The notes under the pieces were generated by a model. The model searched no databases and was not told the DNA's origin. It worked only from the letters and a program-made list of their open reading frames with translations. Of a stretch of DNA of 64,000 bases, positions 1 through 64,000 are shown one piece after another. This DNA is from Myxococcota bacterium (GTDB taxonomy: Bacteria; Myxococcota_A; UBA9160; UBA4427): assembly GCA_029243605.1 (NCBI GenBank), contig JAQWRT010000027.1, positions 62,001 to 126,000 on the forward strand. The letters are read 5' to 3'. Made by a program: the position numbers and the translations under genes. Numbering within the stretch: the first letter of the stretch is position 1; the number at the start of each line of letters is the position of its first letter.

Positions 1-822
1 CTTCAGCAACTCCAGGGCCTCGGGATCTTTTTCCGAGATCATCAGATCCGGCTCCACGATCCAACGAACCAGCCATTCCCGCTCGCGTCGCTGAGTGACA
101 CCTGCGAGATCGGGGCCGACTCGATTGCCTTCGCCGATCGTGTGACACGCCGCACATCTGCTGCGATAGATGCGCTCTCCCTTATCCCAGTTTTCCCGAC
201 TCGGGGCGTCCGCGTACGATGCAAGATTTCGATTGGCCCTCGGGGCCTTGCGCCCATTCTGAAGAGACTCCGCGAGAAGGTGTGCCAAACTCTTCGGGTT
301 ATCGTACGGGGAACGTCGAATCCAGCGGCTATTTGCCTCACTACCCAGAACCAAGCTCGCGTTGTGGTCGTTGGGATCATCCAACTGCTCCACGAGCAAG
401 CCCAGTTTTCGCTGAATCAGATCGCTGGTCTCACGCGAAGCCGTCAGAAACGTCCACCCCTCCCCCACATCGAACCTTTCGCGATAACGGGCTAGAGCTT
501 CGGGCGTATCCACCTCGGGGTCGATCGAGATTGAATAGAAGTGTATATCCTCGCCCACGCGATCTCCGAGCAGAGACACCACCTGACTCAGACGAGCCGT
601 CTCTGCGGGGCAGACATTCTCACACGAAGTAAACATAAAGTTGATTGCAACTACTTTGTCTTTGAGCAGGTCCTGATAGAAGCGGACTTCCTTTCCCTCA
701 TGGGTGGTTAGCAGGACGTCGGGGAAATAGCCTTCGCCCCAGGGCTTACCCTTTTCAGCGGAACTCACTCCCGCCAAGCTCAAGATAAACGCAACCAGTA
801 TGCATAGAGATTTCCAACCCAT
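1..822 (-). CDS. SCO1/SenC-like copper chaperone fused to cytochrome c (3' end outside window)
   Basis: I translated the reverse strand continuously from the ATG at 822 to the left edge (274 residues, C-terminus missing). Residues 1-22 form a signal peptide. A thioredoxin-like SCO domain follows with the copper-binding CxxxC (C67, C71, in TSCENVCPAE) and the distal His (H153, in DPNDHN). A second domain carries a heme c motif, CAACH at 223-227, followed by GPDLAGV. SCO proteins deliver copper to, or reduce, the CuA site of cytochrome oxidase in the periplasm; a fused cytochrome c suggests redox coupling. It lies 68 bp downstream of a multicopper oxidase on the same strand, so the two probably form a copper operon. 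Function from family is firm; the exact electron partner is inference. Confidence 0.85.
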   Translation of the reverse strand, partial: MGWKSLCILVAFILSLAGVSSAEKGKPWGEGYFPDVLLTTHEGKEVRFYQDLLKDKVVAINFMFTSCENVCPAETARLSQVVSLLGDRVGEDIHFYSISIDPEVDTPEALARYRERFDVGEGWTFLTASRETSDLIQRKLGLLVEQLDDPNDHNASLVLGSEANSRWIRRSPYDNPKSLAHLLAESLQNGRKAPRANRNLASYADAPSRENWDKGERIYRSRCAACHTIGEGNRVGPDLAGVTQRREREWLVRWIVEPDLMISEKDPEALELLK

Positions 823-890
823 ACCAGGGAAGAATCGTGCCTCTCGCTGGCGGTTTCCCTGCCCCCAGCCCTCGCTCCGACCAAGGCGCT

Positions 891-3770
891 TCACTGCGAC
901 AATCCGCTCGGCCCAGGCGCTCGCATCCACCCGCCAACGAAGGAAAAGAAATCTCCGAAATTGACGATTTCATCGCCATTCAAATCCGCATTGGGATTCC
1001 ATGTCGGTTGACCAGGCTGTGAGTAGAAGGCGATGACGAAGCTCACAAAATCGACAAAATTGGTGAAGCCATCGTTGTTCAGGTCAGGATCGCAGAGATT
1101 GCCAAAACCGTCGCTATCAGTGTCTAGTTGACTGTTTCCACCCCAGTCGAATGCAAGCGGCCCATTGGGGATCAACTTACAGTTGTCGGCCACATCAGCC
1201 ACACCGTCCTCGTCCTGATCTGCGCCCACACCAGGCGGAGGTTGGGGAAGGTTCGGATCGCCTGTTTTCGCGCTGCTGATTGCATAGGACTCTTCATAAA
1301 AAACGCCGTCCCACTCGGGTACCGGTGTGGGTATCAAAAGCACCTGCCCCGGTTGCTGAGCATCAAACCTCAGCATCATTGCATAATCTTCGTGTTGGGT
1401 ATTATGGCAATGCTCCATATAGCTCCCGAGGAACTCGCGAAAGCGGAGGGCGACCGAAATTTCTCTGCTGGACTGGGCCTCTCGTCCCAGTCTAAATGTG
1501 TCTTTCCGTGCAAACTTTTCATAGATCGGCGGCTCTCTCCCATCCCGAGTGAGGAGTTGTCCCTCCTCGAAATGAATATGAATCGGATGCGACCAGCTTC
1601 CCCTCGTGCTGAGGTGCCAAATTTCTACCGTTCCCAAATCCGGAGCGGCCGAAATCTTCCCCGCCTCCATTCCAGAGCCTTCGATCTCGTCGTCTACCTG
1701 GACGGTCCAGGGCTCGGTATCGGAGGTATTGCTTCGTCCAAACCTAAAACTGCGATGCCGGGCACCAGCAAGATCCTCAGCAGTGAATTCTGGCAAGGGA
1801 ATCATCTTCAAACCACCCGGCTCGTAGAGTTCCGGGTTCATGGAAGTATCCGTCCCGGAATAGCCAACGACCCGCATTTCCAGAAAGGCTCCAACCGCAG
1901 GATCAAAAAAACCTGGGGCCCGGTTCTCGTAGGAGCCATCTAGGATGTCTGCCAAGTCGACCGGAGTTTCCAACGGCCCTCGCCCGTCCTCATGCTCTAC
2001 GGTGTTTACGAAATAGACTTTTGAACCGGGTTCGAATTTCGAGAAATCAATAACGATGTCGTATCGCTCGGCGATGGACTGAATCGGCACATCCTCTCCC
2101 ACGAAAGGAATGGCGTGCTCCATGATATTTCCGTCATTCGCCACCATATGAAAGGGAACTCGGTTCCCGTCTTCATCAAGAACAGCAATTTTGATATACC
2201 GGGAAACCGAGGCGTTCAGAAGGCGGAAGCGGTAGCGCCGGGCTCGAACATCCAAATAAGGCTTGTAAGTCCAATTCACGGTCATGCGATCGCCGAGAAA
2301 ACCATCCAGGTTGAACATATTGAAAAAGAGTTGCCCAGAGGAGTCCCAAGCCTTGTCTGCTATTTCCATGTTGACATCGTAGTCGCGGTTGCCCCAGTCA
2401 AGAGCATCACCACTCGGCAGGCAGAGGTTCACGTTATTCACGGGGTCAGCGTAATGACAGGCCAGTTTTTCGTTTCCGCGATCCAGAACGCTGTAGTAGT
2501 TCATCATCGCTGCGCTTCCCTTGTAGACATTCTGGGCTGTGTAGTCGAGCATGTGGTCGTGGAACCAATGGGTACTCATGGTCTCCCGCCAATCACCGCG
2601 TATCTGGATACTTCCCCCGTTTCCATCGGGCGTTGCCGCTCGAGGATCCGAAGCGTCTTGGTTGATCGTGTCATAGCCCGCAAGAGCCATTGGCCACCGA
2701 TAATCAAAGAACTGGCCAGGGAAGAAAAATGCTGACGTGTACCCATCGGATTCTGCCGGGTTATGGCCGTTATGCTCGTGGGTGCTCAGCGTATGGCGTC
2801 CGAATCCATAATTCATCGAGTCATCGATGGGGAGACCGTTGTAGTGGCGAAAAAGAATCGGCACCCCATGACGAGCCATTAGAAGCTTCGGGGGAAAAGT
2901 GCCGTCGAAAGTCCACAGAGAGTTCGGATCCTGAATCGGCATATTCGGGTGAAATTGAACTTCGATCCCGCTGGTGGACGGCCCCGACTCGTTGGCCTTA
3001 TGGTAGAGACCACCCGCAGCAAACTCGCCTACCTTGTATCCGTGCATCTGATAACTGTCTCTTAAGCCCAGATTTCTCCGAGCGCCCCGGGTAGCGCTCT
3101 GGAAATACTTTTCGGGATACATCTCTGACCAGCGCTGGTGGGCGTACCACTCTCCAGGCGGCCTTCCTTCGGTGGCAGTCTGTGCAAGGGGTCGAATACA
3201 ATGCTCAATCAGTGTCTCCCAAGGGTTCGGTTCCTCTGTATTTGCTGAGCGGCGCGGCATAGGCGTTAGCCGTTGCGCGAGGAATTGGTCGAGGTCGTAG
3301 CCGCCAACGCTCTCCCGACAGTTCACGGGGTTCGGAAATCGTTCACAATCCTCGCACTCGGTATTAGGCAGATCCTTGCTCCCGAATTCTTCCATTCGGA
3401 GTAGGCGAGTCGTAAAAGGCTCAGCCCCAAAGAGAGGGCTGTGATATGCCCCCGTCGGCACATCGTACTCACCCTCTACCCCATTCTTCGCGGACACCGG
3501 GAGCGCTGCTGTCAGTAGGATCAAGGCAAGAGCCGAGTACAACCCGGCGGTCATCCAAGAGACTCGCCAGCGTGATCGCTTTGGGTCCTGAGAGCACGAG
3601 TGGATTTTTTCCGATCCTCGACACAGCGGAGCCAGCCGCCCTGCACGATTCCCAAGACTTTCAGAAGAGTCGATACTCGATGCGAATTTTAGGTTTGCTA
3701 GCACAGGAATCTCCATGGAGCGCGAAGCGAGTCTTGACTTCCGAATCCGGACGAACAACAAGCTTGACAT
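891..3770 (-). CDS. secreted multicopper oxidase with C-terminal Ca-binding/dockerin-like repeats
   Basis: Large laccase/bilirubin-oxidase type multicopper oxidase. All four copper-binding segments are visible in order: HEHNGH, HWFHDH, HPIHIH and HCHNTQHEDYAMML. The last holds the type 1 Cys and His ligands. The C-terminal ~100 residues contain acidic repeats (DQDEDGVADVADNC, DTDSDGFGNLCD, DLNNDGFTNFVDF, DLNGDEIVNFGDF) of thrombospondin-3/dockerin type that bind calcium and may anchor or stabilise the enzyme outside the cell. The longest reading starts at 3770, but a hydrophobic signal begins at an internal ATG at 3554 (TAGLYSALALILLTAALPVSA). Neither start has a clear ribosome site, so the start is uncertain. 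Substrate (phenol, metal ion or bilirubin-like) cannot be read from sequence. The next gene downstream is a copper chaperone. Confidence 0.88.
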   Translation of the reverse strand: MSSLLFVRIRKSRLASRSMEIPVLANLKFASSIDSSESLGNRAGRLAPLCRGSEKIHSCSQDPKRSRWRVSWMTAGLYSALALILLTAALPVSAKNGVEGEYDVPTGAYHSPLFGAEPFTTRLLRMEEFGSKDLPNTECEDCERFPNPVNCRESVGGYDLDQFLAQRLTPMPRRSANTEEPNPWETLIEHCIRPLAQTATEGRPPGEWYAHQRWSEMYPEKYFQSATRGARRNLGLRDSYQMHGYKVGEFAAGGLYHKANESGPSTSGIEVQFHPNMPIQDPNSLWTFDGTFPPKLLMARHGVPILFRHYNGLPIDDSMNYGFGRHTLSTHEHNGHNPAESDGYTSAFFFPGQFFDYRWPMALAGYDTINQDASDPRAATPDGNGGSIQIRGDWRETMSTHWFHDHMLDYTAQNVYKGSAAMMNYYSVLDRGNEKLACHYADPVNNVNLCLPSGDALDWGNRDYDVNMEIADKAWDSSGQLFFNMFNLDGFLGDRMTVNWTYKPYLDVRARRYRFRLLNASVSRYIKIAVLDEDGNRVPFHMVANDGNIMEHAIPFVGEDVPIQSIAERYDIVIDFSKFEPGSKVYFVNTVEHEDGRGPLETPVDLADILDGSYENRAPGFFDPAVGAFLEMRVVGYSGTDTSMNPELYEPGGLKMIPLPEFTAEDLAGARHRSFRFGRSNTSDTEPWTVQVDDEIEGSGMEAGKISAAPDLGTVEIWHLSTRGSWSHPIHIHFEEGQLLTRDGREPPIYEKFARKDTFRLGREAQSSREISVALRFREFLGSYMEHCHNTQHEDYAMMLRFDAQQPGQVLLIPTPVPEWDGVFYEESYAISSAKTGDPNLPQPPPGVGADQDEDGVADVADNCKLIPNGPLAFDWGGNSQLDTDSDGFGNLCDPDLNNDGFTNFVDFVSFVIAFYSQPGQPTWNPNADLNGDEIVNFGDFFSFVGGWMRAPGPSGLSQ

Positions 3771-4047
3771 GAGATCAGGTTAAAGAGCAAGATCCATGCC
3801 CAGCCTCTTCACAACTCCTTAATCGTCTGCCTCCCCGTTTTTTGCCGTGAGCGGCGACAACCATGCGATGCATCCGTCGACACTCACGATGCGAATTGCA
3901 ACACCCCCGGCTTGCCGGGAGGAGTCAGAACGACTCTCGCTGGCTCGCCACAGTTGGTACGCCGCTTGCTATGGAAGCCTCTGGATACTCTGAAATTCAA
4001 TTACGGCGGAAGCCAATCCTAACCTCACGAAACGGGAATTCCATCCA

Positions 4048-4701
4048 ATGTTTGAGAACAGTCGGCGCCAAACGCGAAAATTTAAGTCCATGTCCTCTGG
4101 GGCGGCACTGACCTTCATCAGCACGCTGATGTGGTTCCTCATGAGTGCCAGTTCGGCTTCGGCGCTGAACATGATTTCGCTCGACTGCGGAGCGGGAAGC
4201 GTCGGCAGTGGCGATCAGTTCGTTGTTGACGTTACGATGAACTTTGCCGAATCGACGGGCGGCGGCGGCATGGAGATTTACCTCAACGAGAACCTCTCGT
4301 TCGTCTCTTTCACTTTCGACACTATATTTTCCGGGAATTTCGGTCTCCTCAACCCGACCAACGGGTCGGGGAATGGATCGGCCGGCTCCCCTCTCGAGAT
4401 CGCATTCGGGTTCTTTAGCGCCATGCCGCCCTGGGGCTACTCGGGCGAGCAGACGATTGGTCAGATTGTCTTGCAGGCCGGCGCGCCTGGCTCGGTGGGG
4501 TCTATCACTGCGGGTGCAAGCAGCTTCAACCCCGGACCTTTCTACGGCTTCGACGACGTCAACACACCCATGAATGTGCAGTTTGGAGCGACCTCCGTGA
4601 CGATCACGCCCGAGCCTTCCACGGCCCTGCTCCTGGGCATCGGCCTTCTCGGCATTTCGGCCCGATCGAAGGGGCGCTCGCGCTCCCAAGACCGAGCCTA
4701 G
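4048..4701 (+). CDS. PEP-CTERM sorting-domain protein, secreted
   Basis: A 217-residue exported protein. After a basic N-terminus there is a hydrophobic signal (about residues 20-40, ending SASA). The middle is Gly/Ser-rich and beta-strand-like, reminiscent of cohesin-type domains (ISLDCGAGSVGSGDQF), but I do not assign it to a family. The C-terminus is a textbook PEP-CTERM tripartite signal: PEPSTALLLG, a hydrophobic helix, then a basic tail RSKGRSRSQDR. Such proteins are recognised by an exosortase, which is not in this window, and are usually exported with exopolysaccharide. The start at 4048 lacks a strong ribosome site; an in-frame ATG at 4090 is an alternative. Confidence 0.8.
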   Translation: MFENSRRQTRKFKSMSSGAALTFISTLMWFLMSASSASALNMISLDCGAGSVGSGDQFVVDVTMNFAESTGGGGMEIYLNENLSFVSFTFDTIFSGNFGLLNPTNGSGNGSAGSPLEIAFGFFSAMPPWGYSGEQTIGQIVLQAGAPGSVGSITAGASSFNPGPFYGFDDVNTPMNVQFGATSVTITPEPSTALLLGIGLLGISARSKGRSRSQDRA

Positions 4702-4802
4702 ATCCGGGTGGCCTGAAATGAGGGAGGGAGGCCCAGGCCCCCTCCCCCTCGGCAAGGGGCACCTGGTCTTTGCCTCGGCTTTCGATCCCGGGTAGGAAAC
4801 TT

Positions 4803-5387
4803 ATGATCGGAATCGTCAACCAGGCCCTACGGGGCTGGCTCATTGAGCGGGCCGGCAGGGCGAGCTGGCTCGCGGTCACCAAAACTTCCGGCGTCGGACA
4901 GGCCGATTTCCTGACCTTCAAGGAGTATCCAGACGACTTCACTCTCCGATTGGCCGAATCAAGTTCTGAGTTCCTCGGAATCCCGCGTGATCAGGTTCTG
5001 AATAAAGCCGGCGAATTCTGGATCACGCGCAGAGGGCCTCTCGTGTACGGAGATCTCATGGAGTTCTCGTCTGAGACGTTCGCGGACTACCTCAGGAATA
5101 TCGATCGCCTCCACACGAGCCTGGTCGCGAGCTTGCCCGGGATTAGGACCCCCTCCATGCGCGTCTCCCAGCCCCAAGCTTCGGGACTTACGATCTTCTA
5201 CCCCAACGCCCTCGAGGCCTTTACTCCCTTTGTGGTCGGCTCCCTAACGGCCTTGGCACGCCGCTTCGGCACTGAAATCCAAATCTCTCCAGCCATCCTT
5301 CTGGACGATGGAGGATTCGCTTTCGAGATCGAGACTACCCAATCCGGGAACTCCGATGGCCCCCCTCTGATTCCTTTCGTGGACTAA
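4803..5387 (+). CDS. H-NOX (heme NO/O2-binding) sensor protein with degenerate YxSxR motif
   Basis: Stand-alone H-NOX domain of 194 residues, the usual length. It starts MIGIVNQALRGWLIER, carries the proximal heme ligand candidate H104 (in RNIDRLHTSL) and the conserved Pro117. The canonical Y-x-S-x-R propionate-binding motif reads Y133-P-N-A-L137, so Tyr is kept while Ser and Arg are replaced; heme binding could be weakened or altered. The start at 4803 is preceded by TAGGAA at a good distance. The next gene is a hybrid histidine kinase with an HNOBA-like N-terminus, followed by an NtrC-type regulator and an Hpt protein. H-NOX proteins inhibit or activate partner kinases on binding NO. Family assignment is from sequence pattern; the consequence of the motif change is inference. 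Confidence 0.82.
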   Translation: MIGIVNQALRGWLIERAGRASWLAVTKTSGVGQADFLTFKEYPDDFTLRLAESSSEFLGIPRDQVLNKAGEFWITRRGPLVYGDLMEFSSETFADYLRNIDRLHTSLVASLPGIRTPSMRVSQPQASGLTIFYPNALEAFTPFVVGSLTALARRFGTEIQISPAILLDDGGFAFEIETTQSGNSDGPPLIPFVD

Positions 5388-5614
5388 GACCAGCTCTCGT
5401 TCCCTGCGGGACCGTTCATTGAATTTTCATTCCCAGGGGGCTGCATTCTTGATGGCGCTTTCAAATTAATTGCCCATGAAGGTCTCTCCATGCACACAAC
5501 TTTCACTTTACCCGCACTAAGACTACAGGCAACCTTCAACTCTAAAACACAAGTGGAAAATCGTAGGCAAATAGGCGACGCGTAACCAAGCAGCTCGATA
5601 GCGACCGATTTTTT

Positions 5615-5627
5615 TTGGCATTGCCAA
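5615..5627. promoter_or_regulatory. 13-bp dyad upstream of the H-NOX partner kinase
   Basis: TTGGCA-T-TGCCAA is a perfect inverted repeat around one base, 31 bp before the kinase start in the 271-bp gap after the H-NOX gene. It could be a regulator site. It does not fit a sigma-54 promoter, because no GC lies at the expected spacing after the GG. Confidence 0.3.
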
Positions 5628-5658
5628 TTTCTAATATCTGGGACCACACTCGTTTTCA

Positions 5659-7494
5659 ATGAGTCGTCTTCCCCCCCAAAAAGCCATTTCACGATTTTCA
5701 ACTGCCGTCCCGGAGGTAGCCCCCCGAGGCACTGCCTACCTCGCCCCTGTCGGGCAGGCCGAAATTCATGCCCTACCCCCGGCAGGCCTCCACGCGGCGT
5801 TTCCCTTCCACCTGGTCGTCGATGGGGAACTCAGAATTCTTCAGTTGGGCGCGGGGCTCGAGAAACTTTGCCCGAGCATTGCCCGGGGACAGAACCTCTC
5901 GGAAGTCCTCGAGCTTCGTCAACCCAAACTGCCAAGCCTGACCGCGAAGGCCTTGCTCGCTTACGAGGGCGAGCCGATTTGCCTAGCCCCTCTCGCAACG
6001 GTTGGATCGCGCGTCGAACTGCGCGGACAAATCGTTCCGGGCGACGAGGACGACACGCTCTTCCTGCTCATCTCGCCCTGGGCGACCGATCTATCCAGCA
6101 TCCGGTCCGCCGGGCTAAATCTCACAGATTTCGCCGCTCACGACCGTATCGCTGACTATCTTGTTCTGCTGCAGACCAGAGACGTCGGCCTAGCAGAGAT
6201 TCATAACGCGATGGACAAGCTGGTCGAGCAGCAGAGCAAACTCGAAGAGGCTCGACGCGAAGCTGAAAAAGCTTATCTCGCGAAATCAGAATTCCTCTCA
6301 TGTATCAGTCATGAGCTGCGCAACCCGCTCAACGGCGTCTGCGGGCTCATCGAACTTCTCTCGAAGCTCGACCTTCAATCCGATGCTCTCGACTACATTC
6401 AACCCCTACGACAAACGGCCCACTCGCTTTCGTCCATCGTCAACGAACTCTTTGAGTTTCAGTGCCTGGAAAACCCGCACGTCGATCTCAATCCCGAAGA
6501 TTTCACCGCGGCTTCTCTCCTCGGAAACATCTCTACACTCTTCCTGGCACAATTGAGTGAATCAGAAGCCGAGCACAACCTCAAAATTAGAATAGAAGTC
6601 GACGACTCGGTGCCGAGCATCCTCCGTGGCGATGCTTCGAGACTCAGGCAAATTCTCTCTAACCTGGTTCACAACGCGATCAAATTCACCCAGCAAGGAG
6701 AAATTGTCGTTGGGGTGAGAGAACGTAGCCGTGATTCTGGATCGACCGTGATTGAGTTCTCCGTGACCGACACCGGCTCTGGAATCGCACCCGCAGTCCA
6801 GCAAAAGATATTCCATCCCTACACTCGGGTGAGTTCGGCAGGCGAAGCCTCGACACCGGGGGCTGGCCTCGGCCTGGCGATCTGCGAAAGAATCGTTCGG
6901 GCCATGGGTGGCGAGATTTCGGTACGAAGCCAGTTAGGCGTGGGCTCTCAGTTCTTCTTCACCGTTCCCTTGACCATTATCTCTACTGAGGAAACGTCGA
7001 ATCTCATCTCGATCGGCAACGCCTGCAGTGGAAAACCGAAGATTCGTTCCGGCGCCCGGGCTCTCGTTGTCGAAGACAACGAGATCAACCAAATGATTTC
7101 CGGAGAAATGCTCGGACTTCTGGGGATAGATCATGTCGTCGCCCCCTCCGGCCGCGAGGCCATCGCTCTTTTCGAGAGCCAGGATTTCGACGTCGTCTTG
7201 CTCGACTACCGAATGCCGGATCTCGACGGACCCGAAATCGCCGAATGCATGCGCTCTCTAGAGGCTCGGCGAGAACAGCGAACTCCCATCATCGCGCTGA
7301 CGGGAAACATCGAGTCTAAAGCACGCTCCGAATGCCTTGCATCGGGCATGAACTCTTATCTCGCCAAGCCCGTAACCCTCGAAGGACTCAGCAAAGCACT
7401 CGACGCCTGGCTCCCCGCACCGAAACCAATGAGCAAGAACTGCATGAGTGAGACGATTTACGACCTGAGCGGCAAGGAGGGATACAGGGCATGA
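5659..7494 (+). CDS. hybrid sensor histidine kinase with HNOBA-like input domain and receiver
   Basis: A 611-residue cytoplasmic kinase without membrane segments. Residues about 45-150 resemble the HNOBA (heme-NO-binding-associated) domain known from soluble guanylate cyclases and H-NOX partner kinases (FPFHLVVDGELRILQLGAGL). A coiled linker (about 175-205) leads to HisKA with the phospho-acceptor H218 (SCISHELRNP), then the ATPase with N box 331-343 (QILSNLVHNAIKF), G1 DTGSGI (371-376) and G2 GAGLGL (401-406). A receiver follows with acidic pair VEDNE near 472, phospho-Asp D516 and Lys570. It sits 271 bp after the H-NOX gene and overlaps the response regulator by 4 bp, so signal flow H-NOX to kinase to Hpt to regulator is likely. 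Confidence 0.88.
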   Translation: MSRLPPQKAISRFSTAVPEVAPRGTAYLAPVGQAEIHALPPAGLHAAFPFHLVVDGELRILQLGAGLEKLCPSIARGQNLSEVLELRQPKLPSLTAKALLAYEGEPICLAPLATVGSRVELRGQIVPGDEDDTLFLLISPWATDLSSIRSAGLNLTDFAAHDRIADYLVLLQTRDVGLAEIHNAMDKLVEQQSKLEEARREAEKAYLAKSEFLSCISHELRNPLNGVCGLIELLSKLDLQSDALDYIQPLRQTAHSLSSIVNELFEFQCLENPHVDLNPEDFTAASLLGNISTLFLAQLSESEAEHNLKIRIEVDDSVPSILRGDASRLRQILSNLVHNAIKFTQQGEIVVGVRERSRDSGSTVIEFSVTDTGSGIAPAVQQKIFHPYTRVSSAGEASTPGAGLGLAICERIVRAMGGEISVRSQLGVGSQFFFTVPLTIISTEETSNLISIGNACSGKPKIRSGARALVVEDNEINQMISGEMLGLLGIDHVVAPSGREAIALFESQDFDVVLLDYRMPDLDGPEIAECMRSLEARREQRTPIIALTGNIESKARSECLASGMNSYLAKPVTLEGLSKALDAWLPAPKPMSKNCMSETIYDLSGKEGYRA

Positions 7495-8861
7495 CATCCA
7501 AAACCCAACCCCAGCGACACGTCCTTATCGTTGATGACGACGAGCTCGTGCGCGAACAAGTGAAATCTCTCATCGCCGCAGAAGGCTTCCGGGTCAGCAC
7601 CAACCCCGGAGCCCGCGATGTCGTCGATCAGGCCTTTCACATCGACCCCGACCTTATCCTGTTGGACTTCAACCTTCCCCACACCAGCGGGATCGACCTT
7701 TTGGGACAATTGAGAGATAGGGGAGTCAGTGCACCGGTCTTGATTATGACCGCATACGCCGACACCGATCTCGCCCTCGAGGCAATTCGCTTCGGGGCCT
7801 TCGACTTCCTTGCGAAGCCACTGGATCCTCTTCGGCTCAAGATTTGCCTCGAACGAGCATGGTCAATGCGCAGCGTCACGGAAGAGAACCGCGAACTACG
7901 GTCAGGTCAGGCCCCCACCACACAATTGGGAGGCGCAACCGGCGTCAGCAAATCCATGCAGGAGATCTTTTCTATCGCGCGCAGAGTTGCCGACTCCAAG
8001 AGCACTGTCCTGATTACGGGTGAATCGGGAACGGGCAAGGAGGTCATCGCGCGCACTCTGCACGATCAGGGCAGCCGAGCAAACGAGAATTTTGTCGGAA
8101 TCAATTGCAGTTCCCTGCCCGAGAACCTTCTTGAGAGCGAACTCTTTGGTCACGTCCGAGGAGCATTTACTGGCGCGACTTCTCACAAAGAAGGGCTCTT
8201 CGTCACAGCTGGGCAAGGAACCATCTTCCTCGACGAGATCGGAGATATGCCGGAAGCTCTTCAGGCCAAGCTCCTCCGTGTCCTTCAGGAGAGAGAAGTC
8301 CGCCCGGTAGGATCGACGGTCTCCCAGCCCGTCCGAGCACGTATCGTGGCCGCCACGAACGCCGACCTCCATACGGCAATGCTCAATGGCCGTTTTCGAA
8401 AGGATCTCTTCTATCGGCTCAATGTGATTCCAATCCATTTGCTTCCGCTGAGAGAAAGAACGGAAGACATCGGAGCCCTTGCCCTCCTCTTCCTAGATCG
8501 TCACGGGAACGGCAATCGGCATTTTTCTGCGGAGGCCATTGAAGATCTTTCCAAGAAACTCTGGCCTGGCAATGCGCGGGAGCTTGAGAATTTCATCGAG
8601 AGAATCCTCACCCTGACCGATGCCTCGCTGATCGAAAGAAAACACCTTAAAAAAGCCGCCGACCCCGTGGTCCGAATTGAATCCGACGAAAATGCCATCG
8701 ACAATCTTCTCAATGCAGCCTTTCGTATGGATCTCTCGATGCAGGCGCTGAGCGATCTATACATTGAGACGGTTCTCCAAAAGGTCGACGGCTCTAAGAC
8801 CGTCGCTTCGCAGATTCTTGGCATTCACAGGACGACTCTCCACCGAAGAGCCACGGGTTGA
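7491..8861 (+). CDS. NtrC-family sigma-54-dependent response regulator
   Basis: 456 residues in the classic three-part order. The receiver has acidic residues at VDDDE and phospho-Asp D59. The AAA+ sigma-54 activation domain has Walker A GESGTGKE (177-184), the sigma-54 contact loop GAFTGA (224-229) and Walker B TIFLDEIGD (244-252). The C-terminal ~40 residues form a Fis-type helix-turn-helix (VASQILGIHRTTLHRRATG). It overlaps the upstream hybrid kinase by 4 bp and is followed directly by an Hpt protein, so it is probably the output of a phosphorelay started by H-NOX. Intact GAFTGA predicts activation of sigma-54 promoters. Target genes are not evident; I found no convincing -24/-12 element nearby. 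Confidence 0.93.
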   Translation: MTSKTQPQRHVLIVDDDELVREQVKSLIAAEGFRVSTNPGARDVVDQAFHIDPDLILLDFNLPHTSGIDLLGQLRDRGVSAPVLIMTAYADTDLALEAIRFGAFDFLAKPLDPLRLKICLERAWSMRSVTEENRELRSGQAPTTQLGGATGVSKSMQEIFSIARRVADSKSTVLITGESGTGKEVIARTLHDQGSRANENFVGINCSSLPENLLESELFGHVRGAFTGATSHKEGLFVTAGQGTIFLDEIGDMPEALQAKLLRVLQEREVRPVGSTVSQPVRARIVAATNADLHTAMLNGRFRKDLFYRLNVIPIHLLPLRERTEDIGALALLFLDRHGNGNRHFSAEAIEDLSKKLWPGNARELENFIERILTLTDASLIERKHLKKAADPVVRIESDENAIDNLLNAAFRMDLSMQALSDLYIETVLQKVDGSKTVASQILGIHRTTLHRRATG

Positions 8862-8908
8862 AAAAATCTCGCCCATTGAGGCGAATTGACGAAGGAGAGT
8901 TCCCCGCG

Positions 8909-9325
8909 ATGGAAGAGCTTTCATCCCAGTCGAGCCTGGATACCCTCTCGGAACCCTCCATAGACGGGGCCAGGGCCCTCTCCCATGCATGCGGCGACAT
9001 GGATCTTTTCGCTCGCCTGGTCGGTGTATTCCTTCGCACCGGGCCCGCCGATATGGCCTTGCTCGTGGATGCCCTGAATTCGGATGGGATCGACGAGACT
9101 TGCAGGCTGGCCCACCGAGTCGCGGGCTCTGCCTCCACCATGGGCGCTCGGACAACAGAGAGGCTCGCTCGCCGGATCGAACTCGAACTCGCTCAGGGCA
9201 AAAGCCAGAAGGCCCGAGTGACCCTGGGAGAGCTACAGATGGCACTCGCCAGGGATCTTCGCGCGCTCCAAGGCCTGATCATTCCCAAAACCGCACTCTC
9301 CCCCCCAGCCCTTACCGGGGTTTGA
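8909..9325 (+). CDS. Hpt histidine phosphotransfer protein
   Basis: Small helical protein of 138 residues with the Hpt signature RLAHRVAGSASTMGA; the phospho-acceptor is H69. I place the start at ATG 8909 because AAGGAGA precedes it at ideal spacing. A TTG at 8858 overlapping the regulator's stop would add 17 residues. As last gene of the H-NOX cluster it would carry phosphate from the hybrid kinase receiver (D516) to the NtrC-type regulator (D59). Confidence 0.85.
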   Translation: MEELSSQSSLDTLSEPSIDGARALSHACGDMDLFARLVGVFLRTGPADMALLVDALNSDGIDETCRLAHRVAGSASTMGARTTERLARRIELELAQGKSQKARVTLGELQMALARDLRALQGLIIPKTALSPPALTGV

Positions 9326-9436
9326 GTCCCACACGGGATCATCCAGTGACCAATTTATTCACTTTTTTGTGTCGTTCTCCATGCGTTTTATAGAACTGAT
9401 TTTTATTCAAATTTAGAACAGTATTCTGCAGTTGGT

Positions 9437-9465
9437 CCCGGTCATTGGGAACCGGGTCTTTTTCC
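9437..9465 (+). terminator. Rho-independent terminator after the H-NOX phosphorelay
   Basis: CCCGGT (9437-9442) pairs with ACCGGG (9451-9456) across an 8-base loop and is followed by TCTTTTTCC. It lies 112 bp after the Hpt stop and just before a nine-G run. Confidence 0.7.
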
Positions 9466-9467
9466 TA

Positions 9468-9721
9468 ATGGGGGGGGGGAATACCATGATGCAAACGTAC
9501 GTGAATGGCTCCGCGAGGTCACCGAACTGGGTCTTCTGCTCGTTGCGTTGGCAGTGGTCCTGCAACTCCTGTTCGGATCGTCGATTCCATTTATCGGCGG
9601 CAATGTGGTCGGTAATATCACCTCATTGGTGGCCCAGCTCGGCCAGAACGGCTTGGTCGGCTTGATCTCGGTCGGCATCATTCTCTATCTGTTCCAGCGC
9701 AGGCCAGGCGTCGTGGCCTGA
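9468..9721 (+). pseudogene. small two-helix membrane protein, out of frame at a nine-G run
   Basis: From 9488 to the stop at 9719-9721 one frame encodes a convincing small membrane protein: VREWLREVTELGLLLVALAV, then LQLLFGSSIPFIGG, a polar stretch, and a second helix GLVGLISVGIILYLFQRR. That frame has no start codon. The ATG at 9468 is followed by nine G's (9471-9479) and is one base out of frame. With ten G's the ATG reads straight into the membrane protein (MGGGEYHDANVREWL). The frame that is open as written, from 9468 or 9486, gives an implausible Trp/Ser/Cys-rich peptide. Either a homopolymer error or a phase-variable tract. The family of short FIGG-containing membrane proteins looks familiar, but its function is unknown. 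Confidence 0.6.
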
Positions 9722-9936
9722 TCGTGCCAAGCCCTGCTTCCCCAAGATCCAGGGGGAGCAGCGTCCGTGCTCCCGATGGCCCTTCCCCGCTCTTGCCCAG
9801 GGACACCAGGGCCCCCAATGGGGATAGAGGACTTCAGGCAGACGCTGACGCCGATTTTTTCGGCCAGGGCCTGCAAAGATGGGACGAGAGCCGACTCGGA
9901 CGTTATTGTGTGCGGGCTTTCAACCGAGGAGGAAAA

Positions 9937-10476
9937 ATGCTCAGAACCATCTGCCAGATCCTGGGGGTCCCAGTCCTGCTCTTGGCGGTCACCCTCGTGA
10001 CCCTGAAGGTCAAGCACCAGGGGGCCGATGGCCCCTCTGTACTTTTCCCCGGTGGCGCCTTGGTTTCGGGCCAACTGCATGAGGGACCCGAACCCAATTG
10101 GTCGTTCACCGACGACGTTGTCACCATCGAATTGCAAACCAGTGAGCCCACCAGCTCTCGACGAATTTTCGTCATGGAGAGCGGCGGCAAGGTTTACGTT
10201 CCCTCCGGGTATATGCGCTCGTTTCTCGGGAAACTCTGGAAGGACTGGGCGTTCGACGTCGAGAAAGGCAGCAGCCTGGCCGTCGCACGAGTCGACGGTC
10301 TTCGCTACGAACGCGAACTCGTACGCGTCAAAGATCCCGCCCTTACGAGCGGCGTGGCGACGAAACTGGCCCAGAAATACGCCGGGGGAGCAAGCCCCGA
10401 GGCCGTCGCCCAGATCACCCAGAGCATTGCCGACGGCGACACCTGGATATTTGAAATGGCACCCCGGAGTCAATGA
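9937..10476 (+). CDS. conserved hypothetical protein with N-terminal membrane anchor
   Basis: 179 residues starting at ATG 9937, chosen for the preceding GAGGAAAA. The N-terminus is a hydrophobic anchor (TICQILGVPVLLLAVTLVTL). The soluble part is beta-rich with PSVLFPGGALVSG, RIFVMESGGKVYVPSGYM and the tail IADGDTWIFEMAPR. I recognise this as a type of conserved uncharacterised protein of environmental proteobacteria, but have no function to give. It overlaps the following tiny membrane-protein gene by 4 bp, so they are probably translated together. Confidence 0.7.
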   Translation: MLRTICQILGVPVLLLAVTLVTLKVKHQGADGPSVLFPGGALVSGQLHEGPEPNWSFTDDVVTIELQTSEPTSSRRIFVMESGGKVYVPSGYMRSFLGKLWKDWAFDVEKGSSLAVARVDGLRYERELVRVKDPALTSGVATKLAQKYAGGASPEAVAQITQSIADGDTWIFEMAPRSQ

Positions 10477-10613
10477 TCATGAAAAATACTACCTACGCAA
10501 AATTTTGTGGCGGCCTCGCCCTGGCCTGGGCACTCGGCCTCCTCTTGGTTCCGCCCTTCGCGACCACCGTCGAGCAGCTGATGTTGTGGTTCCTCTCGAC
10601 CAACGCGCGCTAG
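10473..10613 (+). CDS. 46-residue membrane peptide
   Basis: Short frame starting at the ATG overlapping the previous stop (ATGA) or two codons later at 10479. It encodes MKNTTYAKFCGGLALAWALG followed by a Leu/Pro-rich hydrophobic stretch and the tail VEQLMLWFLSTNAR. One membrane helix. Tight coupling to the upstream gene supports it being real; function unknown. Confidence 0.5.
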   Translation: MIMKNTTYAKFCGGLALAWALGLLLVPPFATTVEQLMLWFLSTNAR

Positions 10614-10716
10614 AGGCGGCGCCCCTGGCGAGAAATCACCCTCCCCCTCCCCGAGGCGACCTCGGGCTTAGCCTCTTGGTGCCTCTCTAAGTGGGGATGC
10701 AAGGAAGGAAATCTCC

Positions 10717-11337
10717 ATGCTCAAGCTCTACACCTGGACGACGCCGAACGGTCGCAAGATCTCGATTGCCCTGGAGGAGCTCGGGCTCGATTACGAAGTC
10801 GTCCCCGTGAACACGGGAGAGCGAGAGCAGTTCTCAGATACCTTTCTCGCGATCAATCCCAATCACAAAATCCCCGCCATCGAAGACAACGGTCAGGCGA
10901 TCTGGGAGAGTGGAGCGATCCTGTTGCACCTCGGGGAGGAATACGATCCCGAGGGTCTCATCCTCTCCAAGGATCCGCGCAAGCGGCTCGAGGCGATTCA
11001 ATACGCGTTCTTCCAGACCGGTGGAGTCGGCCCGAACCTGGGGCGGCTCGGCGCAGCCCTCCGCAAGGAAGGCGAGAAGAACCAGGAGATGATCGAGATC
11101 TTCGGCGGTGAAATGGACCGTCTCTGCGGGGTCATCGACCGAATTCTCGAGAACGGAGACCGCGACTACCTCGCCGGCGAGTACTCCATCGGCGACATCA
11201 TGCATTTCCCATGGCTCAGAATCGCCCAAGGCATCGGTGCCGACTGGGTCATCAGCCGCCCCCGGGTGGTCGACTGGCTCGAGCGAATCGCCGCGCGTCC
11301 CGCCGTCGAGCGCGGCATGGCTATCCCGGCCCACTAG
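10717..11337 (+). CDS. glutathione S-transferase, YfcG/Ure2p-like
   Basis: 206 residues with a GST N-terminal thioredoxin fold (LYTWTTPNGRKISIALEELG, then NPNHKIPAIED and the glutathione-contacting WESGAILLHL) and a helical C-terminal domain. The TTPNG opening is typical of YfcG/Nu-class enzymes, which use a Thr/Asn rather than Tyr/Ser and often show disulfide-bond reductase activity. AAGGAAGGAAA precedes the ATG. Intact, cytoplasmic. Substrate cannot be predicted. Confidence 0.9.
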   Translation: MLKLYTWTTPNGRKISIALEELGLDYEVVPVNTGEREQFSDTFLAINPNHKIPAIEDNGQAIWESGAILLHLGEEYDPEGLILSKDPRKRLEAIQYAFFQTGGVGPNLGRLGAALRKEGEKNQEMIEIFGGEMDRLCGVIDRILENGDRDYLAGEYSIGDIMHFPWLRIAQGIGADWVISRPRVVDWLERIAARPAVERGMAIPAH

Positions 11338-11380
11338 CCCCCGCCCAGCTTCGAAGCGCCCCCGGCTCCCTGTGGCCCGG

Positions 11381-11426
11381 TTGACATCAAGAGGGCTTTC
11401 GGATTGATTGTAGAACGATCATTCTA
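11381..11426 (+). promoter_or_regulatory. promoter with palindromic operator in front of the TetR gene
   Basis: TTGACA at 11381-11386, a 17-base spacer and a weak -10 (TTGATT, 11404-11409). Immediately after is the 16-bp imperfect palindrome TAGAACGATCATTCTA (11411-11426) centred on GATC, typical in form for a TetR-family operator. It lies 71 bp before the truncated TetR gene, suggesting autoregulation before the gene was damaged. Confidence 0.5.
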
Positions 11427-11497
11427 GAAGCATCCGACCCCGGGCTGGACCCAAGGCACGAGGGAATCGCGACCGGGTGCCGGGCTAGGAGGCCGAT

Positions 11498-11912
11498 TTG
11501 AGCCAAGTCACGAGCAGGCCCACCCGCCGGGAGGAACGCGGCCTCGAGTCGCGCCGACGGATCATGGACGCTGCCATGGGACTGATGGCCGAGCGGGGCT
11601 TTGCGGGAACCAGCATCGCTGCCGTAAAGAAGCGGTCGGGCCTCCCTGCTGGCTCCATCTATTGGCATTTCGAGAACAAGGAAGCGCTCCTCGGAGCGGT
11701 CATCGAGGATGCGGCGAGTCGCTGGCTCGAGGGCCTGCTCAATGCGGCAGCCAGTGCCCTGGAAGAGCGCCCCGAGTTTCTGAGGCTGATTCTTCTCATC
11801 AGCCTCGAGCGCCGCGAGATCGACGAGGCATCCATCGCCACGGTCCGTCGTGCTCGTAGCCTGGCTCGAAAGCGATTGACTGCGATCATGCTCGATCCGC
11901 TGGCGCCGACAG
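11498..11912 (+). pseudogene. TetR/AcrR family regulator, 3' truncated
   Basis: TTG start at 11498 with AGGAGG six bases before it. The DNA-binding domain is intact: ESRRRIMDAAMGLMAERGFA, then GTSIAAVKKRSGLPAGSIYW and HFENKEALLGAVI. Ligand-domain helices continue to about ARKRLTAIMLDPLA (near 11905), after which the frame runs on as nonsense to 12508. In another frame the tail of an extradiol dioxygenase begins at 11916. A full TetR is ~190-210 residues; about 135 are recognisable here. I read this as a deletion or recombination that joined a TetR 5' part to a VOC-protein 3' part. Confidence 0.7.
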
Positions 11913-11915
11913 TGA

Positions 11916-12158
11916 GCACAAGCGTTCGTTCCACCCTGGCGGAACGACAACCTTTTCACCTTCTATGTCGTCTCGCCTTCGGGCTTCCAGGCGGAGATCG
12001 GCGCAGAGGGGCGGCTCATCGAAACCCCGGAACCGATCGTCACCTATCGCTGCATGGCACGCTGGGGGCACCGGATGCCCGCCGCACAGAAGCTACGCAT
12101 GCTACCGCTCGTGGCACGTGCGGCAGCCAGCCAAATTCGAGACCGATTCTCGGCTTAG
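11916..12158 (+). pseudogene. C-terminal fragment of a VOC-type extradiol ring-cleavage dioxygenase
   Basis: In the frame ending at the TAG at 12156-12158 the sequence reads PPWRNDNLFTFYVVSPSGF, then AEIGAEGRLIETPEPIVTYR and MARWGHR. This is the hallmark of the last metal-binding strand of BphC/HsaC-like type I extradiol dioxygenases (FYV-SPSGF-E-G, with the Glu ligand). No start codon precedes it: a stop lies at 11913, and a truncated TetR gene abuts it. Only ~80 of the usual ~290 residues remain. Confidence 0.65.
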
Positions 12159-12212
12159 GCGCGAAGACTCAGAAACCGATCACCCCACACCGACCACAGG
12201 GAGAATACAGCA

Positions 12213-12661
12213 ATGAAAGCGACTCTAAGCCCTCGAGCCACCCTGACCCTCGAAGAAGCGAACGCCATGGCGCGCGGCGCCATCGCCGAGGCGCGACGCT
12301 TGGAGCTCGCGCCGATTTGCGTCGCCTTGCTCGATGCAGCGGGAACCACGAAAGCGATGATGACAGAGGATCGGGTAGCGCTCATGCGTCCACAAATAGC
12401 CACGGCGAAGGCCTGGGGCTGCCTCGGACTGGGTTTTTCCACTCAAACCTTCACGGCCATGGCCGAAGGAATGGGACCGCTCTTTCAAACCTTTCGAGGC
12501 CTTGCTGACGACCGGCTCGTTCCGTCTCCGGGGGGTGTGCTCACATCTCCCGCGACGGCGATCTGATCGGCGCGATCGGCGTCTCGGGCGACACGGGCCC
12601 CAACGACCAACTCTGCGCGGTTGCAGGAGTCGAAGCCTCCGGGCTCATCGCTCAACTCTAA
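12213..12661 (+). pseudogene. GlcG/HbpS-like heme-degrading/binding domain protein, frameshifted
   Basis: Starts at ATG 12213 after ACAGGGAGAATACAGCA. The HbpS/GlcG pattern is clear: LTLEEANAMARGAIAEARRL, APICVALLDAAGTTKAMM, then TAKAWGCLGLG. After SPGGVL the original frame ends at 12566. From about 12545 another frame continues the family's typical ending, SRDGDLIGAIGVSGDTGPND, to TAA at 12659-12661. A two-base insertion (or one-base deletion) near CTCACATC, close to a six-G run, explains it. Sequencing error is possible. Confidence 0.7.
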
Positions 12662-12666
12662 AAGCG

Positions 12667-13074
12667 CTAAGCGCGATTCGAATCGCCGCCTACAAGCAGA
12701 CGTGCAGCGGCCGCCGAATCCAAATACTCGTCGATCCGAATGATTATCCCTGCTGGGTCAAATCCCAGAATAATGCAGACGTCGAGGCGCACTTCCAGGC
12801 CGTCTTTTCGGGTCATGCATACGTCGTGCTGTTCGACGACAGCATCATTCCCCACCACACGACGCACGTTCTCGTACCTCAGCGAATCAAGGGATTCGAC
12901 CATCCCCCGCATCGATTGGAGCAATTCGCGGGCATCTGTTTCCTTCCCGACAATATTCTGGATAGCGACGGCTTCGGGATGGATCTGGTCGGCTGCCGCC
13001 TGCCAGTCCCCAAGCGTGATGGCAGAAAAAAAGGCCTCGGTACGTTTCTCCAGATCGGGCTGTCGATCAGACAT
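12667..13074 (-). CDS. SnoaL-like / NTF2-fold protein
   Basis: 135 residues from ATG 13074, preceded by AAGGAAAGG; a GTG at 13080 would add two residues. The pattern fits the SnoaL/ketosteroid-isomerase-like superfamily: an N-terminal helix EKRTEAFFSAITLGDWQAAA, IHPEAVAIQ, and the closing strands VRLDVCIILGFDPAGIIIRI with DEYLD. Members are small isomerases, cyclases or binding proteins. No catalytic assignment is possible. It stands convergent to the preceding heme-binding remnant and in tandem with a GST-like gene. Confidence 0.75.
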   Translation of the reverse strand: MSDRQPDLEKRTEAFFSAITLGDWQAAADQIHPEAVAIQNIVGKETDARELLQSMRGMVESLDSLRYENVRRVVGNDAVVEQHDVCMTRKDGLEVRLDVCIILGFDPAGIIIRIDEYLDSAAAARLLVGGDSNRA

Positions 13075-13106
13075 CGCCACTTTCCTTTCCTTCGAGAGCC
13101 TACGAA

Positions 13107-14156
13107 TTAGCTAGGGGTAGCCATCGCTCTGCCTCGAGCACTCTCCCCGTCGATATAACCGAGGCAGCCCGTCTGGCTCAGGAATTCCAGTAGTTCCGAA
13201 TTCGTGGCAAGAGCCTGGTATGCACTGCGCAAACGAGTCAGTCCGCCAGCGGGATATTTAAACGTCTTCTGGTGATAGCGTCGGCCATCCATCTCGAGCT
13301 CCGCCTGCTCGTCCCCCGCCTCCCAAGCCGCCACATTGGCCGCCCCCCAGGCCAAAAATCGAGGGCCCACTTCGCGCTCAAAAATCGGTTTCAAAGTCGG
13401 CGCGAGCGCCTCGAAACTTTCAAACTCGTCCTCGCACTTCGGGTCGAGCATACGCTCGAGCCACGCGACAACGCATAACCCGTGCTCGCGCAAATAGGCT
13501 CCGCAGGTCGGGTCCGTATAAGCCTGATAGAGCTGGCCCCAGAGACCAAAATCGCCAAAGGCCGGACGGCCACCGAAGAGATAGGGACGGTGGGCGAGAT
13601 GGGCATCCAGCAGGGTAACGAGGTTCTCCCAGGACTCGATAAGGAGGGGCGCGTTGTTCTTATTGGCCCCGGCGAAGCTCATGCGCGGAATCATTCGACG
13701 CACGATAAAAGCTGCGAGTACCGGCGCGAAGGCTCGCAGCGGGTGGCCTTCCAGCATGCCGCGCGCGAGTGTCCGCGAGCGATGTTTTTGGTCCGGCCGG
13801 TATCCCCAACGGTGGTGGAACATGAGCTTATTTGCCCACTCGTCGCCATACTCCTCGATCAAATCGGAGAGAAAGCGCAGAGCCGGATCACCCGGGTGGA
13901 GAGAAGGTTCCCCATGCTTTTCCTCGAGTTCCTCGAGAATCGGCGTCGAATCCTGGGTCGACGTTCCATCTGGCCTGAAGACGAGCGGAATCAGTTGGAC
14001 GACGGCGTGTTCCTGAAAGAGCTTGCCGGTGCCATGGCTGCGATCCAGCCACTCGTACGGCACGCCCTTGTAGCGCATGGCCGACCGAACCTTCATCGAG
14101 TAACCCGATTCGGGACGACCCAGGATGACGTAGTGCTTTCCGTCTCCGACACTCAT
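13107..14156 (-). CDS. two-domain glutathione S-transferase-like protein
   Basis: About 349 residues. An N-terminal thioredoxin-like GST domain (YVILGRPESGYSMKVRSAMR, VQLIPLVFRPDGTSTQDSTP, ILEELEEKHG) is followed by a long helical region including YLFGGRPAFGDFGLWGQLYQ, typical of a GST C-terminal domain. The family is longer than classic GSTs (~210 residues) and mostly uncharacterised. I take ATG 14156 as start because GAGGGC lies upstream; ATG 14171 would add five residues. The next gene on the same strand, 104 bp away, is a P450. Confidence 0.78.
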   Translation of the reverse strand: MSVGDGKHYVILGRPESGYSMKVRSAMRYKGVPYEWLDRSHGTGKLFQEHAVVQLIPLVFRPDGTSTQDSTPILEELEEKHGEPSLHPGDPALRFLSDLIEEYGDEWANKLMFHHRWGYRPDQKHRSRTLARGMLEGHPLRAFAPVLAAFIVRRMIPRMSFAGANKNNAPLLIESWENLVTLLDAHLAHRPYLFGGRPAFGDFGLWGQLYQAYTDPTCGAYLREHGLCVVAWLERMLDPKCEDEFESFEALAPTLKPIFEREVGPRFLAWGAANVAAWEAGDEQAELEMDGRRYHQKTFKYPAGGLTRLRSAYQALATNSELLEFLSQTGCLGYIDGESARGRAMATPS

Positions 14157-14259
14157 AACAAAAGCCCTCATCGCCCGTAGTAAAACAGGCTCCTGGGCTG
14201 TCTAAGCTCTCGCGAAGCCGAACTTATTCGTTGAGCAAGAGAGCTCAGGTGGCGCGCTT

Positions 14260-15585
14260 TCACTTACGCGTCACCACCACCGGCAAGCGGGTATAGCCGT
14301 TCACGAAAGACGAGAGGGTACGGTCCGGCTCCTCCTGCACATCGATTCGCTCGAAGCGCTGAAGGATCTCCTCCCAAAGGACACGGAGCTGCATTTCGGC
14401 CAAGCGGCTCCCCATGCAGAAGTGGACACCGTAGCCGAATGAGAGATGGTGACTCGCGTTGGGGCGCTCGATGTCGAGGGCGTTCGCGTTCTCAAAGACA
14501 TCCTCGTCGCGGTTGCCCGAGACGTACCACATGAGCATCTGGTCGTCTTTCCGAATCGACTTGGCACCGAGTTCACAGTCCCGGGTCGCGGTCCTTCGCA
14601 TATACGAAAGCGGCGTCTGCCAGCGAATAATCTCGGGCACCAGCGTCTGAACAAGACCTGGGTTCGCCTGAAGCTTGTCGTATTGGTCGGGGAACTTGTT
14701 GAGTGCGTAGACGCTTCCAGACATGGTGTTGCGCGTCGTATCGTTTCCACCCACGATGAGGAGAAGCAGGTTGCCCAGGTGGTCGGCCGCTCCCAGATGC
14801 TTGGTTGCTTCGCCGTGCACGAGCATAGAGACAAGGTCGGTTCCCTCGCTCCGATTCTTGCGGTCCTCCCAGAGTTCCGAAAAGTACGCCACGCACTCCA
14901 TCATCTCGTTGCGCTTCTGGTTCTGAGATTCGACGACCCCCCCGGGCTGGGGGATCGCAAACACGATATCCGACCAGCGCGTCAGCTTCCGGCGGTCTTC
15001 AAACGGAAAATCGAAGAGCGTTGCGAGCATCGCCGTGGTCAACTCGATCGAGACCGTATCAACCCAATCAAATGTCTCGTTCTCGGGCAGGGAGTCGAGC
15101 AAATCACACGTCCGCTGACGGATAAGAGGCTCCAGCCGGGCGAGATTGCGCGGCGCGACCGACGGACGAACCGTCTTACGTTGGGCTGTCTGCCCCGGCG
15201 GATCCTGTGAAATGAAAGCGGGACTGGCCTGCTGAAAGAAGACCGGGCCATTCGATGCGACGGGAAAGCCGAGCGTAATGCCATGAGCCGAGGAAAAGGT
15301 CTCCCAATCCGAGCTCACCTTCTTGATATCGTCATACTTGGTCACTGACCAATAGCGCCCAGCCGATTCGATCTCGTTGAAATGAACGGGATCCTCTTTG
15401 CGCAGTCGCTCAAAGTGCCCCTGCCAGCGATTCTCGCTGAAAAGATTCGCGTTCAGCGGGTTGATGTCATCGAGGGCCATCTCGTGGGCCGCCGGCACGT
15501 CGCGGCCCGCCTCGGCCTGCTCCTGCTCGGGGCTCCGAAACTCCACCATTCCCGGTTGATCCTGCTCGGCTATCACGTCGCCCAA
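14260..15585 (-). CDS. cytochrome P450
   Basis: 441-residue soluble bacterial P450. The heme-binding loop is SFGYGVHFCMGSRLAEMQ with the axial Cys, the I-helix oxygen-activation motif is VGGNDTTRNTM, and the K-helix reads PEIIRWQTPLSYMRR. The I-helix and heme-loop style resembles the CYP125/CYP142/CYP123 group that hydroxylates steroid or alkyl side chains, but this is only suggestive. No dedicated ferredoxin or reductase lies next to it; Rieske proteins are 28 kb away. The closest gene, downstream on the same strand, is GST-like. Confidence 0.92.
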   Translation of the reverse strand: MGDVIAEQDQPGMVEFRSPEQEQAEAGRDVPAAHEMALDDINPLNANLFSENRWQGHFERLRKEDPVHFNEIESAGRYWSVTKYDDIKKVSSDWETFSSAHGITLGFPVASNGPVFFQQASPAFISQDPPGQTAQRKTVRPSVAPRNLARLEPLIRQRTCDLLDSLPENETFDWVDTVSIELTTAMLATLFDFPFEDRRKLTRWSDIVFAIPQPGGVVESQNQKRNEMMECVAYFSELWEDRKNRSEGTDLVSMLVHGEATKHLGAADHLGNLLLLIVGGNDTTRNTMSGSVYALNKFPDQYDKLQANPGLVQTLVPEIIRWQTPLSYMRRTATRDCELGAKSIRKDDQMLMWYVSGNRDEDVFENANALDIERPNASHHLSFGYGVHFCMGSRLAEMQLRVLWEEILQRFERIDVQEEPDRTLSSFVNGYTRLPVVVTRK

Positions 15586-15969
15586 TTTCTCTGCTCCATT
15601 TTTAATAGGTTCCCCATTCTAGGGGCAACCATCCCCTCTGTCCCGGCATTCTCCGTGCGCCAGTCAATGGACCGCACCCTCTCCGCCTCGATTAAAGGCG
15701 GGCCCCCTGCGCCGGGCCCATCGCCCCTACCGACTGCTGGCGAGTTCGCGCGAGAAATGCATCCGGGAAGCGAGGCGAGGCGGTGGGCGGCGGGGACGCA
15801 TCGGGTTGCGTAAGTGCTTGAAATAAATACAGTCTAGTTCGCGGATGCGAACCCGGGTCGGCCGCCTGGAGTCGGCCATGCCCAAGGGACTCCGAGAGTG
15901 GCGTTCGGCCCCGGTGGGCAGCACCCAGGCACTGCTCGGTGGCCCCCTCAGCTGTGAACTTCGGAAAGC
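15586..15969. other. gene-free stretch
   Basis: 384 bases between the P450 start and the stop of the secreted protein. I see no credible gene, RNA or strong hairpin. It should hold the P450 promoter. Confidence 0.4.
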
Positions 15970-17967
15970 TTAATCCGTGGGTGCAAGGGAAACTGATTCC
16001 CGTTGATCCAGCCTCTGCTCATCCAAGTCGGGCAGGTATTCATAGAACTCCAGGCCTGCACGATCGGACAGATTGCACCAGGTCGAGGTCGCAAAGAAGA
16101 TCCGGTCGCCCAGGACCTCTGCATTTCGAACGCCGTTGGAACACGGGTTGCCGAACCCCTTATTAGTCAAGGCGCGAGCCTCCCCCTCGCCTTCGAAGAC
16201 GATCAAATCGCCGCCGGGAACAAAGTCCTGGCCAAGGCCCTTGCTGGACATCTCACCCTTTGCCCAGTCATAGAGTGCTCGGGTCAGACTGCTATCCCGA
16301 AAATATTCCGCAAAAGGGACTGGCAGGGAGTAGCCGGGATAGAGCAGAAACCAGCTTGAGTCGGCCTCGAAGAGCAGATCATGAGTCCCCGAGAAGGCAT
16401 CAAAAAAACCCCAGAAGAGCTGGCCGTCTTTACTCAACGAAGTCCAGGAATAGACATTGCCTGGGTGACCCAAGCCAGCTTCCCCGAACCTTGGCTCCAC
16501 CCCCAGGCTATTTTTTTGATCGACCCAATCGCCTGCATCGTTCGCCACTCGAAAGTCACTATAACCGTAGAGCAGATCCGGATCTTTTCTGCCGGCGGCG
16601 ATCGCATCCAGATCTTCCAGCTTCATCCGGAAGATCGAGCTCGCCCGCCACTGATTGACCGCGAACTCCTCATGCTTATCCCGAGTAGAGGTCAGCTCAT
16701 CGTATAGAGAGCCATCGGCTTTCTTAAAATGCAGATATCCGGCATTGGTTCCTTGATGATAGGTACCGAAATAGATGTATCCCTCGTGGATATTCGTCGT
16801 TCCCCACTTGGCTCCCCAGCGACCCCTGACGTCCGGATCGTAGCGATCCATGCCAAATGCGATCTCAAAATCCATCAGGTTGTCGCGCGTCCAACCGCCG
16901 GCGGGCACGGGCTCGGACAACAACATGACAGATTCGTGCAGGTCGGGGTTTCGCTTGCCCGTTTCCGGATCATAGAGAAGCGGGTGCGCGGCCGACGACA
17001 TAACCAAACGCTCGGTCCCATCGACATGTGTGAACTGCTGAAAGTCCCCGATCATCCCGAATCGGCCATCTAAGCCCGGAGCGGAAACTATGTCCCAGCC
17101 GGCCCCCTCTCGATCACCCGTCTGCAAATAATTGCCACCCTTGAAGGGCTCTTCTTCGGTGCCCACCCAACGCAGCATCACGGTCGGGCCTTCACCATTT
17201 TGCATCATGCCGGTCTCCGCGCCGATGATCGTGTAAAAGCCTTTTTCGCCGTTCCCGTCCGTGATGGTCTTAAAACGTCGAGTCGTGTCTCCGCGCAACT
17301 CACTGAAACCGAGAAATGCACGCTTCTTCGCGTTGAATACGTAGATGCGCAGCCACCCTTCGTTGTCCGAGTGCAGATGATGCCCCGCGAAGAATATCAG
17401 GTCGCCAAATGTGCCCGCAGCGCGTAAGCCCATGACCGAGAGCCGCGTCATGCCTTCGTGCCGCTCCTTCGCTTGGGCATACTCCTTGCCCCCACTCGCC
17501 AGTGAACCCTCGTGAATCAGTTCTTGAGTACCCTTCCCAAAATCGTAAACATAAATCTGTGAAGGCGTCGCTAGAACGTCTTGCACAGAACAACCCGTAA
17601 ACCGACTTTCGTAGGTAGTCAGGTAGATCGGAAACTCTAAATTCTGAAACGGCCAAACACACCAGCCCAAGGAGATCGTCCCCATCCAGAGTTCGTCACT
17701 GCCATAGGTAGTCGTCGCCCAGGGATACGAAGCGCTCCGCGTCGCCTGGAAGCCCTCAGGCATCTTAGACTTCCAATCCACCATGGGATCGTAGACATTC
17801 TCACCACTCGTGACGTTTTCGAATGCCCCGTCGCTATGGGTCTGACCGGCGAATCGGAATGGACCGTCCACCGCGTCTCCTGGCCCGGCTTCGGCGAAGC
17901 TTGGAAGGCAGAGCATTACGAAAGCAGCGAGCCCCATTGACCTGTAGCTACTCTTCAATCGAGACAT
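15970..17967 (-). CDS. large secreted protein of unknown function
   Basis: 665 residues from ATG 17967, chosen because GGGAAGA precedes it and the signal peptide follows directly (KSSYRSMGLAAFVMLCLPSF, cleavage after FAEA). The mature protein is rich in aromatic and Gly residues and has repeated strand-turn segments such as GDLIFFAGHHLHSDNEGWLR, GYIYFGTYHQGT and LSKDGQLFWGFFDAFSG, suggesting a beta-propeller or similar repeat fold. Three Cys pairs may form disulfides. I do not recognise a family. It stands alone and divergent from a DUF4345 gene. Confidence 0.7.
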   Translation of the reverse strand: MSRLKSSYRSMGLAAFVMLCLPSFAEAGPGDAVDGPFRFAGQTHSDGAFENVTSGENVYDPMVDWKSKMPEGFQATRSASYPWATTTYGSDELWMGTISLGWCVWPFQNLEFPIYLTTYESRFTGCSVQDVLATPSQIYVYDFGKGTQELIHEGSLASGGKEYAQAKERHEGMTRLSVMGLRAAGTFGDLIFFAGHHLHSDNEGWLRIYVFNAKKRAFLGFSELRGDTTRRFKTITDGNGEKGFYTIIGAETGMMQNGEGPTVMLRWVGTEEEPFKGGNYLQTGDREGAGWDIVSAPGLDGRFGMIGDFQQFTHVDGTERLVMSSAAHPLLYDPETGKRNPDLHESVMLLSEPVPAGGWTRDNLMDFEIAFGMDRYDPDVRGRWGAKWGTTNIHEGYIYFGTYHQGTNAGYLHFKKADGSLYDELTSTRDKHEEFAVNQWRASSIFRMKLEDLDAIAAGRKDPDLLYGYSDFRVANDAGDWVDQKNSLGVEPRFGEAGLGHPGNVYSWTSLSKDGQLFWGFFDAFSGTHDLLFEADSSWFLLYPGYSLPVPFAEYFRDSSLTRALYDWAKGEMSSKGLGQDFVPGGDLIVFEGEGEARALTNKGFGNPCSNGVRNAEVLGDRIFFATSTWCNLSDRAGLEFYEYLPDLDEQRLDQRESVSLAPTD

Positions 17968-18174
17968 CCTGTTCTTCCCATTGCACAGCTGCAACGGCTT
18001 GAGTTCGAGACCCGCTGGGGAATCTTCGCCAAGTCTCACCCGAGCAGTTCGGCTTCGCCGAAGAGTCGCATCTAATAGGCTATACCCAGCCCTAAGCGGT
18101 CCCGTCTAGGCTGACCCACCAAGCTCATTCGCGTCCATGTGAAGCACTCAGGTCTTCAAGCGAGGAACAGGCTG

Positions 18175-18606
18175 ATGAATTATTCAAAACCCTACATCAT
18201 TCTTACCCTGATGGTATGGCTACCGTGGGGGCTCATCTGCATTTTCAACACCGACATCATTCTGCAGATTATCGGAGTGACGGGCACCCACCCCACTGGC
18301 AATACCGATGTTCGCGTGATGTACGGTGGTGTGCAGTTCGCTGTAGGGCTGATGGCAGCGCTCGCGCTCTATGACAAGCGCTATTTCGAGAAACTCTTGT
18401 GGACCCTTGCGTTTCTCGGCAGCTGCATGGCGATCAGCCGATTCTACGGATTGGTCGTTGATGACAGCGGCACTGTGTATACATGGGGCGTTCTCGGGTA
18501 CGAAGCGTTCGCCGGTGGATCTGCCATTGCCTGGCTGATTCTGCTCCCTCGCCTCAATGCCCAAGAGGAGGTGCCGGGGCCCTTGGCTTCGGAAACCGAT
18601 TATTAA
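18175..18606 (+). CDS. DUF4345-like four-helix membrane protein
   Basis: 143 residues from ATG 18175 (AGGAAC upstream). Four membrane helices are visible: YIILTLMVWLPWGLICIF, VMYGGVQFAVGLMAALALYD, LLWTLAFLGSCMAISRFYG, and AFAGGSAIAWLILLP. The pattern RVMYGGVQFAVG plus RFYGLVVD matches the DUF4345 family of small inner-membrane proteins of unknown function. Divergent from the large secreted protein. Confidence 0.8.
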   Translation: MNYSKPYIILTLMVWLPWGLICIFNTDIILQIIGVTGTHPTGNTDVRVMYGGVQFAVGLMAALALYDKRYFEKLLWTLAFLGSCMAISRFYGLVVDDSGTVYTWGVLGYEAFAGGSAIAWLILLPRLNAQEEVPGPLASETDY

Positions 18607-18767
18607 AAAAAAGAGGCGTGCTCACTTGAAATCATTTGGGCTCACTCCAGAACACAGTCGCTCAATCCCAGCTTGGTCCGAAACGCCACGCCCAAGCTCT
18701 GCCGCGGCGTCACCTGCTCCGGCGGGTGCTTCCATCGGAGCCATCGCACGGGTTCTTCTATCCCGTA

Positions 18768-19166
18768 GTCATGACGCCAGACCAGGCTTCGCGCGCGGTG
18801 GTCGTAAACGAGAGAACCACCGTGGCCATGGCTCTCGCGACGGCTCATTTTCTCGACCAAGGCGACCTGAGCGGACCCTCTCGGGGGGTCCAGAGTGCAG
18901 CCCATATCGCGGGAATTCCTGTCGATCCAGCCAAAGGGCTAACCGCCGACCGGCTTCACAATTCCCCCAACGGTGACGAAACCCGGACAGAGAAAACTTT
19001 CAACTCCCTCGCCAACCTCATGAGCCTATGTGTCTCATCTCAAAGTGAGTGCGACGCGCCCTTCTTCGCCGCCAACTCCTCTTACCTAGGCGCGTTTGAT
19101 CAAGCCACAGACACCCTGCAAGCCCTATTGGATATTGCCCTCCATCCGAGGATCAACTTGGGCTGA
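18768..19166 (+). pseudogene. fragment of a large secreted or repeat protein
   Basis: About 130 residues, from TPDQASRAVVVNERTTVAMA through GLTADRLHNSPNGDETRTEK and FNSLANLMSLCVSS to ALLDIALHPRINLG. The PNG-T-T-NSLANL-CV pattern is one I associate with a helical segment inside much longer exported bacterial proteins. Here there is neither a signal peptide nor the remaining domains, and the sequence upstream (18607-18767) is not protein-like, so I read it as a remnant. An isolated short gene cannot be excluded. Confidence 0.5.
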
Positions 19167-19306
19167 CATGGAGCCAGCATAGGAAGCGAGTCGCACCTCG
19201 TCGATTTGCGAGGTCTTGTCGCGTCTCAGCGAATTGCCCCTGGGATTCGGTTACACTGGGGACAAGCGATTGGGCAATGAGCATTGCGCAAGCCGGAGAC
19301 GACATT

Positions 19307-19750
19307 TTGAAAATCAGATGGTTCGTCGTTGGAATATGCCTACTGGCCTACACTCCCCTGGCCCAAACGGCAGAAGGTGAGTCCCCCAAGCCCCTGACAA
19401 TCGCGAAAGAACCCGGATCTAATTTCGACGCCTCAAATTTCGCGGCGGGTCAGGGGCGTGAGTTGGTGATTGCGAACTGCACGGCCTGCCATTCAGACAA
19501 GCTGGTGACGCAGAATCGATCCGACAGCCAGGGATGGCGCGAACTCATCAATTGGATGCAGAAGAAACAGGGTCTCTGGCCTCTGGATCCCAAAACCGAA
19601 GACGCCATCGTCGAATATCTAGCGACCTATTATGGTAGGCCCCAGGTCGCAGATGACACACGACGCCCTGCGCTTCCCGAACATTTAATGCCGCCGATCT
19701 CCTCATCGCCGCCCACACCCCCGTCCCCAGGGAGAAAAATCCGTGACTAA
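19307..19750 (+). CDS. exported monoheme cytochrome c, partner of the sulfite-oxidase-like enzyme
   Basis: About 147 residues. A signal peptide (WFVVGICLLAYTPLAQTA) precedes a small cytochrome c with heme motif CTACH and axial Met candidate in the helix WMQKKQGLWPL. A Pro-rich tail ends the protein. I prefer the TTG at 19307 because GGAG lies eight bases before it and it puts the signal at the N-terminus; ATG 19277 adds ten residues. It overlaps the next gene, a molybdopterin sulfite-oxidase homologue, by 8 bp. The pair matches the SorA/SorB or SorT/SorU layout in which the cytochrome takes electrons from sulfite oxidation in the periplasm. Confidence 0.8.
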   Translation: MKIRWFVVGICLLAYTPLAQTAEGESPKPLTIAKEPGSNFDASNFAAGQGRELVIANCTACHSDKLVTQNRSDSQGWRELINWMQKKQGLWPLDPKTEDAIVEYLATYYGRPQVADDTRRPALPEHLMPPISSSPPTPPSPGRKIRD

Positions 19751-21062
19751 AGAACACGACGAACGAGGAATTCACGACCTATACGAGGAAGACCCTCTTG
19801 CGGCGGACGAGAAGCTTTGGGGACGGCGCTCAGACCCCGTCACCCGGCGTGGATTCCTACACGGGGCAGGACTCACTGCCATGGGCGCGGTGCTTGGGCT
19901 AAATATTCCCTACGCACGCAATATGCCGGCCGGCCTGATCCCCGCGGCCTTGGCTGACACACCCGAAGGCTTCCGAATTCCAGGCAAGCACGAAGGACTC
20001 GTCGTCCTCAACGACCGGCCGCTCAATGCCGAGACTCCTGCCTACCTGCTCAACGATGACATCACGCCCAATGACCGACTCTTTGTCCGAAATAATGGAT
20101 TCCCCCCGAGCAACGTCGACGCATCTACCTGGACTCTCGACATCGGCGGCGAGTCCGTTCGCACGGCAAAACGCTTTACCCTCGAAGAACTGAAGTCTCG
20201 CTTTCCCAAGCAAACGTTGCAGCTACAACTCGAATGCGGAGGGAACGGTCGCTCAGAGTACCGACCGCGCGCCCGAGGCAACCAATGGAGCACAGGCGCG
20301 GTCGGTTGCCCTGAATGGACGGGCATTCGCCTGCGAGACGTTCTTGAAGAATGCGGAGTCCAGGACAGTGCCGTCTACATCGGTTACCAGGGCGCAGATC
20401 GTCATGCCAGCGGAGACCCCACCAAAAGCGCGATCTCCCGCGGAGTCCCCATGGCCAAGGCACTCGAGGACGAAACGTTGCTGGCCTTCTCGATCAACGG
20501 CGGCGAAATCCCAGCGCTTCATGGCGCTCCCCTTCGGCTCGTATGTGCGGGCTGGCCGGGTTCGACTTCAGGAAAATGGCTTACCCGCATCGATATCCGC
20601 GATCGAGTTCACGACGGAACAAAAATGACGGGAAAGGCCTATCGGGTCCCCTGCACTCCGGTGGCACCCGGTGAGGCCGTGGATGAATCTGAGATGTGCA
20701 TCATCGAGTCGATGCCGGTGAAATCCTTGATCACCTCGATTCGCTCGGGGACGGTTCATCCGGTGAATGAGCCGATTCGGGTAGGCGGTCACGCGTGGGC
20801 CGGCGACCTCGAAGTCCGTCAGGTCGAACTCTCGGGTGATTTCGGGCAAACGTGGTCCACTTGTGAACTCAGAGAACCTCCGAATCGACTCGCTTGGCAA
20901 CGCTTTGAAGGCGAACTGACTTTCCCCGTGGAGGGCTACTACGAGATATGGGCCCGGGCCACGGATCAAGCAGGCCGAATGCAACCCATGTTGGTGCCCG
21001 GGTGGAATCCCAAGGGCTACCTCAATAACGCTTGCCATCGCGTGGCTGTCCGGGTGGCCTGA
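19743..21062 (+). CDS. Tat-exported sulfite-oxidase-family molybdopterin enzyme
   Basis: 439 residues from GTG 19743 (AGGGAGA upstream). A twin-arginine signal is present (TRRGFLHGAGLTAMGAVLGL). The molybdopterin domain has the Mo-ligating Cys in LQLECGGNGRSEY and the motif ECGVQDSAVYIGYQGADRH; the Mo-Co dimerisation domain follows (HAWAGDLEVRQVELSGDFGQ to GYYEIWARATDQAGRMQP). Members oxidise sulfite to sulfate or act on related substrates. The adjacent cytochrome c supports a periplasmic sulfite dehydrogenase role. Substrate is inferred, since YedY-like and other sulfite-oxidase homologues share this fold. Confidence 0.85.
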   Translation: MTKEHDERGIHDLYEEDPLAADEKLWGRRSDPVTRRGFLHGAGLTAMGAVLGLNIPYARNMPAGLIPAALADTPEGFRIPGKHEGLVVLNDRPLNAETPAYLLNDDITPNDRLFVRNNGFPPSNVDASTWTLDIGGESVRTAKRFTLEELKSRFPKQTLQLQLECGGNGRSEYRPRARGNQWSTGAVGCPEWTGIRLRDVLEECGVQDSAVYIGYQGADRHASGDPTKSAISRGVPMAKALEDETLLAFSINGGEIPALHGAPLRLVCAGWPGSTSGKWLTRIDIRDRVHDGTKMTGKAYRVPCTPVAPGEAVDESEMCIIESMPVKSLITSIRSGTVHPVNEPIRVGGHAWAGDLEVRQVELSGDFGQTWSTCELREPPNRLAWQRFEGELTFPVEGYYEIWARATDQAGRMQPMLVPGWNPKGYLNNACHRVAVRVA

Positions 21063-21189
21063 GGCGAAGGCCCTGGTTCCGTGCCATGGATCGGCTTGCA
21101 CGGAAGAGCTCAACCTCAGCAAGTTCCGAGACGCCCACTCTGCCCCGGACTTCGTGTGCTGTTCTCGGTGCAAATGCCCCGGACACGCT

Positions 21190-22299
21190 TCAACGCGTTT
21201 GAAGTAGACGCAGGCAGAGGATCTTGGCGATATTGAGCATGAGATGGGCGGCACCCTGAGCGTCCGAATCGATCGCCTTACGGATAGTGCGCTCGCTCAA
21301 GCTGAGAATACGACAGGAGGTCGCAGCGTACATATCAGCCACCCGTGGCCGTTCAAGGAGGAAGGCCATGGCCCCGAAGACGTCGCCAGGGCCGAATACC
21401 CCCAGGAGCGCTCCCTCATCGCGAACCTCGACGTGGCCCTCGAGAAGCACGAACATATTCCGGGCGGTTCCGCCCTTCTTGATCACATGGTCGCCCGGCT
21501 CGCAGTGAATGATATTGCTCTTGTGGATCACACCCATAACTTCGTCATTCGTCAGGCCTTCAAGGGTCGAAATCTGATTTTCATTGAGATCTTCGAGCGA
21601 GTGGTTCACTTCACCCAGGTAGAGCCCTGAATCTACGAGTCGCTGGCTGACTACGTTGCCCTGGTCCGCGAGAAGCCTCTCTATGCACTCGGGGATCTTT
21701 TTTTCGTCGCCCCAATCTCGAGTAGTTTCCACGGATGGAGAGCCAATACGCCGGAGGTAGTCGATGTCCTCGACGACATTCACAATCGGGATGAGGTACC
21801 CCGAATCAGGGCTGCTGATGTTCTGTGCGGCAAAGGTCCGGCTGCCCTGGCTGACGTAGCGACTCAGCAGGTGAGGCTCGCACGCACCAAAAATCAGCTG
21901 GACGCGCTTTTCGCCGATAAAGGATTGTGATTTTTCTCCGAGTTCCCAAAAGATAGAACTCCCGCGCAGATCGGGCCTCACCATCCCCCGCTCCCCCACA
22001 GCCATCGCTTCACCGGGGATTTCGGCCAAAAAAGGCGCTAGCCGATAGTGGTCAACCAGCCGCTCTGTGAATGGAGCATCTCCTCCCCAGTTGAATCTCG
22101 AGGTGGCGACAACCTCCCCATCCACCGCGGCGTAGAAGATGCGCGCGCTTTCATCCTCGGGTTCGCAAAAGCGTCGGTTCGCGTGATCAGCGATTCCCCG
22201 GTAGCGCCCCATTTCTTCGACGTAGACGTCGTAGCGAAAGCGGTAGACCGCTTCCTTTTCTTCCTCGCTTTGGGCAAGGTGCGCTCCGTCTTGAATCAA
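21190..22299 (-). CDS. N-acyltransferase (FeeM/LuxI-like GNAT fold) fused to a cyclic-nucleotide-binding domain
   Basis: 369 residues. Residues about 10-200 resemble the GNAT-fold N-acyl amino acid synthase/autoinducer-synthase group: RFRYDVYVEEMGRY near the N-terminus, VATSRFNWGG, GERGMVRPDLRGSSIFWELG and SRYVSQGSRTFAAQN. Residues about 240-365 form a cNMP-binding beta-roll (HCEPGDHVIKKGGTARNMFV, LLEGHVEVRDEGALLGVFGP, GDVFGAMAFLLERPRVADMY). The phosphate-binding cassette shape is kept (FGAMAFLLERPRVA). No helix-turn-helix follows. The enzyme may be gated by cAMP or cGMP. Mycobacterial Pat also combines these domains, but in the opposite order and with a different GNAT. No synthase for a cyclic nucleotide is in the window. 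Confidence 0.75.
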   Translation of the reverse strand: MIQDGAHLAQSEEEKEAVYRFRYDVYVEEMGRYRGIADHANRRFCEPEDESARIFYAAVDGEVVATSRFNWGGDAPFTERLVDHYRLAPFLAEIPGEAMAVGERGMVRPDLRGSSIFWELGEKSQSFIGEKRVQLIFGACEPHLLSRYVSQGSRTFAAQNISSPDSGYLIPIVNVVEDIDYLRRIGSPSVETTRDWGDEKKIPECIERLLADQGNVVSQRLVDSGLYLGEVNHSLEDLNENQISTLEGLTNDEVMGVIHKSNIIHCEPGDHVIKKGGTARNMFVLLEGHVEVRDEGALLGVFGPGDVFGAMAFLLERPRVADMYAATSCRILSLSERTIRKAIDSDAQGAAHLMLNIAKILCLRLLQTR

Positions 22300-22503
22300 C
22301 GGAATCTCCTTAGTCGTTATCTCTGAAGGCCCTCAAGAATACCCAGAATCGTCTCAGCCGGATACGGAACCAGCGCGCCTTGAGGAGAAGGGCCCGACGA
22401 ATTGAAAGCTTCTTCGGCCAATGGGGCATCCTGTGGCGAAGACGTAGAAGCACCTTTTGTAGATTCGCCCAGGGCTGCGACTCGGAACAAAACGGAGACT
22501 CGG

Positions 22504-24160
22504 ATGCATATTCTCGTTTTAAGCGTGCTGGCTTTGCTCTCCCTGGGGTGTAGTGAGAATAACTCAGGTTCGGGCAATCAGGCTTGCACCAGCGAGAATA
22601 TCGAGACGACAATCGGCACCGTTTGCGGACGGATCGAGACCCCAACCGGCCTGGGCGGCTAGCGGCTGAGGTCTTTCTTGGCATTCCATTCGCCGAAACC
22701 ACGGCCGGGGAAAACCGGTGGCGACCCCCGATTCCCAAAGCGGAGTGGGCTGGGGTATTTCGCGCAGTTGAAAAATCGCCTGGGTGCCCGCAAGACGATT
22801 CATCGGAATTTGGCCTCGTAGAAGCGGAGACCAGCGAGGATTGCTTGACTGTCAATATTTGGCGCCCGCACGGAACCCCACCACCGTCGCCGCTCCCGGT
22901 CCTAGTGTGGGTCTACGGGGGGTCGTTCGATGCGGGCGCGAACTCAGTGCCTATCTACGACGGCGCATACATGGCCGCACAGCAGGACGTCGTCGTGGTG
23001 ACGCTCAACTATCGCGTCGGTGCCCTCGGTTTCCTTACTGGAATAGATGGCCTCGAAGGTAACTACGGCCTCAGAGACCAACAACTCGCGCTCCAATGGG
23101 TAAGCGACAACGCTGCCGCTTTCGGCGGCGACCCTAGTCGCGTCACTTTCTTCGGGCAGAGCGCCGGTGCCATATCCGTCGGGTTTCACGCACTCTCGAT
23201 TCCCTCGAGTAGGAATCCGAGTTTATTTCAAGCAATCATCATGGAGAGCAACCCGTTTGGCCTCCCGTTCAAGACAGAGAGTCAGGCATAGGAGACGCCG
23301 AGCTTCTTAGCAGAGAACTCGGCTGCGAGGGCGAACTCGACAAAGTCAACTGCATGCGCGAAGCGACGGCGCTTAGCGTCGTCACCGCTCAGGCAACCGT
23401 TTCAGCCGAGTTGAGAAGCATCTTAGGCGCGGACATCGCCGGGCTCTTGGTCTTCGCGCCAACGATTGATGGTGCTGGGGTTTTTGTTGAGCAGCAGCCC
23501 ATAGCCTCGGCGCAGAACGGCGGCGTCAACCTGCCAACCATTCTCGGCGCGAATGGGTCGGGAGGAATCCCTTTTACCTGGGGAGTAAGCGATCAGGGTG
23601 AAATTTCCGAGGACGCGTACGAAGCGATGCTGACTTTCTTTTTTGGCCTCACGAACGGAGCGCAGATCAAAGGTCTCTACTCCCCCCTACCCTGGACCAA
23701 CTACTTAACGCCGCTCTCAAATATCCTCACCGACTACCTCTTCGGGTGTTCGAACCAATTCGTCGCTCAGCAAACGACTTCAAGCCTCTACGCATACCGC
23801 TTTAACGCGACCGACATCAATGCCGTCCCATCAGTTTCAGCATGCACTGGCGAAGCCTGCCACGGCGACGAGGTCCCCTTCGTATTTCACAGCTTCCAAC
23901 AGCTTGGCATACAAAACGTCACTCCGGATGAGGACGCGCTTTCCAACACAATAATCGGCTACTGGAACTCGTTCGCGCGAGAACTGCCCCCCAACGGAGA
24001 TGCTCTTTTTCAATGGCCGGAGTTCACGGCAAGCGGTTTTCAATATCTGATTTTGGAAAACTCGGCCTCCACCACTCAAATCGACCCAATCCCCAACTGC
24101 AATTTCTGGGACGGCATTGGGTATGACCTCAGTACAGGGCCTCTGTCGCCGCAGCCCTGA
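22504..24160 (+). pseudogene. carboxylesterase type B lipoprotein with two frameshifts
   Basis: Three consecutive frames encode one alpha/beta-hydrolase. Part 1 (22504-22662) has a lipoprotein signal with lipobox LSLGC. After a shift near 22645, part 2 (to 23291) has FLGIPFAETTAGENRWRPP, EDCLTVNIWRP, the oxyanion segment VYGGSFDAG and the nucleophile elbow FFGQSAGAIS. After a shift near 23285, part 3 runs to 24160 and includes the His region CHGDEVPFVFH. The elbow is GQSAG instead of the usual GESAGG. Total length (~550 residues) fits the family. Two independent shifts favour a decayed gene, but sequence error is not excluded. Confidence 0.75.
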
Positions 24161-24287
24161 CCCAAACTTTCTGCCGTGAATCGACTTAATTGCCCTATTC
24201 TCCTGTCTCCAGACAAGTGCTCCTCGATCCCTCGGACCTTTCCGTGTTGTATGGGGAAATACTCGGCCTGGGCGGAAAGAGGGCTGT

Positions 24288-25592
24288 TTGAAAGACCAGA
24301 AAATCGGGACTTTTTCCGCGCTTTCCATTGGCGTGGGGGGAATGGTGGGGGGAGGCATCTTCGCCATTACCGGGCTCGCCATCGAATTGACCCGAGGCGC
24401 CGCCCCTGTGGCCTTCTGCATCGCGGGACTCGTCGCGCTCTTGACCGCCTACTCGTACTGGAAACTCACCCTCGCCTTTCCGAGTGAAGGTGGCACCGTT
24501 GACTTTCTGAATCGGGGCTATGGCACGGGCATTCTGACCGGGGCGCTGAATATCCTGCTCTGTATGAACTACGTCGTCTTGCTCGCAATTTACGCATATG
24601 CCTTTGGGGCCTACGGAGCCCGCATGCTTGGGGTCGCTGACTTCGATTTATGGCGGCATATCTTGCTCTCAAGCGTGCTCCTAGTCCTCGTGCTCATCAA
24701 TTTTCTCGGCCCGAGCCTGGTCATTCGCTCCGAGAATCTTCTCAATATTGGGAAATTGATCCTCCTGGGCATCTTCATAATCGCCGGCCTGAGCTCGCCC
24801 ATGCCCCACACCCATATTCTCTCCCCCGAGAATTACACGGTCAGCACGTTCGGGATCATCTCGGGAGCCATGATCATTTTCTTGAACTACGAGGGCTTCG
24901 AGTTGATCGCCAATGCCGCTCGAGAGATTAGGGAGCCGCGCAAAAGCCTTCCCATAGCCTATATGGGCGGAGTCATCCTGGTCATGTCCATCTACGCGCT
25001 GATCGCCATCGTCACCGTGGGGCATCTCTCCATGGAGGAAGTTTCCCAGTACAGCACTTATTCACTCTCCGAGGCCGCCCGCCTCTCCATGGGCACGCCT
25101 GGATTCATGATGATCGGGATTGCCGCTCTGCTCGCGACGTCTTCGGCAATCAACGCCACCTTCTATAGCTCGGGCCGGTTGACATATATCATCGCGAAAT
25201 CCGGAGAACTCCCCTCAGAACTCGAACGCAATATCAAGGGTCGGCCCAATGAGGGCATGTTCATATTCGCCATTCTCACGCTCCTGGTCGCCAATTTCGT
25301 GCCGCTCAATGCCATCGCCACCATGGGCTCGACAGGTTTTCTACTGGTCTTCATGGCCGTCAATATCGTCAGCTTCCGCCGCGCCAGGGAGATAGAAGCC
25401 TCGCGCTTGATTTCACTCGCCGGAGCTCTTGCTTGCCTGGGTGCAGTCACGGCCCTCTGCTGGCAGACTGTCGCTAATCCCGACACTCGGATGCAGATTT
25501 GGATCCTGGTGGGAATGATTGCCCTCGCATTCGGCATCGAGGTTATCTACCGCAGATACAGTGGCCGAGCGATCCATATGGGGCGAGAGTAG
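24288..25592 (+). CDS. APC-family amino acid permease
   Basis: 434 residues from a TTG start at 24288. About 12 membrane helices begin with the APC substrate-site helix (ALSIGVGGMVGGGIFAITG) and include the unwound helix 6 region GAMIIFLNYEGFELIANAAR. The motif EIREPRKSLPIAYMGGV is typical of the APC amino acid transporter group. Inner membrane; probably H+- or antiport-coupled uptake of an amino acid or amine. Substrate unknown. Stands alone. Confidence 0.88.
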   Translation: MKDQKIGTFSALSIGVGGMVGGGIFAITGLAIELTRGAAPVAFCIAGLVALLTAYSYWKLTLAFPSEGGTVDFLNRGYGTGILTGALNILLCMNYVVLLAIYAYAFGAYGARMLGVADFDLWRHILLSSVLLVLVLINFLGPSLVIRSENLLNIGKLILLGIFIIAGLSSPMPHTHILSPENYTVSTFGIISGAMIIFLNYEGFELIANAAREIREPRKSLPIAYMGGVILVMSIYALIAIVTVGHLSMEEVSQYSTYSLSEAARLSMGTPGFMMIGIAALLATSSAINATFYSSGRLTYIIAKSGELPSELERNIKGRPNEGMFIFAILTLLVANFVPLNAIATMGSTGFLLVFMAVNIVSFRRAREIEASRLISLAGALACLGAVTALCWQTVANPDTRMQIWILVGMIALAFGIEVIYRRYSGRAIHMGRE

Positions 25593-26100
25593 AAACTCGA
25601 CGAGCGACCCAACCAATCGTCCCGTACCCATGGCCCTATACCACCCGTCTTTCCTCCTTCCGCACCCGGGTGCGGGTCTAGACAGGGATAGGCTGAGCCG
25701 CGCCCTTTAGGCCCAGGCCACCTTCGACACTGGCCATGGCCGCCTCCTTCGCCGGTAGGCGCTGCCTGGCCTGGCCGCCCCCATTCTGTCGCCTGGGTCT
25801 TGGGTGAGAGCACTTCGCCCTATTGAGTGCCCTTGCTGCTTCCATCGCGTTTCTATCTCGAAATCGGCTCCCTTCGCTGATTCTTAGGATTCGAATCCGC
25901 AATTCTGATCCTATTCAGGCCGGAATTCCGACTGAATATCCAGGCGCGTCTGAAGGATGCAGGCGATGGAATTTTCTCGGACGACACAAGACCCGACGTC
26001 ACCGGCGCCCCGAGAGGCCTAAGTCCAAAAACTCATGTCATTTTTGCTGTTTTCCAAACTCAAATATTCAGCTCACGCTGGCTTACTCAAGGAGATCTCC
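25593..26100. other. gene-free stretch with a GC-rich palindrome
   Basis: 508 bases without a credible gene. The only structure I see is the perfect palindrome CCGCACCCGGGTGCGG at 25660-25675, followed by GTCTAGAC. It may terminate the permease transcript although no T-run follows. Confidence 0.4.
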
Positions 26101-27216
26101 GTGATTCGATTCCCCGCTCTGGTGACCTTACTCGTCTTTTCTCTTTCCTCTCTGGCTCTAGCCAACGAAGACTTCCCCTTCCATGAGTTCATGCCAGTGG
26201 ACCCCATGCCCGCGTCCATAATCGGCGCTCCTATTCACGACTCGGAAATTGAGCTCGACCGAATCTCCGGCGGCGTCGTCATCGAAGCCGAAACCAGTGG
26301 CCTCACTCCTCAAAGCGCATATACGGTTTGGGCGCTGGTCTTCAACGACCCCTCAGCCTGCGTGGATGAGTGCGATCTCTCCGACATGGGAGCCGAGGGA
26401 TTCTCGGCGCTCTGGTCGGGCGTCGGCTTTGTCGCCAACGAAGAGGGTGAAGCCGAGTTCGAATCAATCATGTTCAAAAATGAACCCGCAGGAGAAGTCC
26501 TGATGGGTGAAGGATTGATGAATGCTCGAAGAGCCGAGATTCACTTGATTATTCGCTCGCATGGACCTGCGGCGTTTGGTGACTCCGAACTGCTCGACAG
26601 TCAACTCACGACCTTCGCAGGCGGCTGCGATATCTACACCTGTGTAGATGTTCAATATGCGACGCTCAAAACCCAGCAGCGGATGGTTGCCGCCAAAAGA
26701 GATAAAGCGCCATTCCAAGATTTTTCGGAGGCGAACTTTGGCGATATTATTCCCGACTCAAAAATCAAGATGAAGCGAAAGCAGCGAAAGATTCGGCTCT
26801 CGGGAGAAACGACTCGCCTTGAAGCCGGTCACGCTTATACAATCTGGGCAGTCATTTACAACAGCCCCCAGGATTGCGTTGACGGCTGCAACGAGGAGGA
26901 CTTCGTACTTCCGAGCAGCTCGGTCATCTGGTCCGGAATCGGCTTCGTGGCCGACGAAGACGGAGAAGCGAGCTTCAAGACCCGGCTCCGCGAAGGATCT
27001 TTTCCGGGTCAAATCCTCTTTGGAATGGGCCTGACCGACGCCGACGCCGCTGAGATTCACCTGGTTGTCCGAGGGCACGGGCCGGCCGCACTCGACGACC
27101 CAGCGATGCTCGAAGCACAAATTTCCACTTTCATGGGGGGATGCGAAACCCTTGAATGCGTGGACGTTCAGTTCGCTGTGATTGGCCAAGCAATGGAAGC
27201 TGCTGACGACGACTGA
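26101..27216 (+). CDS. secreted protein with two copies of a Cys-containing domain
   Basis: 371 residues from GTG 26101, preceded by AAGGAGA. Signal peptide FPALVTLLVFSLSSLALA. Two homologous halves follow. The first holds YTVWALVFNDPSACVDECDL, SALWSGVGFVANEEGEAEF, AEIHLIIRSHGPA and GGCDIYTCVDVQYA. The second holds YTIWAVIYNSPQDCVDGCNE, SVIWSGIGFVADEDGEASFK, AEIHLVVRGHGPA and GGCETLECVDVQFAV. Each has four conserved Cys, probably two disulfides. I know this domain type from uncharacterised exported bacterial proteins; function unknown. An internal duplication is evident. A long inverted repeat follows the gene. Confidence 0.8.
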   Translation: MIRFPALVTLLVFSLSSLALANEDFPFHEFMPVDPMPASIIGAPIHDSEIELDRISGGVVIEAETSGLTPQSAYTVWALVFNDPSACVDECDLSDMGAEGFSALWSGVGFVANEEGEAEFESIMFKNEPAGEVLMGEGLMNARRAEIHLIIRSHGPAAFGDSELLDSQLTTFAGGCDIYTCVDVQYATLKTQQRMVAAKRDKAPFQDFSEANFGDIIPDSKIKMKRKQRKIRLSGETTRLEAGHAYTIWAVIYNSPQDCVDGCNEEDFVLPSSSVIWSGIGFVADEDGEASFKTRLREGSFPGQILFGMGLTDADAAEIHLVVRGHGPAALDDPAMLEAQISTFMGGCETLECVDVQFAVIGQAMEAADDD

Positions 27217-27236
27217 GTGCTCGAAAAAAGGGCGAT

Positions 27237-27276
27237 CGCCGTCGCCGAGTCACGTTCTCGTGATTCGGCGACGGCG
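27237..27276. terminator. 18-bp stem inverted repeat downstream of the duplicated-domain gene
   Basis: GCCGTCGCCGAGTCACG pairs with CGTGATTCGGCGACGGC across the loop TTCT with one G:T-type mismatch. No T-run follows on the plus strand, but an A-run precedes it, giving a T-run on the minus strand. It may act as a bidirectional or Rho-assisted terminator. Confidence 0.6.
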
Positions 27277-27419
27277 GCAGTCCGAATTGGGCCTTTAACA
27301 TCCTACCCTTCCGCATGCTTGAACTGTATGCTTTCGCCATTCCGAATCTTCGATTCAGAATCGAAAGTCCTTCAACGCATAGAGTATTCGGGTCTTTTTG
27401 TCGTGTGGTAGCGGGAGTC

Positions 27420-27449
27420 AGAAGGCAATCCATGTATTCAATGCCTTCT
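27420..27449 (+). promoter_or_regulatory. inverted repeat in the leader of the DUF3817 gene
   Basis: AGAAGGCA (27420-27427) and TGCCTTCT (27442-27449) are perfect inverted repeats 14 bases apart, ending 19 bases before the DUF3817 start codon. It could be a leader hairpin or operator; nothing more can be said from sequence. Confidence 0.35.
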
Positions 27450-27468
27450 TATTTCTGAAGAGAGACCC

Positions 27469-27915
27469 ATGCAGAAGCTCAATCAAAGATTCTTGAGATG
27501 GCTCTTCGTAGGCGGCCTCATCGAGGGAGTCTCGACTCTCATCCTTTTTTTCGTCGCTATGCCGCTCAAGTACTACGCCGATTTCCCGATAGCGGTGTCG
27601 ATCGTCGGACCGATCCACGGCGTGCTCTTCATCGCGCTCGTCGTGCTCTTCATCCTTGGACGAAAGTCGGTTCCACTCCCCACATGGCTCGTCTTGGCGG
27701 GAATAGTCGGAGCGACGATCCCGCTCGGTCCCTTTATCGTGGACATCAAGCTGGCTCGAATGCTCCGAGAGGCCCGGGCCAGTGAGAACTCTGCTGTACA
27801 GGACCCCGAGCAAGACTCGAACGCCCTGCCGCTAAAGCACCGCGCGAAGATCCGCGGAGCATCGATACCCAAACCGAGTCGAATACCAAATTCGTCTGGC
27901 CCAGGGGAGCGATGA
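27469..27915 (+). CDS. DUF3817 membrane protein
   Basis: 148 residues. Three membrane segments and the DUF3817 signature: LRWLFVGGLIEGVSTLILFF, VAMPLKYYADFPIAVSIVGP with IHGVLF, then VLAGIVGATIPLGPFIVD. The family is widespread, inner-membrane and uncharacterised. The C-terminal 50 residues are polar and unlike the family, which usually ends after the third helix. It overlaps or abuts the next short gene. Confidence 0.85.
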   Translation: MQKLNQRFLRWLFVGGLIEGVSTLILFFVAMPLKYYADFPIAVSIVGPIHGVLFIALVVLFILGRKSVPLPTWLVLAGIVGATIPLGPFIVDIKLARMLREARASENSAVQDPEQDSNALPLKHRAKIRGASIPKPSRIPNSSGPGER

Positions 27916-27940
27916 GCGCGCCCCTGGCGGTGCCGTGACC

Positions 27941-28159
27941 ATGGAACTCTGCGGTCATTGGGATCATTCGGGTCCGTGTCGCTGGCCCCACTACTCCACG
28001 ATTCACCCGCAATCGGAAAAACTCCAGCTCCTGATGGTGGAGTTCGATGCACCCGATGCCGAGCTGGAAATCGTGAAATCTCGTATCCGCGCAGCCCTGG
28101 ACCAGGGTGAACTCACAGGGCCGGATGGGCGTCATTCGACTTGGTCCATCGATTCCTGA
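27941..28159 (+). CDS. short conserved-looking hypothetical protein
   Basis: 72 residues from ATG 27941 (GTG 27935 possible). It opens with ELCGHWDHSGPCRWPHYSTI, where Cys and His pairs could bind a metal, followed by an LLMVEFDAPDAELEIVKSRI alpha/beta part. No family recognised. 25 bp after the DUF3817 gene, so likely co-transcribed. Confidence 0.55.
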   Translation: MELCGHWDHSGPCRWPHYSTIHPQSEKLQLLMVEFDAPDAELEIVKSRIRAALDQGELTGPDGRHSTWSIDS

Positions 28160-28271
28160 TCGCGGGCAACATCTCCGGCGGCCCCGTAGTCTTTCCAAGA
28201 GTGGTAGCCTACACGCCACACAACCAGGCGCTTGACCTCCCAGATCACTCTACACCCAGCCAGGAAAGACA

Positions 28272-29435
28272 GTGGACAGATTTCAACAGGTAAAAAGCCA
28301 AGCTGTCGCACTTTGGAACTCATCCTATTTGGGGGTGGACTCGAGTGCGATCATCCTGATCGCCGGCATAATTCTGACTACTTATCTGCTGCGCCGGAGG
28401 GGCCCCGCCGTCCTTATCTGGGCGGTGGGCAGGGTCTTTCCACCGGATAACCATCCGTCCATGAAGGGGGCGCTTGATACGACACGCCGCCCCCTTGAGG
28501 TGGTGGTTCTGGTCACCGGATTTATGCTGGCCGCACGTGTCCTCGGGATTGAGCCGACGAACGACGGCATCTACGGCCTACTGATACGCTCCGGTGTGAT
28601 CATCATGGTGTTCTGGACATTGGCGCGTCTAGTAGAGCCCATGCTCACTCGATCTCTCAGGCACTTTGGGCGTGCAGGCACTGAGCTGATCCTGCGCGAC
28701 TTCGCGATCAACGGCTTGCGTTTCCTCTTTATCATGCTCGCCTTGTCAGCGGTCCTCGAAGTTTGGGGCATCCATATCGTCGGTCTGGTCGGCAGCCTCG
28801 GCATCGTCGGTGCAGCGGTGGCACTCGGCGCCAGGGCATTTTTTTCGGATATTGTCGGGGGGATCATCCTGATCTCGAATCACCTCTTCGACCGAAACGA
28901 CTGGATCAAAACTCCGGAACTCGAGGGCACAGTGGATCGCGTGGGACTTAGAGCCACTCGCGTCCGTCAATTCGATAAGGCGTTGGTGACAGTGCCCAAT
29001 TCCATGCTCGTGGATCGCGCCCTGATTAATTTCACACGCATGACCAACCGCCGGATTTACTGGACCATCGGGCTCACATACTCGACTGGCCAGGATCAAC
29101 TCAAGAATATCGTGAAGGAAATCTCGGACTACGTTCATGGAAACGAAGGCTTTGAAACAAATCCGGATCGTGTATCAACCTTTGTTTTCGTTGACTCCTT
29201 CGGTGAATCCAGCGTCAACATCATGCTCTATTGCTTTACAAAGACAACGCAATGGGGCGAGTGGCTCGCTGTAAAAGAGGAATTGGCGTACAACATCAAG
29301 GAGATCGTGGAACGCAACGGTTCAAGCTTCGCCTTCCCATCGACCTCCACGTATATCGAGTCGCTACCTTTCGGGACACCCGAGACCCTCCCGGGAACGG
29401 CGACCGCCCTACCCCCGAACAGATCCAAGACCTGA
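28272..29435 (+). CDS. MscS-family mechanosensitive ion channel
   Basis: 387 residues from GTG 28272 (AGGAAAG upstream). Four or so N-terminal helices precede the MscS pore helix TM3, GLVGSLGIVGAAVALGARAF followed by FSDIVGGIILISNHLFDRND, then the beta domain GTVDRVGLRATRVRQFDKAL with VTVPNSMLVD, which matches the family's VxxIxLRxTxLRxxDGxxVxIPN motif with some changes. The C-terminal alpha/beta domain follows. Inner-membrane channel that releases solutes on hypo-osmotic shock. Intact. Confidence 0.9.
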   Translation: MDRFQQVKSQAVALWNSSYLGVDSSAIILIAGIILTTYLLRRRGPAVLIWAVGRVFPPDNHPSMKGALDTTRRPLEVVVLVTGFMLAARVLGIEPTNDGIYGLLIRSGVIIMVFWTLARLVEPMLTRSLRHFGRAGTELILRDFAINGLRFLFIMLALSAVLEVWGIHIVGLVGSLGIVGAAVALGARAFFSDIVGGIILISNHLFDRNDWIKTPELEGTVDRVGLRATRVRQFDKALVTVPNSMLVDRALINFTRMTNRRIYWTIGLTYSTGQDQLKNIVKEISDYVHGNEGFETNPDRVSTFVFVDSFGESSVNIMLYCFTKTTQWGEWLAVKEELAYNIKEIVERNGSSFAFPSTSTYIESLPFGTPETLPGTATALPPNRSKT

Positions 29436-29622
29436 GCGCAGAAGGTCACGATCACCTCACCCAGGTTGGCGGCAAACCGTTGATCGGCGGCCGGTTTACC
29501 GGCTTCCGCCTCGGGATTGAGCCCGGTATTCATGCCCGGACGTTGCGCCCGACCAGCGCTTGAATGCCCCAATGGGTTCGCGCCGGGAAGCCCGACAAAT
29601 AGTCGAATTCCAGCCAGGGAAG

Positions 29623-29651
29623 AATGTTCCCTTCAATGGAACACGGAGTTC
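29623..29651. repeat. two-copy hairpin, copy 1
   Basis: AATGTTCC-CTTCAA-TGGAACACG-G-AGTTC. TGTTCC/GGAACA forms a stem. The same stem and flank occur at 37529-37557 with a different loop. Between genes in both cases. Confidence 0.4.
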
Positions 29652-29741
29652 TTAGTGGGTGTGGTTCAGGACATGGACCTCTGACCAACTGAGCTTTTAC
29701 GGTTTGGCCACTGACCCACTGACTGATCACTCGGGAGAGGA

Positions 29742-29915
29742 ATGATCTTTAAAGAATCAGGAAGGGCAGCGCGCGCTTTTGCCCTCACCGCCCTCGTATT
29801 CGGAGCCCTTCTCATCCCCTCCCTCGTCTGGATCTATGGCTTTTCTCCAGCTTCACAGGCCTCAATTCCCCAGTTACTTCCCTCTTGGTGCGTTGATCTC
29901 AACGTCCCATCCTGA
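29742..29915 (+). CDS. 57-residue exported or membrane peptide
   Basis: Short frame with GGAGAGGA directly before the ATG. It encodes FKESGRAARAFALTALVFGA, LLIPSLVWIYGFSP and a tail with one Cys (SWCVDLNVPS). One hydrophobic helix. Lies in the 585-bp gap between the MscS and DUF3604 genes, which otherwise holds only a hairpin. Could be a real small protein or chance. Confidence 0.4.
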   Translation: MIFKESGRAARAFALTALVFGALLIPSLVWIYGFSPASQASIPQLLPSWCVDLNVPS

Positions 29916-30020
29916 CATCGGCGGTCTTTCGGGGCCGCCGATGCCTTCAGTAGCGAGCGTTCATCGTCACCGAAAGTCCTAGCAACCCCGGGGACTCCTT
30001 CGATCCCTTGCCCGCGACGT

Positions 30021-32075
30021 CTACCGCTTGAGAGAAGCGCCGGCGGGCTGATATTGAATGGGCGAGGACCAGGCTCGTTCCTGGATCGTCGTGGCCAGAT
30101 CCGAGCGCGCCGGAATCCCTGCACGCACCGCATCCCAGGTCGACCAGCGGCAGGTCGGGTTTTCGAGGACTCGCGCGTAGTAGAAAGCGCGCTCCCCCGG
30201 ATCAAAGCCAGGGTCGCTCCAGACGGCGCGCAACTGAGCCGCGCCGTCTCCGGACACCGAACAATCGCCGATATCGACGCTGGCCCCATTATCGGGACAG
30301 CGATGGGTCGCGGGATCGATCCCGACACCACCGGAGCACGCGACATCGAAGACTGCTTCGTGGGTCTCGCCCTCGGAATCAATCCAACCCTTGATAACCT
30401 GCAGGCGTTGCAGGGATGTCGTGTTCGGGTCAGCAAGGGCCCAGAGAAGGAAGTTCGGCGCATCCGTTCCCTGGGCAGGCAGGTCCGCTCCCATGCTGAC
30501 ACCCTCGGCATAGGCGCGCGCCATGACATCCGGGTCGTCGAGCATATCACTGTCGTAGTCGTATCCAGCAAAGAAGCGCAGAGAGATACGCGGACCCGAA
30601 GTCGCGAAGGTCTCCTTGCGCCGGAAAGCTTCATAAATCGCCTCGCGCGTATTCTCCTCGGCCCAGACCGCCGCCAAGCCCGAAGCACCATAGGTGGGAG
30701 TCGCACCGCCCACATAGGACTCCCCGTAGACCTCATCAAGTCTCTGCGGGACGGCATAGCCTGCGACGAGTGCAATGAGCGGATTCAGAGGAACCGAACC
30801 GCGAAGATCGGGCGTGACCGAGAGCAGGCCTAGCTTCGAGACGTAGTCGCTCTCGTCGTTTTGTGATGCAGCCGTATGGGTATCACTCGAGCCAACGAAA
30901 CCCATACTGTATGGATTCTCGATACCCTGTCTCTCTAGGGCCATTCCATTCCGCAAAGCCTCTCGCACGTAGCTTCCCTTTGGCTCGCTGTATTCAGGCG
31001 AGGCCACGCGAAATGGCATGATCTCGAAATCGGCCCATTCGTCGGTGGTGGAGAGCAGCGGATGGGTCTCGGACGTTCCCTTGATTTGCGTGATCTCGAC
31101 GAGTGGTTCATTGCGGATCCGCTGCGCCGCATAGTCATTGTCGATGGGATCCCCGGCCCAATCGACCAATTTAAACATCTGGCCATTACTGCCATTCGAG
31201 TTATGGGGAATCGCCAAGCTCTCGATGCCCTGTTCGCGCAAGTCGTCCATCCACTCCCAGAGCCCCTCTGGATTCTGGGAGTGGAAGCGGGAGAAGGGTA
31301 CGGCCGGAATCCGATCGCTGCCCTTGAAGATGACGTTGCGGTGAAGGTTACCCATATCGTCCGTCGAGGAGGTGTACTCGTAGGCGATAAAGGTCGTAAA
31401 GTGACCGGGATCGTTATACAACTCGGCAGCGGCGATCGTATCCTGCCAGGCAGTGCGAGTGATATCGAGAACGGTTTCGCGATCGAGGGTCTCGTCCTGA
31501 ACGACGGCAAGCAGGAGTCTGGGAAGGAAGGTACCGAAGGCGCGCAGGCGACCCGGGACCGAGGTGACCCCCATATTGTCTGGGTCGTTGATGCCGTTCA
31601 AGGGCTTGGCCACGTCCAGTTGCGAGAAGGCGGTGGTGATGTCCCCCGACTCCGGCGCAACGCCGAGGAACATCGCGTGATCCGTCACTGCGTAGAAATC
31701 AAGGGGCTGCTTCAACTGAAGATCGAAACCAGCTGCATGGGGGATCGCCTCACCCAGGGCGAATCGGTAGGCATCGTAGGGAGTCGCGAGGGTGCCCATG
31801 GCGTAGGCGTCAAAGGAGTACTTCGTGTGGACGTGAAGATCGCCGAAGAGAGCGACCCGGTTGGGATTCCGAGCCGGTGGAGCCAATTCGAGAATCTCGG
31901 TTGGAGTGTCGAAGACCGACTGGCTTGTCAAACGCGCTCGCAGTTTCTGCGCGCCAGGGTCGCCATCCAAAATGGAGGGTGGCTCGTCCCCTCCTCCACA
32001 GGCGATGAAGGTCAAAATCGGGATCGAGATCGAGAGCACAATAAAGAGAAGACGGATCTGTCTTGAATGACTCAT
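30021..32075 (-). CDS. DUF3604 family lipoprotein
   Basis: 684 residues from ATG 32075 (AGGAG seven bases upstream). Lipoprotein signal LLFIVLSISIPILTFIACGG with the lipid-modified Cys. DUF3604 pattern: VALFGDLHVHTKYSFDAYAM (PHP-like metal-binding start), FYAVTDHAMFLG, FTTFIAYEYTSS, NLHRNVIF, ESLAIPHNSNGSNG and FVGSSDTHTAASQ. Distantly related to PHP phosphoesterases, and frequent in marine and myxobacterial genomes, where it is often near sulfatases or aryl-ether enzymes. Substrate unknown. Intact. Confidence 0.9.
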   Translation of the reverse strand: MSHSRQIRLLFIVLSISIPILTFIACGGGDEPPSILDGDPGAQKLRARLTSQSVFDTPTEILELAPPARNPNRVALFGDLHVHTKYSFDAYAMGTLATPYDAYRFALGEAIPHAAGFDLQLKQPLDFYAVTDHAMFLGVAPESGDITTAFSQLDVAKPLNGINDPDNMGVTSVPGRLRAFGTFLPRLLLAVVQDETLDRETVLDITRTAWQDTIAAAELYNDPGHFTTFIAYEYTSSTDDMGNLHRNVIFKGSDRIPAVPFSRFHSQNPEGLWEWMDDLREQGIESLAIPHNSNGSNGQMFKLVDWAGDPIDNDYAAQRIRNEPLVEITQIKGTSETHPLLSTTDEWADFEIMPFRVASPEYSEPKGSYVREALRNGMALERQGIENPYSMGFVGSSDTHTAASQNDESDYVSKLGLLSVTPDLRGSVPLNPLIALVAGYAVPQRLDEVYGESYVGGATPTYGASGLAAVWAEENTREAIYEAFRRKETFATSGPRISLRFFAGYDYDSDMLDDPDVMARAYAEGVSMGADLPAQGTDAPNFLLWALADPNTTSLQRLQVIKGWIDSEGETHEAVFDVACSGGVGIDPATHRCPDNGASVDIGDCSVSGDGAAQLRAVWSDPGFDPGERAFYYARVLENPTCRWSTWDAVRAGIPARSDLATTIQERAWSSPIQYQPAGASLKR

Positions 32076-32863
32076 TTTCAACTCCTATAGGGCAATGGGC
32101 GAAAGTCCGAGCCGCGGTTCTCCCCTCGCGCGGGTACTCAGTTCGCGCAGGATATAAACTCGTCGTCGAGTGACTCTGGCTGGCTCAGGTATTTGTCGAT
32201 AAAGATGGCCAACGACGATTTGTGTCCCCGGGCAGAGGCGCCTGCTGCCCAAGGTGCGGGCGAGCAGTGCGTCAAGCTCGGTGACCTTGTCAGGCCGCCC
32301 CGTCCCGGGCCATCGCGTCGATGCTCGGCGTTTATACTGAACCCCCGCCCGCCCCACAGCCGCCGGTCGAAACGCCGTTCCAGCCTCCTGGCTCTTCTGG
32401 ACGTCGGCCCCTCTGGACAACGCGACCTCTCTGGGTTGAAAAGTTTGCCTTCGATGATTGAAGGGGTCGGACAGTCAATCTGGGTCGCGATTATCGGCCC
32501 TACCCCAAGGGTTCGCAAGCCAGGATCGGGACCTCGAGGGGGGTGATAACGAACGAGGCAAAGCCCAGACGATCCGCGCTCGAGCCTAGTCTTCACCGAT
32601 CGGATCAACCCTCCGAGCTGAGGATCAGACCTGACCCAGAGAACCTTTCGAACAGTCTCTTTGAACGCCCACACATCTATCAAAAAGTCATGGGCGGTGA
32701 TGCGCAATCCGGTGACTTCGGCTCTGCATGCTCTTCGAGTTTTTTCGCTGCGGACATTCATCAAACCTCCACAAGCGTCACTACCGTCAGCGCCGGGCTC
32801 GAAGTTATTGTGAATCGACTATTCCGATTGGGTGGCATGAGGTATTCTGAGTCGAACGTTTGA
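32076..32863. other. gene-free stretch
   Basis: 788 bases upstream of the DUF3604 gene. Long open frames exist on both strands but have Arg/Pro/Ser-rich compositions typical of chance frames. I see no RNA gene or clear repeat. Confidence 0.4.
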
Positions 32864-33157
32864 GACTGCTCTTCACTTCTTCCTGTCTACGTTCCCACCT
32901 CCTTCGAATACAGCGTCATCTTCACCGCCGGCGCCAGTGGAACCTACCTAGCCTTCTGGGAAGCAGAAGGAGGCGCGAACACCGTTTTCGCCCCTATCAT
33001 TGCCGATGCGTTCGCTATTCGTCCCCACGGATCCTCCCACTCGCCCGCCGAAGTCCCCACCGGGTCTCAATGGGCGCTTCTCGTGATGATCACCCTGATG
33101 CTGGTAGCGGGTTGGCATGCGCTAAGAGATCAGAGTGGCGGAAGGCTGCCCGACTAA
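32864..33157 (+). pseudogene. C-terminal fragment of an exported protein with IPTL-CTERM-like tail
   Basis: One frame, bounded by a stop at 32861 and ending at TAA 33155-33157, reads VPTSFEYSVIFTAGASGTYL, AFWEAEGGANTVFAPIIADA, then VPTGSQWALLVMITLMLVAG and WHALRDQ. The last part has the IPTL-CTERM layout (V/I-P-T-x-S-x-W, hydrophobic helix, basic end). There is no start codon, and the N-terminal part of such a protein is absent, so this is a remnant. Its presence next to PEP-CTERM genes elsewhere in the window hints at sorting systems of both kinds in the genome. Confidence 0.5.
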
Positions 33158-33187
33158 GCGCCCTGCCAGGCGAAGGGGAGCGCCGCG

Positions 33188-34366
33188 ATGGCCTATGCTC
33201 CGGCCATGGCGCGCATCTTCTTGTTGGCGATTCTTCTCGTTACCCTCAGCGAAAGCTTAATTGTGCATTGGACCGGCCTCGCGTTTCGAGGTGGCGGATT
33301 CAACTGGGCCGCCGGGTCGCTTCTCGTATTTGCCATCGGCGCGCTCAACATGGCTCTCTTTCCAGTTGCCCGCAGTCGCATTCACGCAAAGGGACTCAGC
33401 CTCGTGCTCAGCCGCGTCTGGATACTCGGAAGCGTGGCGGCGCTGTTGACCGGAATGATGCTGGCCACGGTATACGCCCTGCTCTACAGCGGCGGCTGGA
33501 TCTTTGCCGCCGAGGACGCTCGCGATATCGGAATTCTGTGGCTCGGTGGATTCGTTGTCACCCTTGGGCTCGGCTCAGGCTTGTGGGGCGCCACCGTCGG
33601 AAACCATCGCGTGCGAGTCGATTCGCTCTCATTCCCCCTGGCTAATTTCCCCAGCGAGCTCACAGACATCAAACTCGTTCACATCACTGACCTGCATATC
33701 GGCCCTCTCCTCCGCTCCGATCGCTTGGCGCGCTTCGTCGAGCGGATCAATGAACTCGAGGCCGAACTAATCGTCATTACTGGAGACATCTTCGACTTCA
33801 GTCCAGATTATATAGAAGTCGGCTGTCACGAACTGGCAAAACTCGAAGCAAAGACTGGCGTCTACGCTGTACTGGGAAATCACGATCACTATACGGGTAC
33901 CGAAAAAGTCGCCGAGGGGATTGCGAAGTTCACATCGATTCGATTGCTTCGCGATGAATGGGAGGAAATCGACGTCGCCGGTGGATCGCTCGTTATGGTG
34001 GGGCTCGAAGACCCCCAAACAATTAACTGGATGGAAAGGCGTTCCGAAAGTCCAGTTCTCGAACGTCTGGCCCGAGAGATCCCCCCCGACCATCCGTCTG
34101 TTCTATTGGCGCATCGACCGAGTTTCTTTCAACAGGCGGAGCAACTCGGCTTCCCCCTCGTACTTTCAGGTCATACCCACGGAGGCCAAGTCGCCCTCCC
34201 CTTCGCCACCAACCACAACGCATCCCGAATGATCTCAGACCAGACTCGGGGTATCTACAAGCAGGGCCAGTCGACCCTGTACGTGAATCGAGGCTTGGGA
34301 ATGGCTGGGCTGCCGCTGCGGCTCAATTGTCCCCGGGAGATCGCGCTTATCCGACTGACTGCCTAG
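33188..34366 (+). CDS. membrane-anchored metallophosphoesterase (YkuE-like)
   Basis: 392 residues. About four N-terminal membrane helices are followed by a calcineurin-like phosphoesterase domain with all metal motifs: DLHIG (in HITDLHIGP), GDIFD, GNHDH, LLAHRP and GHTHGGQ. The layout matches YkuE/YaeI-type enzymes, some of which act on lipids such as UDP-diacylglucosamine-like substrates; substrate here is unknown. Intact active-site set. Follows an IPTL-CTERM fragment. Confidence 0.9.
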   Translation: MAYAPAMARIFLLAILLVTLSESLIVHWTGLAFRGGGFNWAAGSLLVFAIGALNMALFPVARSRIHAKGLSLVLSRVWILGSVAALLTGMMLATVYALLYSGGWIFAAEDARDIGILWLGGFVVTLGLGSGLWGATVGNHRVRVDSLSFPLANFPSELTDIKLVHITDLHIGPLLRSDRLARFVERINELEAELIVITGDIFDFSPDYIEVGCHELAKLEAKTGVYAVLGNHDHYTGTEKVAEGIAKFTSIRLLRDEWEEIDVAGGSLVMVGLEDPQTINWMERRSESPVLERLAREIPPDHPSVLLAHRPSFFQQAEQLGFPLVLSGHTHGGQVALPFATNHNASRMISDQTRGIYKQGQSTLYVNRGLGMAGLPLRLNCPREIALIRLTA

Positions 34367-34407
34367 GAAATAGGCCTCGCTCCATCGAGCCGCACTTGTC
34401 ACGGCTT

Positions 34408-34626
34408 TCATAAAGCGATTGTGTGTAGCCCCAACGGAACATTTCGATTGAGGCGCATAGCTGCGCCATTCGGAATCTCGCGGGTCACGAATTTCTGAAT
34501 GCCGCCGGTCTTGAAGGGAGAAGCCCGGGCGTTCAAAGCTGACTGAAGGGCCTGGGCCACTATCCCGCTAACCCCCTGGGGCCAGTTCTGCTTGAGACGC
34601 AGCGGCCCACTTGATATTCCTGCCCC
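34408..34626 (-). pseudogene. unrecognised C-terminal gene fragment
   Basis: On the minus strand an uninterrupted stretch encodes SSGPLRLKQNWPQGVSGIVA, QALQSALNARASPFKTGGIQ and KFVTREIPNGAAMRLNRNVP, ending at a stop at 34408. The amino acid mix is protein-like, unlike the other frames here. A stop lies just upstream and no start codon fits before ATG in GAAMRL, so most of the gene is missing. I do not know the family. Confidence 0.4.
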
Positions 34627-34632
34627 ACACTA

Positions 34633-35198
34633 CGGCCAAAGCTGAGCCTGGTTGGCCGGTGCAAAAGCCCTTCGTTCCACAAAAATTCTCGGATTCCGAT
34701 CCGATTTCCTCCGCGTCGCCGACTGCTCTCATAGGACAATCAGCGCATCCCCTTCACGATGCGTCGGTTCTACGAGGAGGCCACGACATGGGGATCCGTA
34801 TCCGAAAGCCCCTGGGCCCAGCGCCGCTCTCAGGATGGAACGTGTCGACAGTTCCCCTGCATCCCTCCTCCTGGCGTAGCAATTCGACCGGTCTACCCGT
34901 ACCCACCTGGCATGCATTCCACAGCCAGAGATTTCCTCGCGCGCAAGTCGCGGATTGCGCGAGTTGGGCATTTATTCCCCAGCGAGGCTTGGAACGGCCA
35001 TCGACCGCCTGGACTTCGCCCCGGTTCTCATTGTGCTCCCTCCTGCCTGCGCCTCGCTCCCAGCCCGAACCGGGTACGGAGCCCCAGACCTAGATCGAAC
35101 AAACAGCACTGGCCGGCAGGATCGGATCCGGGAGTGTTCCCGAAGAAGAGTGGCCCTGACAGTTTTCAGCTAGAACGAAAAGGAAAGGGAAACATAAA
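34633..35198. other. gene-free stretch
   Basis: 566 bases before the FAD monooxygenase. Open frames here look like chance. The stretch should contain the promoter of the monooxygenase/aminotransferase pair; I could not pick one with confidence. Confidence 0.35.
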
Positions 35199-36296
35199 GT
35201 GCACCCCAGGAAAATCGCAATCATCGGAGGCGGAATCGCTGGGATCGCGTTCGCCCAACGTTACCGTCAACTCGGTGGCCGGGTCTCGATCCACGAGCGT
35301 GGGATGCCCCAACACGATCCAGGTATGGGCTTCATCTTACTCGCCAACGGTTTTGAGGCGCTGTCCCATATTGGACGGCGTTCAGCCGTCAAAGACCTCT
35401 CTTATCCGCTCACCGACTGCACAATTCGGGACCACCGAGACCAGAAACTAGTTGACGAGAAATTGGACTCAGCTCACGGCATCACCCGAAGCGCTTTTCT
35501 CGAGGCCCTCGGTCAGGACCTACCCGAAGGCTGGACTCGATACGGCCAGGCCTTCTCGCATTTTGAGTATCACCCGAGCGGCCAGGCGCACCGGGCGATA
35601 TTCCAGAATGGTGAAGGGGTCGAGGCGGACCTTTTCCTTGGCTGCGACGGGACGAACTCAAAAGTCAGGGGCGAAATCTTCCCTGCGAGCAAGGTCTCGA
35701 GATCTCGAGTCGTCGAACTCGTCTCGGTGATTGAAAACGATTTACTGGTCGCCCGCTGCCGCAAGCGCTTCATGAAATTTCGCCATAAAGACGGCGGACT
35801 CGCACTGGGACTGGTTCCCGCAACTCGCCGAAAACTCATTTGGTATCTCCAGTTCGACCGCCAAAAATACCCCACCCCCGAGGCGGATCCCGCCCGCCTA
35901 GAGAGTTTTTCGCGACGACTCACCCAAGGCTGGTCCGGCCCTGCTTTGCAACTAATTGAGGCCACAGATTTTGGGCGAACACGGATCTGCCATACCGGAG
36001 CCCTCTCACCGCTGCAGCAATACTTTTCGGAGAACGTCGCTCTTCTCGGCGACGCCGCTCACGCAGTGCATTCCTTCACTAGCCAAGGAGTCAACACGGC
36101 GATCGAAGATGCCGTTTACTTGGCCGAGGCCCTGACCAACGGCCATGCAACCGGGTCGCTAGACCCATTGGCGATTTATTCTGAGACACGGAGAAATGCG
36201 ATGAGGACCCTATTCGACTTTGGCAATATGCTGCAAGATGAATTCCTGGCACCGCCAACGGCGGATCAGAGAATTCCTCTGGCCACCACGGCGTAG
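35199..36296 (+). CDS. FAD-dependent aromatic-type monooxygenase (PHBH fold)
   Basis: 365 residues from GTG 35199, preceded by AAGGGAAA. The dinucleotide fold is GGGIAG near the N-terminus, the second FAD motif reads FLGCDGTNSKVRGEI, and the third is VALLGDAAHAVHSFTSQGVN. These define group A flavin monooxygenases that hydroxylate aromatic or similar rings using NAD(P)H and O2. Five bases separate it from an aminotransferase, so the two form a small operon, probably for modifying or building an amino-acid-derived metabolite. Substrate unknown. Confidence 0.88.
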   Translation: MHPRKIAIIGGGIAGIAFAQRYRQLGGRVSIHERGMPQHDPGMGFILLANGFEALSHIGRRSAVKDLSYPLTDCTIRDHRDQKLVDEKLDSAHGITRSAFLEALGQDLPEGWTRYGQAFSHFEYHPSGQAHRAIFQNGEGVEADLFLGCDGTNSKVRGEIFPASKVSRSRVVELVSVIENDLLVARCRKRFMKFRHKDGGLALGLVPATRRKLIWYLQFDRQKYPTPEADPARLESFSRRLTQGWSGPALQLIEATDFGRTRICHTGALSPLQQYFSENVALLGDAAHAVHSFTSQGVNTAIEDAVYLAEALTNGHATGSLDPLAIYSETRRNAMRTLFDFGNMLQDEFLAPPTADQRIPLATTA

Positions 36297-36301
36297 CCCC
36301 G

Positions 36302-37498
36302 ATGGCAAGCGTACTCTTCGACAACCAATCAGTCCCCCTGAAACTTCTCTCCGAACGCGCGTACAACTATCGTTGGGCGGAGATCGACCAAGGAGTAATC
36401 CCACTCACAGCGGCCGACCCAGATTTTGCTGTCGCCCGAGAGATCCGGGATGCAATTACCCGCTATGCCCATGAGGGCGTCTTCTCCTACGGGCCTCATC
36501 GGGGTCTGCCATCGCTCCGAACCGCCATGGCTCAGGAATTATCAACCCGGCACTACGGCGGCGTGGATCCTGAGCGGATTTTGCCCCTAGACAGCGCCGC
36601 CAGTTGCATGTTCACGGCGGCCCGGGCATTTCTGAATCAAGGCGATGAGATGATCATTTTCGATCCCGTGGACTATCTCTTCGAGCAAGCCGCCACCGCC
36701 GCCGGAGCACTGATCAAACGCTGCCCTTACGACCCTGAATCTGGCAATTTCCGATTGGATCTACTGGAAGGGCTCGTGACGGATCGAACTCGGATGATCG
36801 GCGTCTGCAATCCACACAACCCTTTGGGACGACTGATCACAGAAGGCGAACTATCAACCATTGCCGGATTTGCCCAAAAACATGACTTGTGGATTCTCAA
36901 CGATGAAGTCTGGTCAGATATTGTCTTCAAACCCCATGAATTCTCAAGTTTTCATCATCTGCCGAGCCCACTGCGTGACCGAGTCATTACGTTGCACGGC
37001 TTCTCCAAAGCATTCGGGCTGGCTGGCCTCCGCATCGGAACAATTCTCGCCCCTGGCCCGGAGGCCTACACCAAAATCCTCAACGCTTCCCAGGTCATGT
37101 CCACCGCCGGGGGGGCTTCGACGCTCTCCCAAATAGCCGCCACCACCGCCGTCGAGCACTGTCGTTACTGGGTCGATGACTTTGTGGGCCACCTTCACGG
37201 GCTACGCGATCTCGCGGTCCAGCGACTGAATGCAATGCCGGGAATCTCCTGCAAGTCCCCCGAGGCCACTTACCTGCTCTTCCCCGACATCCGCGGAACC
37301 GGTCTCGGAGCCGATGCCATGACCGACTACCTGAACACCGTGGCGCGTGTTGCTGTAATCCCCGGCAATGAACGTTTCTTTGGACCGGGAGGGGCAGGCC
37401 ATATTCGGCTCTGCTTCGCAACGAGTGAAAAAATTCTCGTCGATGCCCTCGACCGGATGGAGACGGCCATGCACTCCCTGGCTCAGAATCGAAACTAG
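36302..37498 (+). CDS. class I/II PLP-dependent aminotransferase
   Basis: 398 residues. The fold-type I features are present: AADPDFAVAREIRDAI at the start, GVCNPHNPLGRLIT (PLP-contacting Asn), LNDEVWSDIVF, and the Schiff-base Lys in LHGFSKAFGLAGLRIG. Closing Arg region GGAGHIRLCFATSE binds the substrate carboxylate. Aspartate-aminotransferase superfamily; the exact amino donor is not predictable. Linked to the FAD monooxygenase by a 5-bp gap. Confidence 0.9.
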   Translation: MASVLFDNQSVPLKLLSERAYNYRWAEIDQGVIPLTAADPDFAVAREIRDAITRYAHEGVFSYGPHRGLPSLRTAMAQELSTRHYGGVDPERILPLDSAASCMFTAARAFLNQGDEMIIFDPVDYLFEQAATAAGALIKRCPYDPESGNFRLDLLEGLVTDRTRMIGVCNPHNPLGRLITEGELSTIAGFAQKHDLWILNDEVWSDIVFKPHEFSSFHHLPSPLRDRVITLHGFSKAFGLAGLRIGTILAPGPEAYTKILNASQVMSTAGGASTLSQIAATTAVEHCRYWVDDFVGHLHGLRDLAVQRLNAMPGISCKSPEATYLLFPDIRGTGLGADAMTDYLNTVARVAVIPGNERFFGPGGAGHIRLCFATSEKILVDALDRMETAMHSLAQNRN

Positions 37499-37528
37499 GA
37501 AACCCCGGGCTCAATCCTGGCGGGGAGC

Positions 37529-37557
37529 AATGTTCCGTCGCTTGGAACACGTAGTTC
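37529..37557. repeat. two-copy hairpin, copy 2
   Basis: AATGTTCC-GTCGCT-TGGAACACG-T-AGTTC, the counterpart of 29623-29651. Located 30 bp after the aminotransferase stop, so it could act as a transcript-end hairpin. Confidence 0.4.
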
Positions 37558-37732
37558 AAGGAGGGCGAGGCTTCACTGACTCACCCCATGGACGAGGCTT
37601 TTTTGCGGAGTTACCTGCTGGCAGGGGTATGGGTTCTGATCACGAGCGGCACCTTCGTTCCTGACACCTCTGCACCGAGACCCCACGCCTCGACGGCGAC
37701 CGGAGGTTCGGTTTCACTGGCCCCTGGGTCGA

Positions 37733-38071
37733 TCAGATCGGTGACTTCTTTTCTACTAGCAACTCGCGATATTTCGTTGAGCCGGCGTTTCGCGCGGAGT
37801 GGGTCACGGGGACGCGCTTGGTCTCATCTCCGATGATCACCAAGTCATTGCCCTCGATCTTCAAGGCCACGACGTCACCCTCGCTCAGCACCAGGGGATC
37901 GAGTTCGCGTCCGTCGCCGTCGAAGACCTCGAGCGTGCTCCCCTCGATAACGTAGAAGATGTATTCCATTTCGTGGGTGTGCACCGGCGTGCGCTCACCC
38001 GGTTTCAATTCGAATTCCCATACCTTGATCTTGTCGTCTTCGAAGACGACATTCGATCCCACACCTGCCAT
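37733..38071 (-). CDS. small cupin-domain protein
   Basis: 112 residues from ATG 38071, chosen for AAGGAG five bases upstream. A single cupin barrel: VWEFELKPGERTPVHTHEME with YIFYVIEGSTLEVFDGDG, the first metal motif keeping His-x-His and Glu. The second motif is less clear (SARNAGSTKYREL). Mononuclear-metal cupins include dioxygenases, isomerases and sensor-like binding proteins. Stands alone. Confidence 0.8.
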   Translation of the reverse strand: MAGVGSNVVFEDDKIKVWEFELKPGERTPVHTHEMEYIFYVIEGSTLEVFDGDGRELDPLVLSEGDVVALKIEGNDLVIIGDETKRVPVTHSARNAGSTKYRELLVEKKSPI

Positions 38072-38322
38072 TTCATCTCCTTGGCGAGCACGCGACATTC
38101 TGCGAGTGAGAGTTAAGGACGACAGCCTACGCGATATCGACCACCGCTCCGGCGAATAGCTCGCGTTTCCCAGCCTGACCCGAGTGGGTTTTCGGATTCT
38201 TTTCGGCCGTGACGTCCGCAGATCGGCTCCTGCTCGAGGATTCGGAAGAGCATGCTCTCTTTCCGCGGAACCAATTGCGAGCCGGGAGGAAGCGCGTGGC
38301 TCCGGCAGATCCTCTTGCTCGC

Positions 38323-40707
38323 CTATTCCGAAATCGGACTCAGCGCCTTCGCCATCTCTTTTTTAGCCTCTTCTGTGCGGCCCAGGCGCATCAGGACTTG
38401 GGCCAACTTTCGGTGGGCGGCTGGGCTGGGCTGGATCCGGAGCAGCTGACGATAGTCGGAGACCGCTTCCTCGAATTTTCCCTGCTCGGCCAAGATCGTC
38501 CCGAGATGGTCGTAAGCAGCCGGCTGTTCGGGGTCTGCCTCGATCGCCTCGCGCAAAGATGTGATGGCTTCGTCGACCCGGCCCTGCTGCCCTAGGACGT
38601 AACCGAGCCCGCTATACGCCTGGGCATCTGGGTTTTCCTTCAGGGCTGCGCGGAAGTGGGTCTCGGCGGCTTCGTACTCACCGCTCCGCGTCAGGGCCCC
38701 GGCCACGTTGTAGTGACCGGACGCAGATTGGGGGTCGAGATCCAGCGCTTTACGGAACATCTCGCTCGCTTCTTCGGTCAGCCCCTGGCCCTCAAGTACG
38801 AACCCGAGGTCACTATAGATTGCGGACTGCGGCTCAATTGCGAGGGACTCTCGGTAATGAGCTTCGGCCAACTCGAGCTCGCCAATATCGATGGATGCGA
38901 GGGCCATATTATTGTGGGCCTTCCAGTGTTTCGGATCTATGGTGACCGCCTTCTCCAACGCGACAACCGCTTCCTCGCTCTTTCCCTGCTGGAACAACGC
39001 GAAGCCGAGAGAATTCAACAGTTCTACGTCATCGGGGTGGAGGGCGAGACCTCGCTGGTAGTCCCGAACGGCTCCCGAGTAGTTGCCTGTCCGTTCATTG
39101 GCCATACCCGCCCGAAGAAACGAGTAGGCGTCGAGGAACTCCTCCTTGATCTTCGCGATCGCATCGGCAGGCAAAGGGACGAATTCCGGGATGTTGGCGG
39201 CACGGTCGGGCCCGGTGAAGCGCTCGAGCAGCACCGGAGGGGTGGATCGGCCCTCCGCGTCGATGTGAGTCAGAAAGAGCTGGGTGTAGGGGGTATTGGC
39301 CTTGGAGGAGAAGACCAGCCATCGGCTGTTGGACGACCAGCTATGCCACGAGTTCATCAGGGGCGTATTCGCTCGTAGACGCCGAGCTTCGCCCCCCTCT
39401 GCCGGGATGATATAGAGCTCGCTATCTGGCATCAGCAACATGTAGTTCTCGGCCTTGGTGAACACGATCCACTTGCCGTCCGGAGAGAACTTCGCGAAGA
39501 AATTGCTCATCCCATTATGAGAGGCGCCCCTAACCGGCTCGGCTTTCCCCCCTCGGCCATCGTTGAACGGAACTCGGTAGAGATCGAATTTGAATGGCTC
39601 CTTATCTTCGACAAATTCGGGAACGTCCGTTTCATCCAAGAGGATGGTCGCGGCTTTCTCGATCGAGTCCTTCCGATAGACCTTCGACCGAGCGAATACA
39701 ATTGAGCTTCCGTCGGGACTCCAAGTCGGATTGCTCTGCACGTATTCGGGGTCATCGGCCCCGGGCAATGGCTGGTAAGTACCTGCTTCGGTGTCGTAGA
39801 CGACGAGGATCCCCTTGATCGGAAAGAAGAGCTGAGAAAACGCGATTTCGGGCGTCGCCACGAACACCGCTCGATCCTTGACCGTGCTGATCACGTAGCG
39901 ACCGTCGGGCGAGACCTGTGAGAGGAGCCCAAAAGTCGCCTTGCCGTCGTCTTTTTTGTAATCGCTCCAAGAGATAATCTTCTCGTCGTTCATCACCATC
40001 TGCTGGGAGACGGGAAGGATCGCGTAGCCTCCCTTGTCGTTCCCGTAGTCCACATCGAGACCGAGGACGCCGCCGTTGCCAGAGAAGGAGTGGCAGTTTC
40101 CACAGACCGGAAGGTTCTCGAGGACAATGGGCGGCGCAGTTCTGGAGTCGATCGCCCCGAATCGCCAGCGGATGCGCGAGGGGTCTTGGACGGCCTCGAT
40201 GAACGGGAGCGGCACCTCGCGATAGAAAATTGAATCCCCCACGGGGTCGGTGGAGGTGCGGATCCGGACGCTCGCGGAGGACGCAGTCTGCGCACCCTGA
40301 TCGATGCCCACCACCGCAACCTCTACAGCGTGCGCCTCGCTTCGCCGCTTGATTTCGGCCCAATCCTCTTCTGACGGGCGCCAGTGCGGCTCCGCCACCT
40401 CGAACCGGACCACCTCGCCGGTCGGGCCATAGCGAAGCATGACCAACCACCGTGCAACGCCCTCGGTCGCGTCCTGCCAGAGGAAAGTCGGGGCGACGAT
40501 CTCGGGCGGAAAGAGGGTCTCGTTGTGGGGATAGCTGATTTCAAGGCGCCCAGAGGGTCCGCTCGGAAACCCAGGGGGGGCCGCAGAACCGCAATTCAGC
40601 GCAGTCGCGGCGAAAATCATAGCGGCGAAGAGCACGGGCCAGACCGGGTTGGGCCCCACCCAGGCCCGGGTATCTCCGTCGATTCGAGTTGGACCTTGCC
40701 AATTCAT
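38323..40707 (-). CDS. heme c / PD40 beta-propeller / TPR lipoprotein
   Basis: 794 residues. A hydrophobic signal ends ATALNCG, a lipobox. The N-terminal part (about 50-220) has Ig/beta structure and a single heme motif CGNCH followed by SFSGNGG. The middle (about 230-500) has TolB-like PD40 strands (SQVSPDGRYVISTVKDRAVF, NPTWSPDGSSIVFARSKVYR, KFSPDGKWIVFTKAENYMLL). The C-terminal third has at least six TPR repeats (for example GAVRDYQRGLALHPDDVELL). This combination suggests a periplasmic or outer-membrane scaffold with a redox centre. Function unknown. Divergent from a beta-helix protein. Confidence 0.82.
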   Translation of the reverse strand: MNWQGPTRIDGDTRAWVGPNPVWPVLFAAMIFAATALNCGSAAPPGFPSGPSGRLEISYPHNETLFPPEIVAPTFLWQDATEGVARWLVMLRYGPTGEVVRFEVAEPHWRPSEEDWAEIKRRSEAHAVEVAVVGIDQGAQTASSASVRIRTSTDPVGDSIFYREVPLPFIEAVQDPSRIRWRFGAIDSRTAPPIVLENLPVCGNCHSFSGNGGVLGLDVDYGNDKGGYAILPVSQQMVMNDEKIISWSDYKKDDGKATFGLLSQVSPDGRYVISTVKDRAVFVATPEIAFSQLFFPIKGILVVYDTEAGTYQPLPGADDPEYVQSNPTWSPDGSSIVFARSKVYRKDSIEKAATILLDETDVPEFVEDKEPFKFDLYRVPFNDGRGGKAEPVRGASHNGMSNFFAKFSPDGKWIVFTKAENYMLLMPDSELYIIPAEGGEARRLRANTPLMNSWHSWSSNSRWLVFSSKANTPYTQLFLTHIDAEGRSTPPVLLERFTGPDRAANIPEFVPLPADAIAKIKEEFLDAYSFLRAGMANERTGNYSGAVRDYQRGLALHPDDVELLNSLGFALFQQGKSEEAVVALEKAVTIDPKHWKAHNNMALASIDIGELELAEAHYRESLAIEPQSAIYSDLGFVLEGQGLTEEASEMFRKALDLDPQSASGHYNVAGALTRSGEYEAAETHFRAALKENPDAQAYSGLGYVLGQQGRVDEAITSLREAIEADPEQPAAYDHLGTILAEQGKFEEAVSDYRQLLRIQPSPAAHRKLAQVLMRLGRTEEAKKEMAKALSPISE

Positions 40708-40878
40708 CGCATTTCCGGCCTGTTTTCAAGAATACGGACAGTGGGGCGACCGCCATGCGGCCCTCCCGGCTGGCGCGAAGGGTAGTCATTGCCGGGTTCA
40801 ATGCCAATCGAGGCCCACCCTACAGAAACCCCGGCGATCGCCGAGCGGAAATCTCAGTTATTCGAGTGATCTTCATCG

Positions 40879-40907
40879 TTGACAATCGCGCGCAATCTAC
40901 GTAATAA
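40879..40907 (+). promoter_or_regulatory. sigma-70-type promoter of the beta-helix gene
   Basis: TTGACA (40879-40884), 17-base spacer, TAATAA (40902-40907). Near-consensus; 88 bp before the ATG at 40996. Confidence 0.65.
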
Positions 40908-40995
40908 GGAAAGGAAGTTGCGGGGAAGTTGCGGCCTCTTTGCGGGTCCGCTGCATTTATTCTGGATCAAATGTTTAGTCTGGAGAATTAGCCCA

Positions 40996-42180
40996 ATGAA
41001 TCTGCGCCGGATCTCTACGTTGCTCGGACTCTCCCTTCTGGCGGCTGCGACAGCCGCCGATGCGGCCGTTCATCGCGTTCATCAGGGCGATTCCATCCAG
41101 GCGGCCGTGGACAGCGCCTCGCCCGGGGACACGATCCTCGTTGATCCGGGGACGTACCAAGGAGACCCCTCCAGCCTCTACGGCATTCATATCACCACCC
41201 CGAACCTCCGGTTGATTGGCAAGGTGAGACGCGGCAGGGGCGAAGCCGGCAAGGTTCGCATCCTGGCCAACGGCGACCAGCAGACGGGGATCTTTGTCGC
41301 TCCTGCGGGCTGCGGTTACACCGATTCCAACTGCGCAAGCGAAGATCTCCAGGGCTTTTACGTTCGCGGCTTCACTGTGGAGGGTTTTCCGCAGAACGGG
41401 ATCCAGACCCGCTGGGTGGACGGCTTCAAGTTCGTTCGAAACGAATCCGTCAACAACCTCAACAACGGAATCTATCCGACTCTTTCCGCAAATGGCCTAG
41501 TCAAGAACAATGTCTCCTACGGCTCGCTGGACACAGCGATGTGGGTGGCCGGCTCCGAGAATGTTCGCGTGGTCGGAAACCAACTCTATGGGAGCCCGAT
41601 TGGCTTTGAGATCACTGTTTCGAACGATGTCCAGGTGGAATGGAACTTCATCCACGACAACACCGTCGGTGTTGGCCTCTTCCACCCGAACGCGGCCGGC
41701 AACCCGCCGATGCCCGTCATGGCCAACTGGGTGATCGAGAGAAACTTCATCTTCGACAATAACCTCCCGAATCCGGCGCCTCCCGCCAGCTTTCAGGCCG
41801 GTTTGCCGTCCGGCCTTGGGATCCTGCTCTTGGGGGTCAGCGACAACGTCATCGCAAAGAACTTCATCTCGAGCAACGACTTCGCGGGGATCGGAGTCCT
41901 GGGTTGGTGTACAGCAACCGGCTTGGGCGATCCGCGTCGCAACTGCGAAAACGATTTACCCCGGGCCAACCCCTCCGCGAACAACAATCTGGTCTACAGG
42001 AATTGGTTGACGGGTAACGGTCAGAGCCCGCCTCCGTATCTTCCACTGCCTGGCGTAGACATCCTCTATGTCCAGACTCCTCCCTATGAGCCGGGGACTG
42101 GCAACTGCTTCGAGCAGAATCGCCCGAGCACGTTGACGTTCTACTCCTCTGTCGGGGTGCTGCCCACCGACGGATGCTAG
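40996..42180 (+). CDS. secreted right-handed parallel beta-helix protein
   Basis: 394 residues from ATG 40996 (GGAG nine bases before). Signal peptide RRISTLLGLSLLAAATAADA. Then HQGDSIQAAVDSASPGDTIL with VDPGTYQG, the usual entry of pectate-lyase/NosD-like parallel beta-helices, and short coil repeats rich in Asn (NGIYPTLSANGLVKNNVSYG, GSENVRVVGNQLYG, SDNVIAKNFISSNDFAG). Cys pairs may be disulfides. Such proteins bind or cleave polysaccharides at the cell surface. Catalytic residues are not identifiable. A good promoter lies upstream. Confidence 0.85.
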   Translation: MNLRRISTLLGLSLLAAATAADAAVHRVHQGDSIQAAVDSASPGDTILVDPGTYQGDPSSLYGIHITTPNLRLIGKVRRGRGEAGKVRILANGDQQTGIFVAPAGCGYTDSNCASEDLQGFYVRGFTVEGFPQNGIQTRWVDGFKFVRNESVNNLNNGIYPTLSANGLVKNNVSYGSLDTAMWVAGSENVRVVGNQLYGSPIGFEITVSNDVQVEWNFIHDNTVGVGLFHPNAAGNPPMPVMANWVIERNFIFDNNLPNPAPPASFQAGLPSGLGILLLGVSDNVIAKNFISSNDFAGIGVLGWCTATGLGDPRRNCENDLPRANPSANNNLVYRNWLTGNGQSPPPYLPLPGVDILYVQTPPYEPGTGNCFEQNRPSTLTFYSSVGVLPTDGC

Positions 42181-42350
42181 CCGCCCAGCGCCACTGAATT
42201 TCAAATCCCCGACTCAGCCCCTGGGCTGAGCGGCCACGGCGATGTCGGTGCGCTATCGGTTCAGCTTGGCACGTCATTGGGCGCCTTGGCTTTTGCGTGC
42301 ATGAGTCGCGCGGGAACCGAGAGCCGGAGATGGCCGATTAGAGGATTGAA

Positions 42351-43574
42351 GTGTCTGCCCATCCGATTGCCGAGACCATTCAGACGCATGGCTGCAGGGT
42401 CGTTCTCCGCCGGGTAGAAGGCTGCGAGGCCAGAGAGCTCTTTTTTCTCTGTCAGCCTATCGCCGAAATCGCGGACGTGGGCCCACAGGCCGAGGCGATC
42501 TATCGCGCCATCGTCAGCGTCCTCGACGCTGAAGGAGGGAGTTTCGAGTCGGTCGTCTCCGAGACGGTCTTTCTCCGGAGTCTACGTACGAATCTTGAGC
42601 CGGTGCGCTTGGCGCGCGATCGGGTTCTCGAGACATGCGCAGGGGGCTCTCATCGACCCGCCATGGCTGAGATCGAGCAGTTCCCATTGAACGAGCGAGC
42701 CTGCTTGGAAGTCGCGGTGCAGGCGGTCCTGCCAAACACGGCACCGTTGCGGGTCGACAGCTTCAAGGCCACCACGGCCTGTGGCTGTTCCGAGTGCGCC
42801 CGATTGCACGGCCTGCGGTTCCACCTTGGTGACGAGGCCCGACTCTACGCCAGCGGTCTCTGCGGGCAGGGCAATGACGCTTACGAGCAGACGCAGGGAA
42901 TGTTCAATGTCGCCGAAGGCCTGCTGCAGCAGGCCGGGATGGAGTTCAGCGATGTTGTGCGCACCTGGATTCATCTGCGCGAGATGGAACGCGACTATGG
43001 GGATCTGAACCGGGCGCGGCGCGACTTCTTCGCGATGCGGGGGATCGACCCGGCTCCGGCCAGCACCGGCATCGGGGGTGGGCCGGCTTCTGAGGAGCAC
43101 GATCTCTGCCTTGGTCTATACGCCGTGAAAGCCGCGAACCCACCCCTACGGACCGTGATGACCTCGCCCACACTCAACGAAGCGATGCAGTACGGCGCTG
43201 ACTTCGTCCGCGGAATGAAGATGGTGGAGGCTAATAAGGTCGTGCTTCACGTCTCCGGGACCGCGAGCATCGACGAGGCCGGAATGACAGCCCATCCAGG
43301 AGACTTTGAGGGCCAAGCGGACCGAATGCTCGCGAACATCGCTGCACTGCTCGAGGGGCAAGGCGCCAGCTTCGGAGACATTGTCTCTGCAGTCACGTAC
43401 CTGAAGCGCCCTGCCGACGCAGGGCGCTTGCGGGAGAAGCTCCATGAAGCGGGCTTCCAGGGCTTTCCCAACGCGTTGGTCGCGGCGCAGGTCTGCCGCC
43501 CCGAACTCCTCTGCGAAATCGAGGCAGTAGCCATCCTGCCGAGACAAAAAGACCCGCGACGGGACTCCGAGTAG
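42351..43574 (+). CDS. tandem RidA/YjgF-fold protein, chorismatase-like central segment
   Basis: 407 residues from GTG 42351 (GAGG upstream). At least two YjgF/RidA-type domains: LYASGLCGQGNDAYEQTQGM with VRTWIHLREMERDYGDLNRA and PASTGIGGG in the centre, then HVSGTASIDEAGMTAHPGDF with FGDIVSAVTYLKRP in the C-terminal part. The RTW-PASTGIGG segment recalls FkbO/Hyg5-type chorismatases, while the size and C-terminal RidA domain do not match exactly. The final codons (from about 43551) are supplied by an ~88-bp dispersed repeat, so the native C-terminus may have been replaced. Confidence 0.75.
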   Translation: MSAHPIAETIQTHGCRVVLRRVEGCEARELFFLCQPIAEIADVGPQAEAIYRAIVSVLDAEGGSFESVVSETVFLRSLRTNLEPVRLARDRVLETCAGGSHRPAMAEIEQFPLNERACLEVAVQAVLPNTAPLRVDSFKATTACGCSECARLHGLRFHLGDEARLYASGLCGQGNDAYEQTQGMFNVAEGLLQQAGMEFSDVVRTWIHLREMERDYGDLNRARRDFFAMRGIDPAPASTGIGGGPASEEHDLCLGLYAVKAANPPLRTVMTSPTLNEAMQYGADFVRGMKMVEANKVVLHVSGTASIDEAGMTAHPGDFEGQADRMLANIAALLEGQGASFGDIVSAVTYLKRPADAGRLREKLHEAGFQGFPNALVAAQVCRPELLCEIEAVAILPRQKDPRRDSE

Positions 43575-43639
43575 GGACTCGGCATAACGCCCATACCCCG
43601 ACGTTGTGCGGGAAGACAGCTTGAATGTCCTATCCTCCC
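43551..43639 (-). repeat. dispersed ~88-bp hairpin repeat, copy A
   Basis: Read on the minus strand: GATAGGACATTCAAGCTG, then ACAACGTCGGGGTATGGGCG, then GTTATGCCGAGTCC, ending in the short palindrome GTCCCGTCGCGGGTC followed by TTTTTG, which is terminator-like. It overlaps the last eight codons of the RidA-like gene. Most diverged copy in its right half. Confidence 0.75.
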
Positions 43640-43840
43640 GATGACACCCCGGCCGAGCCTCGCGAGCCAACTCGACAGAGATTTTATGGCGTGGATGAAA
43701 ACAGCAGAGGGCAAGACCATGGGCGCTGCAACGCAGGAATGGCTACGGCGTGAAAAAGCAAAGGCTGAAGACGAGCCGTCGGTCCGAGCGCGTCAGAATC
43801 AGTGATCGAGAATTCGGACCCATCACGAAGAAGGCATGCC

Positions 43841-45055
43841 GTGTCACCCAACACTCCGTCGCCGCGCCTCGTCCCCGAGCCGACCCAGACAGGAACATCC
43901 CTGCCTCTCTGGACCTACGCCAGCGAAGAACTGCTTGAACTCGAATATCAGGAGTTCTTCCTGAAGAGCTGGCAGCTCGTCGGGCATGTCTGCGACCTGC
44001 CCTCGCCCGGTGATTTCCTCACTTTCGATCTCTGGCGAGACAGCGTGATCGTCCTGCGGGGCAAGGATCGAGTCCTCCGTGCCTTCTCTAACATTTGCCG
44101 CCATCGCGCTTCTCGCCTGCTGGATGGCCGGGGCAATTGTGGCGGCGCGATCCAGTGTGCCTATCACGGCTGGTCGTTCCGAAACGACGGAACCCTCAGC
44201 GGCATCCCAAAGCCCGAAAATTTTCCGGGGGTCGATAAATCCGAACTCGGCTTGCTCGAAGTCCGGATGGAGATCTACCGGGGGCACATCTTCGTCAATC
44301 TATCCGAGGAGGGGCCGCGTGTCCGGGAGATGATGGGCCCGATCGACGACCAGGTGGCCGTGTACGCACCCGAGGGTTATGAGCCCATGGACGACCCGGT
44401 CGCCGAGATCTGGGAATGCAACTGGAAGCTCGCCTGGGACAACTACCAGGAGAACTACCACATCCCAATCGGACACCCATCCCTGCATAGACTTCTGGTG
44501 GAGACTGGCGAAGGCTTGACGCTGGACAACGGGATCAACACGGGGATTTTCGTGCTACGCGACAAGCCCTCGAGCGTGGCGCGCGAGCGCCGATACCAGG
44601 AACTGATGCCCTCTACGGACCATCGCTATCCCGAAGGCAAGCGGAGAAGATGGCTTCAGATCAGCATGAACCCGAATATGGGCATCGAGTACTACCCTGA
44701 CATGTTCTCGATGATGCAGATCCTGCCGCTGGGAACCGCACGGACCCAGATCAAGATGATCCATCACTCTCCACCCAATCCGTCGGCCGAAGAGCGTGAG
44801 ATGCAGGCCATCGAGGTCGCGCTACTCGATGAAGTCAATGCTCAGGACAAGATTTTGGTCGAGCGGATCCAGCGTGGCGTGCAATCCTCAGGCTACAAAC
44901 CCGGCCCCCTCGCCCTGGAAGAATCAGGGATTCATGACTTTCACAATCTCGTGCGCGAGCGCCTGCCCGTTACCCGCCTCCCAGAAGCCCCCATGCGAGG
45001 CTCGCTCGCCCAAGAGAACGCACGGTTGAAATCCCAGGCTCCGACGAAGCGCTAG
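43841..45055 (+). CDS. Rieske non-heme iron oxygenase, large subunit
   Basis: 404 residues from GTG 43841 (AAGAAGG upstream). Rieske cluster ligands lie in CRHRASRLL and CAYHGWSF (C-x-H ... C-x2-H), and the catalytic iron His pair in NYQENYHIPIGHPSLH. The Asp/Glu third ligand should be in the C-terminal part. Typical ring-hydroxylating/demethylating oxygenase alpha subunit. No reductase is adjacent, but a Rieske ferredoxin is encoded 870 bp downstream. The gene is flanked by inverted copies A and B of the dispersed repeat. Substrate unknown; relatives act on aromatics, quaternary amines or choline-like compounds. Confidence 0.92.
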   Translation: MSPNTPSPRLVPEPTQTGTSLPLWTYASEELLELEYQEFFLKSWQLVGHVCDLPSPGDFLTFDLWRDSVIVLRGKDRVLRAFSNICRHRASRLLDGRGNCGGAIQCAYHGWSFRNDGTLSGIPKPENFPGVDKSELGLLEVRMEIYRGHIFVNLSEEGPRVREMMGPIDDQVAVYAPEGYEPMDDPVAEIWECNWKLAWDNYQENYHIPIGHPSLHRLLVETGEGLTLDNGINTGIFVLRDKPSSVARERRYQELMPSTDHRYPEGKRRRWLQISMNPNMGIEYYPDMFSMMQILPLGTARTQIKMIHHSPPNPSAEEREMQAIEVALLDEVNAQDKILVERIQRGVQSSGYKPGPLALEESGIHDFHNLVRERLPVTRLPEAPMRGSLAQENARLKSQAPTKR

Positions 45056-45207
45056 CCCGGCCGTCTCTCGTTGCGCTTAGCCGTGTTGACGTGAAGGAGC
45101 TTCGCCTGGTCCTCTACCGATACCCCACCCAAACATACGGGCCCCCGTATCTGGTACGCTTTCCCGTCGACACGCTCTGCGAAATGGGGCGAGCAGGAGG
45201 TCATCCG

Positions 45208-45300
45208 ATGAGCAACCCCGTCCGAATCGCCTTGGTCGCGATCTTGATCGTGATTCTGTACTACCTGGTCGTGACTCTCGGTCGCAGTGTCGCGGGCTAA
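45208..45300 (+). CDS. 30-residue single-helix membrane peptide
   Basis: ATG 45208 is preceded by a strong AGGAGG at seven bases. The peptide is SNPVRIALVAILIVILYYLV followed by VTLGRSVAG, one membrane helix with a basic start. Too short for usual gene calls. It lies between the Rieske oxygenase and repeat copy B. Function unknown. Confidence 0.6.
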   Translation: MSNPVRIALVAILIVILYYLVVTLGRSVAG

Positions 45301-45928
45301 TCCAGCGAGCGCCGTGGGGCTGAGCCATCTTCGGCCGCTGTAGGCATTGCGATGCACAACGCCGCGAGCAGACGTCACCGATCTGTGTGGTCCGCCCGCA
45401 GCCTCAGAGGTCGGTATCCATTTCCAACGCATCGCCGACTCCGACAGCTTCTTTCCTCAGGGCGGAATCTTCTTTCCCCCTTTCTCCGGTAGGGAGCGCG
45501 GACCTTAAGGCCGTTGATTTCGTCGGGGCCAGGTGGTATTCCGCGGGCGCGACGGGCTGGGGTGCCACGGCATCCACCTCCACAACGGTGAGAGCCTCGC
45601 AGCGGGAGGTAGGCGAGTCAGCCCCTCGGGGGATAAGGCGTTCGAACTGAGTTCTGGCACCACGTCCGAGTATGGGCGTTATGTTAAATCCATTAAGGCA
45701 GCTCCGTGACGGGGCCGGACTCCAAAAATAATTCCTCCACATCGCATCAACCCGACTTAACGCTACACCCCGAATCAAGCCCGTCCTGGAGAAAAAGAGC
45801 CAAGGCCGCCCAACCCAAGAAGAACGGTCCTCGCCAGGTTCGACGCTCTCCGCGCGCAAACAGGAAGAACAACTCCAGCCCCTGAAAGACGGACACTCCG
45901 CACGACTCGTGCCCTTGGGAGCTCTTTA
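45301..45928. other. gene-free stretch containing repeat copy B
   Basis: 628 bases with no convincing gene apart from the repeat at 45628-45715. Open frames here are low in hydrophobic pattern and look like chance. Confidence 0.4.
45628..45715 (+). repeat. dispersed ~88-bp hairpin repeat, copy B
   Basis: Plus strand: GGGGGATAAGGCGTTCGAAC, then CACGTCCGAGTATGGGCG, then TTATGTTAAATCC, ending GCTCCGTGACGGGGC. The only copy in this orientation; it is inverted relative to A across the Rieske oxygenase gene. Confidence 0.75.
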
Positions 45929-46258
45929 TTGGCCTACCAGAAAGTCGCGAATACGAACGACCTGCCCACAGGCCGCGGCCTCTGCGTTCAGGTGGATGGC
46001 ATCGATATCGGCCTCTTTCGCGTGGGCGCAAACATCTACGCCATGGAGAACCGCTGCCCACACGCTGATGACCCGCTCAGCGAAGGGAGCCTGGAAGGCA
46101 CCATCGTGACTTGTCGTGCCCACGGATGGCAATTCGACGTACGTACCGGCTTCCGACCGGAAGACGGCGATGGCTTTCCCATTCCGCGTTTCAAGGTACG
46201 CACAACGGGAAATATAATCGAAATCGACCTTCAGTCCTCGCCTGACGAAAACCCATAG
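45929..46258 (+). CDS. Rieske-type [2Fe-2S] ferredoxin
   Basis: 109 residues from TTG 45929, with GGGAG upstream. Cluster ligands in NRCPHADDPLSEG and VTCRAHGWQFDVRTG. Soluble Rieske ferredoxins of this size pass electrons from a reductase to a Rieske oxygenase; the oxygenase gene 0.9 kb upstream is the obvious partner. Intact. Confidence 0.9.
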   Translation: MAYQKVANTNDLPTGRGLCVQVDGIDIGLFRVGANIYAMENRCPHADDPLSEGSLEGTIVTCRAHGWQFDVRTGFRPEDGDGFPIPRFKVRTTGNIIEIDLQSSPDENP

Positions 46259-46442
46259 AACGAAATAGCGGCGGGCTCTTTCCCAATGCGGTCAATCTTG
46301 CTCGCGTAAAGCTCGCAGAACCATGGGGTAAGAAGTGGCCGGTACTCGTGCTGGAACTCATAGGGGATAGTGCTCCGGTCGATCATCGAGTTCGGGCCCG
46401 AGGGGGGCCCTGCTGCGCCTCGTGGCGAGCAGTTCGATGGGA

Positions 46443-46709
46443 TCAGCCGTCGCCGCTTTTAAATACGGTGCTGGTCGGATTTCGGCCCTGACCTCCGCTC
46501 CCGCGTCCTCCCCCGCCGCTCTTACCGCCGGACTTTCCGCCGCCGGGGACAACCTTGAGCTCGCCGGTCTCAACGAGGGCGGCGACGGCAGGGTGTTCCA
46601 CTGCGCGTGCGCGGATCTCGCCTTCTTTGCCCGGGCCCAGGAAAAGCCGCTTCCCACCCGGAAGCGGAATGTTCAGTGGTTTCTTCGTCGTGTTCTTGAT
46701 CGTCGGCAA
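46443..46709 (-). CDS. small hypothetical protein with Gly-rich tail
   Basis: 88 residues from TTG 46709, chosen because GGGGAGA precedes it and the family-like sequence starts there. PTIKNTTKKPLNIPLPGGKR followed by LFLGPGKEGEIRARAVEHPA and VAALVETGELKVVPGG, then a Gly/Ser/Lys-rich tail. I recognise the N-terminal half as a common uncharacterised small protein type (NxTxKPLxIPLPGGK). Function unknown. Confidence 0.6.
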   Translation of the reverse strand: MPTIKNTTKKPLNIPLPGGKRLFLGPGKEGEIRARAVEHPAVAALVETGELKVVPGGGKSGGKSGGGGRGSGGQGRNPTSTVFKSGDG

Positions 46710-47174
46710 AACAGCGTCTCCCCATTGAACTGCGTACACCCGCAACTCGACCGCAGCGGGCGCATAGTAGCTACTCGATGGGCGGATAGCCTTAAACAGG
46801 GACGCGTTTCTTCATCGGAGCTCTCAGTGGCCATTCAGGCGCGTCGCTTACCCGCACACCGATTATCCCAAGCGATCACGCGTAGGGGGTGCTCGGTGTG
46901 GCGTCGAAGCCGGGGCTGCCCCCCCTTGCCATTGAAGGGCTCCGTCTCTCCGGGTTGGTGCTCCGATGGGGTGGCGTACGGAGCGGGGAAGAGCACGTTC
47001 TAGGGAGCAAACGTGGTCGGCGCCTCGAGTGTTCGCACTCTCCCGACGGTCTTTCCCAAGGCTCCAATAGAGTCCACGCTTCGCGCTGGCGGAGACGGGC
47101 GGGGGCGTATCCGATGGCCTAGCCTCTTGGGTGGTCGGATAGATTGGCCCCAGCTTCATAGATGGGAGACGTCC
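46710..47174. other. gene-free stretch
   Basis: 465 bases upstream of the dimethylglycine-dehydrogenase-like gene. No RNA or repeat recognised; it probably contains that operon's promoter. Confidence 0.35.
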
Positions 47175-49772
47175 TTGGCCGAAAGAGATTTCCCCGAATC
47201 CGCCGACGTCGTGATCGTCGGTGTCGGCGGCATCGTCGGCGCTTCCCTCGCCTACTTTCTCTCCGAACTCGGCGTTCGGAACATCGTTGGGCTCGAAAAA
47301 GCGGGTTCGGTTCCCTCGGATATCGGCTCCACCTCGCACGCATCGGATTTCATCTTCAATACCGGGCACGACAAGCTCAGCACCTGGACCACGGCCTACA
47401 GCCGAAACTTCTACGCCGAAAACGGCTTCTTCTTTGAGCGCGGCGGCATGGAGATCTGCCGTCCGGACGACCCCGAGCGCTGGGAAGAACTCAAGCGCAA
47501 GGTCGCCTCGGGGAAAGCCTTCGGAACCAATGCGCGCCTGATTTCCGCAAGCGAAGCCACGGAGAAGTTCCCCCTCCTCGAAGAGAGCGCGATTCGGGGT
47601 GCCCTATGGGATCCGAACGCCGGTCTCGTGGTTCCCCGCTCGCTCGACTTCGTCCTGGAGATGGTCTCCCGCACCGAAAAGAAAGGCAACCTACGAAATT
47701 TTACGAACACTCCCGCCACCGGTTTCGAGATCGAAGACGGTCGAGTGAAGGGCGTGCACACCCGGCAGGGGACGATCCGTGCCCCGCTCGTCGTGGTAAC
47801 GGCGGGCATCTGGGGGCCCGCCGTAGGAGAGCTAGCCGGCGTGCCCGTACCGCTCTGGCCGGTTGAACATCCGCTGCTGTTCTTCGGACCCCTGGAGAGC
47901 ATCCAGGACACGAGCGAATACCTGGTCCATCCGCTGATGCGCGACCAGGGCAACTCCGCCTACGTGCGCGACACCGGCCGCAGCGAGGGTGGGATGCTCG
48001 AGTGGGGATACTACGAAGAAAACGACCCCCGGCTCGTCGACGTTTCAGATATCGGCAACCCGGCCGAGACGAAAACCTCTCCCTCGATGCGTCACCTATC
48101 GCTCGAACAAATTGCCGACCCCCTTGCCCGGGCCAGCGAAACGGTCCCCGCCTTCGAGAACCTGGGATGGGACGAGCGAACCTCCTTCAACGGATTGCTC
48201 TCGGTGACCGTCGACAACGGTTCGCTCGTCGGTGAGAGCCCCGAGGTGCGCGGCCTGTGGCTCTGCGAGGCCGTGTGGGTGAAGGACGGTCCGGGCGTGG
48301 CCCGACTGTGCGCCGAGTGGATTGTGAAAGGCACGCCGCAGATGGACATCCACGCCATGGACATCAACCGCTTCTACCCCTTCCAGAAGGAGAGCCGCTA
48401 CGTGCGGGGGCGCGTCTACGAAAACGCGCAGAAGATCTACAACCCGCCCGTGCATCCGCGAGAACCCTGGGCCACGGGACGCGACATCTTTCACAGTCCC
48501 TTCTACGAACGCGAAAAAGAACTGGGCGGGTTTTTCGACAACGAAATCGCGGGTTGGGAACGCGCCTACGCCTACGAAAGCAACCGGGAAAAACTGGCGC
48601 AGTACCTGGACCGGGTTCCGGTTCGCGAAAACGAGTGGGACCGACGCCACGTTCCCTACGAGATCGCCAATGCCGAACACCTGGCCATGAGCGACAGCGT
48701 GGGCATGATCAACCTCTCGCATTTCGCCATTTTCGATATCCAGGGCCCCGATGCCGAGGGGCTCCTCGAAACACTTTCCGTCGCCCGCGTCGGAGGCGAC
48801 ACGCCGGCGGGCCGGGTTGTCTACACGAATTTTCTCGATCCACGGGGAGGCGTCCACGCGGACCTCACGATCGCGCGCCTGGCAAAAGACCACTACCGCG
48901 TCGTCACCGGTGGGGCCGACGGCAACCGCGACTGGGTCAGTATCCGAAACCATCGCGACGATCATGGTCTCAATGCTTCCATCGAAATCCGCACCCATGA
49001 ACTCGCCGCGCTCGGGTTCTGGGGGCCTGAAGCGCGGACCGCCCTTGGCCAATTCATCGACCCCAACGAACTTTCCAACGCCAACTTCCCCTTCGGCGCC
49101 GCCCGGGAGATCGCATTGAAACTGCCCACGGGCCAGGAGATCCCTGTGTGGGCCGTGCGCATCTCCTACGTGGGCGAACTGGGCTGGGAACTCTACCTGG
49201 CTAACGACCCCGCGATCGGGCTGCCCCTCTACGACGCCTTCCTCGACGCGGGTGTCGTGCCTGTAGGTATCGAAACCTACGCGACGAGCCGCCGCCTCGA
49301 AAAATCCTTCCGACTCCAGGGAGCCGATCTCGAAACCGAGTACAACGCGTACGAATCCGCCGTGGACCGAGCCCGGGTCAAAAAGGCCGACTTCATCGGG
49401 AAGGCCGCCTACCTCGCCCAGCGAGGCGAAGAGCCCGCCGCCCTTTTGAGCACGATGACGCTCGACACACTGGCGCCAGCCGGTGGCACCGCGCGTTACC
49501 CGGTGGGAGTCTCGCCGATTCTCGACCCGACGAGCCTCGAGACCCTGGTCGACTCCCGCGGGCGAAGTTCCTATACGACCAGTACCTCCTACTGCCCCTC
49601 ACTCGGAAAGCACGTCGTGATGGGTTACCTCCCGGTCGACCGCGCCCGAGTCGGAGAACAACTGGTTCTCGAGTATTTCGACCAGGGAGGCGATGGCCAC
49701 TACCCCCTGACCGTGGAGATCGTCGGGCGAGGCTCGCTCTACGATCCCGATAACGAACGCGTTCGAGGCTGA
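47175..49772 (+). CDS. FAD/folate dehydrogenase of the dimethylglycine/sarcosine dehydrogenase type
   Basis: 865 residues from TTG 47175 (GGGAGA upstream). N-terminal DAO-type FAD domain with VVIVGVGGIVGASLAYFLSE and TSHASDFIF, a central FAO-type linker, then a GcvT-like aminomethyltransferase domain (GMINLSHFAIFDIQGPDAEG, WAVRISYVGELGWELYL) and a GcvT C-terminal barrel (GYLPVDRARVGEQLVLEYFD). Members oxidatively demethylate N-methylated amino acids and hand the C1 unit to tetrahydrofolate. The exact substrate (dimethylglycine, sarcosine, betaine-related or other) is unknown. Paired with a GcvT/LigM-like gene 35 bp downstream. Confidence 0.9.
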   Translation: MAERDFPESADVVIVGVGGIVGASLAYFLSELGVRNIVGLEKAGSVPSDIGSTSHASDFIFNTGHDKLSTWTTAYSRNFYAENGFFFERGGMEICRPDDPERWEELKRKVASGKAFGTNARLISASEATEKFPLLEESAIRGALWDPNAGLVVPRSLDFVLEMVSRTEKKGNLRNFTNTPATGFEIEDGRVKGVHTRQGTIRAPLVVVTAGIWGPAVGELAGVPVPLWPVEHPLLFFGPLESIQDTSEYLVHPLMRDQGNSAYVRDTGRSEGGMLEWGYYEENDPRLVDVSDIGNPAETKTSPSMRHLSLEQIADPLARASETVPAFENLGWDERTSFNGLLSVTVDNGSLVGESPEVRGLWLCEAVWVKDGPGVARLCAEWIVKGTPQMDIHAMDINRFYPFQKESRYVRGRVYENAQKIYNPPVHPREPWATGRDIFHSPFYEREKELGGFFDNEIAGWERAYAYESNREKLAQYLDRVPVRENEWDRRHVPYEIANAEHLAMSDSVGMINLSHFAIFDIQGPDAEGLLETLSVARVGGDTPAGRVVYTNFLDPRGGVHADLTIARLAKDHYRVVTGGADGNRDWVSIRNHRDDHGLNASIEIRTHELAALGFWGPEARTALGQFIDPNELSNANFPFGAAREIALKLPTGQEIPVWAVRISYVGELGWELYLANDPAIGLPLYDAFLDAGVVPVGIETYATSRRLEKSFRLQGADLETEYNAYESAVDRARVKKADFIGKAAYLAQRGEEPAALLSTMTLDTLAPAGGTARYPVGVSPILDPTSLETLVDSRGRSSYTTSTSYCPSLGKHVVMGYLPVDRARVGEQLVLEYFDQGGDGHYPLTVEIVGRGSLYDPDNERVRG

Positions 49773-49807
49773 CACCCATCGAACCGGAGAAAAACGGGAG
49801 CATTCGC

Positions 49808-51130
49808 ATGACCAAGAAGGATCGAGCCGACCACCCGAACGTTCCGAGCGTCGACCAGGCCGACCGACGAGTTCCGATCAACCTACGCCAATCCGGCCCC
49901 ACCGCCGTCGAAATGCTGATCTCCACCCGGGTCCGGAAATCTGCCTTCTGGCATCTCTCGGTGGAAGCCGGAGCCTGGCGGGCCACCATCTACAACCGCT
50001 GTTACCACCCCCGCGGTTACCGCAAGCCCGAAGACGGCGGAACCATGGCGGAATACGACGCACTCGTAAACCGGGTCACGTTGTGGAACGTCGGCGTGGA
50101 AAGACAGATCCGCGTCCAGGGCCCCGACGCCGAGGCTTTCTCAGATTTCGTTCTCACGCGCGACGCAACTAAGATCGCCCCGATGGCGGCCAAGTACTGC
50201 ATCCTCTGCAACGAGGAAGGCGGAATCCTCAACGACCCGGTGGTTCTCCGGCCGCGCGAGGACGAGTTCTGGTACTCGCTGGCCGACAGCGATCTCATGC
50301 TCTGGCTCCAGGGAGTCAACGTCGGGCGGCGCTTCGACGTGGACATCGCCGAAATCGACGTCAGCCCCGTCCAGATCCAGGGCCCGCGCTCCCTGGACCT
50401 GATGGCCGATCTCGTGGGCGACGGCGTCCGTGAGATTCCCTACTACGGGCTCCTCGAAGCCGATATCGGGGGCGCCTCGGTACTGATCAGCCAGAGCGGA
50501 TTCACCGGCGAGAAGGGATACGAAATCTATGTCCGCGATGCGTTGCAGAATTCCGAACGCGTGTGGTACGCGGTCCTCGAAACGGGCAAGAAGCATGGGC
50601 TGGAAGTCATCGCTCCGGCGCACCACCGCCGAATCGCGGCGGGCATCCTCTCCTGGGGGCAGGACATGGATTTCGAGACCTCTCCCTTCCAGGTCAACCT
50701 GGGCTATCAGGTGCCGCGCAGCAAGGAGGCCGACTATATCGGAAAGACGGAGCTCGAAAGACAGCGATCAGAAATCGACGCCGATCGGTTTCCCTTCAAG
50801 ATGAAGATGGTGGGCCTGCGACTCGGTGGGAACCCCATCATCGACTATGCCAGCGACTTCTGGCTGGTTTCAGTCGAGGGAGGCGACGCCGTGGGCTACA
50901 TCACCTCGCCCTGGTGGTCGCCGGAACTCGAAACGAACATCGCCCTGGCGTGGGTTCCCGTGGAACACTCCAACGTGGGAGCGCGCCTTCGAGCCCACCT
51001 GCCCGAACCCTACGCTCTCGCGGCAGGCGAATCCGTCGACGCCGAGGTCAGTGCCCTCCCATTCCGGCCCTCGGTGAACCCGAGCGCCCGGGAAATCGCC
51101 ACGAAGAAGGGGCTCGACTACGCCGACTGA
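49808..51130 (+). CDS. GcvT-family tetrahydrofolate-dependent demethylase (DmdA/LigM-like)
   Basis: 440 residues. STRVRKSAFWHLSVEAGAWR and YNRCYHPRGY open the protein; the GcvT fold follows with EYDALVNRVTLWNVGVERQI, VQIQGPRSLDLMADLVGD and SQSGFTGEKGYEIYVRDA, then the C-terminal barrel (WVPVEHSNVGARLRAHLP). The N-terminal extension matches the DmdA/LigM/DesA branch that transfers methyl groups from DMSP or aryl O-methyl ethers to tetrahydrofolate. Coupled to the dehydrogenase-like gene upstream, it suggests C1 transfer from methylated compounds. Substrate not determinable. Confidence 0.88.
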   Translation: MTKKDRADHPNVPSVDQADRRVPINLRQSGPTAVEMLISTRVRKSAFWHLSVEAGAWRATIYNRCYHPRGYRKPEDGGTMAEYDALVNRVTLWNVGVERQIRVQGPDAEAFSDFVLTRDATKIAPMAAKYCILCNEEGGILNDPVVLRPREDEFWYSLADSDLMLWLQGVNVGRRFDVDIAEIDVSPVQIQGPRSLDLMADLVGDGVREIPYYGLLEADIGGASVLISQSGFTGEKGYEIYVRDALQNSERVWYAVLETGKKHGLEVIAPAHHRRIAAGILSWGQDMDFETSPFQVNLGYQVPRSKEADYIGKTELERQRSEIDADRFPFKMKMVGLRLGGNPIIDYASDFWLVSVEGGDAVGYITSPWWSPELETNIALAWVPVEHSNVGARLRAHLPEPYALAAGESVDAEVSALPFRPSVNPSAREIATKKGLDYAD

Positions 51131-51183
51131 CCCGCCGTGACTGTGTGCCTGACCCGGTTCCGCTCGATTTCAATGGGCGAAAG

Positions 51184-51197
51184 TGGTGGAGGCGGCG
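51184..51197. other. putative attachment site (14 bases of an ssrA 3' end)
   Basis: TGGTGGAGGCGGCG on the plus strand is the reverse complement of CGCCGCCTCCACCA, the conserved 3' acceptor end of tmRNA (ssrA), a common integrase target. The rest of ssrA is absent. About 90 bases on is the doublet GTACCCCCAAATGTACCCCC, a pattern I associate with the sequence next to tyrosine-integrase attachment sites. I take this as one boundary of an integrated element. No integrase gene is visible. Confidence 0.45.
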
Positions 51198-51379
51198 TCT
51201 ACCACACTGAGCCGCTAACTATCTGATTATACTGCGAAAGCTTAAGCGGACTCCGCGCAGGTACCCCCAAATGTACCCCCAAGCGGCACACGCCTGGGCG
51301 CCCTACCTCGTGCTCTTCGCCAGCGCCCTGAAAGGGGGTAGCAGCGGATCTCGCCGGTTGGCGATGGTGGCGAGATTGC

Positions 51380-51814
51380 CTATTTGGGCAACGCCAAGTA
51401 GTCCGAGATGGCCGGATGATTCCGCACGACCTGTTCTGCCACGATGAACGCCTCATCCAAGAGAGAGGCACTAAGTGCTTTCTCTCTCGGAAGCATGTCC
51501 CCAAGCAATTCCGTGCTACTCCAAGGTGACTCTTCGGGCTCGATCACCCTGAACAAGATCTCCTCATCCCCTTCGCGCGCTTCCAGGCCGAAGTTAGTCC
51601 GATCCGCAGCACTTGAGCCGTCATCCCACTCCCCAATCGCAAGAGCAAGACTAACTCGAACCTCCGAATGATCCGTGGACCATCCGGCATAGTACACTGC
51701 ATGGGCGTCACCGTTCCGGTAGACGAAGCCATGCCCCATGCTCGATTTGCGCCCACAGCAGTGGCACGTCGATGCGCTTCGATTCTCACCGACTTCAATC
51801 TTGTACGTGCTCAT
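51380..51814 (-). CDS. putative immunity protein of an HNH toxin
   Basis: 144 residues from ATG 51814, preceded by GGGGAGGTG. Cys/His-containing start (STCHCCGRKSSMGHGFVYRN), acidic overall, then SLALAIGEWDDGSSAADRTN and EAFIVAEQVVRNHPAISDYL. No signal peptide. It begins 2 bp after the stop of an HNH-nuclease toxin remnant, the standard position for an immunity gene in polymorphic toxin systems. Role is inferred from that position; the family is uncharacterised to me. Confidence 0.6.
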   Translation of the reverse strand: MSTYKIEVGENRSASTCHCCGRKSSMGHGFVYRNGDAHAVYYAGWSTDHSEVRVSLALAIGEWDDGSSAADRTNFGLEAREGDEEILFRVIEPEESPWSSTELLGDMLPREKALSASLLDEAFIVAEQVVRNHPAISDYLALPK

Positions 51815-51816
51815 GC

Positions 51817-52185
51817 TCACCTCCCCAACCAATCGAGAAACTCACCAGTAGTCTTGGCACCCTTGCTGCGGTTGCATGATCGGCAAGTATTCTGAGCGTT
51901 ATCGGGGCTGTTGTTCCCTCCGCGCGACTTCGGAATTGAGTGATCTATTTCAGATCTATCCGGTCCCGGCTTATCAGTCGTGCCGGTTCCGCAGAAAACA
52001 CACGTGTCATTGCTCTCCGCCCTAGCCTGATCTTTGACCTTGTCGGAGAAACCCTTTCCTGCTCCTTCGCCCCCCTCACTCCCTTCCTTTGGCTCCTCAC
52101 TCTGCTGCTCGGGCTACTGGACGGACGGAGGCGGAACGTTCCCTTCGCGTAGATGCTGCCTAAGCTGCTCTACCTTCTTCCTCAT
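51817..52185 (-). pseudogene. HNH endonuclease toxin tip, with in-frame stop
   Basis: The minus strand reads MRKKVEQLRQHLREGNVPPP, SVQ, an in-frame TAG, then an acidic linker and the HNH domain: TCVFCGTGTTDKPGPDRSEI, DHSIPKSRGGNNSPDNAQNT and CRSCNRSKGAKTTGEFLDWL. Zinc-type Cys pairs CxxC (twice) and the D-H-x-I-P-x-S-x-G-G catalytic core are intact. This is typical of the C-terminal nuclease of Rhs or other polymorphic toxins, here lacking the delivery part. No start codon follows the TAG. A further frame change seems likely near 52195. Confidence 0.65.
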
Positions 52186-52263
52186 GTGTACCGGCCATTC
52201 GCCGGACACTGCGTCGATGACTCCAATGGCCTCCTTCTGCCTAGAGGAGCAGCAGAGTGCTAG

Positions 52264-52548
52264 TCAGTAATTGAACAGTCTCCTTGATTCATCACGCTCA
52301 TTTGGTAGCGATCTGCGGATCTGTTCGAACTCGCTGCACGCTTCTTGCCAGCGCTCGAGCATCACGTAAGCGCAGCCAAGACGATGGTGAGTATCGTCGG
52401 AGCCAAGCCCTCGATTGTGGAGGGCCTCTAGTATCTCAGCGACCTGGACCCAGTTCCGTGAATTCGTAGCATCCGGCAGTCGGGAGAATGCTCGAACCAT
52501 GAACGGAAGGTTGAGGACCAATCGGAGTGCTCGCTGGAGAGTTCTCAC
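52264..52548 (-). CDS. short TPR-like protein, possibly truncated
   Basis: 94 residues from GTG 52548 (GGGGGA upstream). RTLQRALRLVLNLPFMVRAF followed by NWVQVAEILEALHNRGLGSD and THHRLGCAYVMLERWQEACS, EFEQIRRSL, which looks like one to two TPR-type helical hairpins. It ends soon after, so may have lost further repeats. Lies with the HNH toxin and immunity genes on the same strand, suggesting a shared toxin-island origin. Confidence 0.5.
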   Translation of the reverse strand: MRTLQRALRLVLNLPFMVRAFSRLPDATNSRNWVQVAEILEALHNRGLGSDDTHHRLGCAYVMLERWQEACSEFEQIRRSLPNERDESRRLFNY

Positions 52549-52640
52549 GACTACATCCCCCTATCCACCACCAAACAACCTGGCCGCTACTCGAGCGATG
52601 CCGGCCGCCACGAACACCGCTCGTTCATAGAATCCACTCG

Positions 52641-52727
52641 GCCCGTCACGGGGCTCCCCCTGGGTATTTAACATAACGCCCATACCCGGACGTTGTGTCA
52701 GAATGCAGCTTGAATGTCCTATCCCCC
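52641..52727 (-). repeat. dispersed ~88-bp hairpin repeat, copy C
   Basis: Minus strand: GGGGGATAGGACATTCAAGC, then ACACAACGTCCGGGTATGGG, then CGTTATGTTAAATACC, ending GAGCCCCGTGACGGGC. It begins exactly where the CDF transporter reading frame loses similarity. Same orientation as copy D, 10 kb away. Confidence 0.8.
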
Positions 52728-53050
52728 ACAACGGCGAGCGCCACGGCGCTCGAGAAGCCTCCCAGCGAACCCACCTTGCCCGTACCGAAGCTGTAGCGTG
52801 GATCCTCTGCATGGCTCCGCATGTAGAAATACGCGAAGGCGGTCACACTCAATGCCGCCGCATGCGTCCCCATATGCCAGCCGTCCGCCAACAACGCCAT
52901 CGACCCGAAAGCCCAGCCTGCGGCGATCTCGACGACCATCATCACAACAGTGAGGCCGATCACCCAATGCGTACGCGACTCGCCGCGAGGGACCTCCAGG
53001 GTCCCGAAGGTGTGCCTGTGTGTCCGGCGATCCATCTGTCTTTCATGCAT
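52728..53050 (-). pseudogene. CDF-family cation efflux transporter, truncated at repeat copy C
   Basis: Only the N-terminal ~105 residues remain. A His-containing N-terminus (RRTHRHTFG) is followed by two membrane helices, HWVIGLTVVMMVVEIAAGWA and MALLADGWHMGTHAAALSVT; the zinc-site motif DGWHMGTH is intact, as is YSFGTGKVGSLGGFSSAVAL typical of CDF/ZitB proteins. The coding similarity stops after ALAVV, where the dispersed repeat begins. Intact CDF proteins are ~300 residues with six helices. The product cannot be functional. Confidence 0.8.
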
Positions 53051-53137
53051 TCTTGACTATCCTCATGCAAACGGGGTGACCCTTCCCACACGCTTTGTGT
53101 GGAAACACAGGCCGATCGCATCACCGGTCAATCAGAT

Positions 53138-54061
53138 CTACTCACCCCGAAAATGCTCTTCCTGGGGAGAGATGCGTCCGCTCTTCCGCAATGAATCGAG
53201 AGCAGCACCTCCGCAAACAACCTGACGCAGGTACTCGTCCCGGAGTTGGCCGTCCTGATACAGGCGGTACCAACGGCGCCAATGCCATCCCATGCTCTTT
53301 GGCAACAGGGGATTCCGTTCATAGGCCTGGCCCCCCTGGACTACCTTGGCCTCAAACTGCCGATAACTGCGAATCGGATAATGGTGGATTTCGATATGAT
53401 GGGCGGGACCCCTTTGCCAGAATCGTCCGCCGCCCACCTTATGGTTTCCTTGTTCGATCGTCCCCAGCATCGTCGCCCGCGCCATCACTTTGGCATACGG
53501 CTTCATGAAGATCCAATCGACATTCAGTTCCTCTCGGAGATCTGCCAGATTTTCCAGGTATTCATTTCCTGGCCGCTCTAGATCTTCGTACTGACGAATC
53601 TGGCCAAAACCTTCCGGGTCTTCAGTCAAGGCCACCGCGGGATCCACATGGTGCGGCATCATGGTCCGTGAAGGACAAAACAGAACGCTCCGCCTTTCCA
53701 GCCCGATACTCTCCTTGAGGTCACCCCGGCGAGGACACCAGAACTCGTCTGCATCTCCCAGAATCAACCAGTCCGCATTAGGACGTCCGCACGCTTCCTG
53801 CAACAGCCTCGTCATCCATTCGGCCTGGGAATAATCCTGGGCAGGTTCATGAATGAGTTTCAAAACCCCCATCTCCTGAAACTTCTCGAGGATCTCGACC
53901 GTTCCATCCTCCGAGCCATTGTCCATGGCAATCACGAAGTCTACACCTGACCTGAGATGGAACTCAATATTGTGACCAATGATGTCGGCTTCATTCTTGA
54001 CGAGAATGAGCAAGCAGACAGACTCAGGCCTTCCATTCTGGAACATACGAGGCCTATCCAT
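53138..54061 (-). CDS. glycosyltransferase, GT2-like (Glyco_tranf_2_4 type)
   Basis: 307 residues from ATG 54061 with GGAGAG upstream. GT-A fold start CLLILVKNEADIIGHNIEFH with DFVIAMDNGSEDGTVEILE and the metal-binding LGDADEFW (DxD-like). The rest is helical and His/Arg-rich (HHIEIHHYPIRSYRQFEAKV). Such enzymes add sugars to surface glycans or proteins. It overlaps the DUF707 gene upstream by 8 bp. Part of the 53-62.7 kb glycan cluster. Confidence 0.85.
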   Translation of the reverse strand: MDRPRMFQNGRPESVCLLILVKNEADIIGHNIEFHLRSGVDFVIAMDNGSEDGTVEILEKFQEMGVLKLIHEPAQDYSQAEWMTRLLQEACGRPNADWLILGDADEFWCPRRGDLKESIGLERRSVLFCPSRTMMPHHVDPAVALTEDPEGFGQIRQYEDLERPGNEYLENLADLREELNVDWIFMKPYAKVMARATMLGTIEQGNHKVGGGRFWQRGPAHHIEIHHYPIRSYRQFEAKVVQGGQAYERNPLLPKSMGWHWRRWYRLYQDGQLRDEYLRQVVCGGAALDSLRKSGRISPQEEHFRGE

Positions 54062-54842
54062 CTCGGCTCTCCACACTCTTCCGACGAAGCCATGTTCGCT
54101 CGATACGGTAGAAAAACTTCAAAGCCCATTGTCCGAGTCGCCAGCCAAGGGGTCCGCCCAGAAAGCGTTCATCGAGTTCACGTAAGTCATTTTCAGCCAG
54201 TATCCGGTGTTTTTCTTCGATCGGCTTCAAGCCACTGGAAAGTACCCAGCTACTGGAGGTCACTGGAGCCGCGTGACCTACAACGACCCCATCCACGACA
54301 CTCAGCGGACTTGCATATTCCCGCCAGAGCAGGTCCAGCCCCCACCCACTTTCACTCATTCCAAATGTGCCACGACACTCTTCCAACGTCGACCGAGAAA
54401 AAACGGGCATCATGATTTCAACCAGGGGTACGGCTCGAGACGTGCCCTCCATCTGTTTTTTTTTAAAAAGGAAGAAGTACGTACCGACGCTCGCGGGACT
54501 CAGTGCGGCTTGAAAGAGGCCAAGATCATCTCTCTGTCCAGTCGTGAACAACTCATTGATTTGAGCAGTAGAAACAACGATGTCGTCATCGAAGAAAGCG
54601 TAATACTGATATTCTTTTCCGATCGCATGGAGATTGCGATCAATGGCTGGCCATTTGTGTGAAGGACCGGCGAATTGATACTCCGCTTCCTTCGGGCCAG
54701 CATATACATCGCCCGAATAATCATGAATCGCGACATCGAACATCCGGTCGGCACCAAAGTAATCGCCAACCAACCTCTTACCGAAGGAAGGGCAATACAA
54801 AAGAAACGGTCGATGTGGCTGGTTTGTCCCGCCGGGGCTCAC
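54054..54842 (-). CDS. DUF707-like protein, glycan cluster
   Basis: 262 residues from GTG 54842 (AGGAGA upstream). GT-A-like features: PFLLYCPSFGKRLVGDYFGA, DVAIHDYSGD, YQYYAFFDDDIVVS with a DDD metal motif, and ECRGTFGMSESGWGLDLLWR. This matches DUF707, a putative glycosyltransferase family. Overlaps the following GT2-like gene, so they are translationally coupled. Confidence 0.75.
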   Translation of the reverse strand: MSPGGTNQPHRPFLLYCPSFGKRLVGDYFGADRMFDVAIHDYSGDVYAGPKEAEYQFAGPSHKWPAIDRNLHAIGKEYQYYAFFDDDIVVSTAQINELFTTGQRDDLGLFQAALSPASVGTYFFLFKKKQMEGTSRAVPLVEIMMPVFSRSTLEECRGTFGMSESGWGLDLLWREYASPLSVVDGVVVGHAAPVTSSSWVLSSGLKPIEEKHRILAENDLRELDERFLGGPLGWRLGQWALKFFYRIERTWLRRKSVESRDG

Positions 54843-54851
54843 CAATATCTC

Positions 54852-55300
54852 CTACGCTATGAACTGACGGTGCGTTGGGATCGCGGGAAATTGCGACACC
54901 AACCATGCCTCGCACACCTCGTCGGGATCATAGCCAAAACAGCGGATTGCCTCATCCAGCCGGTCCACTTCCTGAAATAGTGGGCACACACCGGTCCACC
55001 ATTTGAGTTCGGCGAGCTCAAACCCGGCTTCATTCACCCTGGCCACACCCATCTCACCACCCTTCTGCCCGTATCCGACGAACGGAAAAATACCCGGTCG
55101 CGCCCCCGATTCTCGAAAACATCGAGGCGAGCCGGGACACGGTCGACTGCACCGCGATCTCCAGGCTTGGATATAGGGATGGATTGCCGTTCTCAGCGAG
55201 CCCTGCCCCGGGCTCAAGACCCACGCGCAGTAAAATCCGGCCATCATTCAGCCAAAGAGCACATGAATGGGCATACTCTTCAAAACCGTTCTTGAGCCTA
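54852..55300 (-). pseudogene. unrecognised protein, frameshifted within a T-run
   Basis: Two frames together make one plausible protein. The first reads EYAHSCALWLNDGRILLRVG and NPSLYPSLEIAVQSTVSRLA, to IGGATG. After an extra T in TATTTTTCC near 55095, the second continues GIFPFVGYGQKGGEMGVARV, NEAGFELAELKWWTGVCPLF and ends AIPTHRQFIA. Removing one T restores a single reading frame. The start is unclear. No family recognised. Adjacent to DUF707. Confidence 0.5.
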
Positions 55301-55357
55301 CTACCAGAAGAGTCGGTCCCGCGCCGAACAACTGGCCAACACCAGGAAACCCTCTCA

Positions 55358-56155
55358 ATGCACTGTTTCGTATGCAATGGCAAGCTAAAGCCCTTCTTCG
55401 AGAAGGAATTCAACGGACAATGCGAATTGACATGTGTCGAGTACGTCCGATGCGAATCTTGCCATCTCGCTTTGTCAAAAACCCATTTCGAAATGTCGGA
55501 CCGTGCGTGGGAAACCCTCAATCGTACATATCACGAACAGTACCAAGGCAAGGACTCCTTCGACGATGACCCACGATGGATGTCACGACTACAAGCGCAG
55601 TCTGAAACAATCAGCCGGCTCGCAAAGGCTGACGTCTTGAGCCAGTCCCTTCCCTGGGTGGATTATGCCTGCGGCGACGGGAAGCTTGCGGACATGCTCG
55701 CTCAATCGGACATCAGAGTTTCTAAATTTGAGCGCTTCATGCCTCCACATGGCTCCGGGTATGTCACCGCCGAGGAGATGCTCAAAGAATACGATGTCGT
55801 CATCAACACGTCCGTCTTCGAGCACCTCCGAGATCTGGAAACCCTTGATGAAATAGCAGGCCTGGTCGGAAAAAACGGAGCCTTGGCTCTTCACGTCATG
55901 GTCAAGGAAGAGATTCCTGCAGACCCGACATGGTCCTACCTCCTTCCAGTACATTGCGTCTTCTACTCGAATCGCAGTATGCAGGTCTTGTTTGACAGGT
56001 GGAATTTTGATTCCTGCATCTATCATGTGCCATCTCGAATGTGGTTCATGTTCCGGCAGGACCACCCGGGACTCCGAGAATTCGCAGAGAGAGAAGCCTC
56101 CGCCGGTTCTGAAGACTTCCATTTCAAGGAAGGCTTTGTGGACTACTGGAAGTAG
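55358..56155 (+). CDS. class I SAM-dependent methyltransferase with N-terminal zinc-finger-like motif
   Basis: 265 residues from ATG 55358 (AGGAAA eight bases upstream). HCFVCNGKLKPFF and VRCESCHLAL give two CxxC pairs at the N-terminus, as in the sugar-methyltransferase type with a zinc-binding head. The Rossmann part includes LPWVDYACGDGKLADMLAQS (SAM-binding), YDVVINTSVFEHLRDLETLD and LVGKNGALALHVMV. Probably methylates a sugar or glycan residue. Sits divergent to its neighbours inside the glycan cluster. Confidence 0.8.
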   Translation: MHCFVCNGKLKPFFEKEFNGQCELTCVEYVRCESCHLALSKTHFEMSDRAWETLNRTYHEQYQGKDSFDDDPRWMSRLQAQSETISRLAKADVLSQSLPWVDYACGDGKLADMLAQSDIRVSKFERFMPPHGSGYVTAEEMLKEYDVVINTSVFEHLRDLETLDEIAGLVGKNGALALHVMVKEEIPADPTWSYLLPVHCVFYSNRSMQVLFDRWNFDSCIYHVPSRMWFMFRQDHPGLREFAEREASAGSEDFHFKEGFVDYWK

Positions 56156-56275
56156 CCTCGTAGCCTGGCGCCTTGAGCCACGATCGCTTTCAAAGAACCT
56201 GGACTCGACGATGAAACCGGAAAGAAACAGGCCCACTGAAGAACAGGATCTTCGCTCACAGCAAACACTGCAAAT

Positions 56276-57628
56276 TCAGGTCTCGCGTATCGCCTCTTGC
56301 AGCTCTCTCATGATGCATGCGCAATCGTACTCGTCAAAATCCGGGTTGACTGGCAGACAGAGCACTTCCTTGGAGAGTTGAGTCGACACAGGCGTCGACT
56401 CAAAAGAGTCTTCCATATCGGAACAGATTTTCGACTCTCTCGCAGTCGGGTAGTAGTACGTTCGTGAAAAAACCCCTCGCCTACGAAGCCTTTGATTCAG
56501 CATGTCCCGATCCAAGCCATCCGATGGTGTCACGATAATCGGGAAGTAGCTGTAGTTCAGGGTCTGCTCTGACGTATCGTACAGAGACGGCAAATAGGAA
56601 ATCTGCGGGTGATCCAACTCACGCAGGGTCTCCAGATAGGACTCCACGACTCGTTTCCGCTTTTCAAGAGCGATCTCGACCTGCCCAAGATTGGCCAACC
56701 CCAGGGCACATCGCAATTCATCCATCTTTCCGTTCAATCCATCAAACTCAATCTTGTCTTCTCCAAGTATTCCAAAATTGATAAAGAGCTTGCAGCGATC
56801 GTATAGGGCCTCATCGCGGCAAATAATGGCACCGCCTTCGGCTGTATTGAAGACCTTGGTCGCATGAAAGCTCAATACAGAAGCGTCACCATATTGAGTG
56901 ATCGAGAGTCCGTTTTTCCGGACACCGAAGCAGGCTGCAGCATCAAAGATCAAGGGAAGGTCGTGCTCTTGTGCGAGAGCGCTCAACTCTTCCACCGCGG
57001 CCGGAAAACCGTACGCATGGACCGCCAAGATGCCGGCCGTTCGCTCTGTGATGGCCCGGGCTGCCGCATCAGGATCCATGCCGAAATTATCCCGCCTGAC
57101 GTCCACAAACCTTGGACTCACGTTCCTCGCATGGATCAGCGCATGATACGTCGCTGGGAATGTATACGGAACCGTCAACATCTCTCCGTGTAGATCCATC
57201 GCGTTCAGAAGGGTCGTCAAACCAAATGTGGCATTCGTGACCGGCAGGACGAATTCAGCATCCATGATCTCCCTGAGCGACTCGCTGAACTCTTCATGCA
57301 TACCGCCGAAGTTGGTCAGCCATCGATTGTCGAAGATTTCCTTGACCCGTGAGGTAAAGGACTCGAGATCCGGTACGGAAGGTTGATTCATCACGTATTG
57401 CTTCTGGAGGAATTCCCGACGGAACTCCGTGATCGAGAAGACTTTATTGATCTTCCCGAAACCCACGGAGAGAAGAAGTTCTCGGCCCTCCTCCGACTTT
57501 TGGATATCCTGGATCCGGCCCTTTCCATACGCCGGATGCTTGACGCCGTGACCCAGCACACGAGCGAGTTCTTCGTCTCTCCCGACAGCGGCCTCTGCAA
57601 TCAACTTTTCAAAATCTACTTCACGCAT
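56276..57628 (-). CDS. DegT/DnrJ/EryC1/StrS aminotransferase with extra N-terminal tudor-like domain
   Basis: 450 residues from ATG 57628. The C-terminal ~370 residues are a sugar aminotransferase: RWLTNFGGMHEEFSESLREI, VTNATFGLTTLLNAM, PLIFDAAACFGVR and the PLP Lys in LSFHATKVFNTAEGGAI. The first ~80 residues are unusual: LGHGVKHPAYGKGRIQDIQK and LLLSVGFGKINKVFSITEFR, which resembles the SH3/tudor-like domain of UvrD/PcrA or DUF3553 (V-HP-FG-G-I...V-F). Normal family length is ~370-400. It probably makes an amino sugar for the surface glycan. Confidence 0.85.
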   Translation of the reverse strand: MREVDFEKLIAEAAVGRDEELARVLGHGVKHPAYGKGRIQDIQKSEEGRELLLSVGFGKINKVFSITEFRREFLQKQYVMNQPSVPDLESFTSRVKEIFDNRWLTNFGGMHEEFSESLREIMDAEFVLPVTNATFGLTTLLNAMDLHGEMLTVPYTFPATYHALIHARNVSPRFVDVRRDNFGMDPDAAARAITERTAGILAVHAYGFPAAVEELSALAQEHDLPLIFDAAACFGVRKNGLSITQYGDASVLSFHATKVFNTAEGGAIICRDEALYDRCKLFINFGILGEDKIEFDGLNGKMDELRCALGLANLGQVEIALEKRKRVVESYLETLRELDHPQISYLPSLYDTSEQTLNYSYFPIIVTPSDGLDRDMLNQRLRRRGVFSRTYYYPTARESKICSDMEDSFESTPVSTQLSKEVLCLPVNPDFDEYDCACIMRELQEAIRET

Positions 57629-57807
57629 TGATCTCTTCCGTTCAATCGAAGAACCGACTGGCACGAGGGTGACTGCAAAATCTCGGAAATCGGTAGGGGC
57701 TCTTCTCTTCTTCGCTGCCCTCAGTCAGGTATGGCGATGGCCCACCCCCTGCAGAAGAATCCTTCACATCAAGCCGAAACCCGTCTCCAGACAATTCTCC
57801 TTGAAAC

Positions 57808-59382
57808 TCATGCACGCCCTCGCCCCCCAAAGGCGACCCGCCGAATGAAGACTCCATAGATGTAGACACGACTGCGAAGAGCAGAGAGGGAAAACGCTCG
57901 GCCCATCAATGCCGTTCCTTTGAGGAACTTCATGACTTCACGATAGCCTTTGTGCTGTGTCATCGCCGCAACCCTCAAGTCATCGTCCTGGAAGTCTGGC
58001 GAGGAATGCGGCAATGGGCGAACCGAATGAGACAAGCCCTTGTTCTCCTCATACAATTCGCGAACGACAGACTGGAGACGGGACTCCACTTCCTGCTGCT
58101 CTTTCTTGAGAATTGCGACGAGCGACCTGCGTTTTCGAGAGTCATGGATCAATTCCTCGAGCCTCGCGAAGTAGTCGTCCGAATCAATTGGGTTCAGATC
58201 AAGATCGGATTCGAATATATTCCCGCTATTCAAGAGTCCCCTATGCGAACCATGGAAGAGAAGTGGCGCAGCTTCACCGTATGTGATGGCTTCCACCAGA
58301 CCTCCCATCGATGGGTATGGATAGGCATCCAGGTAGATATCGGCAGCCTGGTAATAGACAAGCGGATCAGGAACGATGCCAAGGCAATGGACTCGTCGGG
58401 TTTCAAGCGGGAGATATCGCTGAGCGAGTTCATGTTCCTCGCCGATTCCAATCAGGAAGAGATGTACTTGTGGATAGCGCCTGACGATCTGCCCAGCCGT
58501 CGAGAAAAAGTTCTGTTCGCCATACGAAGTAAAGACCGTACTGCCCAGGACGATGCTGAGCAGACACAAATCGCCGGAAGGAACGTCCAGACTGGACTTC
58601 GCGCTCTCTTTATCAACGGGATCGTGGAGTTGATGAAGATACCGGGAGTACCGGATAGGCAGGAAGAAGGTGCGGGCGGCAAAGCGCCGAGACCTGGACA
58701 TTTCACACATATACGTGGCATGACTGATGATCACGTCACTCACAGAAGGGCCGAGCCAGAAAAAGAAATGCGTATGATTGTCAAAGAGGACCGGTGGATT
58801 GTCCGTCGTCCCAAAGGCGAGAACAGGAACCGGGTCGTTGGGGTGCGGAAAGAGGATCGCGAGATTGACGAATCGAGCGATCGCCCTGAGGGTCGAGGCC
58901 TTCTCCATGGTAGAGCCACATTGGCTCAAATTCAGGATTTCCAGAGCCCCGTCTCGTCGCATGACCTCGAAGGCATCGGGCAAGGATTCATCCTGCTGGG
59001 TGATCACCAGGACAAGACGGAATCCGCTGTATTCCTCAATGATCTTCTCGACAACCTTGGCGTGCCCCCCCGCCTCATATAGATACGAAGCCACCAGGAG
59101 AATTGCTTTCTCGGGATTTGAACCTTCGACCTGATCCAGTTCAGACAGAATCTCGATATTCGCGATCTCGGGATCCATGTCTTCTGCCATGGACAAAAGA
59201 AGGTTTTCAAGCCGACCGTCAGCGAAGAAACCGGGATGATTACTCCACGCAAAAGAAGCCAGATCACGGATACGACACAGAAGTTCTTCCGGATTCCTGC
59301 GCAGCCTTTCGGGAAGAACCCTCGTCTCAAGCAGATATGTGTAGATGCTGGAGTTGATCTTGATCTGCGTTTCAGCATCCAT
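57808..59382 (-). CDS. large GT-B-type glycosyltransferase
   Basis: 524 residues from ATG 59382; ATG 59412 would add ten residues and overlap the upstream acetyltransferase by 19 bp. N-terminal part LLVASYLYEAGGHAKVVEKI with an acceptor-domain pattern; C-terminal donor domain LSIVLGSTVFTSYGEQNFFS, HLFLIGIGEEHELAQRYLPL, RRVHCLGIVPDPLVYYQAAD and DAYPYPSMGGLVEAITYGEA with LLFHG. The last segment has the usual E-x7-E-like sugar-nucleotide region in altered form. The C-terminus ends Arg-rich. Belongs to the glycan cluster. Confidence 0.8.
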   Translation of the reverse strand: MDAETQIKINSSIYTYLLETRVLPERLRRNPEELLCRIRDLASFAWSNHPGFFADGRLENLLLSMAEDMDPEIANIEILSELDQVEGSNPEKAILLVASYLYEAGGHAKVVEKIIEEYSGFRLVLVITQQDESLPDAFEVMRRDGALEILNLSQCGSTMEKASTLRAIARFVNLAILFPHPNDPVPVLAFGTTDNPPVLFDNHTHFFFWLGPSVSDVIISHATYMCEMSRSRRFAARTFFLPIRYSRYLHQLHDPVDKESAKSSLDVPSGDLCLLSIVLGSTVFTSYGEQNFFSTAGQIVRRYPQVHLFLIGIGEEHELAQRYLPLETRRVHCLGIVPDPLVYYQAADIYLDAYPYPSMGGLVEAITYGEAAPLLFHGSHRGLLNSGNIFESDLDLNPIDSDDYFARLEELIHDSRKRRSLVAILKKEQQEVESRLQSVVRELYEENKGLSHSVRPLPHSSPDFQDDDLRVAAMTQHKGYREVMKFLKGTALMGRAFSLSALRSRVYIYGVFIRRVAFGGRGRA

Positions 59383-59393
59383 ACGAGATGATC

Positions 59394-60002
59394 TTATTGG
59401 GAAACGCGACATTCGTGTGGAATGTACGCCCCGTCTGCGTCATACAACTCTTCCCTCAGCTTCTCTTCCAACTCAAGGATTCGCTGCCTGGGGCGGTCTC
59501 GGATGGGGCGTGCGGGCGTACCGGCATACACGGTCCACGGTTCACAATCCTCTAGAATGAGCGACTTCGCGCCCACCGACACACCTTCTCCGATCGTGAT
59601 ACCGGGCATCACAGCGACGTCCGTTCCGAGAATGGCATGCCGTTCGATCCGAACGAAAGAACGTTCCGCCTGGCGATAGGGGGCAGGCACTGCGGGGTTC
59701 GTCAAGCTCCCGCCCAGAAAATCCTCGGTGCCGGTCGCAATACGGCAGCCGGCAGAGCAACCGGCAAAGTCACCCATGAAGAATTCCCCCCCACCCGTGA
59801 TCGAAGTAAAAGAAGCGAGGTGAACAAAGCTCCCGATCCGGGTGCGCGTACCACCCACCAGGAATGTAAAGTCATCGATGATGACCGAGTCCCCAATCGA
59901 GATCGCTTCCGGGAAGGCAATTCGGGCCGATGGCCAGATCTGTACATCCAGTCCGACACTCGCGAAACCCAGTTCGTACGCCTGATTACTCAAATCGGAC
60001 AT
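59394..60002 (-). CDS. hexapeptide-repeat acetyltransferase (WcaF/LbetaH type)
   Basis: 202 residues. Left-handed beta-helix hexapeptide repeats run through the protein (FPEAISIGDSVIIDDFTFLV, IGSFVHLASFTSITGGGEFF, RHAILGTDVAVMPGITIGEG and VSVGAKSLI), ending in VYAGTPARPIRDR, the typical closing coil of maltose/sugar O-acetyltransferases. Probably O-acetylates a glycan sugar or precursor. Overlaps or abuts the large glycosyltransferase downstream. Confidence 0.88.
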   Translation of the reverse strand: MSDLSNQAYELGFASVGLDVQIWPSARIAFPEAISIGDSVIIDDFTFLVGGTRTRIGSFVHLASFTSITGGGEFFMGDFAGCSAGCRIATGTEDFLGGSLTNPAVPAPYRQAERSFVRIERHAILGTDVAVMPGITIGEGVSVGAKSLILEDCEPWTVYAGTPARPIRDRPRQRILELEEKLREELYDADGAYIPHECRVSQ

Positions 60003-60669
60003 GCTCCAGATGCCTTGATTCAGAAACTAGCGAGAACCGGCTGAGAGATCGGGGCTCTGCGAAATTTATCCAGGCAGACGCCGATTCCTGATCCATGATC
60101 CGCCCAGAACCTCCGTCGGGACCACTCACTCTATCCCCCTTCCCTCCACCTGGCTCCGCGCAGCGCTGTCCGGACCCGGGATCCCTTGGAGCGACGGCGC
60201 CTGGTCCAAATGCCGGGTCGAAACCTCTTCAATCGCCCCCTGTTGCCCCGCGGGTAAAGGCAGGCCTCCCGTATGAGGCCGTGCTCAAGCGCGAAAACCA
60301 CGCCCCTTCGCGGTCTGAAACACAAGCCCAAGGCCGCAGCCGTTCGAGAGCCGAACCCACCTCCCCTTCCTGAACCGTCGGCTCCGCAGCAGCCGGCCTC
60401 ACCATGGTTCTGTGGCGCCGCACCGTTCATCGCGAAACGGAAACTCCGTCCCCCTGCCGGCTTACTTCGGGAAAGGCGGATGTCGTCCACCCCCAGCCTT
60501 CAAATTCCTGGCCCATGGCTCCACCCCGAAACTCATGCAGGGGTGCAAAACAGATCGAGTCATTTATGATTCTTCTCGTCTGAATCCAAGGCTCTGATCC
60601 AGAAGGATTGGCCGCTTTGCCGTAATCCTGCTCACCGGATCAAATGGTCCCAAAAGCCCAGATTTCCTC
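60003..60669. other. gene-free stretch
   Basis: 667 bases between divergent glycan genes. Rich in G/C with Pro/Arg-rich chance frames. No RNA gene, repeat or clear terminator seen. It should hold promoters for both directions. Confidence 0.4.
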
Positions 60670-61398
60670 GTGAGGGTACTCCGAATGCTGGTGACCGTGG
60701 CCAATCACAACCACAACCAACAGGCCATACGCCTACGGGATGCGTTCGCGGCACAAAGTCAGGCTCTGCTGATCGACAGCGGCTCTCGGCTATCCACGCA
60801 GGAAGAAGAGCGAGTCGACATCGGCTTACCCAATGTCTACTACACCGGCCTGGTCAATGAAGCCTGGGCGCAGACCAAAGGGATGGGCCCAGACGAGATC
60901 CTCCTCTTCGTATCGTCTGACGTAGAACTCGACGATCCTTCCGACCTGGTTCTTCGTGCAACATGCTGCTTTGAGGACCCGAGGATAGGCGTCTACGCTC
61001 CTTCCATGAAGGTCAGTGACCATCTGCAAATGCGAACGGGCCCGAGTGCGAATCTCCGCGTGGTCGTTTTCGTAGAGGGCGTGATCTTTGCAGTCCGAAA
61101 GAAGCTGATCGACCTTCTGTGCCCCATCGACCCATCTTTGAATCGACTTGGATGGGCTCTCGATGTCCACCTGGGGTATCTGACCCTGAAGTCGGGGCTC
61201 CGCTCCGTCGTCGATGACGGGATCCAGATTCGGCATGCTCCCGGGCGAGGGTATCAGGATGAGGAGGCCAGAGAGCAAGCAGAAAAGTGGTTGACTGCTC
61301 AAGGCCCGAATGCTTTCCGATTCTGGAAACTCTCTACCCAGCACAAATACCAGACAAAGATCGGGTTCTGGAAAACGCGCGCGCTCTGCCGGATATGA
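60670..61398 (+). CDS. GT2-like glycosyltransferase
   Basis: 242 residues from GTG 60670. RMLVTVANHNHNQQAIRLRD, then IDSGSR, DEILLFVSSDVELDDPSDLV with the D-V-E-L-D acidic motif in the DxD position, and VFVEGVIFAVRKKLIDLLCP, LNRLGWALDVHLGYLTLKSG. This matches the GT-A fold of GT2 enzymes but is short. It overlaps the next gene by 4 bp (ATGA). Part of the glycan cluster. Confidence 0.7.
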   Translation: MRVLRMLVTVANHNHNQQAIRLRDAFAAQSQALLIDSGSRLSTQEEERVDIGLPNVYYTGLVNEAWAQTKGMGPDEILLFVSSDVELDDPSDLVLRATCCFEDPRIGVYAPSMKVSDHLQMRTGPSANLRVVVFVEGVIFAVRKKLIDLLCPIDPSLNRLGWALDVHLGYLTLKSGLRSVVDDGIQIRHAPGRGYQDEEAREQAEKWLTAQGPNAFRFWKLSTQHKYQTKIGFWKTRALCRI

Positions 61399-62321
61399 CC
61401 ATCGCTTCAGCACCAAATCTACTTCAATCTGCAATGAAAGATTCCATGCCTCGCCGCTACTTCATGTCCTATGCCACGGCCAATGATGACCCATCATATG
61501 CGAGGGATTTCTCCAATTTCAAGAGCTTGAGACGCCGGAACCCCGGACCGGCCACCGTCGAGGTCTATATCGCCGTCAGTGAAGTAACGCCAAGAACCCC
61601 GAGAGACAACCAGAGACTTAGACAACTGCGTAGATTGATCGAATCGTCCCGCTCATTCAAGGTGAAGTCGATCCGATTCAAAAGCAACGAAGGCCGCGAC
61701 CTGAGCTCGATAAAACAAAACCTTCTTGATATTGCCCGGGTGGGATCTCCAGACGACTTCGCTTTTTTCGCGAATCGAAGCGCCTTCGGTCCGCGAACCA
61801 AACGCTGGTACGATCAATTCATTTCACAAATCGAGAAGTTTCCGGAAAGCGGCCTGTGCGGAAACACGATCAACCGCCCATGCCCGGACGAATCAGATCA
61901 CACTTACAAATTACACGTCCAGACATATGCCTTTCTCACTCGACTCAAACATTTCGAAGAGTTCATGACAAGCATGCCCGGAGAGAATGCAAGTACCCGG
62001 GAAGAGGCGATACAGGACGGAGAGCTCGAACTCTCCCGTCGAATCCTCGCCAAGGGACTTGCCCTGACGTCACTCGCATGGCCGGAGCATCGATTCACGA
62101 GCGAAGGCGAAGACATCGACCCGGAACTGCCGTGCGGCAATATGACCATGACGCCCGGACTCGGGCATATTTTCGCAAAACTCCCGTACAGTCATTGGCA
62201 CGACACACAAAAAGCGAGGCGTGTTCGCTGGAACTCGATACTTACGACAGCTCGATTCGGCAAGAATCGACTGGTGAGATACCTTCGAAAAGAAGGCGCC
62301 GACGAAGTTTCATGGCCCTGA
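61395..62321 (+). CDS. putative glycan-biosynthesis protein, RgpF-like segment
   Basis: 308 residues from the ATG overlapping the previous stop. RYFMSYATANDDPSYARDFS, VEVYIAVSEVTPRTPRDNQR, NEGRDLSSIKQNLLDI, FAFFANRSAFGPRTKRWYDQ and SGLCGNTINRP. The order 'N-x-GRD ... N-S-x-GP ... W ... G-x-x-I' recalls RgpF-type rhamnan-synthesis glycosyltransferases. That likeness is weak. Coupled to the GT2-like gene. Function otherwise unknown. Confidence 0.55.
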   Translation: MTIASAPNLLQSAMKDSMPRRYFMSYATANDDPSYARDFSNFKSLRRRNPGPATVEVYIAVSEVTPRTPRDNQRLRQLRRLIESSRSFKVKSIRFKSNEGRDLSSIKQNLLDIARVGSPDDFAFFANRSAFGPRTKRWYDQFISQIEKFPESGLCGNTINRPCPDESDHTYKLHVQTYAFLTRLKHFEEFMTSMPGENASTREEAIQDGELELSRRILAKGLALTSLAWPEHRFTSEGEDIDPELPCGNMTMTPGLGHIFAKLPYSHWHDTQKARRVRWNSILTTARFGKNRLVRYLRKEGADEVSWP

Positions 62322-62417
62322 ACCCTAAGCTGATGACCCCGTCGCGAAGACAGGGACCCAAGCCGCGAACTGCCGCTTTCAGCCCGGATACGCTGCAATG
62401 ACGAGGGGCAATCGGAA

Positions 62418-62686
62418 ATGAATCCATCAAACGATCTTGATCTGGATCCGAAGAAGACATCTGAACGGGTGCTTATCCTCCCGTCATGGTATCCGACAAT
62501 CGAAACACCACTGCACGGCTCTTTTGTCCGCGAGCAGGCCTTGATGATGGAGGCTGGCTTTGACACCAAGGTTCTTTTCGCCAGAGCGGATACGGTTTCG
62601 CGGAGTCGAGCGCTTGAAAACAAGGTCCGAAGAGCGATGGGACGCTCGGCACCCTCTCGTGACATGACACCCATGATGAAGACACC
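62418..62686 (+). pseudogene. GT4 glycosyltransferase, truncated at repeat copy D
   Basis: Only the N-terminal ~90 residues remain. ERVLILPSWYPTIETPLHGS with FVREQALMMEAGFDTKVLFA is the standard opening of a GT4 glycosyltransferase (P-S-W-Y-P-x...G-x-F-x-x-E-Q). After the KVRRAMGRSAPS segment the sequence runs into the dispersed repeat and stops. Intact members have ~370 residues, so this cannot be functional. Confidence 0.8.
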
Positions 62687-62773
62687 GCCCCGCCACGGGG
62701 GCTCCCCTAGGGATTTAACATAACGCCCATACCCGGACGTTGTGCCAGAACCCAGCTTGTATGTCCTATCCCC
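62687..62773 (-). repeat. dispersed ~88-bp hairpin repeat, copy D
   Basis: Minus strand: GGGGATAGGACATACAAGCT, then GGCACAACGTCCGGGTATGG, then GCGTTATGTTAAATCC, ending GGGGAGCCCCCGTGGCGGGG. Truncates a GT4 gene. Direct repeat of copy C. Confidence 0.8.
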
Positions 62774-62870
62774 AGAAGAATTGCGCATTTCTTTGATTTT
62801 TCCTGCCACATCCCTGCCGTTTCATGACAGTATGGGGCGTCGATCTTGAACCTCGGAAAGGGCGAAACTC

Positions 62871-63563
62871 ATGCCGATGCGTTTGCACCCGCTTGTAGTC
62901 CGTCTACTGCTCGCGACGATCATTTCCCTAGTTGCGACCGCAGCCAATGCGACGCTGATCAGCCGCGCCGGTGGCGCAGCCTACTACGACGACCTGTTGG
63001 ACATCACCTGGCTGGCGGACGCGAACTACGCAGAGCATAACTACCAGCCCCAGGTGCCACCCCACGGCTACGGTGGGTCGATGACTTACCAGTCCGACCC
63101 AACGCGTTACACGGTGGAGGGCTTCATCGAATGGCTGAACGATCAGGGGGGTCACCTCGGCGCCACCGGTTGGCGACTGCCGACGGTTACTCTCCCCGAT
63201 CCAACTTGCGGTGATAGCGCGTCCGATGCTTGGGGATATGGCTGCACGGGCAGTGAGATGGGGAGCCTATTCTATACGACTCTCGGCAATGTCCAAGGAC
63301 CGGTGACCAATTCAGGCCCTTTCACTGACATCCAGTCGAGTATTTATTGGACGTCAACGTACTACCAGGGCAACCCCTTGAATACCGCCCTGTACGGTTT
63401 TCATTGGGGGAGCGGTATCCAAAATCAGTTCGGTGGGCCGGGTTTTGGTAGTCAGTTTGCATGGGCCGTGCTCGACGGAGACATCGCGCTCATCCCCGAA
63501 CCCTCTACCGCTCTCCTCCTTGGCCTCGGACTCGTCGGCATGGCTGCTAGGAGGCGGGTTTGA
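62871..63563 (+). CDS. DUF1566 PEP-CTERM protein
   Basis: 230 residues. Signal peptide LHPLVVRLLLATIISLVATA. DUF1566 pattern: YYDDLLDITWLADANYAEHN, FIEWLNDQGGHLGATGWRLP with T, then SSIYWTSTYYQG and QFAWAVLDGD. The C-terminus is PEPSTALLLGLGLVGMAARR, the PEP-CTERM export signal. Likely a surface protein sorted by an exosortase. Its stop overlaps the next start by one base. Confidence 0.88.
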   Translation: MPMRLHPLVVRLLLATIISLVATAANATLISRAGGAAYYDDLLDITWLADANYAEHNYQPQVPPHGYGGSMTYQSDPTRYTVEGFIEWLNDQGGHLGATGWRLPTVTLPDPTCGDSASDAWGYGCTGSEMGSLFYTTLGNVQGPVTNSGPFTDIQSSIYWTSTYYQGNPLNTALYGFHWGSGIQNQFGGPGFGSQFAWAVLDGDIALIPEPSTALLLGLGLVGMAARRRV

Positions 63564-64000
63564 TGCGGAAGGTTGCTCTGGCAGCGGTATTGGTTCTGAT
63601 GGCGGGCGGCGCGCAGGCGGCGACGCTCAATGTCGTCGGAGGCCGGTTGATTGGCGCTTCAGGGGTCGATGTGGGTGGCAAGCTGTACGATGTCTCGTTC
63701 GGCGACGGGTCATGCATTTCCTTGTTCAACGATTGCGATGAAGACTCGGACTTCCCGTTTCCATCGTTAGCCGATGGACTCTTGGCGGCTCAGGCTCTCG
63801 CGGATCAAGTCTTTAATTCTGACAGCATATTGGGCTCCTTCGACTCCGATCCCGGACTGACCCGAGGCTGCCTCCATTCCCCAGAGTTCGACTACTGCAC
63901 TATCTTAATCCCACACGCCCCCGCGCAGGGGGTCGATCCTGACCCACCAGCAGGGTTCATTTCCGTTACGGGATACCGCAACCTCCCCGCCGCGGGAGTA
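63563..64000 (+). CDS. secreted protein, 3' end outside window
   Basis: At least 146 residues from ATG 63563, which shares one base with the previous stop codon (TGATG). Signal peptide KVALAAVLVLMAGGAQA. Then TLNVVGGRLIGASGVDVGGK, LYDVSFGDGSCISLFNDCDE and PFPSLADGLLAAQALADQVF. The opening V-G-G-x-L-x-G-A-S/x-V-D-V-G-G-x-x-Y-D-V is one I associate with short PEP-CTERM proteins, so the missing tail is probably another PEP-CTERM signal. Co-transcribed with the DUF1566 gene. Confidence 0.75.
   Translation, partial: MRKVALAAVLVLMAGGAQAATLNVVGGRLIGASGVDVGGKLYDVSFGDGSCISLFNDCDEDSDFPFPSLADGLLAAQALADQVFNSDSILGSFDSDPGLTRGCLHSPEFDYCTILIPHAPAQGVDPDPPAGFISVTGYRNLPAAGV

Follow-up and report, generated by a model that had tools for sequence, protein, structure and literature searches.

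Within the window, by which we mean the whole stretch of 64,000 nucleotides analysed (C7:62001-126000 in G000, a myxococcotal draft genome of 4.44 Mb in 97 contigs), the gene under consideration occupies 21190-22299 on the minus strand, exactly the span given to it in the earlier note. It is a single open frame of 369 codons with no internal stops, which begins with TTG at 22299 and is preceded, 6 bases ahead of that codon, by AAGGAG (22306..22311, minus strand), a sequence resembling a ribosome-binding site. Its 369-aa product is a fusion in which a GNAT acyltransferase half of FeeM/LuxI-like type (residues 1-198; 21706..22299, minus strand) is followed by a linker (residues 199-244; 21568..21705, minus strand), modelled partly with low confidence (residues 214-249 are under pLDDT 50), and by a cyclic-nucleotide-binding (CNB) half with C-terminal helices (residues 245-369; 21193..21567, minus strand).

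Convergent with the fusion gene lies a molybdopterin oxidoreductase gene of sulfite-oxidase-like type (19743-21062, plus strand; PF00174, PF03404), which overlaps a gene for a haem-binding-type protein, the two together covering 19277-21062 (+); the haem-binding-type protein has a weak match to PF09098, slightly under the cut-off, and relatives of the two lie together near the fusion at L024, in another species of the genus. On the other side, and divergent, a carboxylesterase gene (22504-24160, plus strand; PF00135) is spread over three reading frames, with a lipoprotein-like start ending at 22662 and further pieces at 22584-23291 and 23354-24160, so that it is apparently broken, being either a pseudogene or the product of sequencing errors in the draft genome. 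No neighbours of the window gene are conserved across phyla, the only synteny being local and inside the genus, and the methyltransferase, class III cyclase and PF14518 genes found next to some of its relatives are all absent from its side; in this sense it is an orphan. The window genome has two class III cyclases and three CNB proteins.

The fusion of GNAT and CNB domains in one polypeptide, as proposed in the earlier note, is thus present as an intact frame, and the objection that it could be a one-off, or a frameshift between separate genes, fails. An origin by frameshift or misassembly is excluded by the full-length, single-frame homologues (40 to 89% identity) that occur in three phyla, and by the dN/dS of the window gene, which against L034, L035 and L038, the comparisons in which it is readable (more distant pairs being saturated), is 0.05-0.08 in both halves and denotes strong purifying selection. 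In a scan of named genomes the related loci numbered 14, spread over Myxococcota, Chloroflexota and Alphaproteobacteria with identities of 40-88%; among them the frame of L047 is broken and the middle of L044 is masked. Full-length fusions were found in 26 of 377 genomes of Myxococcota, in 24 of 385 of Alphaproteobacteria, and in 1 of 301 of Chloroflexota, this one being the query genome itself, to which the named-genome scan adds that of L039 as a second. In the window's own family the distribution is patchy, with a full-length match in 6 of the 30 genomes of the relatives search; G014 holds both halves with a masked stretch between them, and G004 a fragment only (L033).

The alignment used below comprises 61 full-length fusions: 6 from the window clade, 3 from near Myxococcota, 20 from wider Myxococcota, 30 from Alphaproteobacteria and 2 from Chloroflexota. 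Outside it stand the broken copies, namely L047 (frame), the G697 hit (stop), L077 (contig end), and L032 and L044 (a run of N in mid-gene), together with L076 and L078, whose N-terminal half has diverged, the G004 fragment L033, and L100, which is without the CNB half. The last is an unfused relative of 232 aa that matches FeeM at 42 bits. At L047 (2330-3465), in a Rhodospirillales draft genome, the fusion gene lies in two frames, through a frameshift or a sequence error.

Taken by itself, the window protein gives only a suggestive answer as to its first half: Acetyltransf_5 is matched at E 0.0034 and FeeM at E 0.0042, both under the Pfam cut-off (for FeeM, PF21926, 17.3 bits where the curated value is 27), and the best NCBIfam match of the enzyme half is the ornithine acyltransferase OlsB (E 4.9e-5), with 23.2 bits against a cut-off of 350 bits. 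The relatives are more explicit. Among 28 family members, FeeM is matched by 22 at E<=0.001 (best 6e-15), the OlsB model by 21 (best 1.9e-12) and Acetyltransf_5 (PF13444) by 18, and a profile built from the 28 N-terminal halves, when run against the PDB, reaches by sequence alone an acyl-homoserine-lactone (AHL) synthase, BjaI (E 1.9e-5). The AlphaFold model of the window protein has a mean pLDDT of 74, with the first 140 residues mostly at 80-95. When this model was compared with known structures by VIA-align, FeeM (2g0b) came first among the matches listed (Z 16.9, rmsd 2.5, 169 residues aligned), followed closely by the acetyltransferase SACOL1063 (Z 15.9), and the AHL synthases RpaI, BjaI, TofI and LasI lay at Z 14.4-15.0; in the E-value order of Foldseek, BjaI is first and FeeM is not among the 50 matches listed. 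The matches listed in these fold searches are largely GNATs and CNBs, and other families may match beyond them.

It is the FeeM matches of the relatives, together with the structural alignment to FeeM, that make the acyltransferase assignment firm, and the type of enzyme named in the earlier note is thereby upheld: the model of the first half has the GNAT fold of FeeM and LuxI. A shared GNAT fold does not by itself prove function, since a plain acetyltransferase such as SACOL1063 scores nearly as high. In the 61-fusion alignment, residues 102-113 (GERGMVRPDLRG; 21961..21996, minus strand), with R104, R112 and G113, form, by analogy with GNATs, the putative cofactor-loop region of this half.

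If the fusion is set beside the systems that it resembles, the likeness is in each case partial. FeeM, an N-acyl amino acid synthase, is like the first half in fold and through its profile in the relatives, but its chain has 184 residues and is without a CNB domain, and the window protein remains under its Pfam cut-off. With the AHL synthases the likeness is one of fold and of weak sequence similarity (BjaI being reached also by the sequence profile), and the CNB domain is an addition of the fusion; the OlsB model (L-ornithine N(alpha)-acyltransferase), with 256 positions, leaves no room for one. As far as the matches listed show, a CNB domain is absent from all three. In mycobacterial Pat (Rv0998, MtPatA), on the other hand, CNB and GNAT domains share one chain, and the concept of a nucleotide-gated acyl transfer is the same; the CNB domain of Pat comes first, however, at residues 12-142 according to the account in PMC4964394, and in the window protein it comes last, an inversion already pointed out in the earlier note, and the GNAT half of Pat is of a different kind. 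The coupling of CNB and GNAT was therefore already known, in reversed order, with control by cAMP shown for Pat in that account (PMC4964394). A search of open-licence papers found no report of a CNB domain joined to an acyltransferase of the FeeM or LuxI type, which does not prove absence, and the main text of a 2007 survey of CNB architectures (PMC2246266) contains no mention of acetyltransferase, acyltransferase or GNAT.

The second half is recognized directly, with PF00027 at residues 265-345 (E 9.6e-17, 61.2 bits, above the cut-off of 27.5) and CNB structures aligned by VIA-align at about Z 13, in a part of the AlphaFold model whose confidence is modest. The canonical form of the phosphate-binding cassette of CNB domains is given as FGE[LIV]AL..[PV]R (PMC2246266). 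The cassette of the window protein, at residues 309-322 (GAMAFLLERPRVAD; 21334..21375, minus strand), reads FGAMAFLLERPR and departs from the FGE...R pattern, in that the glutamate is replaced by alanine (A310), the arginine (R319) is kept, and the position that follows it is valine (V320) in place of threonine or serine. These are not peculiarities of one sequence: all six members of the window clade, which is a single branch with a support of 100/100, have alanine for the glutamate, which is present in 52 of the 55 fusions elsewhere; all six have the arginine, as do 52 of the 55 outside the clade; all six have valine after it, where most near relatives have threonine or serine; and the glycine positions are retained. 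In structures with bound cAMP, the cassette glutamate contacts the ribose.

Since the orphan gene offers no partners of its own, the function of the window protein has to be read from relatives that are distant (21-31% identity) and whose traits, we infer, would hold for it as well. In wider Myxococcota a class I SAM-methyltransferase gene adjoins 7 of the 20 fusions (six upstream, one downstream, at L082; by Pfam its identity was obtained at L084 and L087), and in 3 of the 20 (L088, L097 and the second gene of L085) the methyltransferase is a further C-terminal domain. In 3 of the same 20 (L085, L089, L091) a class III cyclase with a GAF domain is the 3′ neighbour on the same strand, where about 0.016 such neighbours would be expected by chance among 20, according to a simple density estimate in which the gene density was assumed; one family accounts for two of these cyclases, and the three count therefore as about two events. 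At L091 the genes of the methyltransferase, the fusion and the cyclase run into one another with a 4-base overlap at both junctions, that between the methyltransferase and the fusion being ATGA. A convergent cyclase beside two alphaproteobacterial fusions (L045, L127; P about 0.015) is weak evidence. Genes for heme-oxygenase-like iron enzymes of PF14518 adjoin 9 fusions from two well separated clades in two phyla (by Pfam at L083, L093, L096, L098, L106, L128 and L132; by clustering alone at L092 and L094), and one also adjoins the unfused L100. The diiron enzyme of the lipothrenin paper (PMC10616846) belongs, as far as that account goes, to a different class, and the paper was not used further. 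In a large alphaproteobacterial clade the fusion gene lies between a gene for a B12-dependent ribonucleotide reductase and a convergent aspS (10 loci per BLAST cluster, with the NCBIfam names confirmed only in L143), a placement that looks like an inherited position and not like function.

From all this we propose, with moderate confidence, that the fusion is an N-acyltransferase of the FeeM/AHL-synthase/OlsB kind, which acts on a small-molecule amine under the control of the ligand of its CNB domain. As we infer the sequence of events, acyl-ACP or acyl-CoA would donate a fatty-acyl group, which catalysis would transfer to an amino group on a small molecule rather than on a protein, the acceptor being probably an amino acid or a similar amine; the gating would be allosteric, with the ligand in the C-terminal CNB domain determining the activity of the acyltransferase; and in the relatives the acylated products would sometimes be further methylated or oxidised. 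Both an acylated small molecule and the acylation of proteins had been suggested in the earlier note, and it is the linked methyltransferase and PF14518 genes of the relatives that make the small molecule the likelier of the two. For the family as a whole, cAMP or cGMP is most likely the ligand, to judge from the canonical cassette of most members and from the cyclases that are operon partners in some of them. Control by cAMP or cGMP, which the note had also suggested, is in this way the most likely reading across the family, but weakened for the window clade by its altered pocket; a further point against simple control by cAMP comes from G284 (L084 6244-8193), a genome 97% complete with a methyltransferase-linked fusion and a canonical pocket, in which a cyclase search covering class III gave no matches.

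What the CNB half of the window clade does can then be read in more than one way. Purifying selection on it is as strong as on the enzyme half, which argues that it is in use, and since the cassette glutamate was lost while both halves remained under such selection, classical gating by cAMP is doubtful there; probably the ligand or the affinity has been altered, as the residues of the cassette suggest. For a change of ligand there is a precedent in trypanosomatid PKA, whose CNB domains are described as having switched from cAMP to nucleosides (PMC10959531). It is also possible that the role of the domain is structural or ligand-free. In this case the enzyme half would make an acylated amine and the CNB half would sense no nucleotide, being instead a structural, dimerising or protein-binding part, a reading to which the two replacements on a single branch, and the very example of a kinase whose CNB domains abandoned cAMP (PMC10959531), lend some weight, but which we regard as rather unlikely, because the phosphate-binding arginine and the glycine positions are kept, because selection on the two halves is equal, and because Epac, which is an exchange factor dependent on cAMP, has glutamine in the position of the same glutamate (Table 1 of PMC2246266), so that even the loss of cAMP binding in the window clade is not certain. 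As to the cyclases, it was considered whether their scarcity could support the loss of the glutamate, as the window-family genomes with the fusion have 1-5 class III cyclases, against 11-38 in the remaining fusion-bearing genomes of that comparison; the argument was dropped, since 23 members of the window family without a full fusion also have only 1-12, and it is therefore a family trait.

A second alternative would be a protein lysine acyltransferase controlled by a cyclic nucleotide, that is, a Pat with its domains reversed. A GNAT and a CNB domain in a single chain are indeed the recipe of Pat, whose regulation by cAMP is described (PMC4964394), and the NCBIfam model of Pat is matched by 15 of the 28 members; in the window protein, however, this match covers only residues 246-328, within the CNB half, aligned with positions 4-90 of the model, the enzyme half is nearest to FeeM and the AHL synthases, and the methyltransferase and PF14518 genes beside some relatives point to a metabolite, so that we consider such an activity quite improbable. 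Very unlikely is a membrane aminolipid enzyme, in which an OlsB-like first step of a pathway resembling that of ornithine lipids would have received a regulatory domain, for although the OlsB model matches the window protein and most members, and Acetyltransf_5 is described as common to aminolipid enzymes (PMC11631085), the window match is far under the equivalog cut-off and the O-acyltransferase of the second step is absent among the Pfam-annotated proteins of the neighbourhoods, a subset of the neighbours.

If we return to the proposed N-acyltransferase of small-molecule amines, a bolder form of it can be formulated, tentatively and as something doubtful in its entirety: the cyclase, the CNB-gated FeeM/LuxI-like acyltransferase and the SAM-methyltransferase would be one unit, in which the cyclic nucleotide would post-translationally switch the production of a diffusible N-acyl amino-acid signal, perhaps methyl-esterified, and the sensor of the window clade would have been re-tuned from plain cAMP to some other ligand. 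LuxI-type signal synthases are usually regarded as controlled through their expression. If the proposal is true, the fusion would be a direct post-translational wire from an intracellular cyclic nucleotide to the production of acylated metabolites, and this widespread fusion may tie a second messenger to such metabolites. The family would also supply candidates for the genes behind amino acid products that are acylated and, possibly, methylated; for the synthesis of N-acyl amino acid methyl esters, the authors of PMC11580390 state that earlier work gave no candidate genes. The window clade, for its part, would be a natural experiment, showing how selection can persist on a CNB pocket whose ligand is lost or replaced.

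A link with exosortases and surface sorting had also been suggested, and it was rejected. The PEP-CTERM/exosortase-associated acyltransferase TIGR03694 is a distant relative, matched by 12 of the 28 members (best 9.4e-11); the window protein reaches 11.9 bits against a cut-off of 111.95, and no match at E<=0.001 was found anywhere in the window genome, whose exosortases are on contigs other than that of the fusion. In a check of exosortases over 20 genomes, they were found in 11 of 11 further members of the window family, 5 of these without a full fusion, and in none of the 7 fusion-bearing genomes of Alphaproteobacteria and Chloroflexota.

Some variants of the architecture may be added. Chains of three domains, with acyltransferase, CNB and methyltransferase in succession, occur at L085 (15163-17193), L088 (6664-9090) and L097 (2255-4417), and the contig of L085 carries, together with its three-domain gene, a separate operon of three genes. 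At L130 and L133 a separate small CNB protein adjoins the fusion, and at L131 (1631-4189), in an alphaproteobacterium, two fusion genes stand in tandem.

Follow-up and report, generated by a model that had tools for sequence, protein, structure and literature searches.

Introduction

The closest described systems are the plasmid dif (pdif) modules of Acinetobacter and the chromosomal dif-module islands (PMC12907356, PMC13141974, PMC6449649, PMC11705084). The chromosomal islands were reported in 2026 (PMC12907356, PMC13141974), and the mechanism has been studied in separate work (PMC11705084). Both consist of gene modules in linear arrays, with dif-like Xer sites in between. They have no recombinase of their own, and the XerC and XerD proteins of the host are presumed to act on them. 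Their sites are bare 28-bp sequences with varied centres, neighbouring sites are mostly in inverse orientation, and the cargo consists of resistance or toxin-antitoxin genes. As far as we found, Xer-site gene modules have so far been described in Acinetobacter, and among open-access papers we found nothing comparable for Myxococcota.

Other mobile or repetitive DNA offers partial parallels. IMEX such as CTXphi, TLCphi, and the gonococcal genomic island use the host Xer recombinases via a dif-like site whose XerC arm is in some cases poor, and integrate at the chromosomal dif. Sedentary chromosomal integrons such as the Vibrio superintegron hold large cassette arrays between near-identical, hairpin-forming sites that are recombined by a tyrosine recombinase. 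MITEs and ERIC-type repeats are short, non-coding, imperfectly palindromic, multi-copy, and mostly intergenic.

Here, we analysed a window of 64,000 nucleotides, positions 62001 to 126000 of a contig of 126687 nucleotides (C7, right half), from a Myxococcota draft genome of 4.44 Mb in 97 contigs that is 93% complete. The window contains four copies (A to D) of an 85-nt element with a dif-like core. As in the Acinetobacter dif modules, linear arrays of gene modules are separated by dif-like Xer sites, no recombinase belongs to the arrays and host XerC and XerD would act on them, and modules are common to several genomes in differing contexts (49 of 134 shared-segment ends; three continuations at copy A). 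Unlike those of Acinetobacter, the sites occur in Myxococcota (MAGs), are embedded in a conserved, sharp-ended 85-nt element, share one centre, and number more than 75 in this genome. Neighbours are mostly direct (183 of 258 adjacent pairs in the same orientation vs 75 in opposite orientation), the cargo is metabolic and glycan-related, no plasmid link was found, and the ATAA motif on the XerC side is missing. Because this motif and the inverse orientation are absent, our claim is that the arrays work like dif modules, and membership of that class is not claimed. The element would share with IMEX the use of host Xer recombinases and a dif-like attachment site; in contrast to IMEX, its sites are dispersed, their centre is TGGGCG vs GATAGA in the host dif, and the cargo is neither a phage nor a conjugative island. 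The large arrays between near-identical, hairpin-forming sites recall the Vibrio superintegron, but neither an integron integrase nor an attC consensus is present, the cassettes are larger, and their genes point in either direction. Unlike MITE- and ERIC-type repeats, which it resembles in size and form, the element shows neither target duplication nor terminal inverted repeats, and its copies stand at joints of unrelated DNA rather than within otherwise continuous DNA.

The repeats belong to a genome-wide family of 85-nt elements

An earlier note on this DNA had described two repeats in the same orientation enclosing a glycan block. Both repeats are real: copy C occupies positions 52642-52726 and copy D positions 62689-62773, both on the plus strand, and they are 88% identical. 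They are two members of a genome-wide family and form no special pair. Copy B (about 45629-45713, minus strand) carries the dif-like XerD arm TTATGTTAAAT at 45679-45689, and copy A (about 43553-43637, plus strand) is diverged, with a degenerate XerD arm, and lies at the island edge. The repeats are far above chance, since BLAST of the whole genome detects at least 48 matches; a profile search of the element-bearing contigs of this genome, 322 kb in total, identified 76 copies. Rfam gave no match in the window.

Alignment of the copies defines a non-coding element of 85 nt with sharp ends, unrelated flanks, and an imperfect hairpin. The whole 85 nt is conserved, not the ends alone, and the ends are not complementary. 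Copies cluster in islands at a spacing of one per 0.5-4 kb, and the stretches between them hold mostly 1-3 genes in both orientations. The cargo consists of ordinary metabolic, glycan, and transport genes, for example those for a methyltransferase, an amidase, a sulfatase, MFS and MATE transporters, a radical SAM protein, and an aminotransferase. Coding sequence lies on both flanks of 1 of 57 copies, compared with 31% of random points on the same contigs.

The element is widespread across Myxococcota MAGs (phylum as labelled in the records), and related MAGs carry hundreds of copies. Its spread is patchy: it is present in 25 of 61 relatives, and some genomes that hold dozens of copies have neighbours that lack it altogether. 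A phage or plasmid origin was rejected because the element is absent, by exact pattern, from IMG/VR viral contigs and was not found in plasmid and phage records.

Over 80 nt, no differences separate ten of the copies, whose flanks are distinct (except for the pair on contigs C32 and C33), indicating that the element has recently been copied. Among 257 unique copies, target duplications of 2-10 nt were not seen above the level of shuffled controls. An autonomous element with split ends was also considered and rejected, as none was present among 69 partial copies. In hybrid copies, the normal inner 16 nt are framed by two arms of the same side, either left or right. Such copies are expected if exchange takes place inside the palindromic centre; hairpin-driven conversion would give the same products. 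Linkage within the element decays everywhere, with no distinct exchange point at the centre, and the break in half-elements is not sharp at the centre, which weighs against recombination by Xer.

The element contains a dif-like core

Each of five genus members has a single host dif, the chromosome-separation site, composed of a XerC arm, the centre GATAGA, and the XerD arm TTATGTTAAAT. Its XerC arm reads ACGTCCGATAA in two genus members, a form common across the order, and AGGTCCGATAA in this genome. The consensus core of the element is ACGTCCGAGTA-TGGGCG-TTATGTTAAAT. Its XerD arm is identical to that of the host dif of the genus at 11 of 11 positions, its XerC arm ACGTCCGAGTA matches ACGTCCGATAA at 9 of 11, and the 6-nt dif spacing is exact. 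Thus, 20 of the 22 arm bases match dif (ACGTCCGATAA/TTATGTTAAAT), whereas the best of 20,000 shuffles matched 16 and the best of approximately 6,100 genomic 85-mers matched 14. Of the 50 occurrences of TTATGTTAAAT in the genome, almost all lie inside elements (control, 0). In copy C, the core lies on the minus strand at 52666-52693, with the XerC arm at 52683-52693 (ACGTCCGGGTA), the centre at 52677-52682 (TGGGCG), and the XerD arm at 52666-52676 (TTATGTTAAAT). The core of copy D, likewise on the minus strand, spans 62713-62740 (XerC arm, 62730-62740; centre, 62724-62729; XerD arm, 62713-62723).

The XerD arm and the centre are among the best conserved parts of the element, the centre TGGGCG ranking second among 78 six-nt windows. 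This centre differs from the host dif centre GATAGA, and the stretch read around the host dif contains no element. In working Xer sites, the centre is bordered by the motif ATAA-centre-TTAT (PMC11705084). The TTAT side is present in the element, whereas the XerC side reads AGTA or AGCC and not ATAA, which weighs against Xer action.

The XerD arm of the host dif varies among relatives, with TTA, TCA, and ACA types. The arms of the element follow the local host dif in the genus and in two further genomes (G013 and G019). In other families (G038, G042, and G008), the XerD arm of the element mostly has the CA of the local dif and not TA. In G023 and G028, the arm does not match that of the host dif, which again weighs against Xer action. 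The dif-like site of the element is specific to the lineage, and its presence there is a new observation.

An intact xerD-like gene lies next to a glnD-like gene in this genome, and an intact xerC-like gene next to a trmFO-like gene. These are the usual surroundings of the two genes. No integron integrase in the genome scored above the family cut-off (best match 71 bits vs 265), and the best matches were the XerC- and XerD-like proteins. A search for transposases of the Y1 class (PF01797) found none in this 93%-complete genome, and REP/BIME (RAYT) repeats were rejected on this ground. In the islands, no shared transposase, no recurrent transposase-like gene family, and no integron integrase were seen.

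Copies stand at joints between unrelated DNA

We compared genomes by shared segments of at least 120 bp and at least 85% identity. A copy abuts 49 of the 134 shared-segment ends, where approximately 1% is expected by chance (p = 5e-60). The other 85 ends have no element, which weighs against the Xer reading. At 39 of the 49 joints, the element is present in only one of the two genomes compared, indicating that Xer exchange alone is insufficient and that an additional insertion or copying step is needed. Homology ended next to a copy in 168 cases and resumed beyond one copy only, at a scaffold gap (position 6309 of contig G003C30), and this case was set aside because of the run of Ns there. Two findings led us to reject plain MITE insertion: targets are not duplicated, and homology fails to pick up again on the far side of a copy. 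Where copies are nested, the host copy keeps only one half (11 left, 14 right) and never both. Short fragments can be captured between copies: a 192-bp fragment lying exactly between two copies in L082 is 99.5% identical to positions 49728-49919 of the window, and a fragment of approximately 407 bp lies between copies in G001.

The edge of the island at copy A illustrates the pattern. For 4-5 kb, the chromosomal flank to its left (38315-43544) is approximately 90% identical to that of two congeners, and the homology stops 9 nt before copy A. All three genomes bear the element at this position and then continue into mutually dissimilar DNA, as judged by blastn. The earlier note had read the repeats as recombination joints and called for a comparison of the locus in close relatives; the shared flank, the divergence at the element with three different continuations, and the cut genes at the block edges agree with that reading. 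Within this genome, contigs C32 and C33 share one 56-nt flank and the full element and then have two different neighbours. At shared-flank joints, conservation is not clearly higher in the half of the element next to the flank than in the distal half, and the exchange point is therefore not mapped to the centre.

Proposed mechanism and alternatives

We assign a probability of roughly 0.55 to the reading that a self-copying, dif-like element has spread through these genomes and that gene modules between its copies are shuffled by Xer exchange. The 85-nt mobile element would bear the Xer site of the lineage, with XerC arm, 6-nt centre, and XerD arm. A copying step would first insert elements at effectively random positions, and the inserted copies would survive mostly between genes. 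The single centre sequence common to all copies could then allow host XerC and XerD to recombine any pair of them, and the different centre of the real dif would keep it out of these exchanges. Each exchange would swap the DNA beside each copy and part the two flanks of every insertion, so that each stretch between copies would become an exchangeable module, the glycan block being one of them. With more than 75 dif-like copies at joints of unrelated DNA, large islands of this genome appear to consist of gene blocks that can be exchanged, the sugar-coat cluster among them.

Several features of the family could also arise without Xer. A MITE-like repeat with an unseen transposase could fill the islands, with RecA recombination shuffling the DNA and the dif likeness being a leftover or otherwise used. 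The ten copies identical over 80 nt in different flanks fit a copied element, the decay of linkage throughout the element is what gene conversion would yield, and ATAA is missing from the XerC side of the core. A length of 85 nt at 90-98% identity suffices for some homologous recombination. However, we consider this account unlikely: target duplication, terminal inverted repeats, an autonomous copy, and a recurrent transposase were all absent from our results, none of 20,000 shuffles produced a chance match of 20 of 22 arm bases at dif spacing, and conservation is among the highest in the XerD arm and centre. One-ended or replicative transposition of the IS26 or Helitron/IS91 kind, leaving the element at the ends of captured fragments with Xer uninvolved, would fit the 192-bp and 407-bp fragments, the joints with the element in one genome only, and the precise element ends beside random breakpoints. 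It leaves the dif-like core unexplained, though, and neither an HUH transposase, in a search confined to the Y1 class, nor a recurrent island transposase was found, so that it appears quite improbable.

An integron integrase stacking cassettes at attC-type sites would produce cassette-like arrays of 1-3 genes between like-oriented sites, and the hairpin formed by the site is in keeping with this. Yet the integrase search returned XerC- and XerD-like proteins as its best matches, the core signatures RYYYAAC and GTTRRRY are absent from the element, conservation extends throughout the element rather than to its ends only, and genes lie in both orientations. We rejected an attC/IntI system on the absence of an IntI above the cut-off and of these motifs, and rate its probability as very small. 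An assembly or binning artefact, in which contigs of several organisms were joined at repeats, is hardly credible. The genomes are MAGs, several contig ends fall at elements, and one scaffold gap lies at an element. Misassembly at the repeats, which the earlier note had named as a refuting case, is nevertheless unlikely, because the element and such joints recur in MAGs from several studies and assemblers and because contig overlaps point to an assembly k-mer of 141, which exceeds the 85 nt of the element; the copies are also diverged and evolving.

Beyond the Xer-exchange reading itself, we tentatively suggest that the islands form a chromosome-wide, integrase-free cassette system, in which a self-copying 85-nt Xer-site element is randomly seeded and genes are exchanged among species. 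Such a system could be the Xer counterpart of a superintegron, run by the essential Xer recombinases of the host; we regard this further proposal as possible rather than probable. If Xer exchange is true, the logic described in Acinetobacter would extend to uncultured Myxococcota with far more sites, one centre, and metabolic and surface-glycan cargo, and the chromosome-dimer machinery could serve as a general gene-shuffling engine. Two questions thereby become open to testing: by what route a dif-like site multiplies, and what keeps the real dif undisturbed while many similar sites undergo exchange.

The glycan block and the genes cut at its edges

The block between copies C and D (52727-62688), a putative module without further elements inside, encodes a GT2 glycosyltransferase (PF13704), a DegT-type aminotransferase, a Methyltransf_23 protein, a WcaF-like hexapeptide acetyltransferase, and a protein with a weak GT1/GT4 match. 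This bears out the gene content, namely glycosyltransferase, aminotransferase, methyltransferase, and acetyltransferase, that had been read from the sequence before. Four congeners have only traces of the block, of 199 bp and 86 bp, which supports its being specific to this genome. The earlier idea of a swappable, repeat-flanked cassette thus holds in part: the block is apparently genome-specific and may have moved as one 10-kb unit, but C and D are no dedicated bracket, being two neighbours in the genome-wide family.

The genes at both edges are cut. Next to copy C, a CDF cation efflux gene (52727-53050, minus strand) is reduced to its N-terminal 108 aa, in line with the loss of frame described in the earlier note; the match to PF01545 covers positions 5-79 of 198 (E = 7e-14), and the element starts at the very next base. 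The sole other CDF gene of the genome is an intact and separate copy. At copy D, an N-terminal gene fragment (62418-62688, plus strand) ends at the element, as the earlier note had stated. Its assignment to GT4 is unconfirmed, since the 90-aa ORF has no match in Pfam, NCBIfam, or PDB. The cut CDF gene and the fragment at D would be the ends of pieces broken where copies landed. The 90-aa ORF has one relative, in a congener, which is 60% identical and likewise broken.

Hybrid elements and a segment shared across genera

A 192-bp segment of the window (49728-49919), comprising the end of a large oxidoreductase/GcvT-like gene and the gap after it, is 99.5% identical to positions 4319-4510 of L082, a contig from a different genus. 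In L082, the segment is precisely bounded by two inverted elements. It represents a recent cross-genus capture. Hybrid elements were also found, in which the normal inner 16 nt is flanked by two left arms (C94:8411-8493 in the genome under study and C39:8680-8763 in the related genome G001) or by two right arms (C121:3113-3196 in G001 and L084:5586-5669, among others).

Two contigs of the genome under study, C32 and C33 (L019 and L020), each begin with a flank plus an element (positions 1-141). The 56-nt flank together with the element is identical in both, and beyond the element the continuations differ, indicating either that the flank is duplicated or that the population carries two arrangements.

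Host dif type and element distribution

The XerD arm of the host dif varies among the 48+ relatives (TTATGTTAAAT, TTATGTCAAAT, TTATGACAACT). A TTA-type dif accompanies high element counts in several genomes but not all, with G028 as an exception; G016 has a TTA-type dif and no elements. The element was also observed in two metagenome-assembled contigs, L046 (JAPYTD01, filed as "Planctomycetota") and L056 (DUDC01, filed as "Planctomycetaceae"), reflecting either wrong binning or inter-phylum transfer.

In the window, a weak element relic (score 17.5) lies outside the island at 29501-29569. Close by on the right of copy D is a gene for a PEP-CTERM secreted protein (62871-63563); similar stretches towards the contig end give several short matches across genomes.
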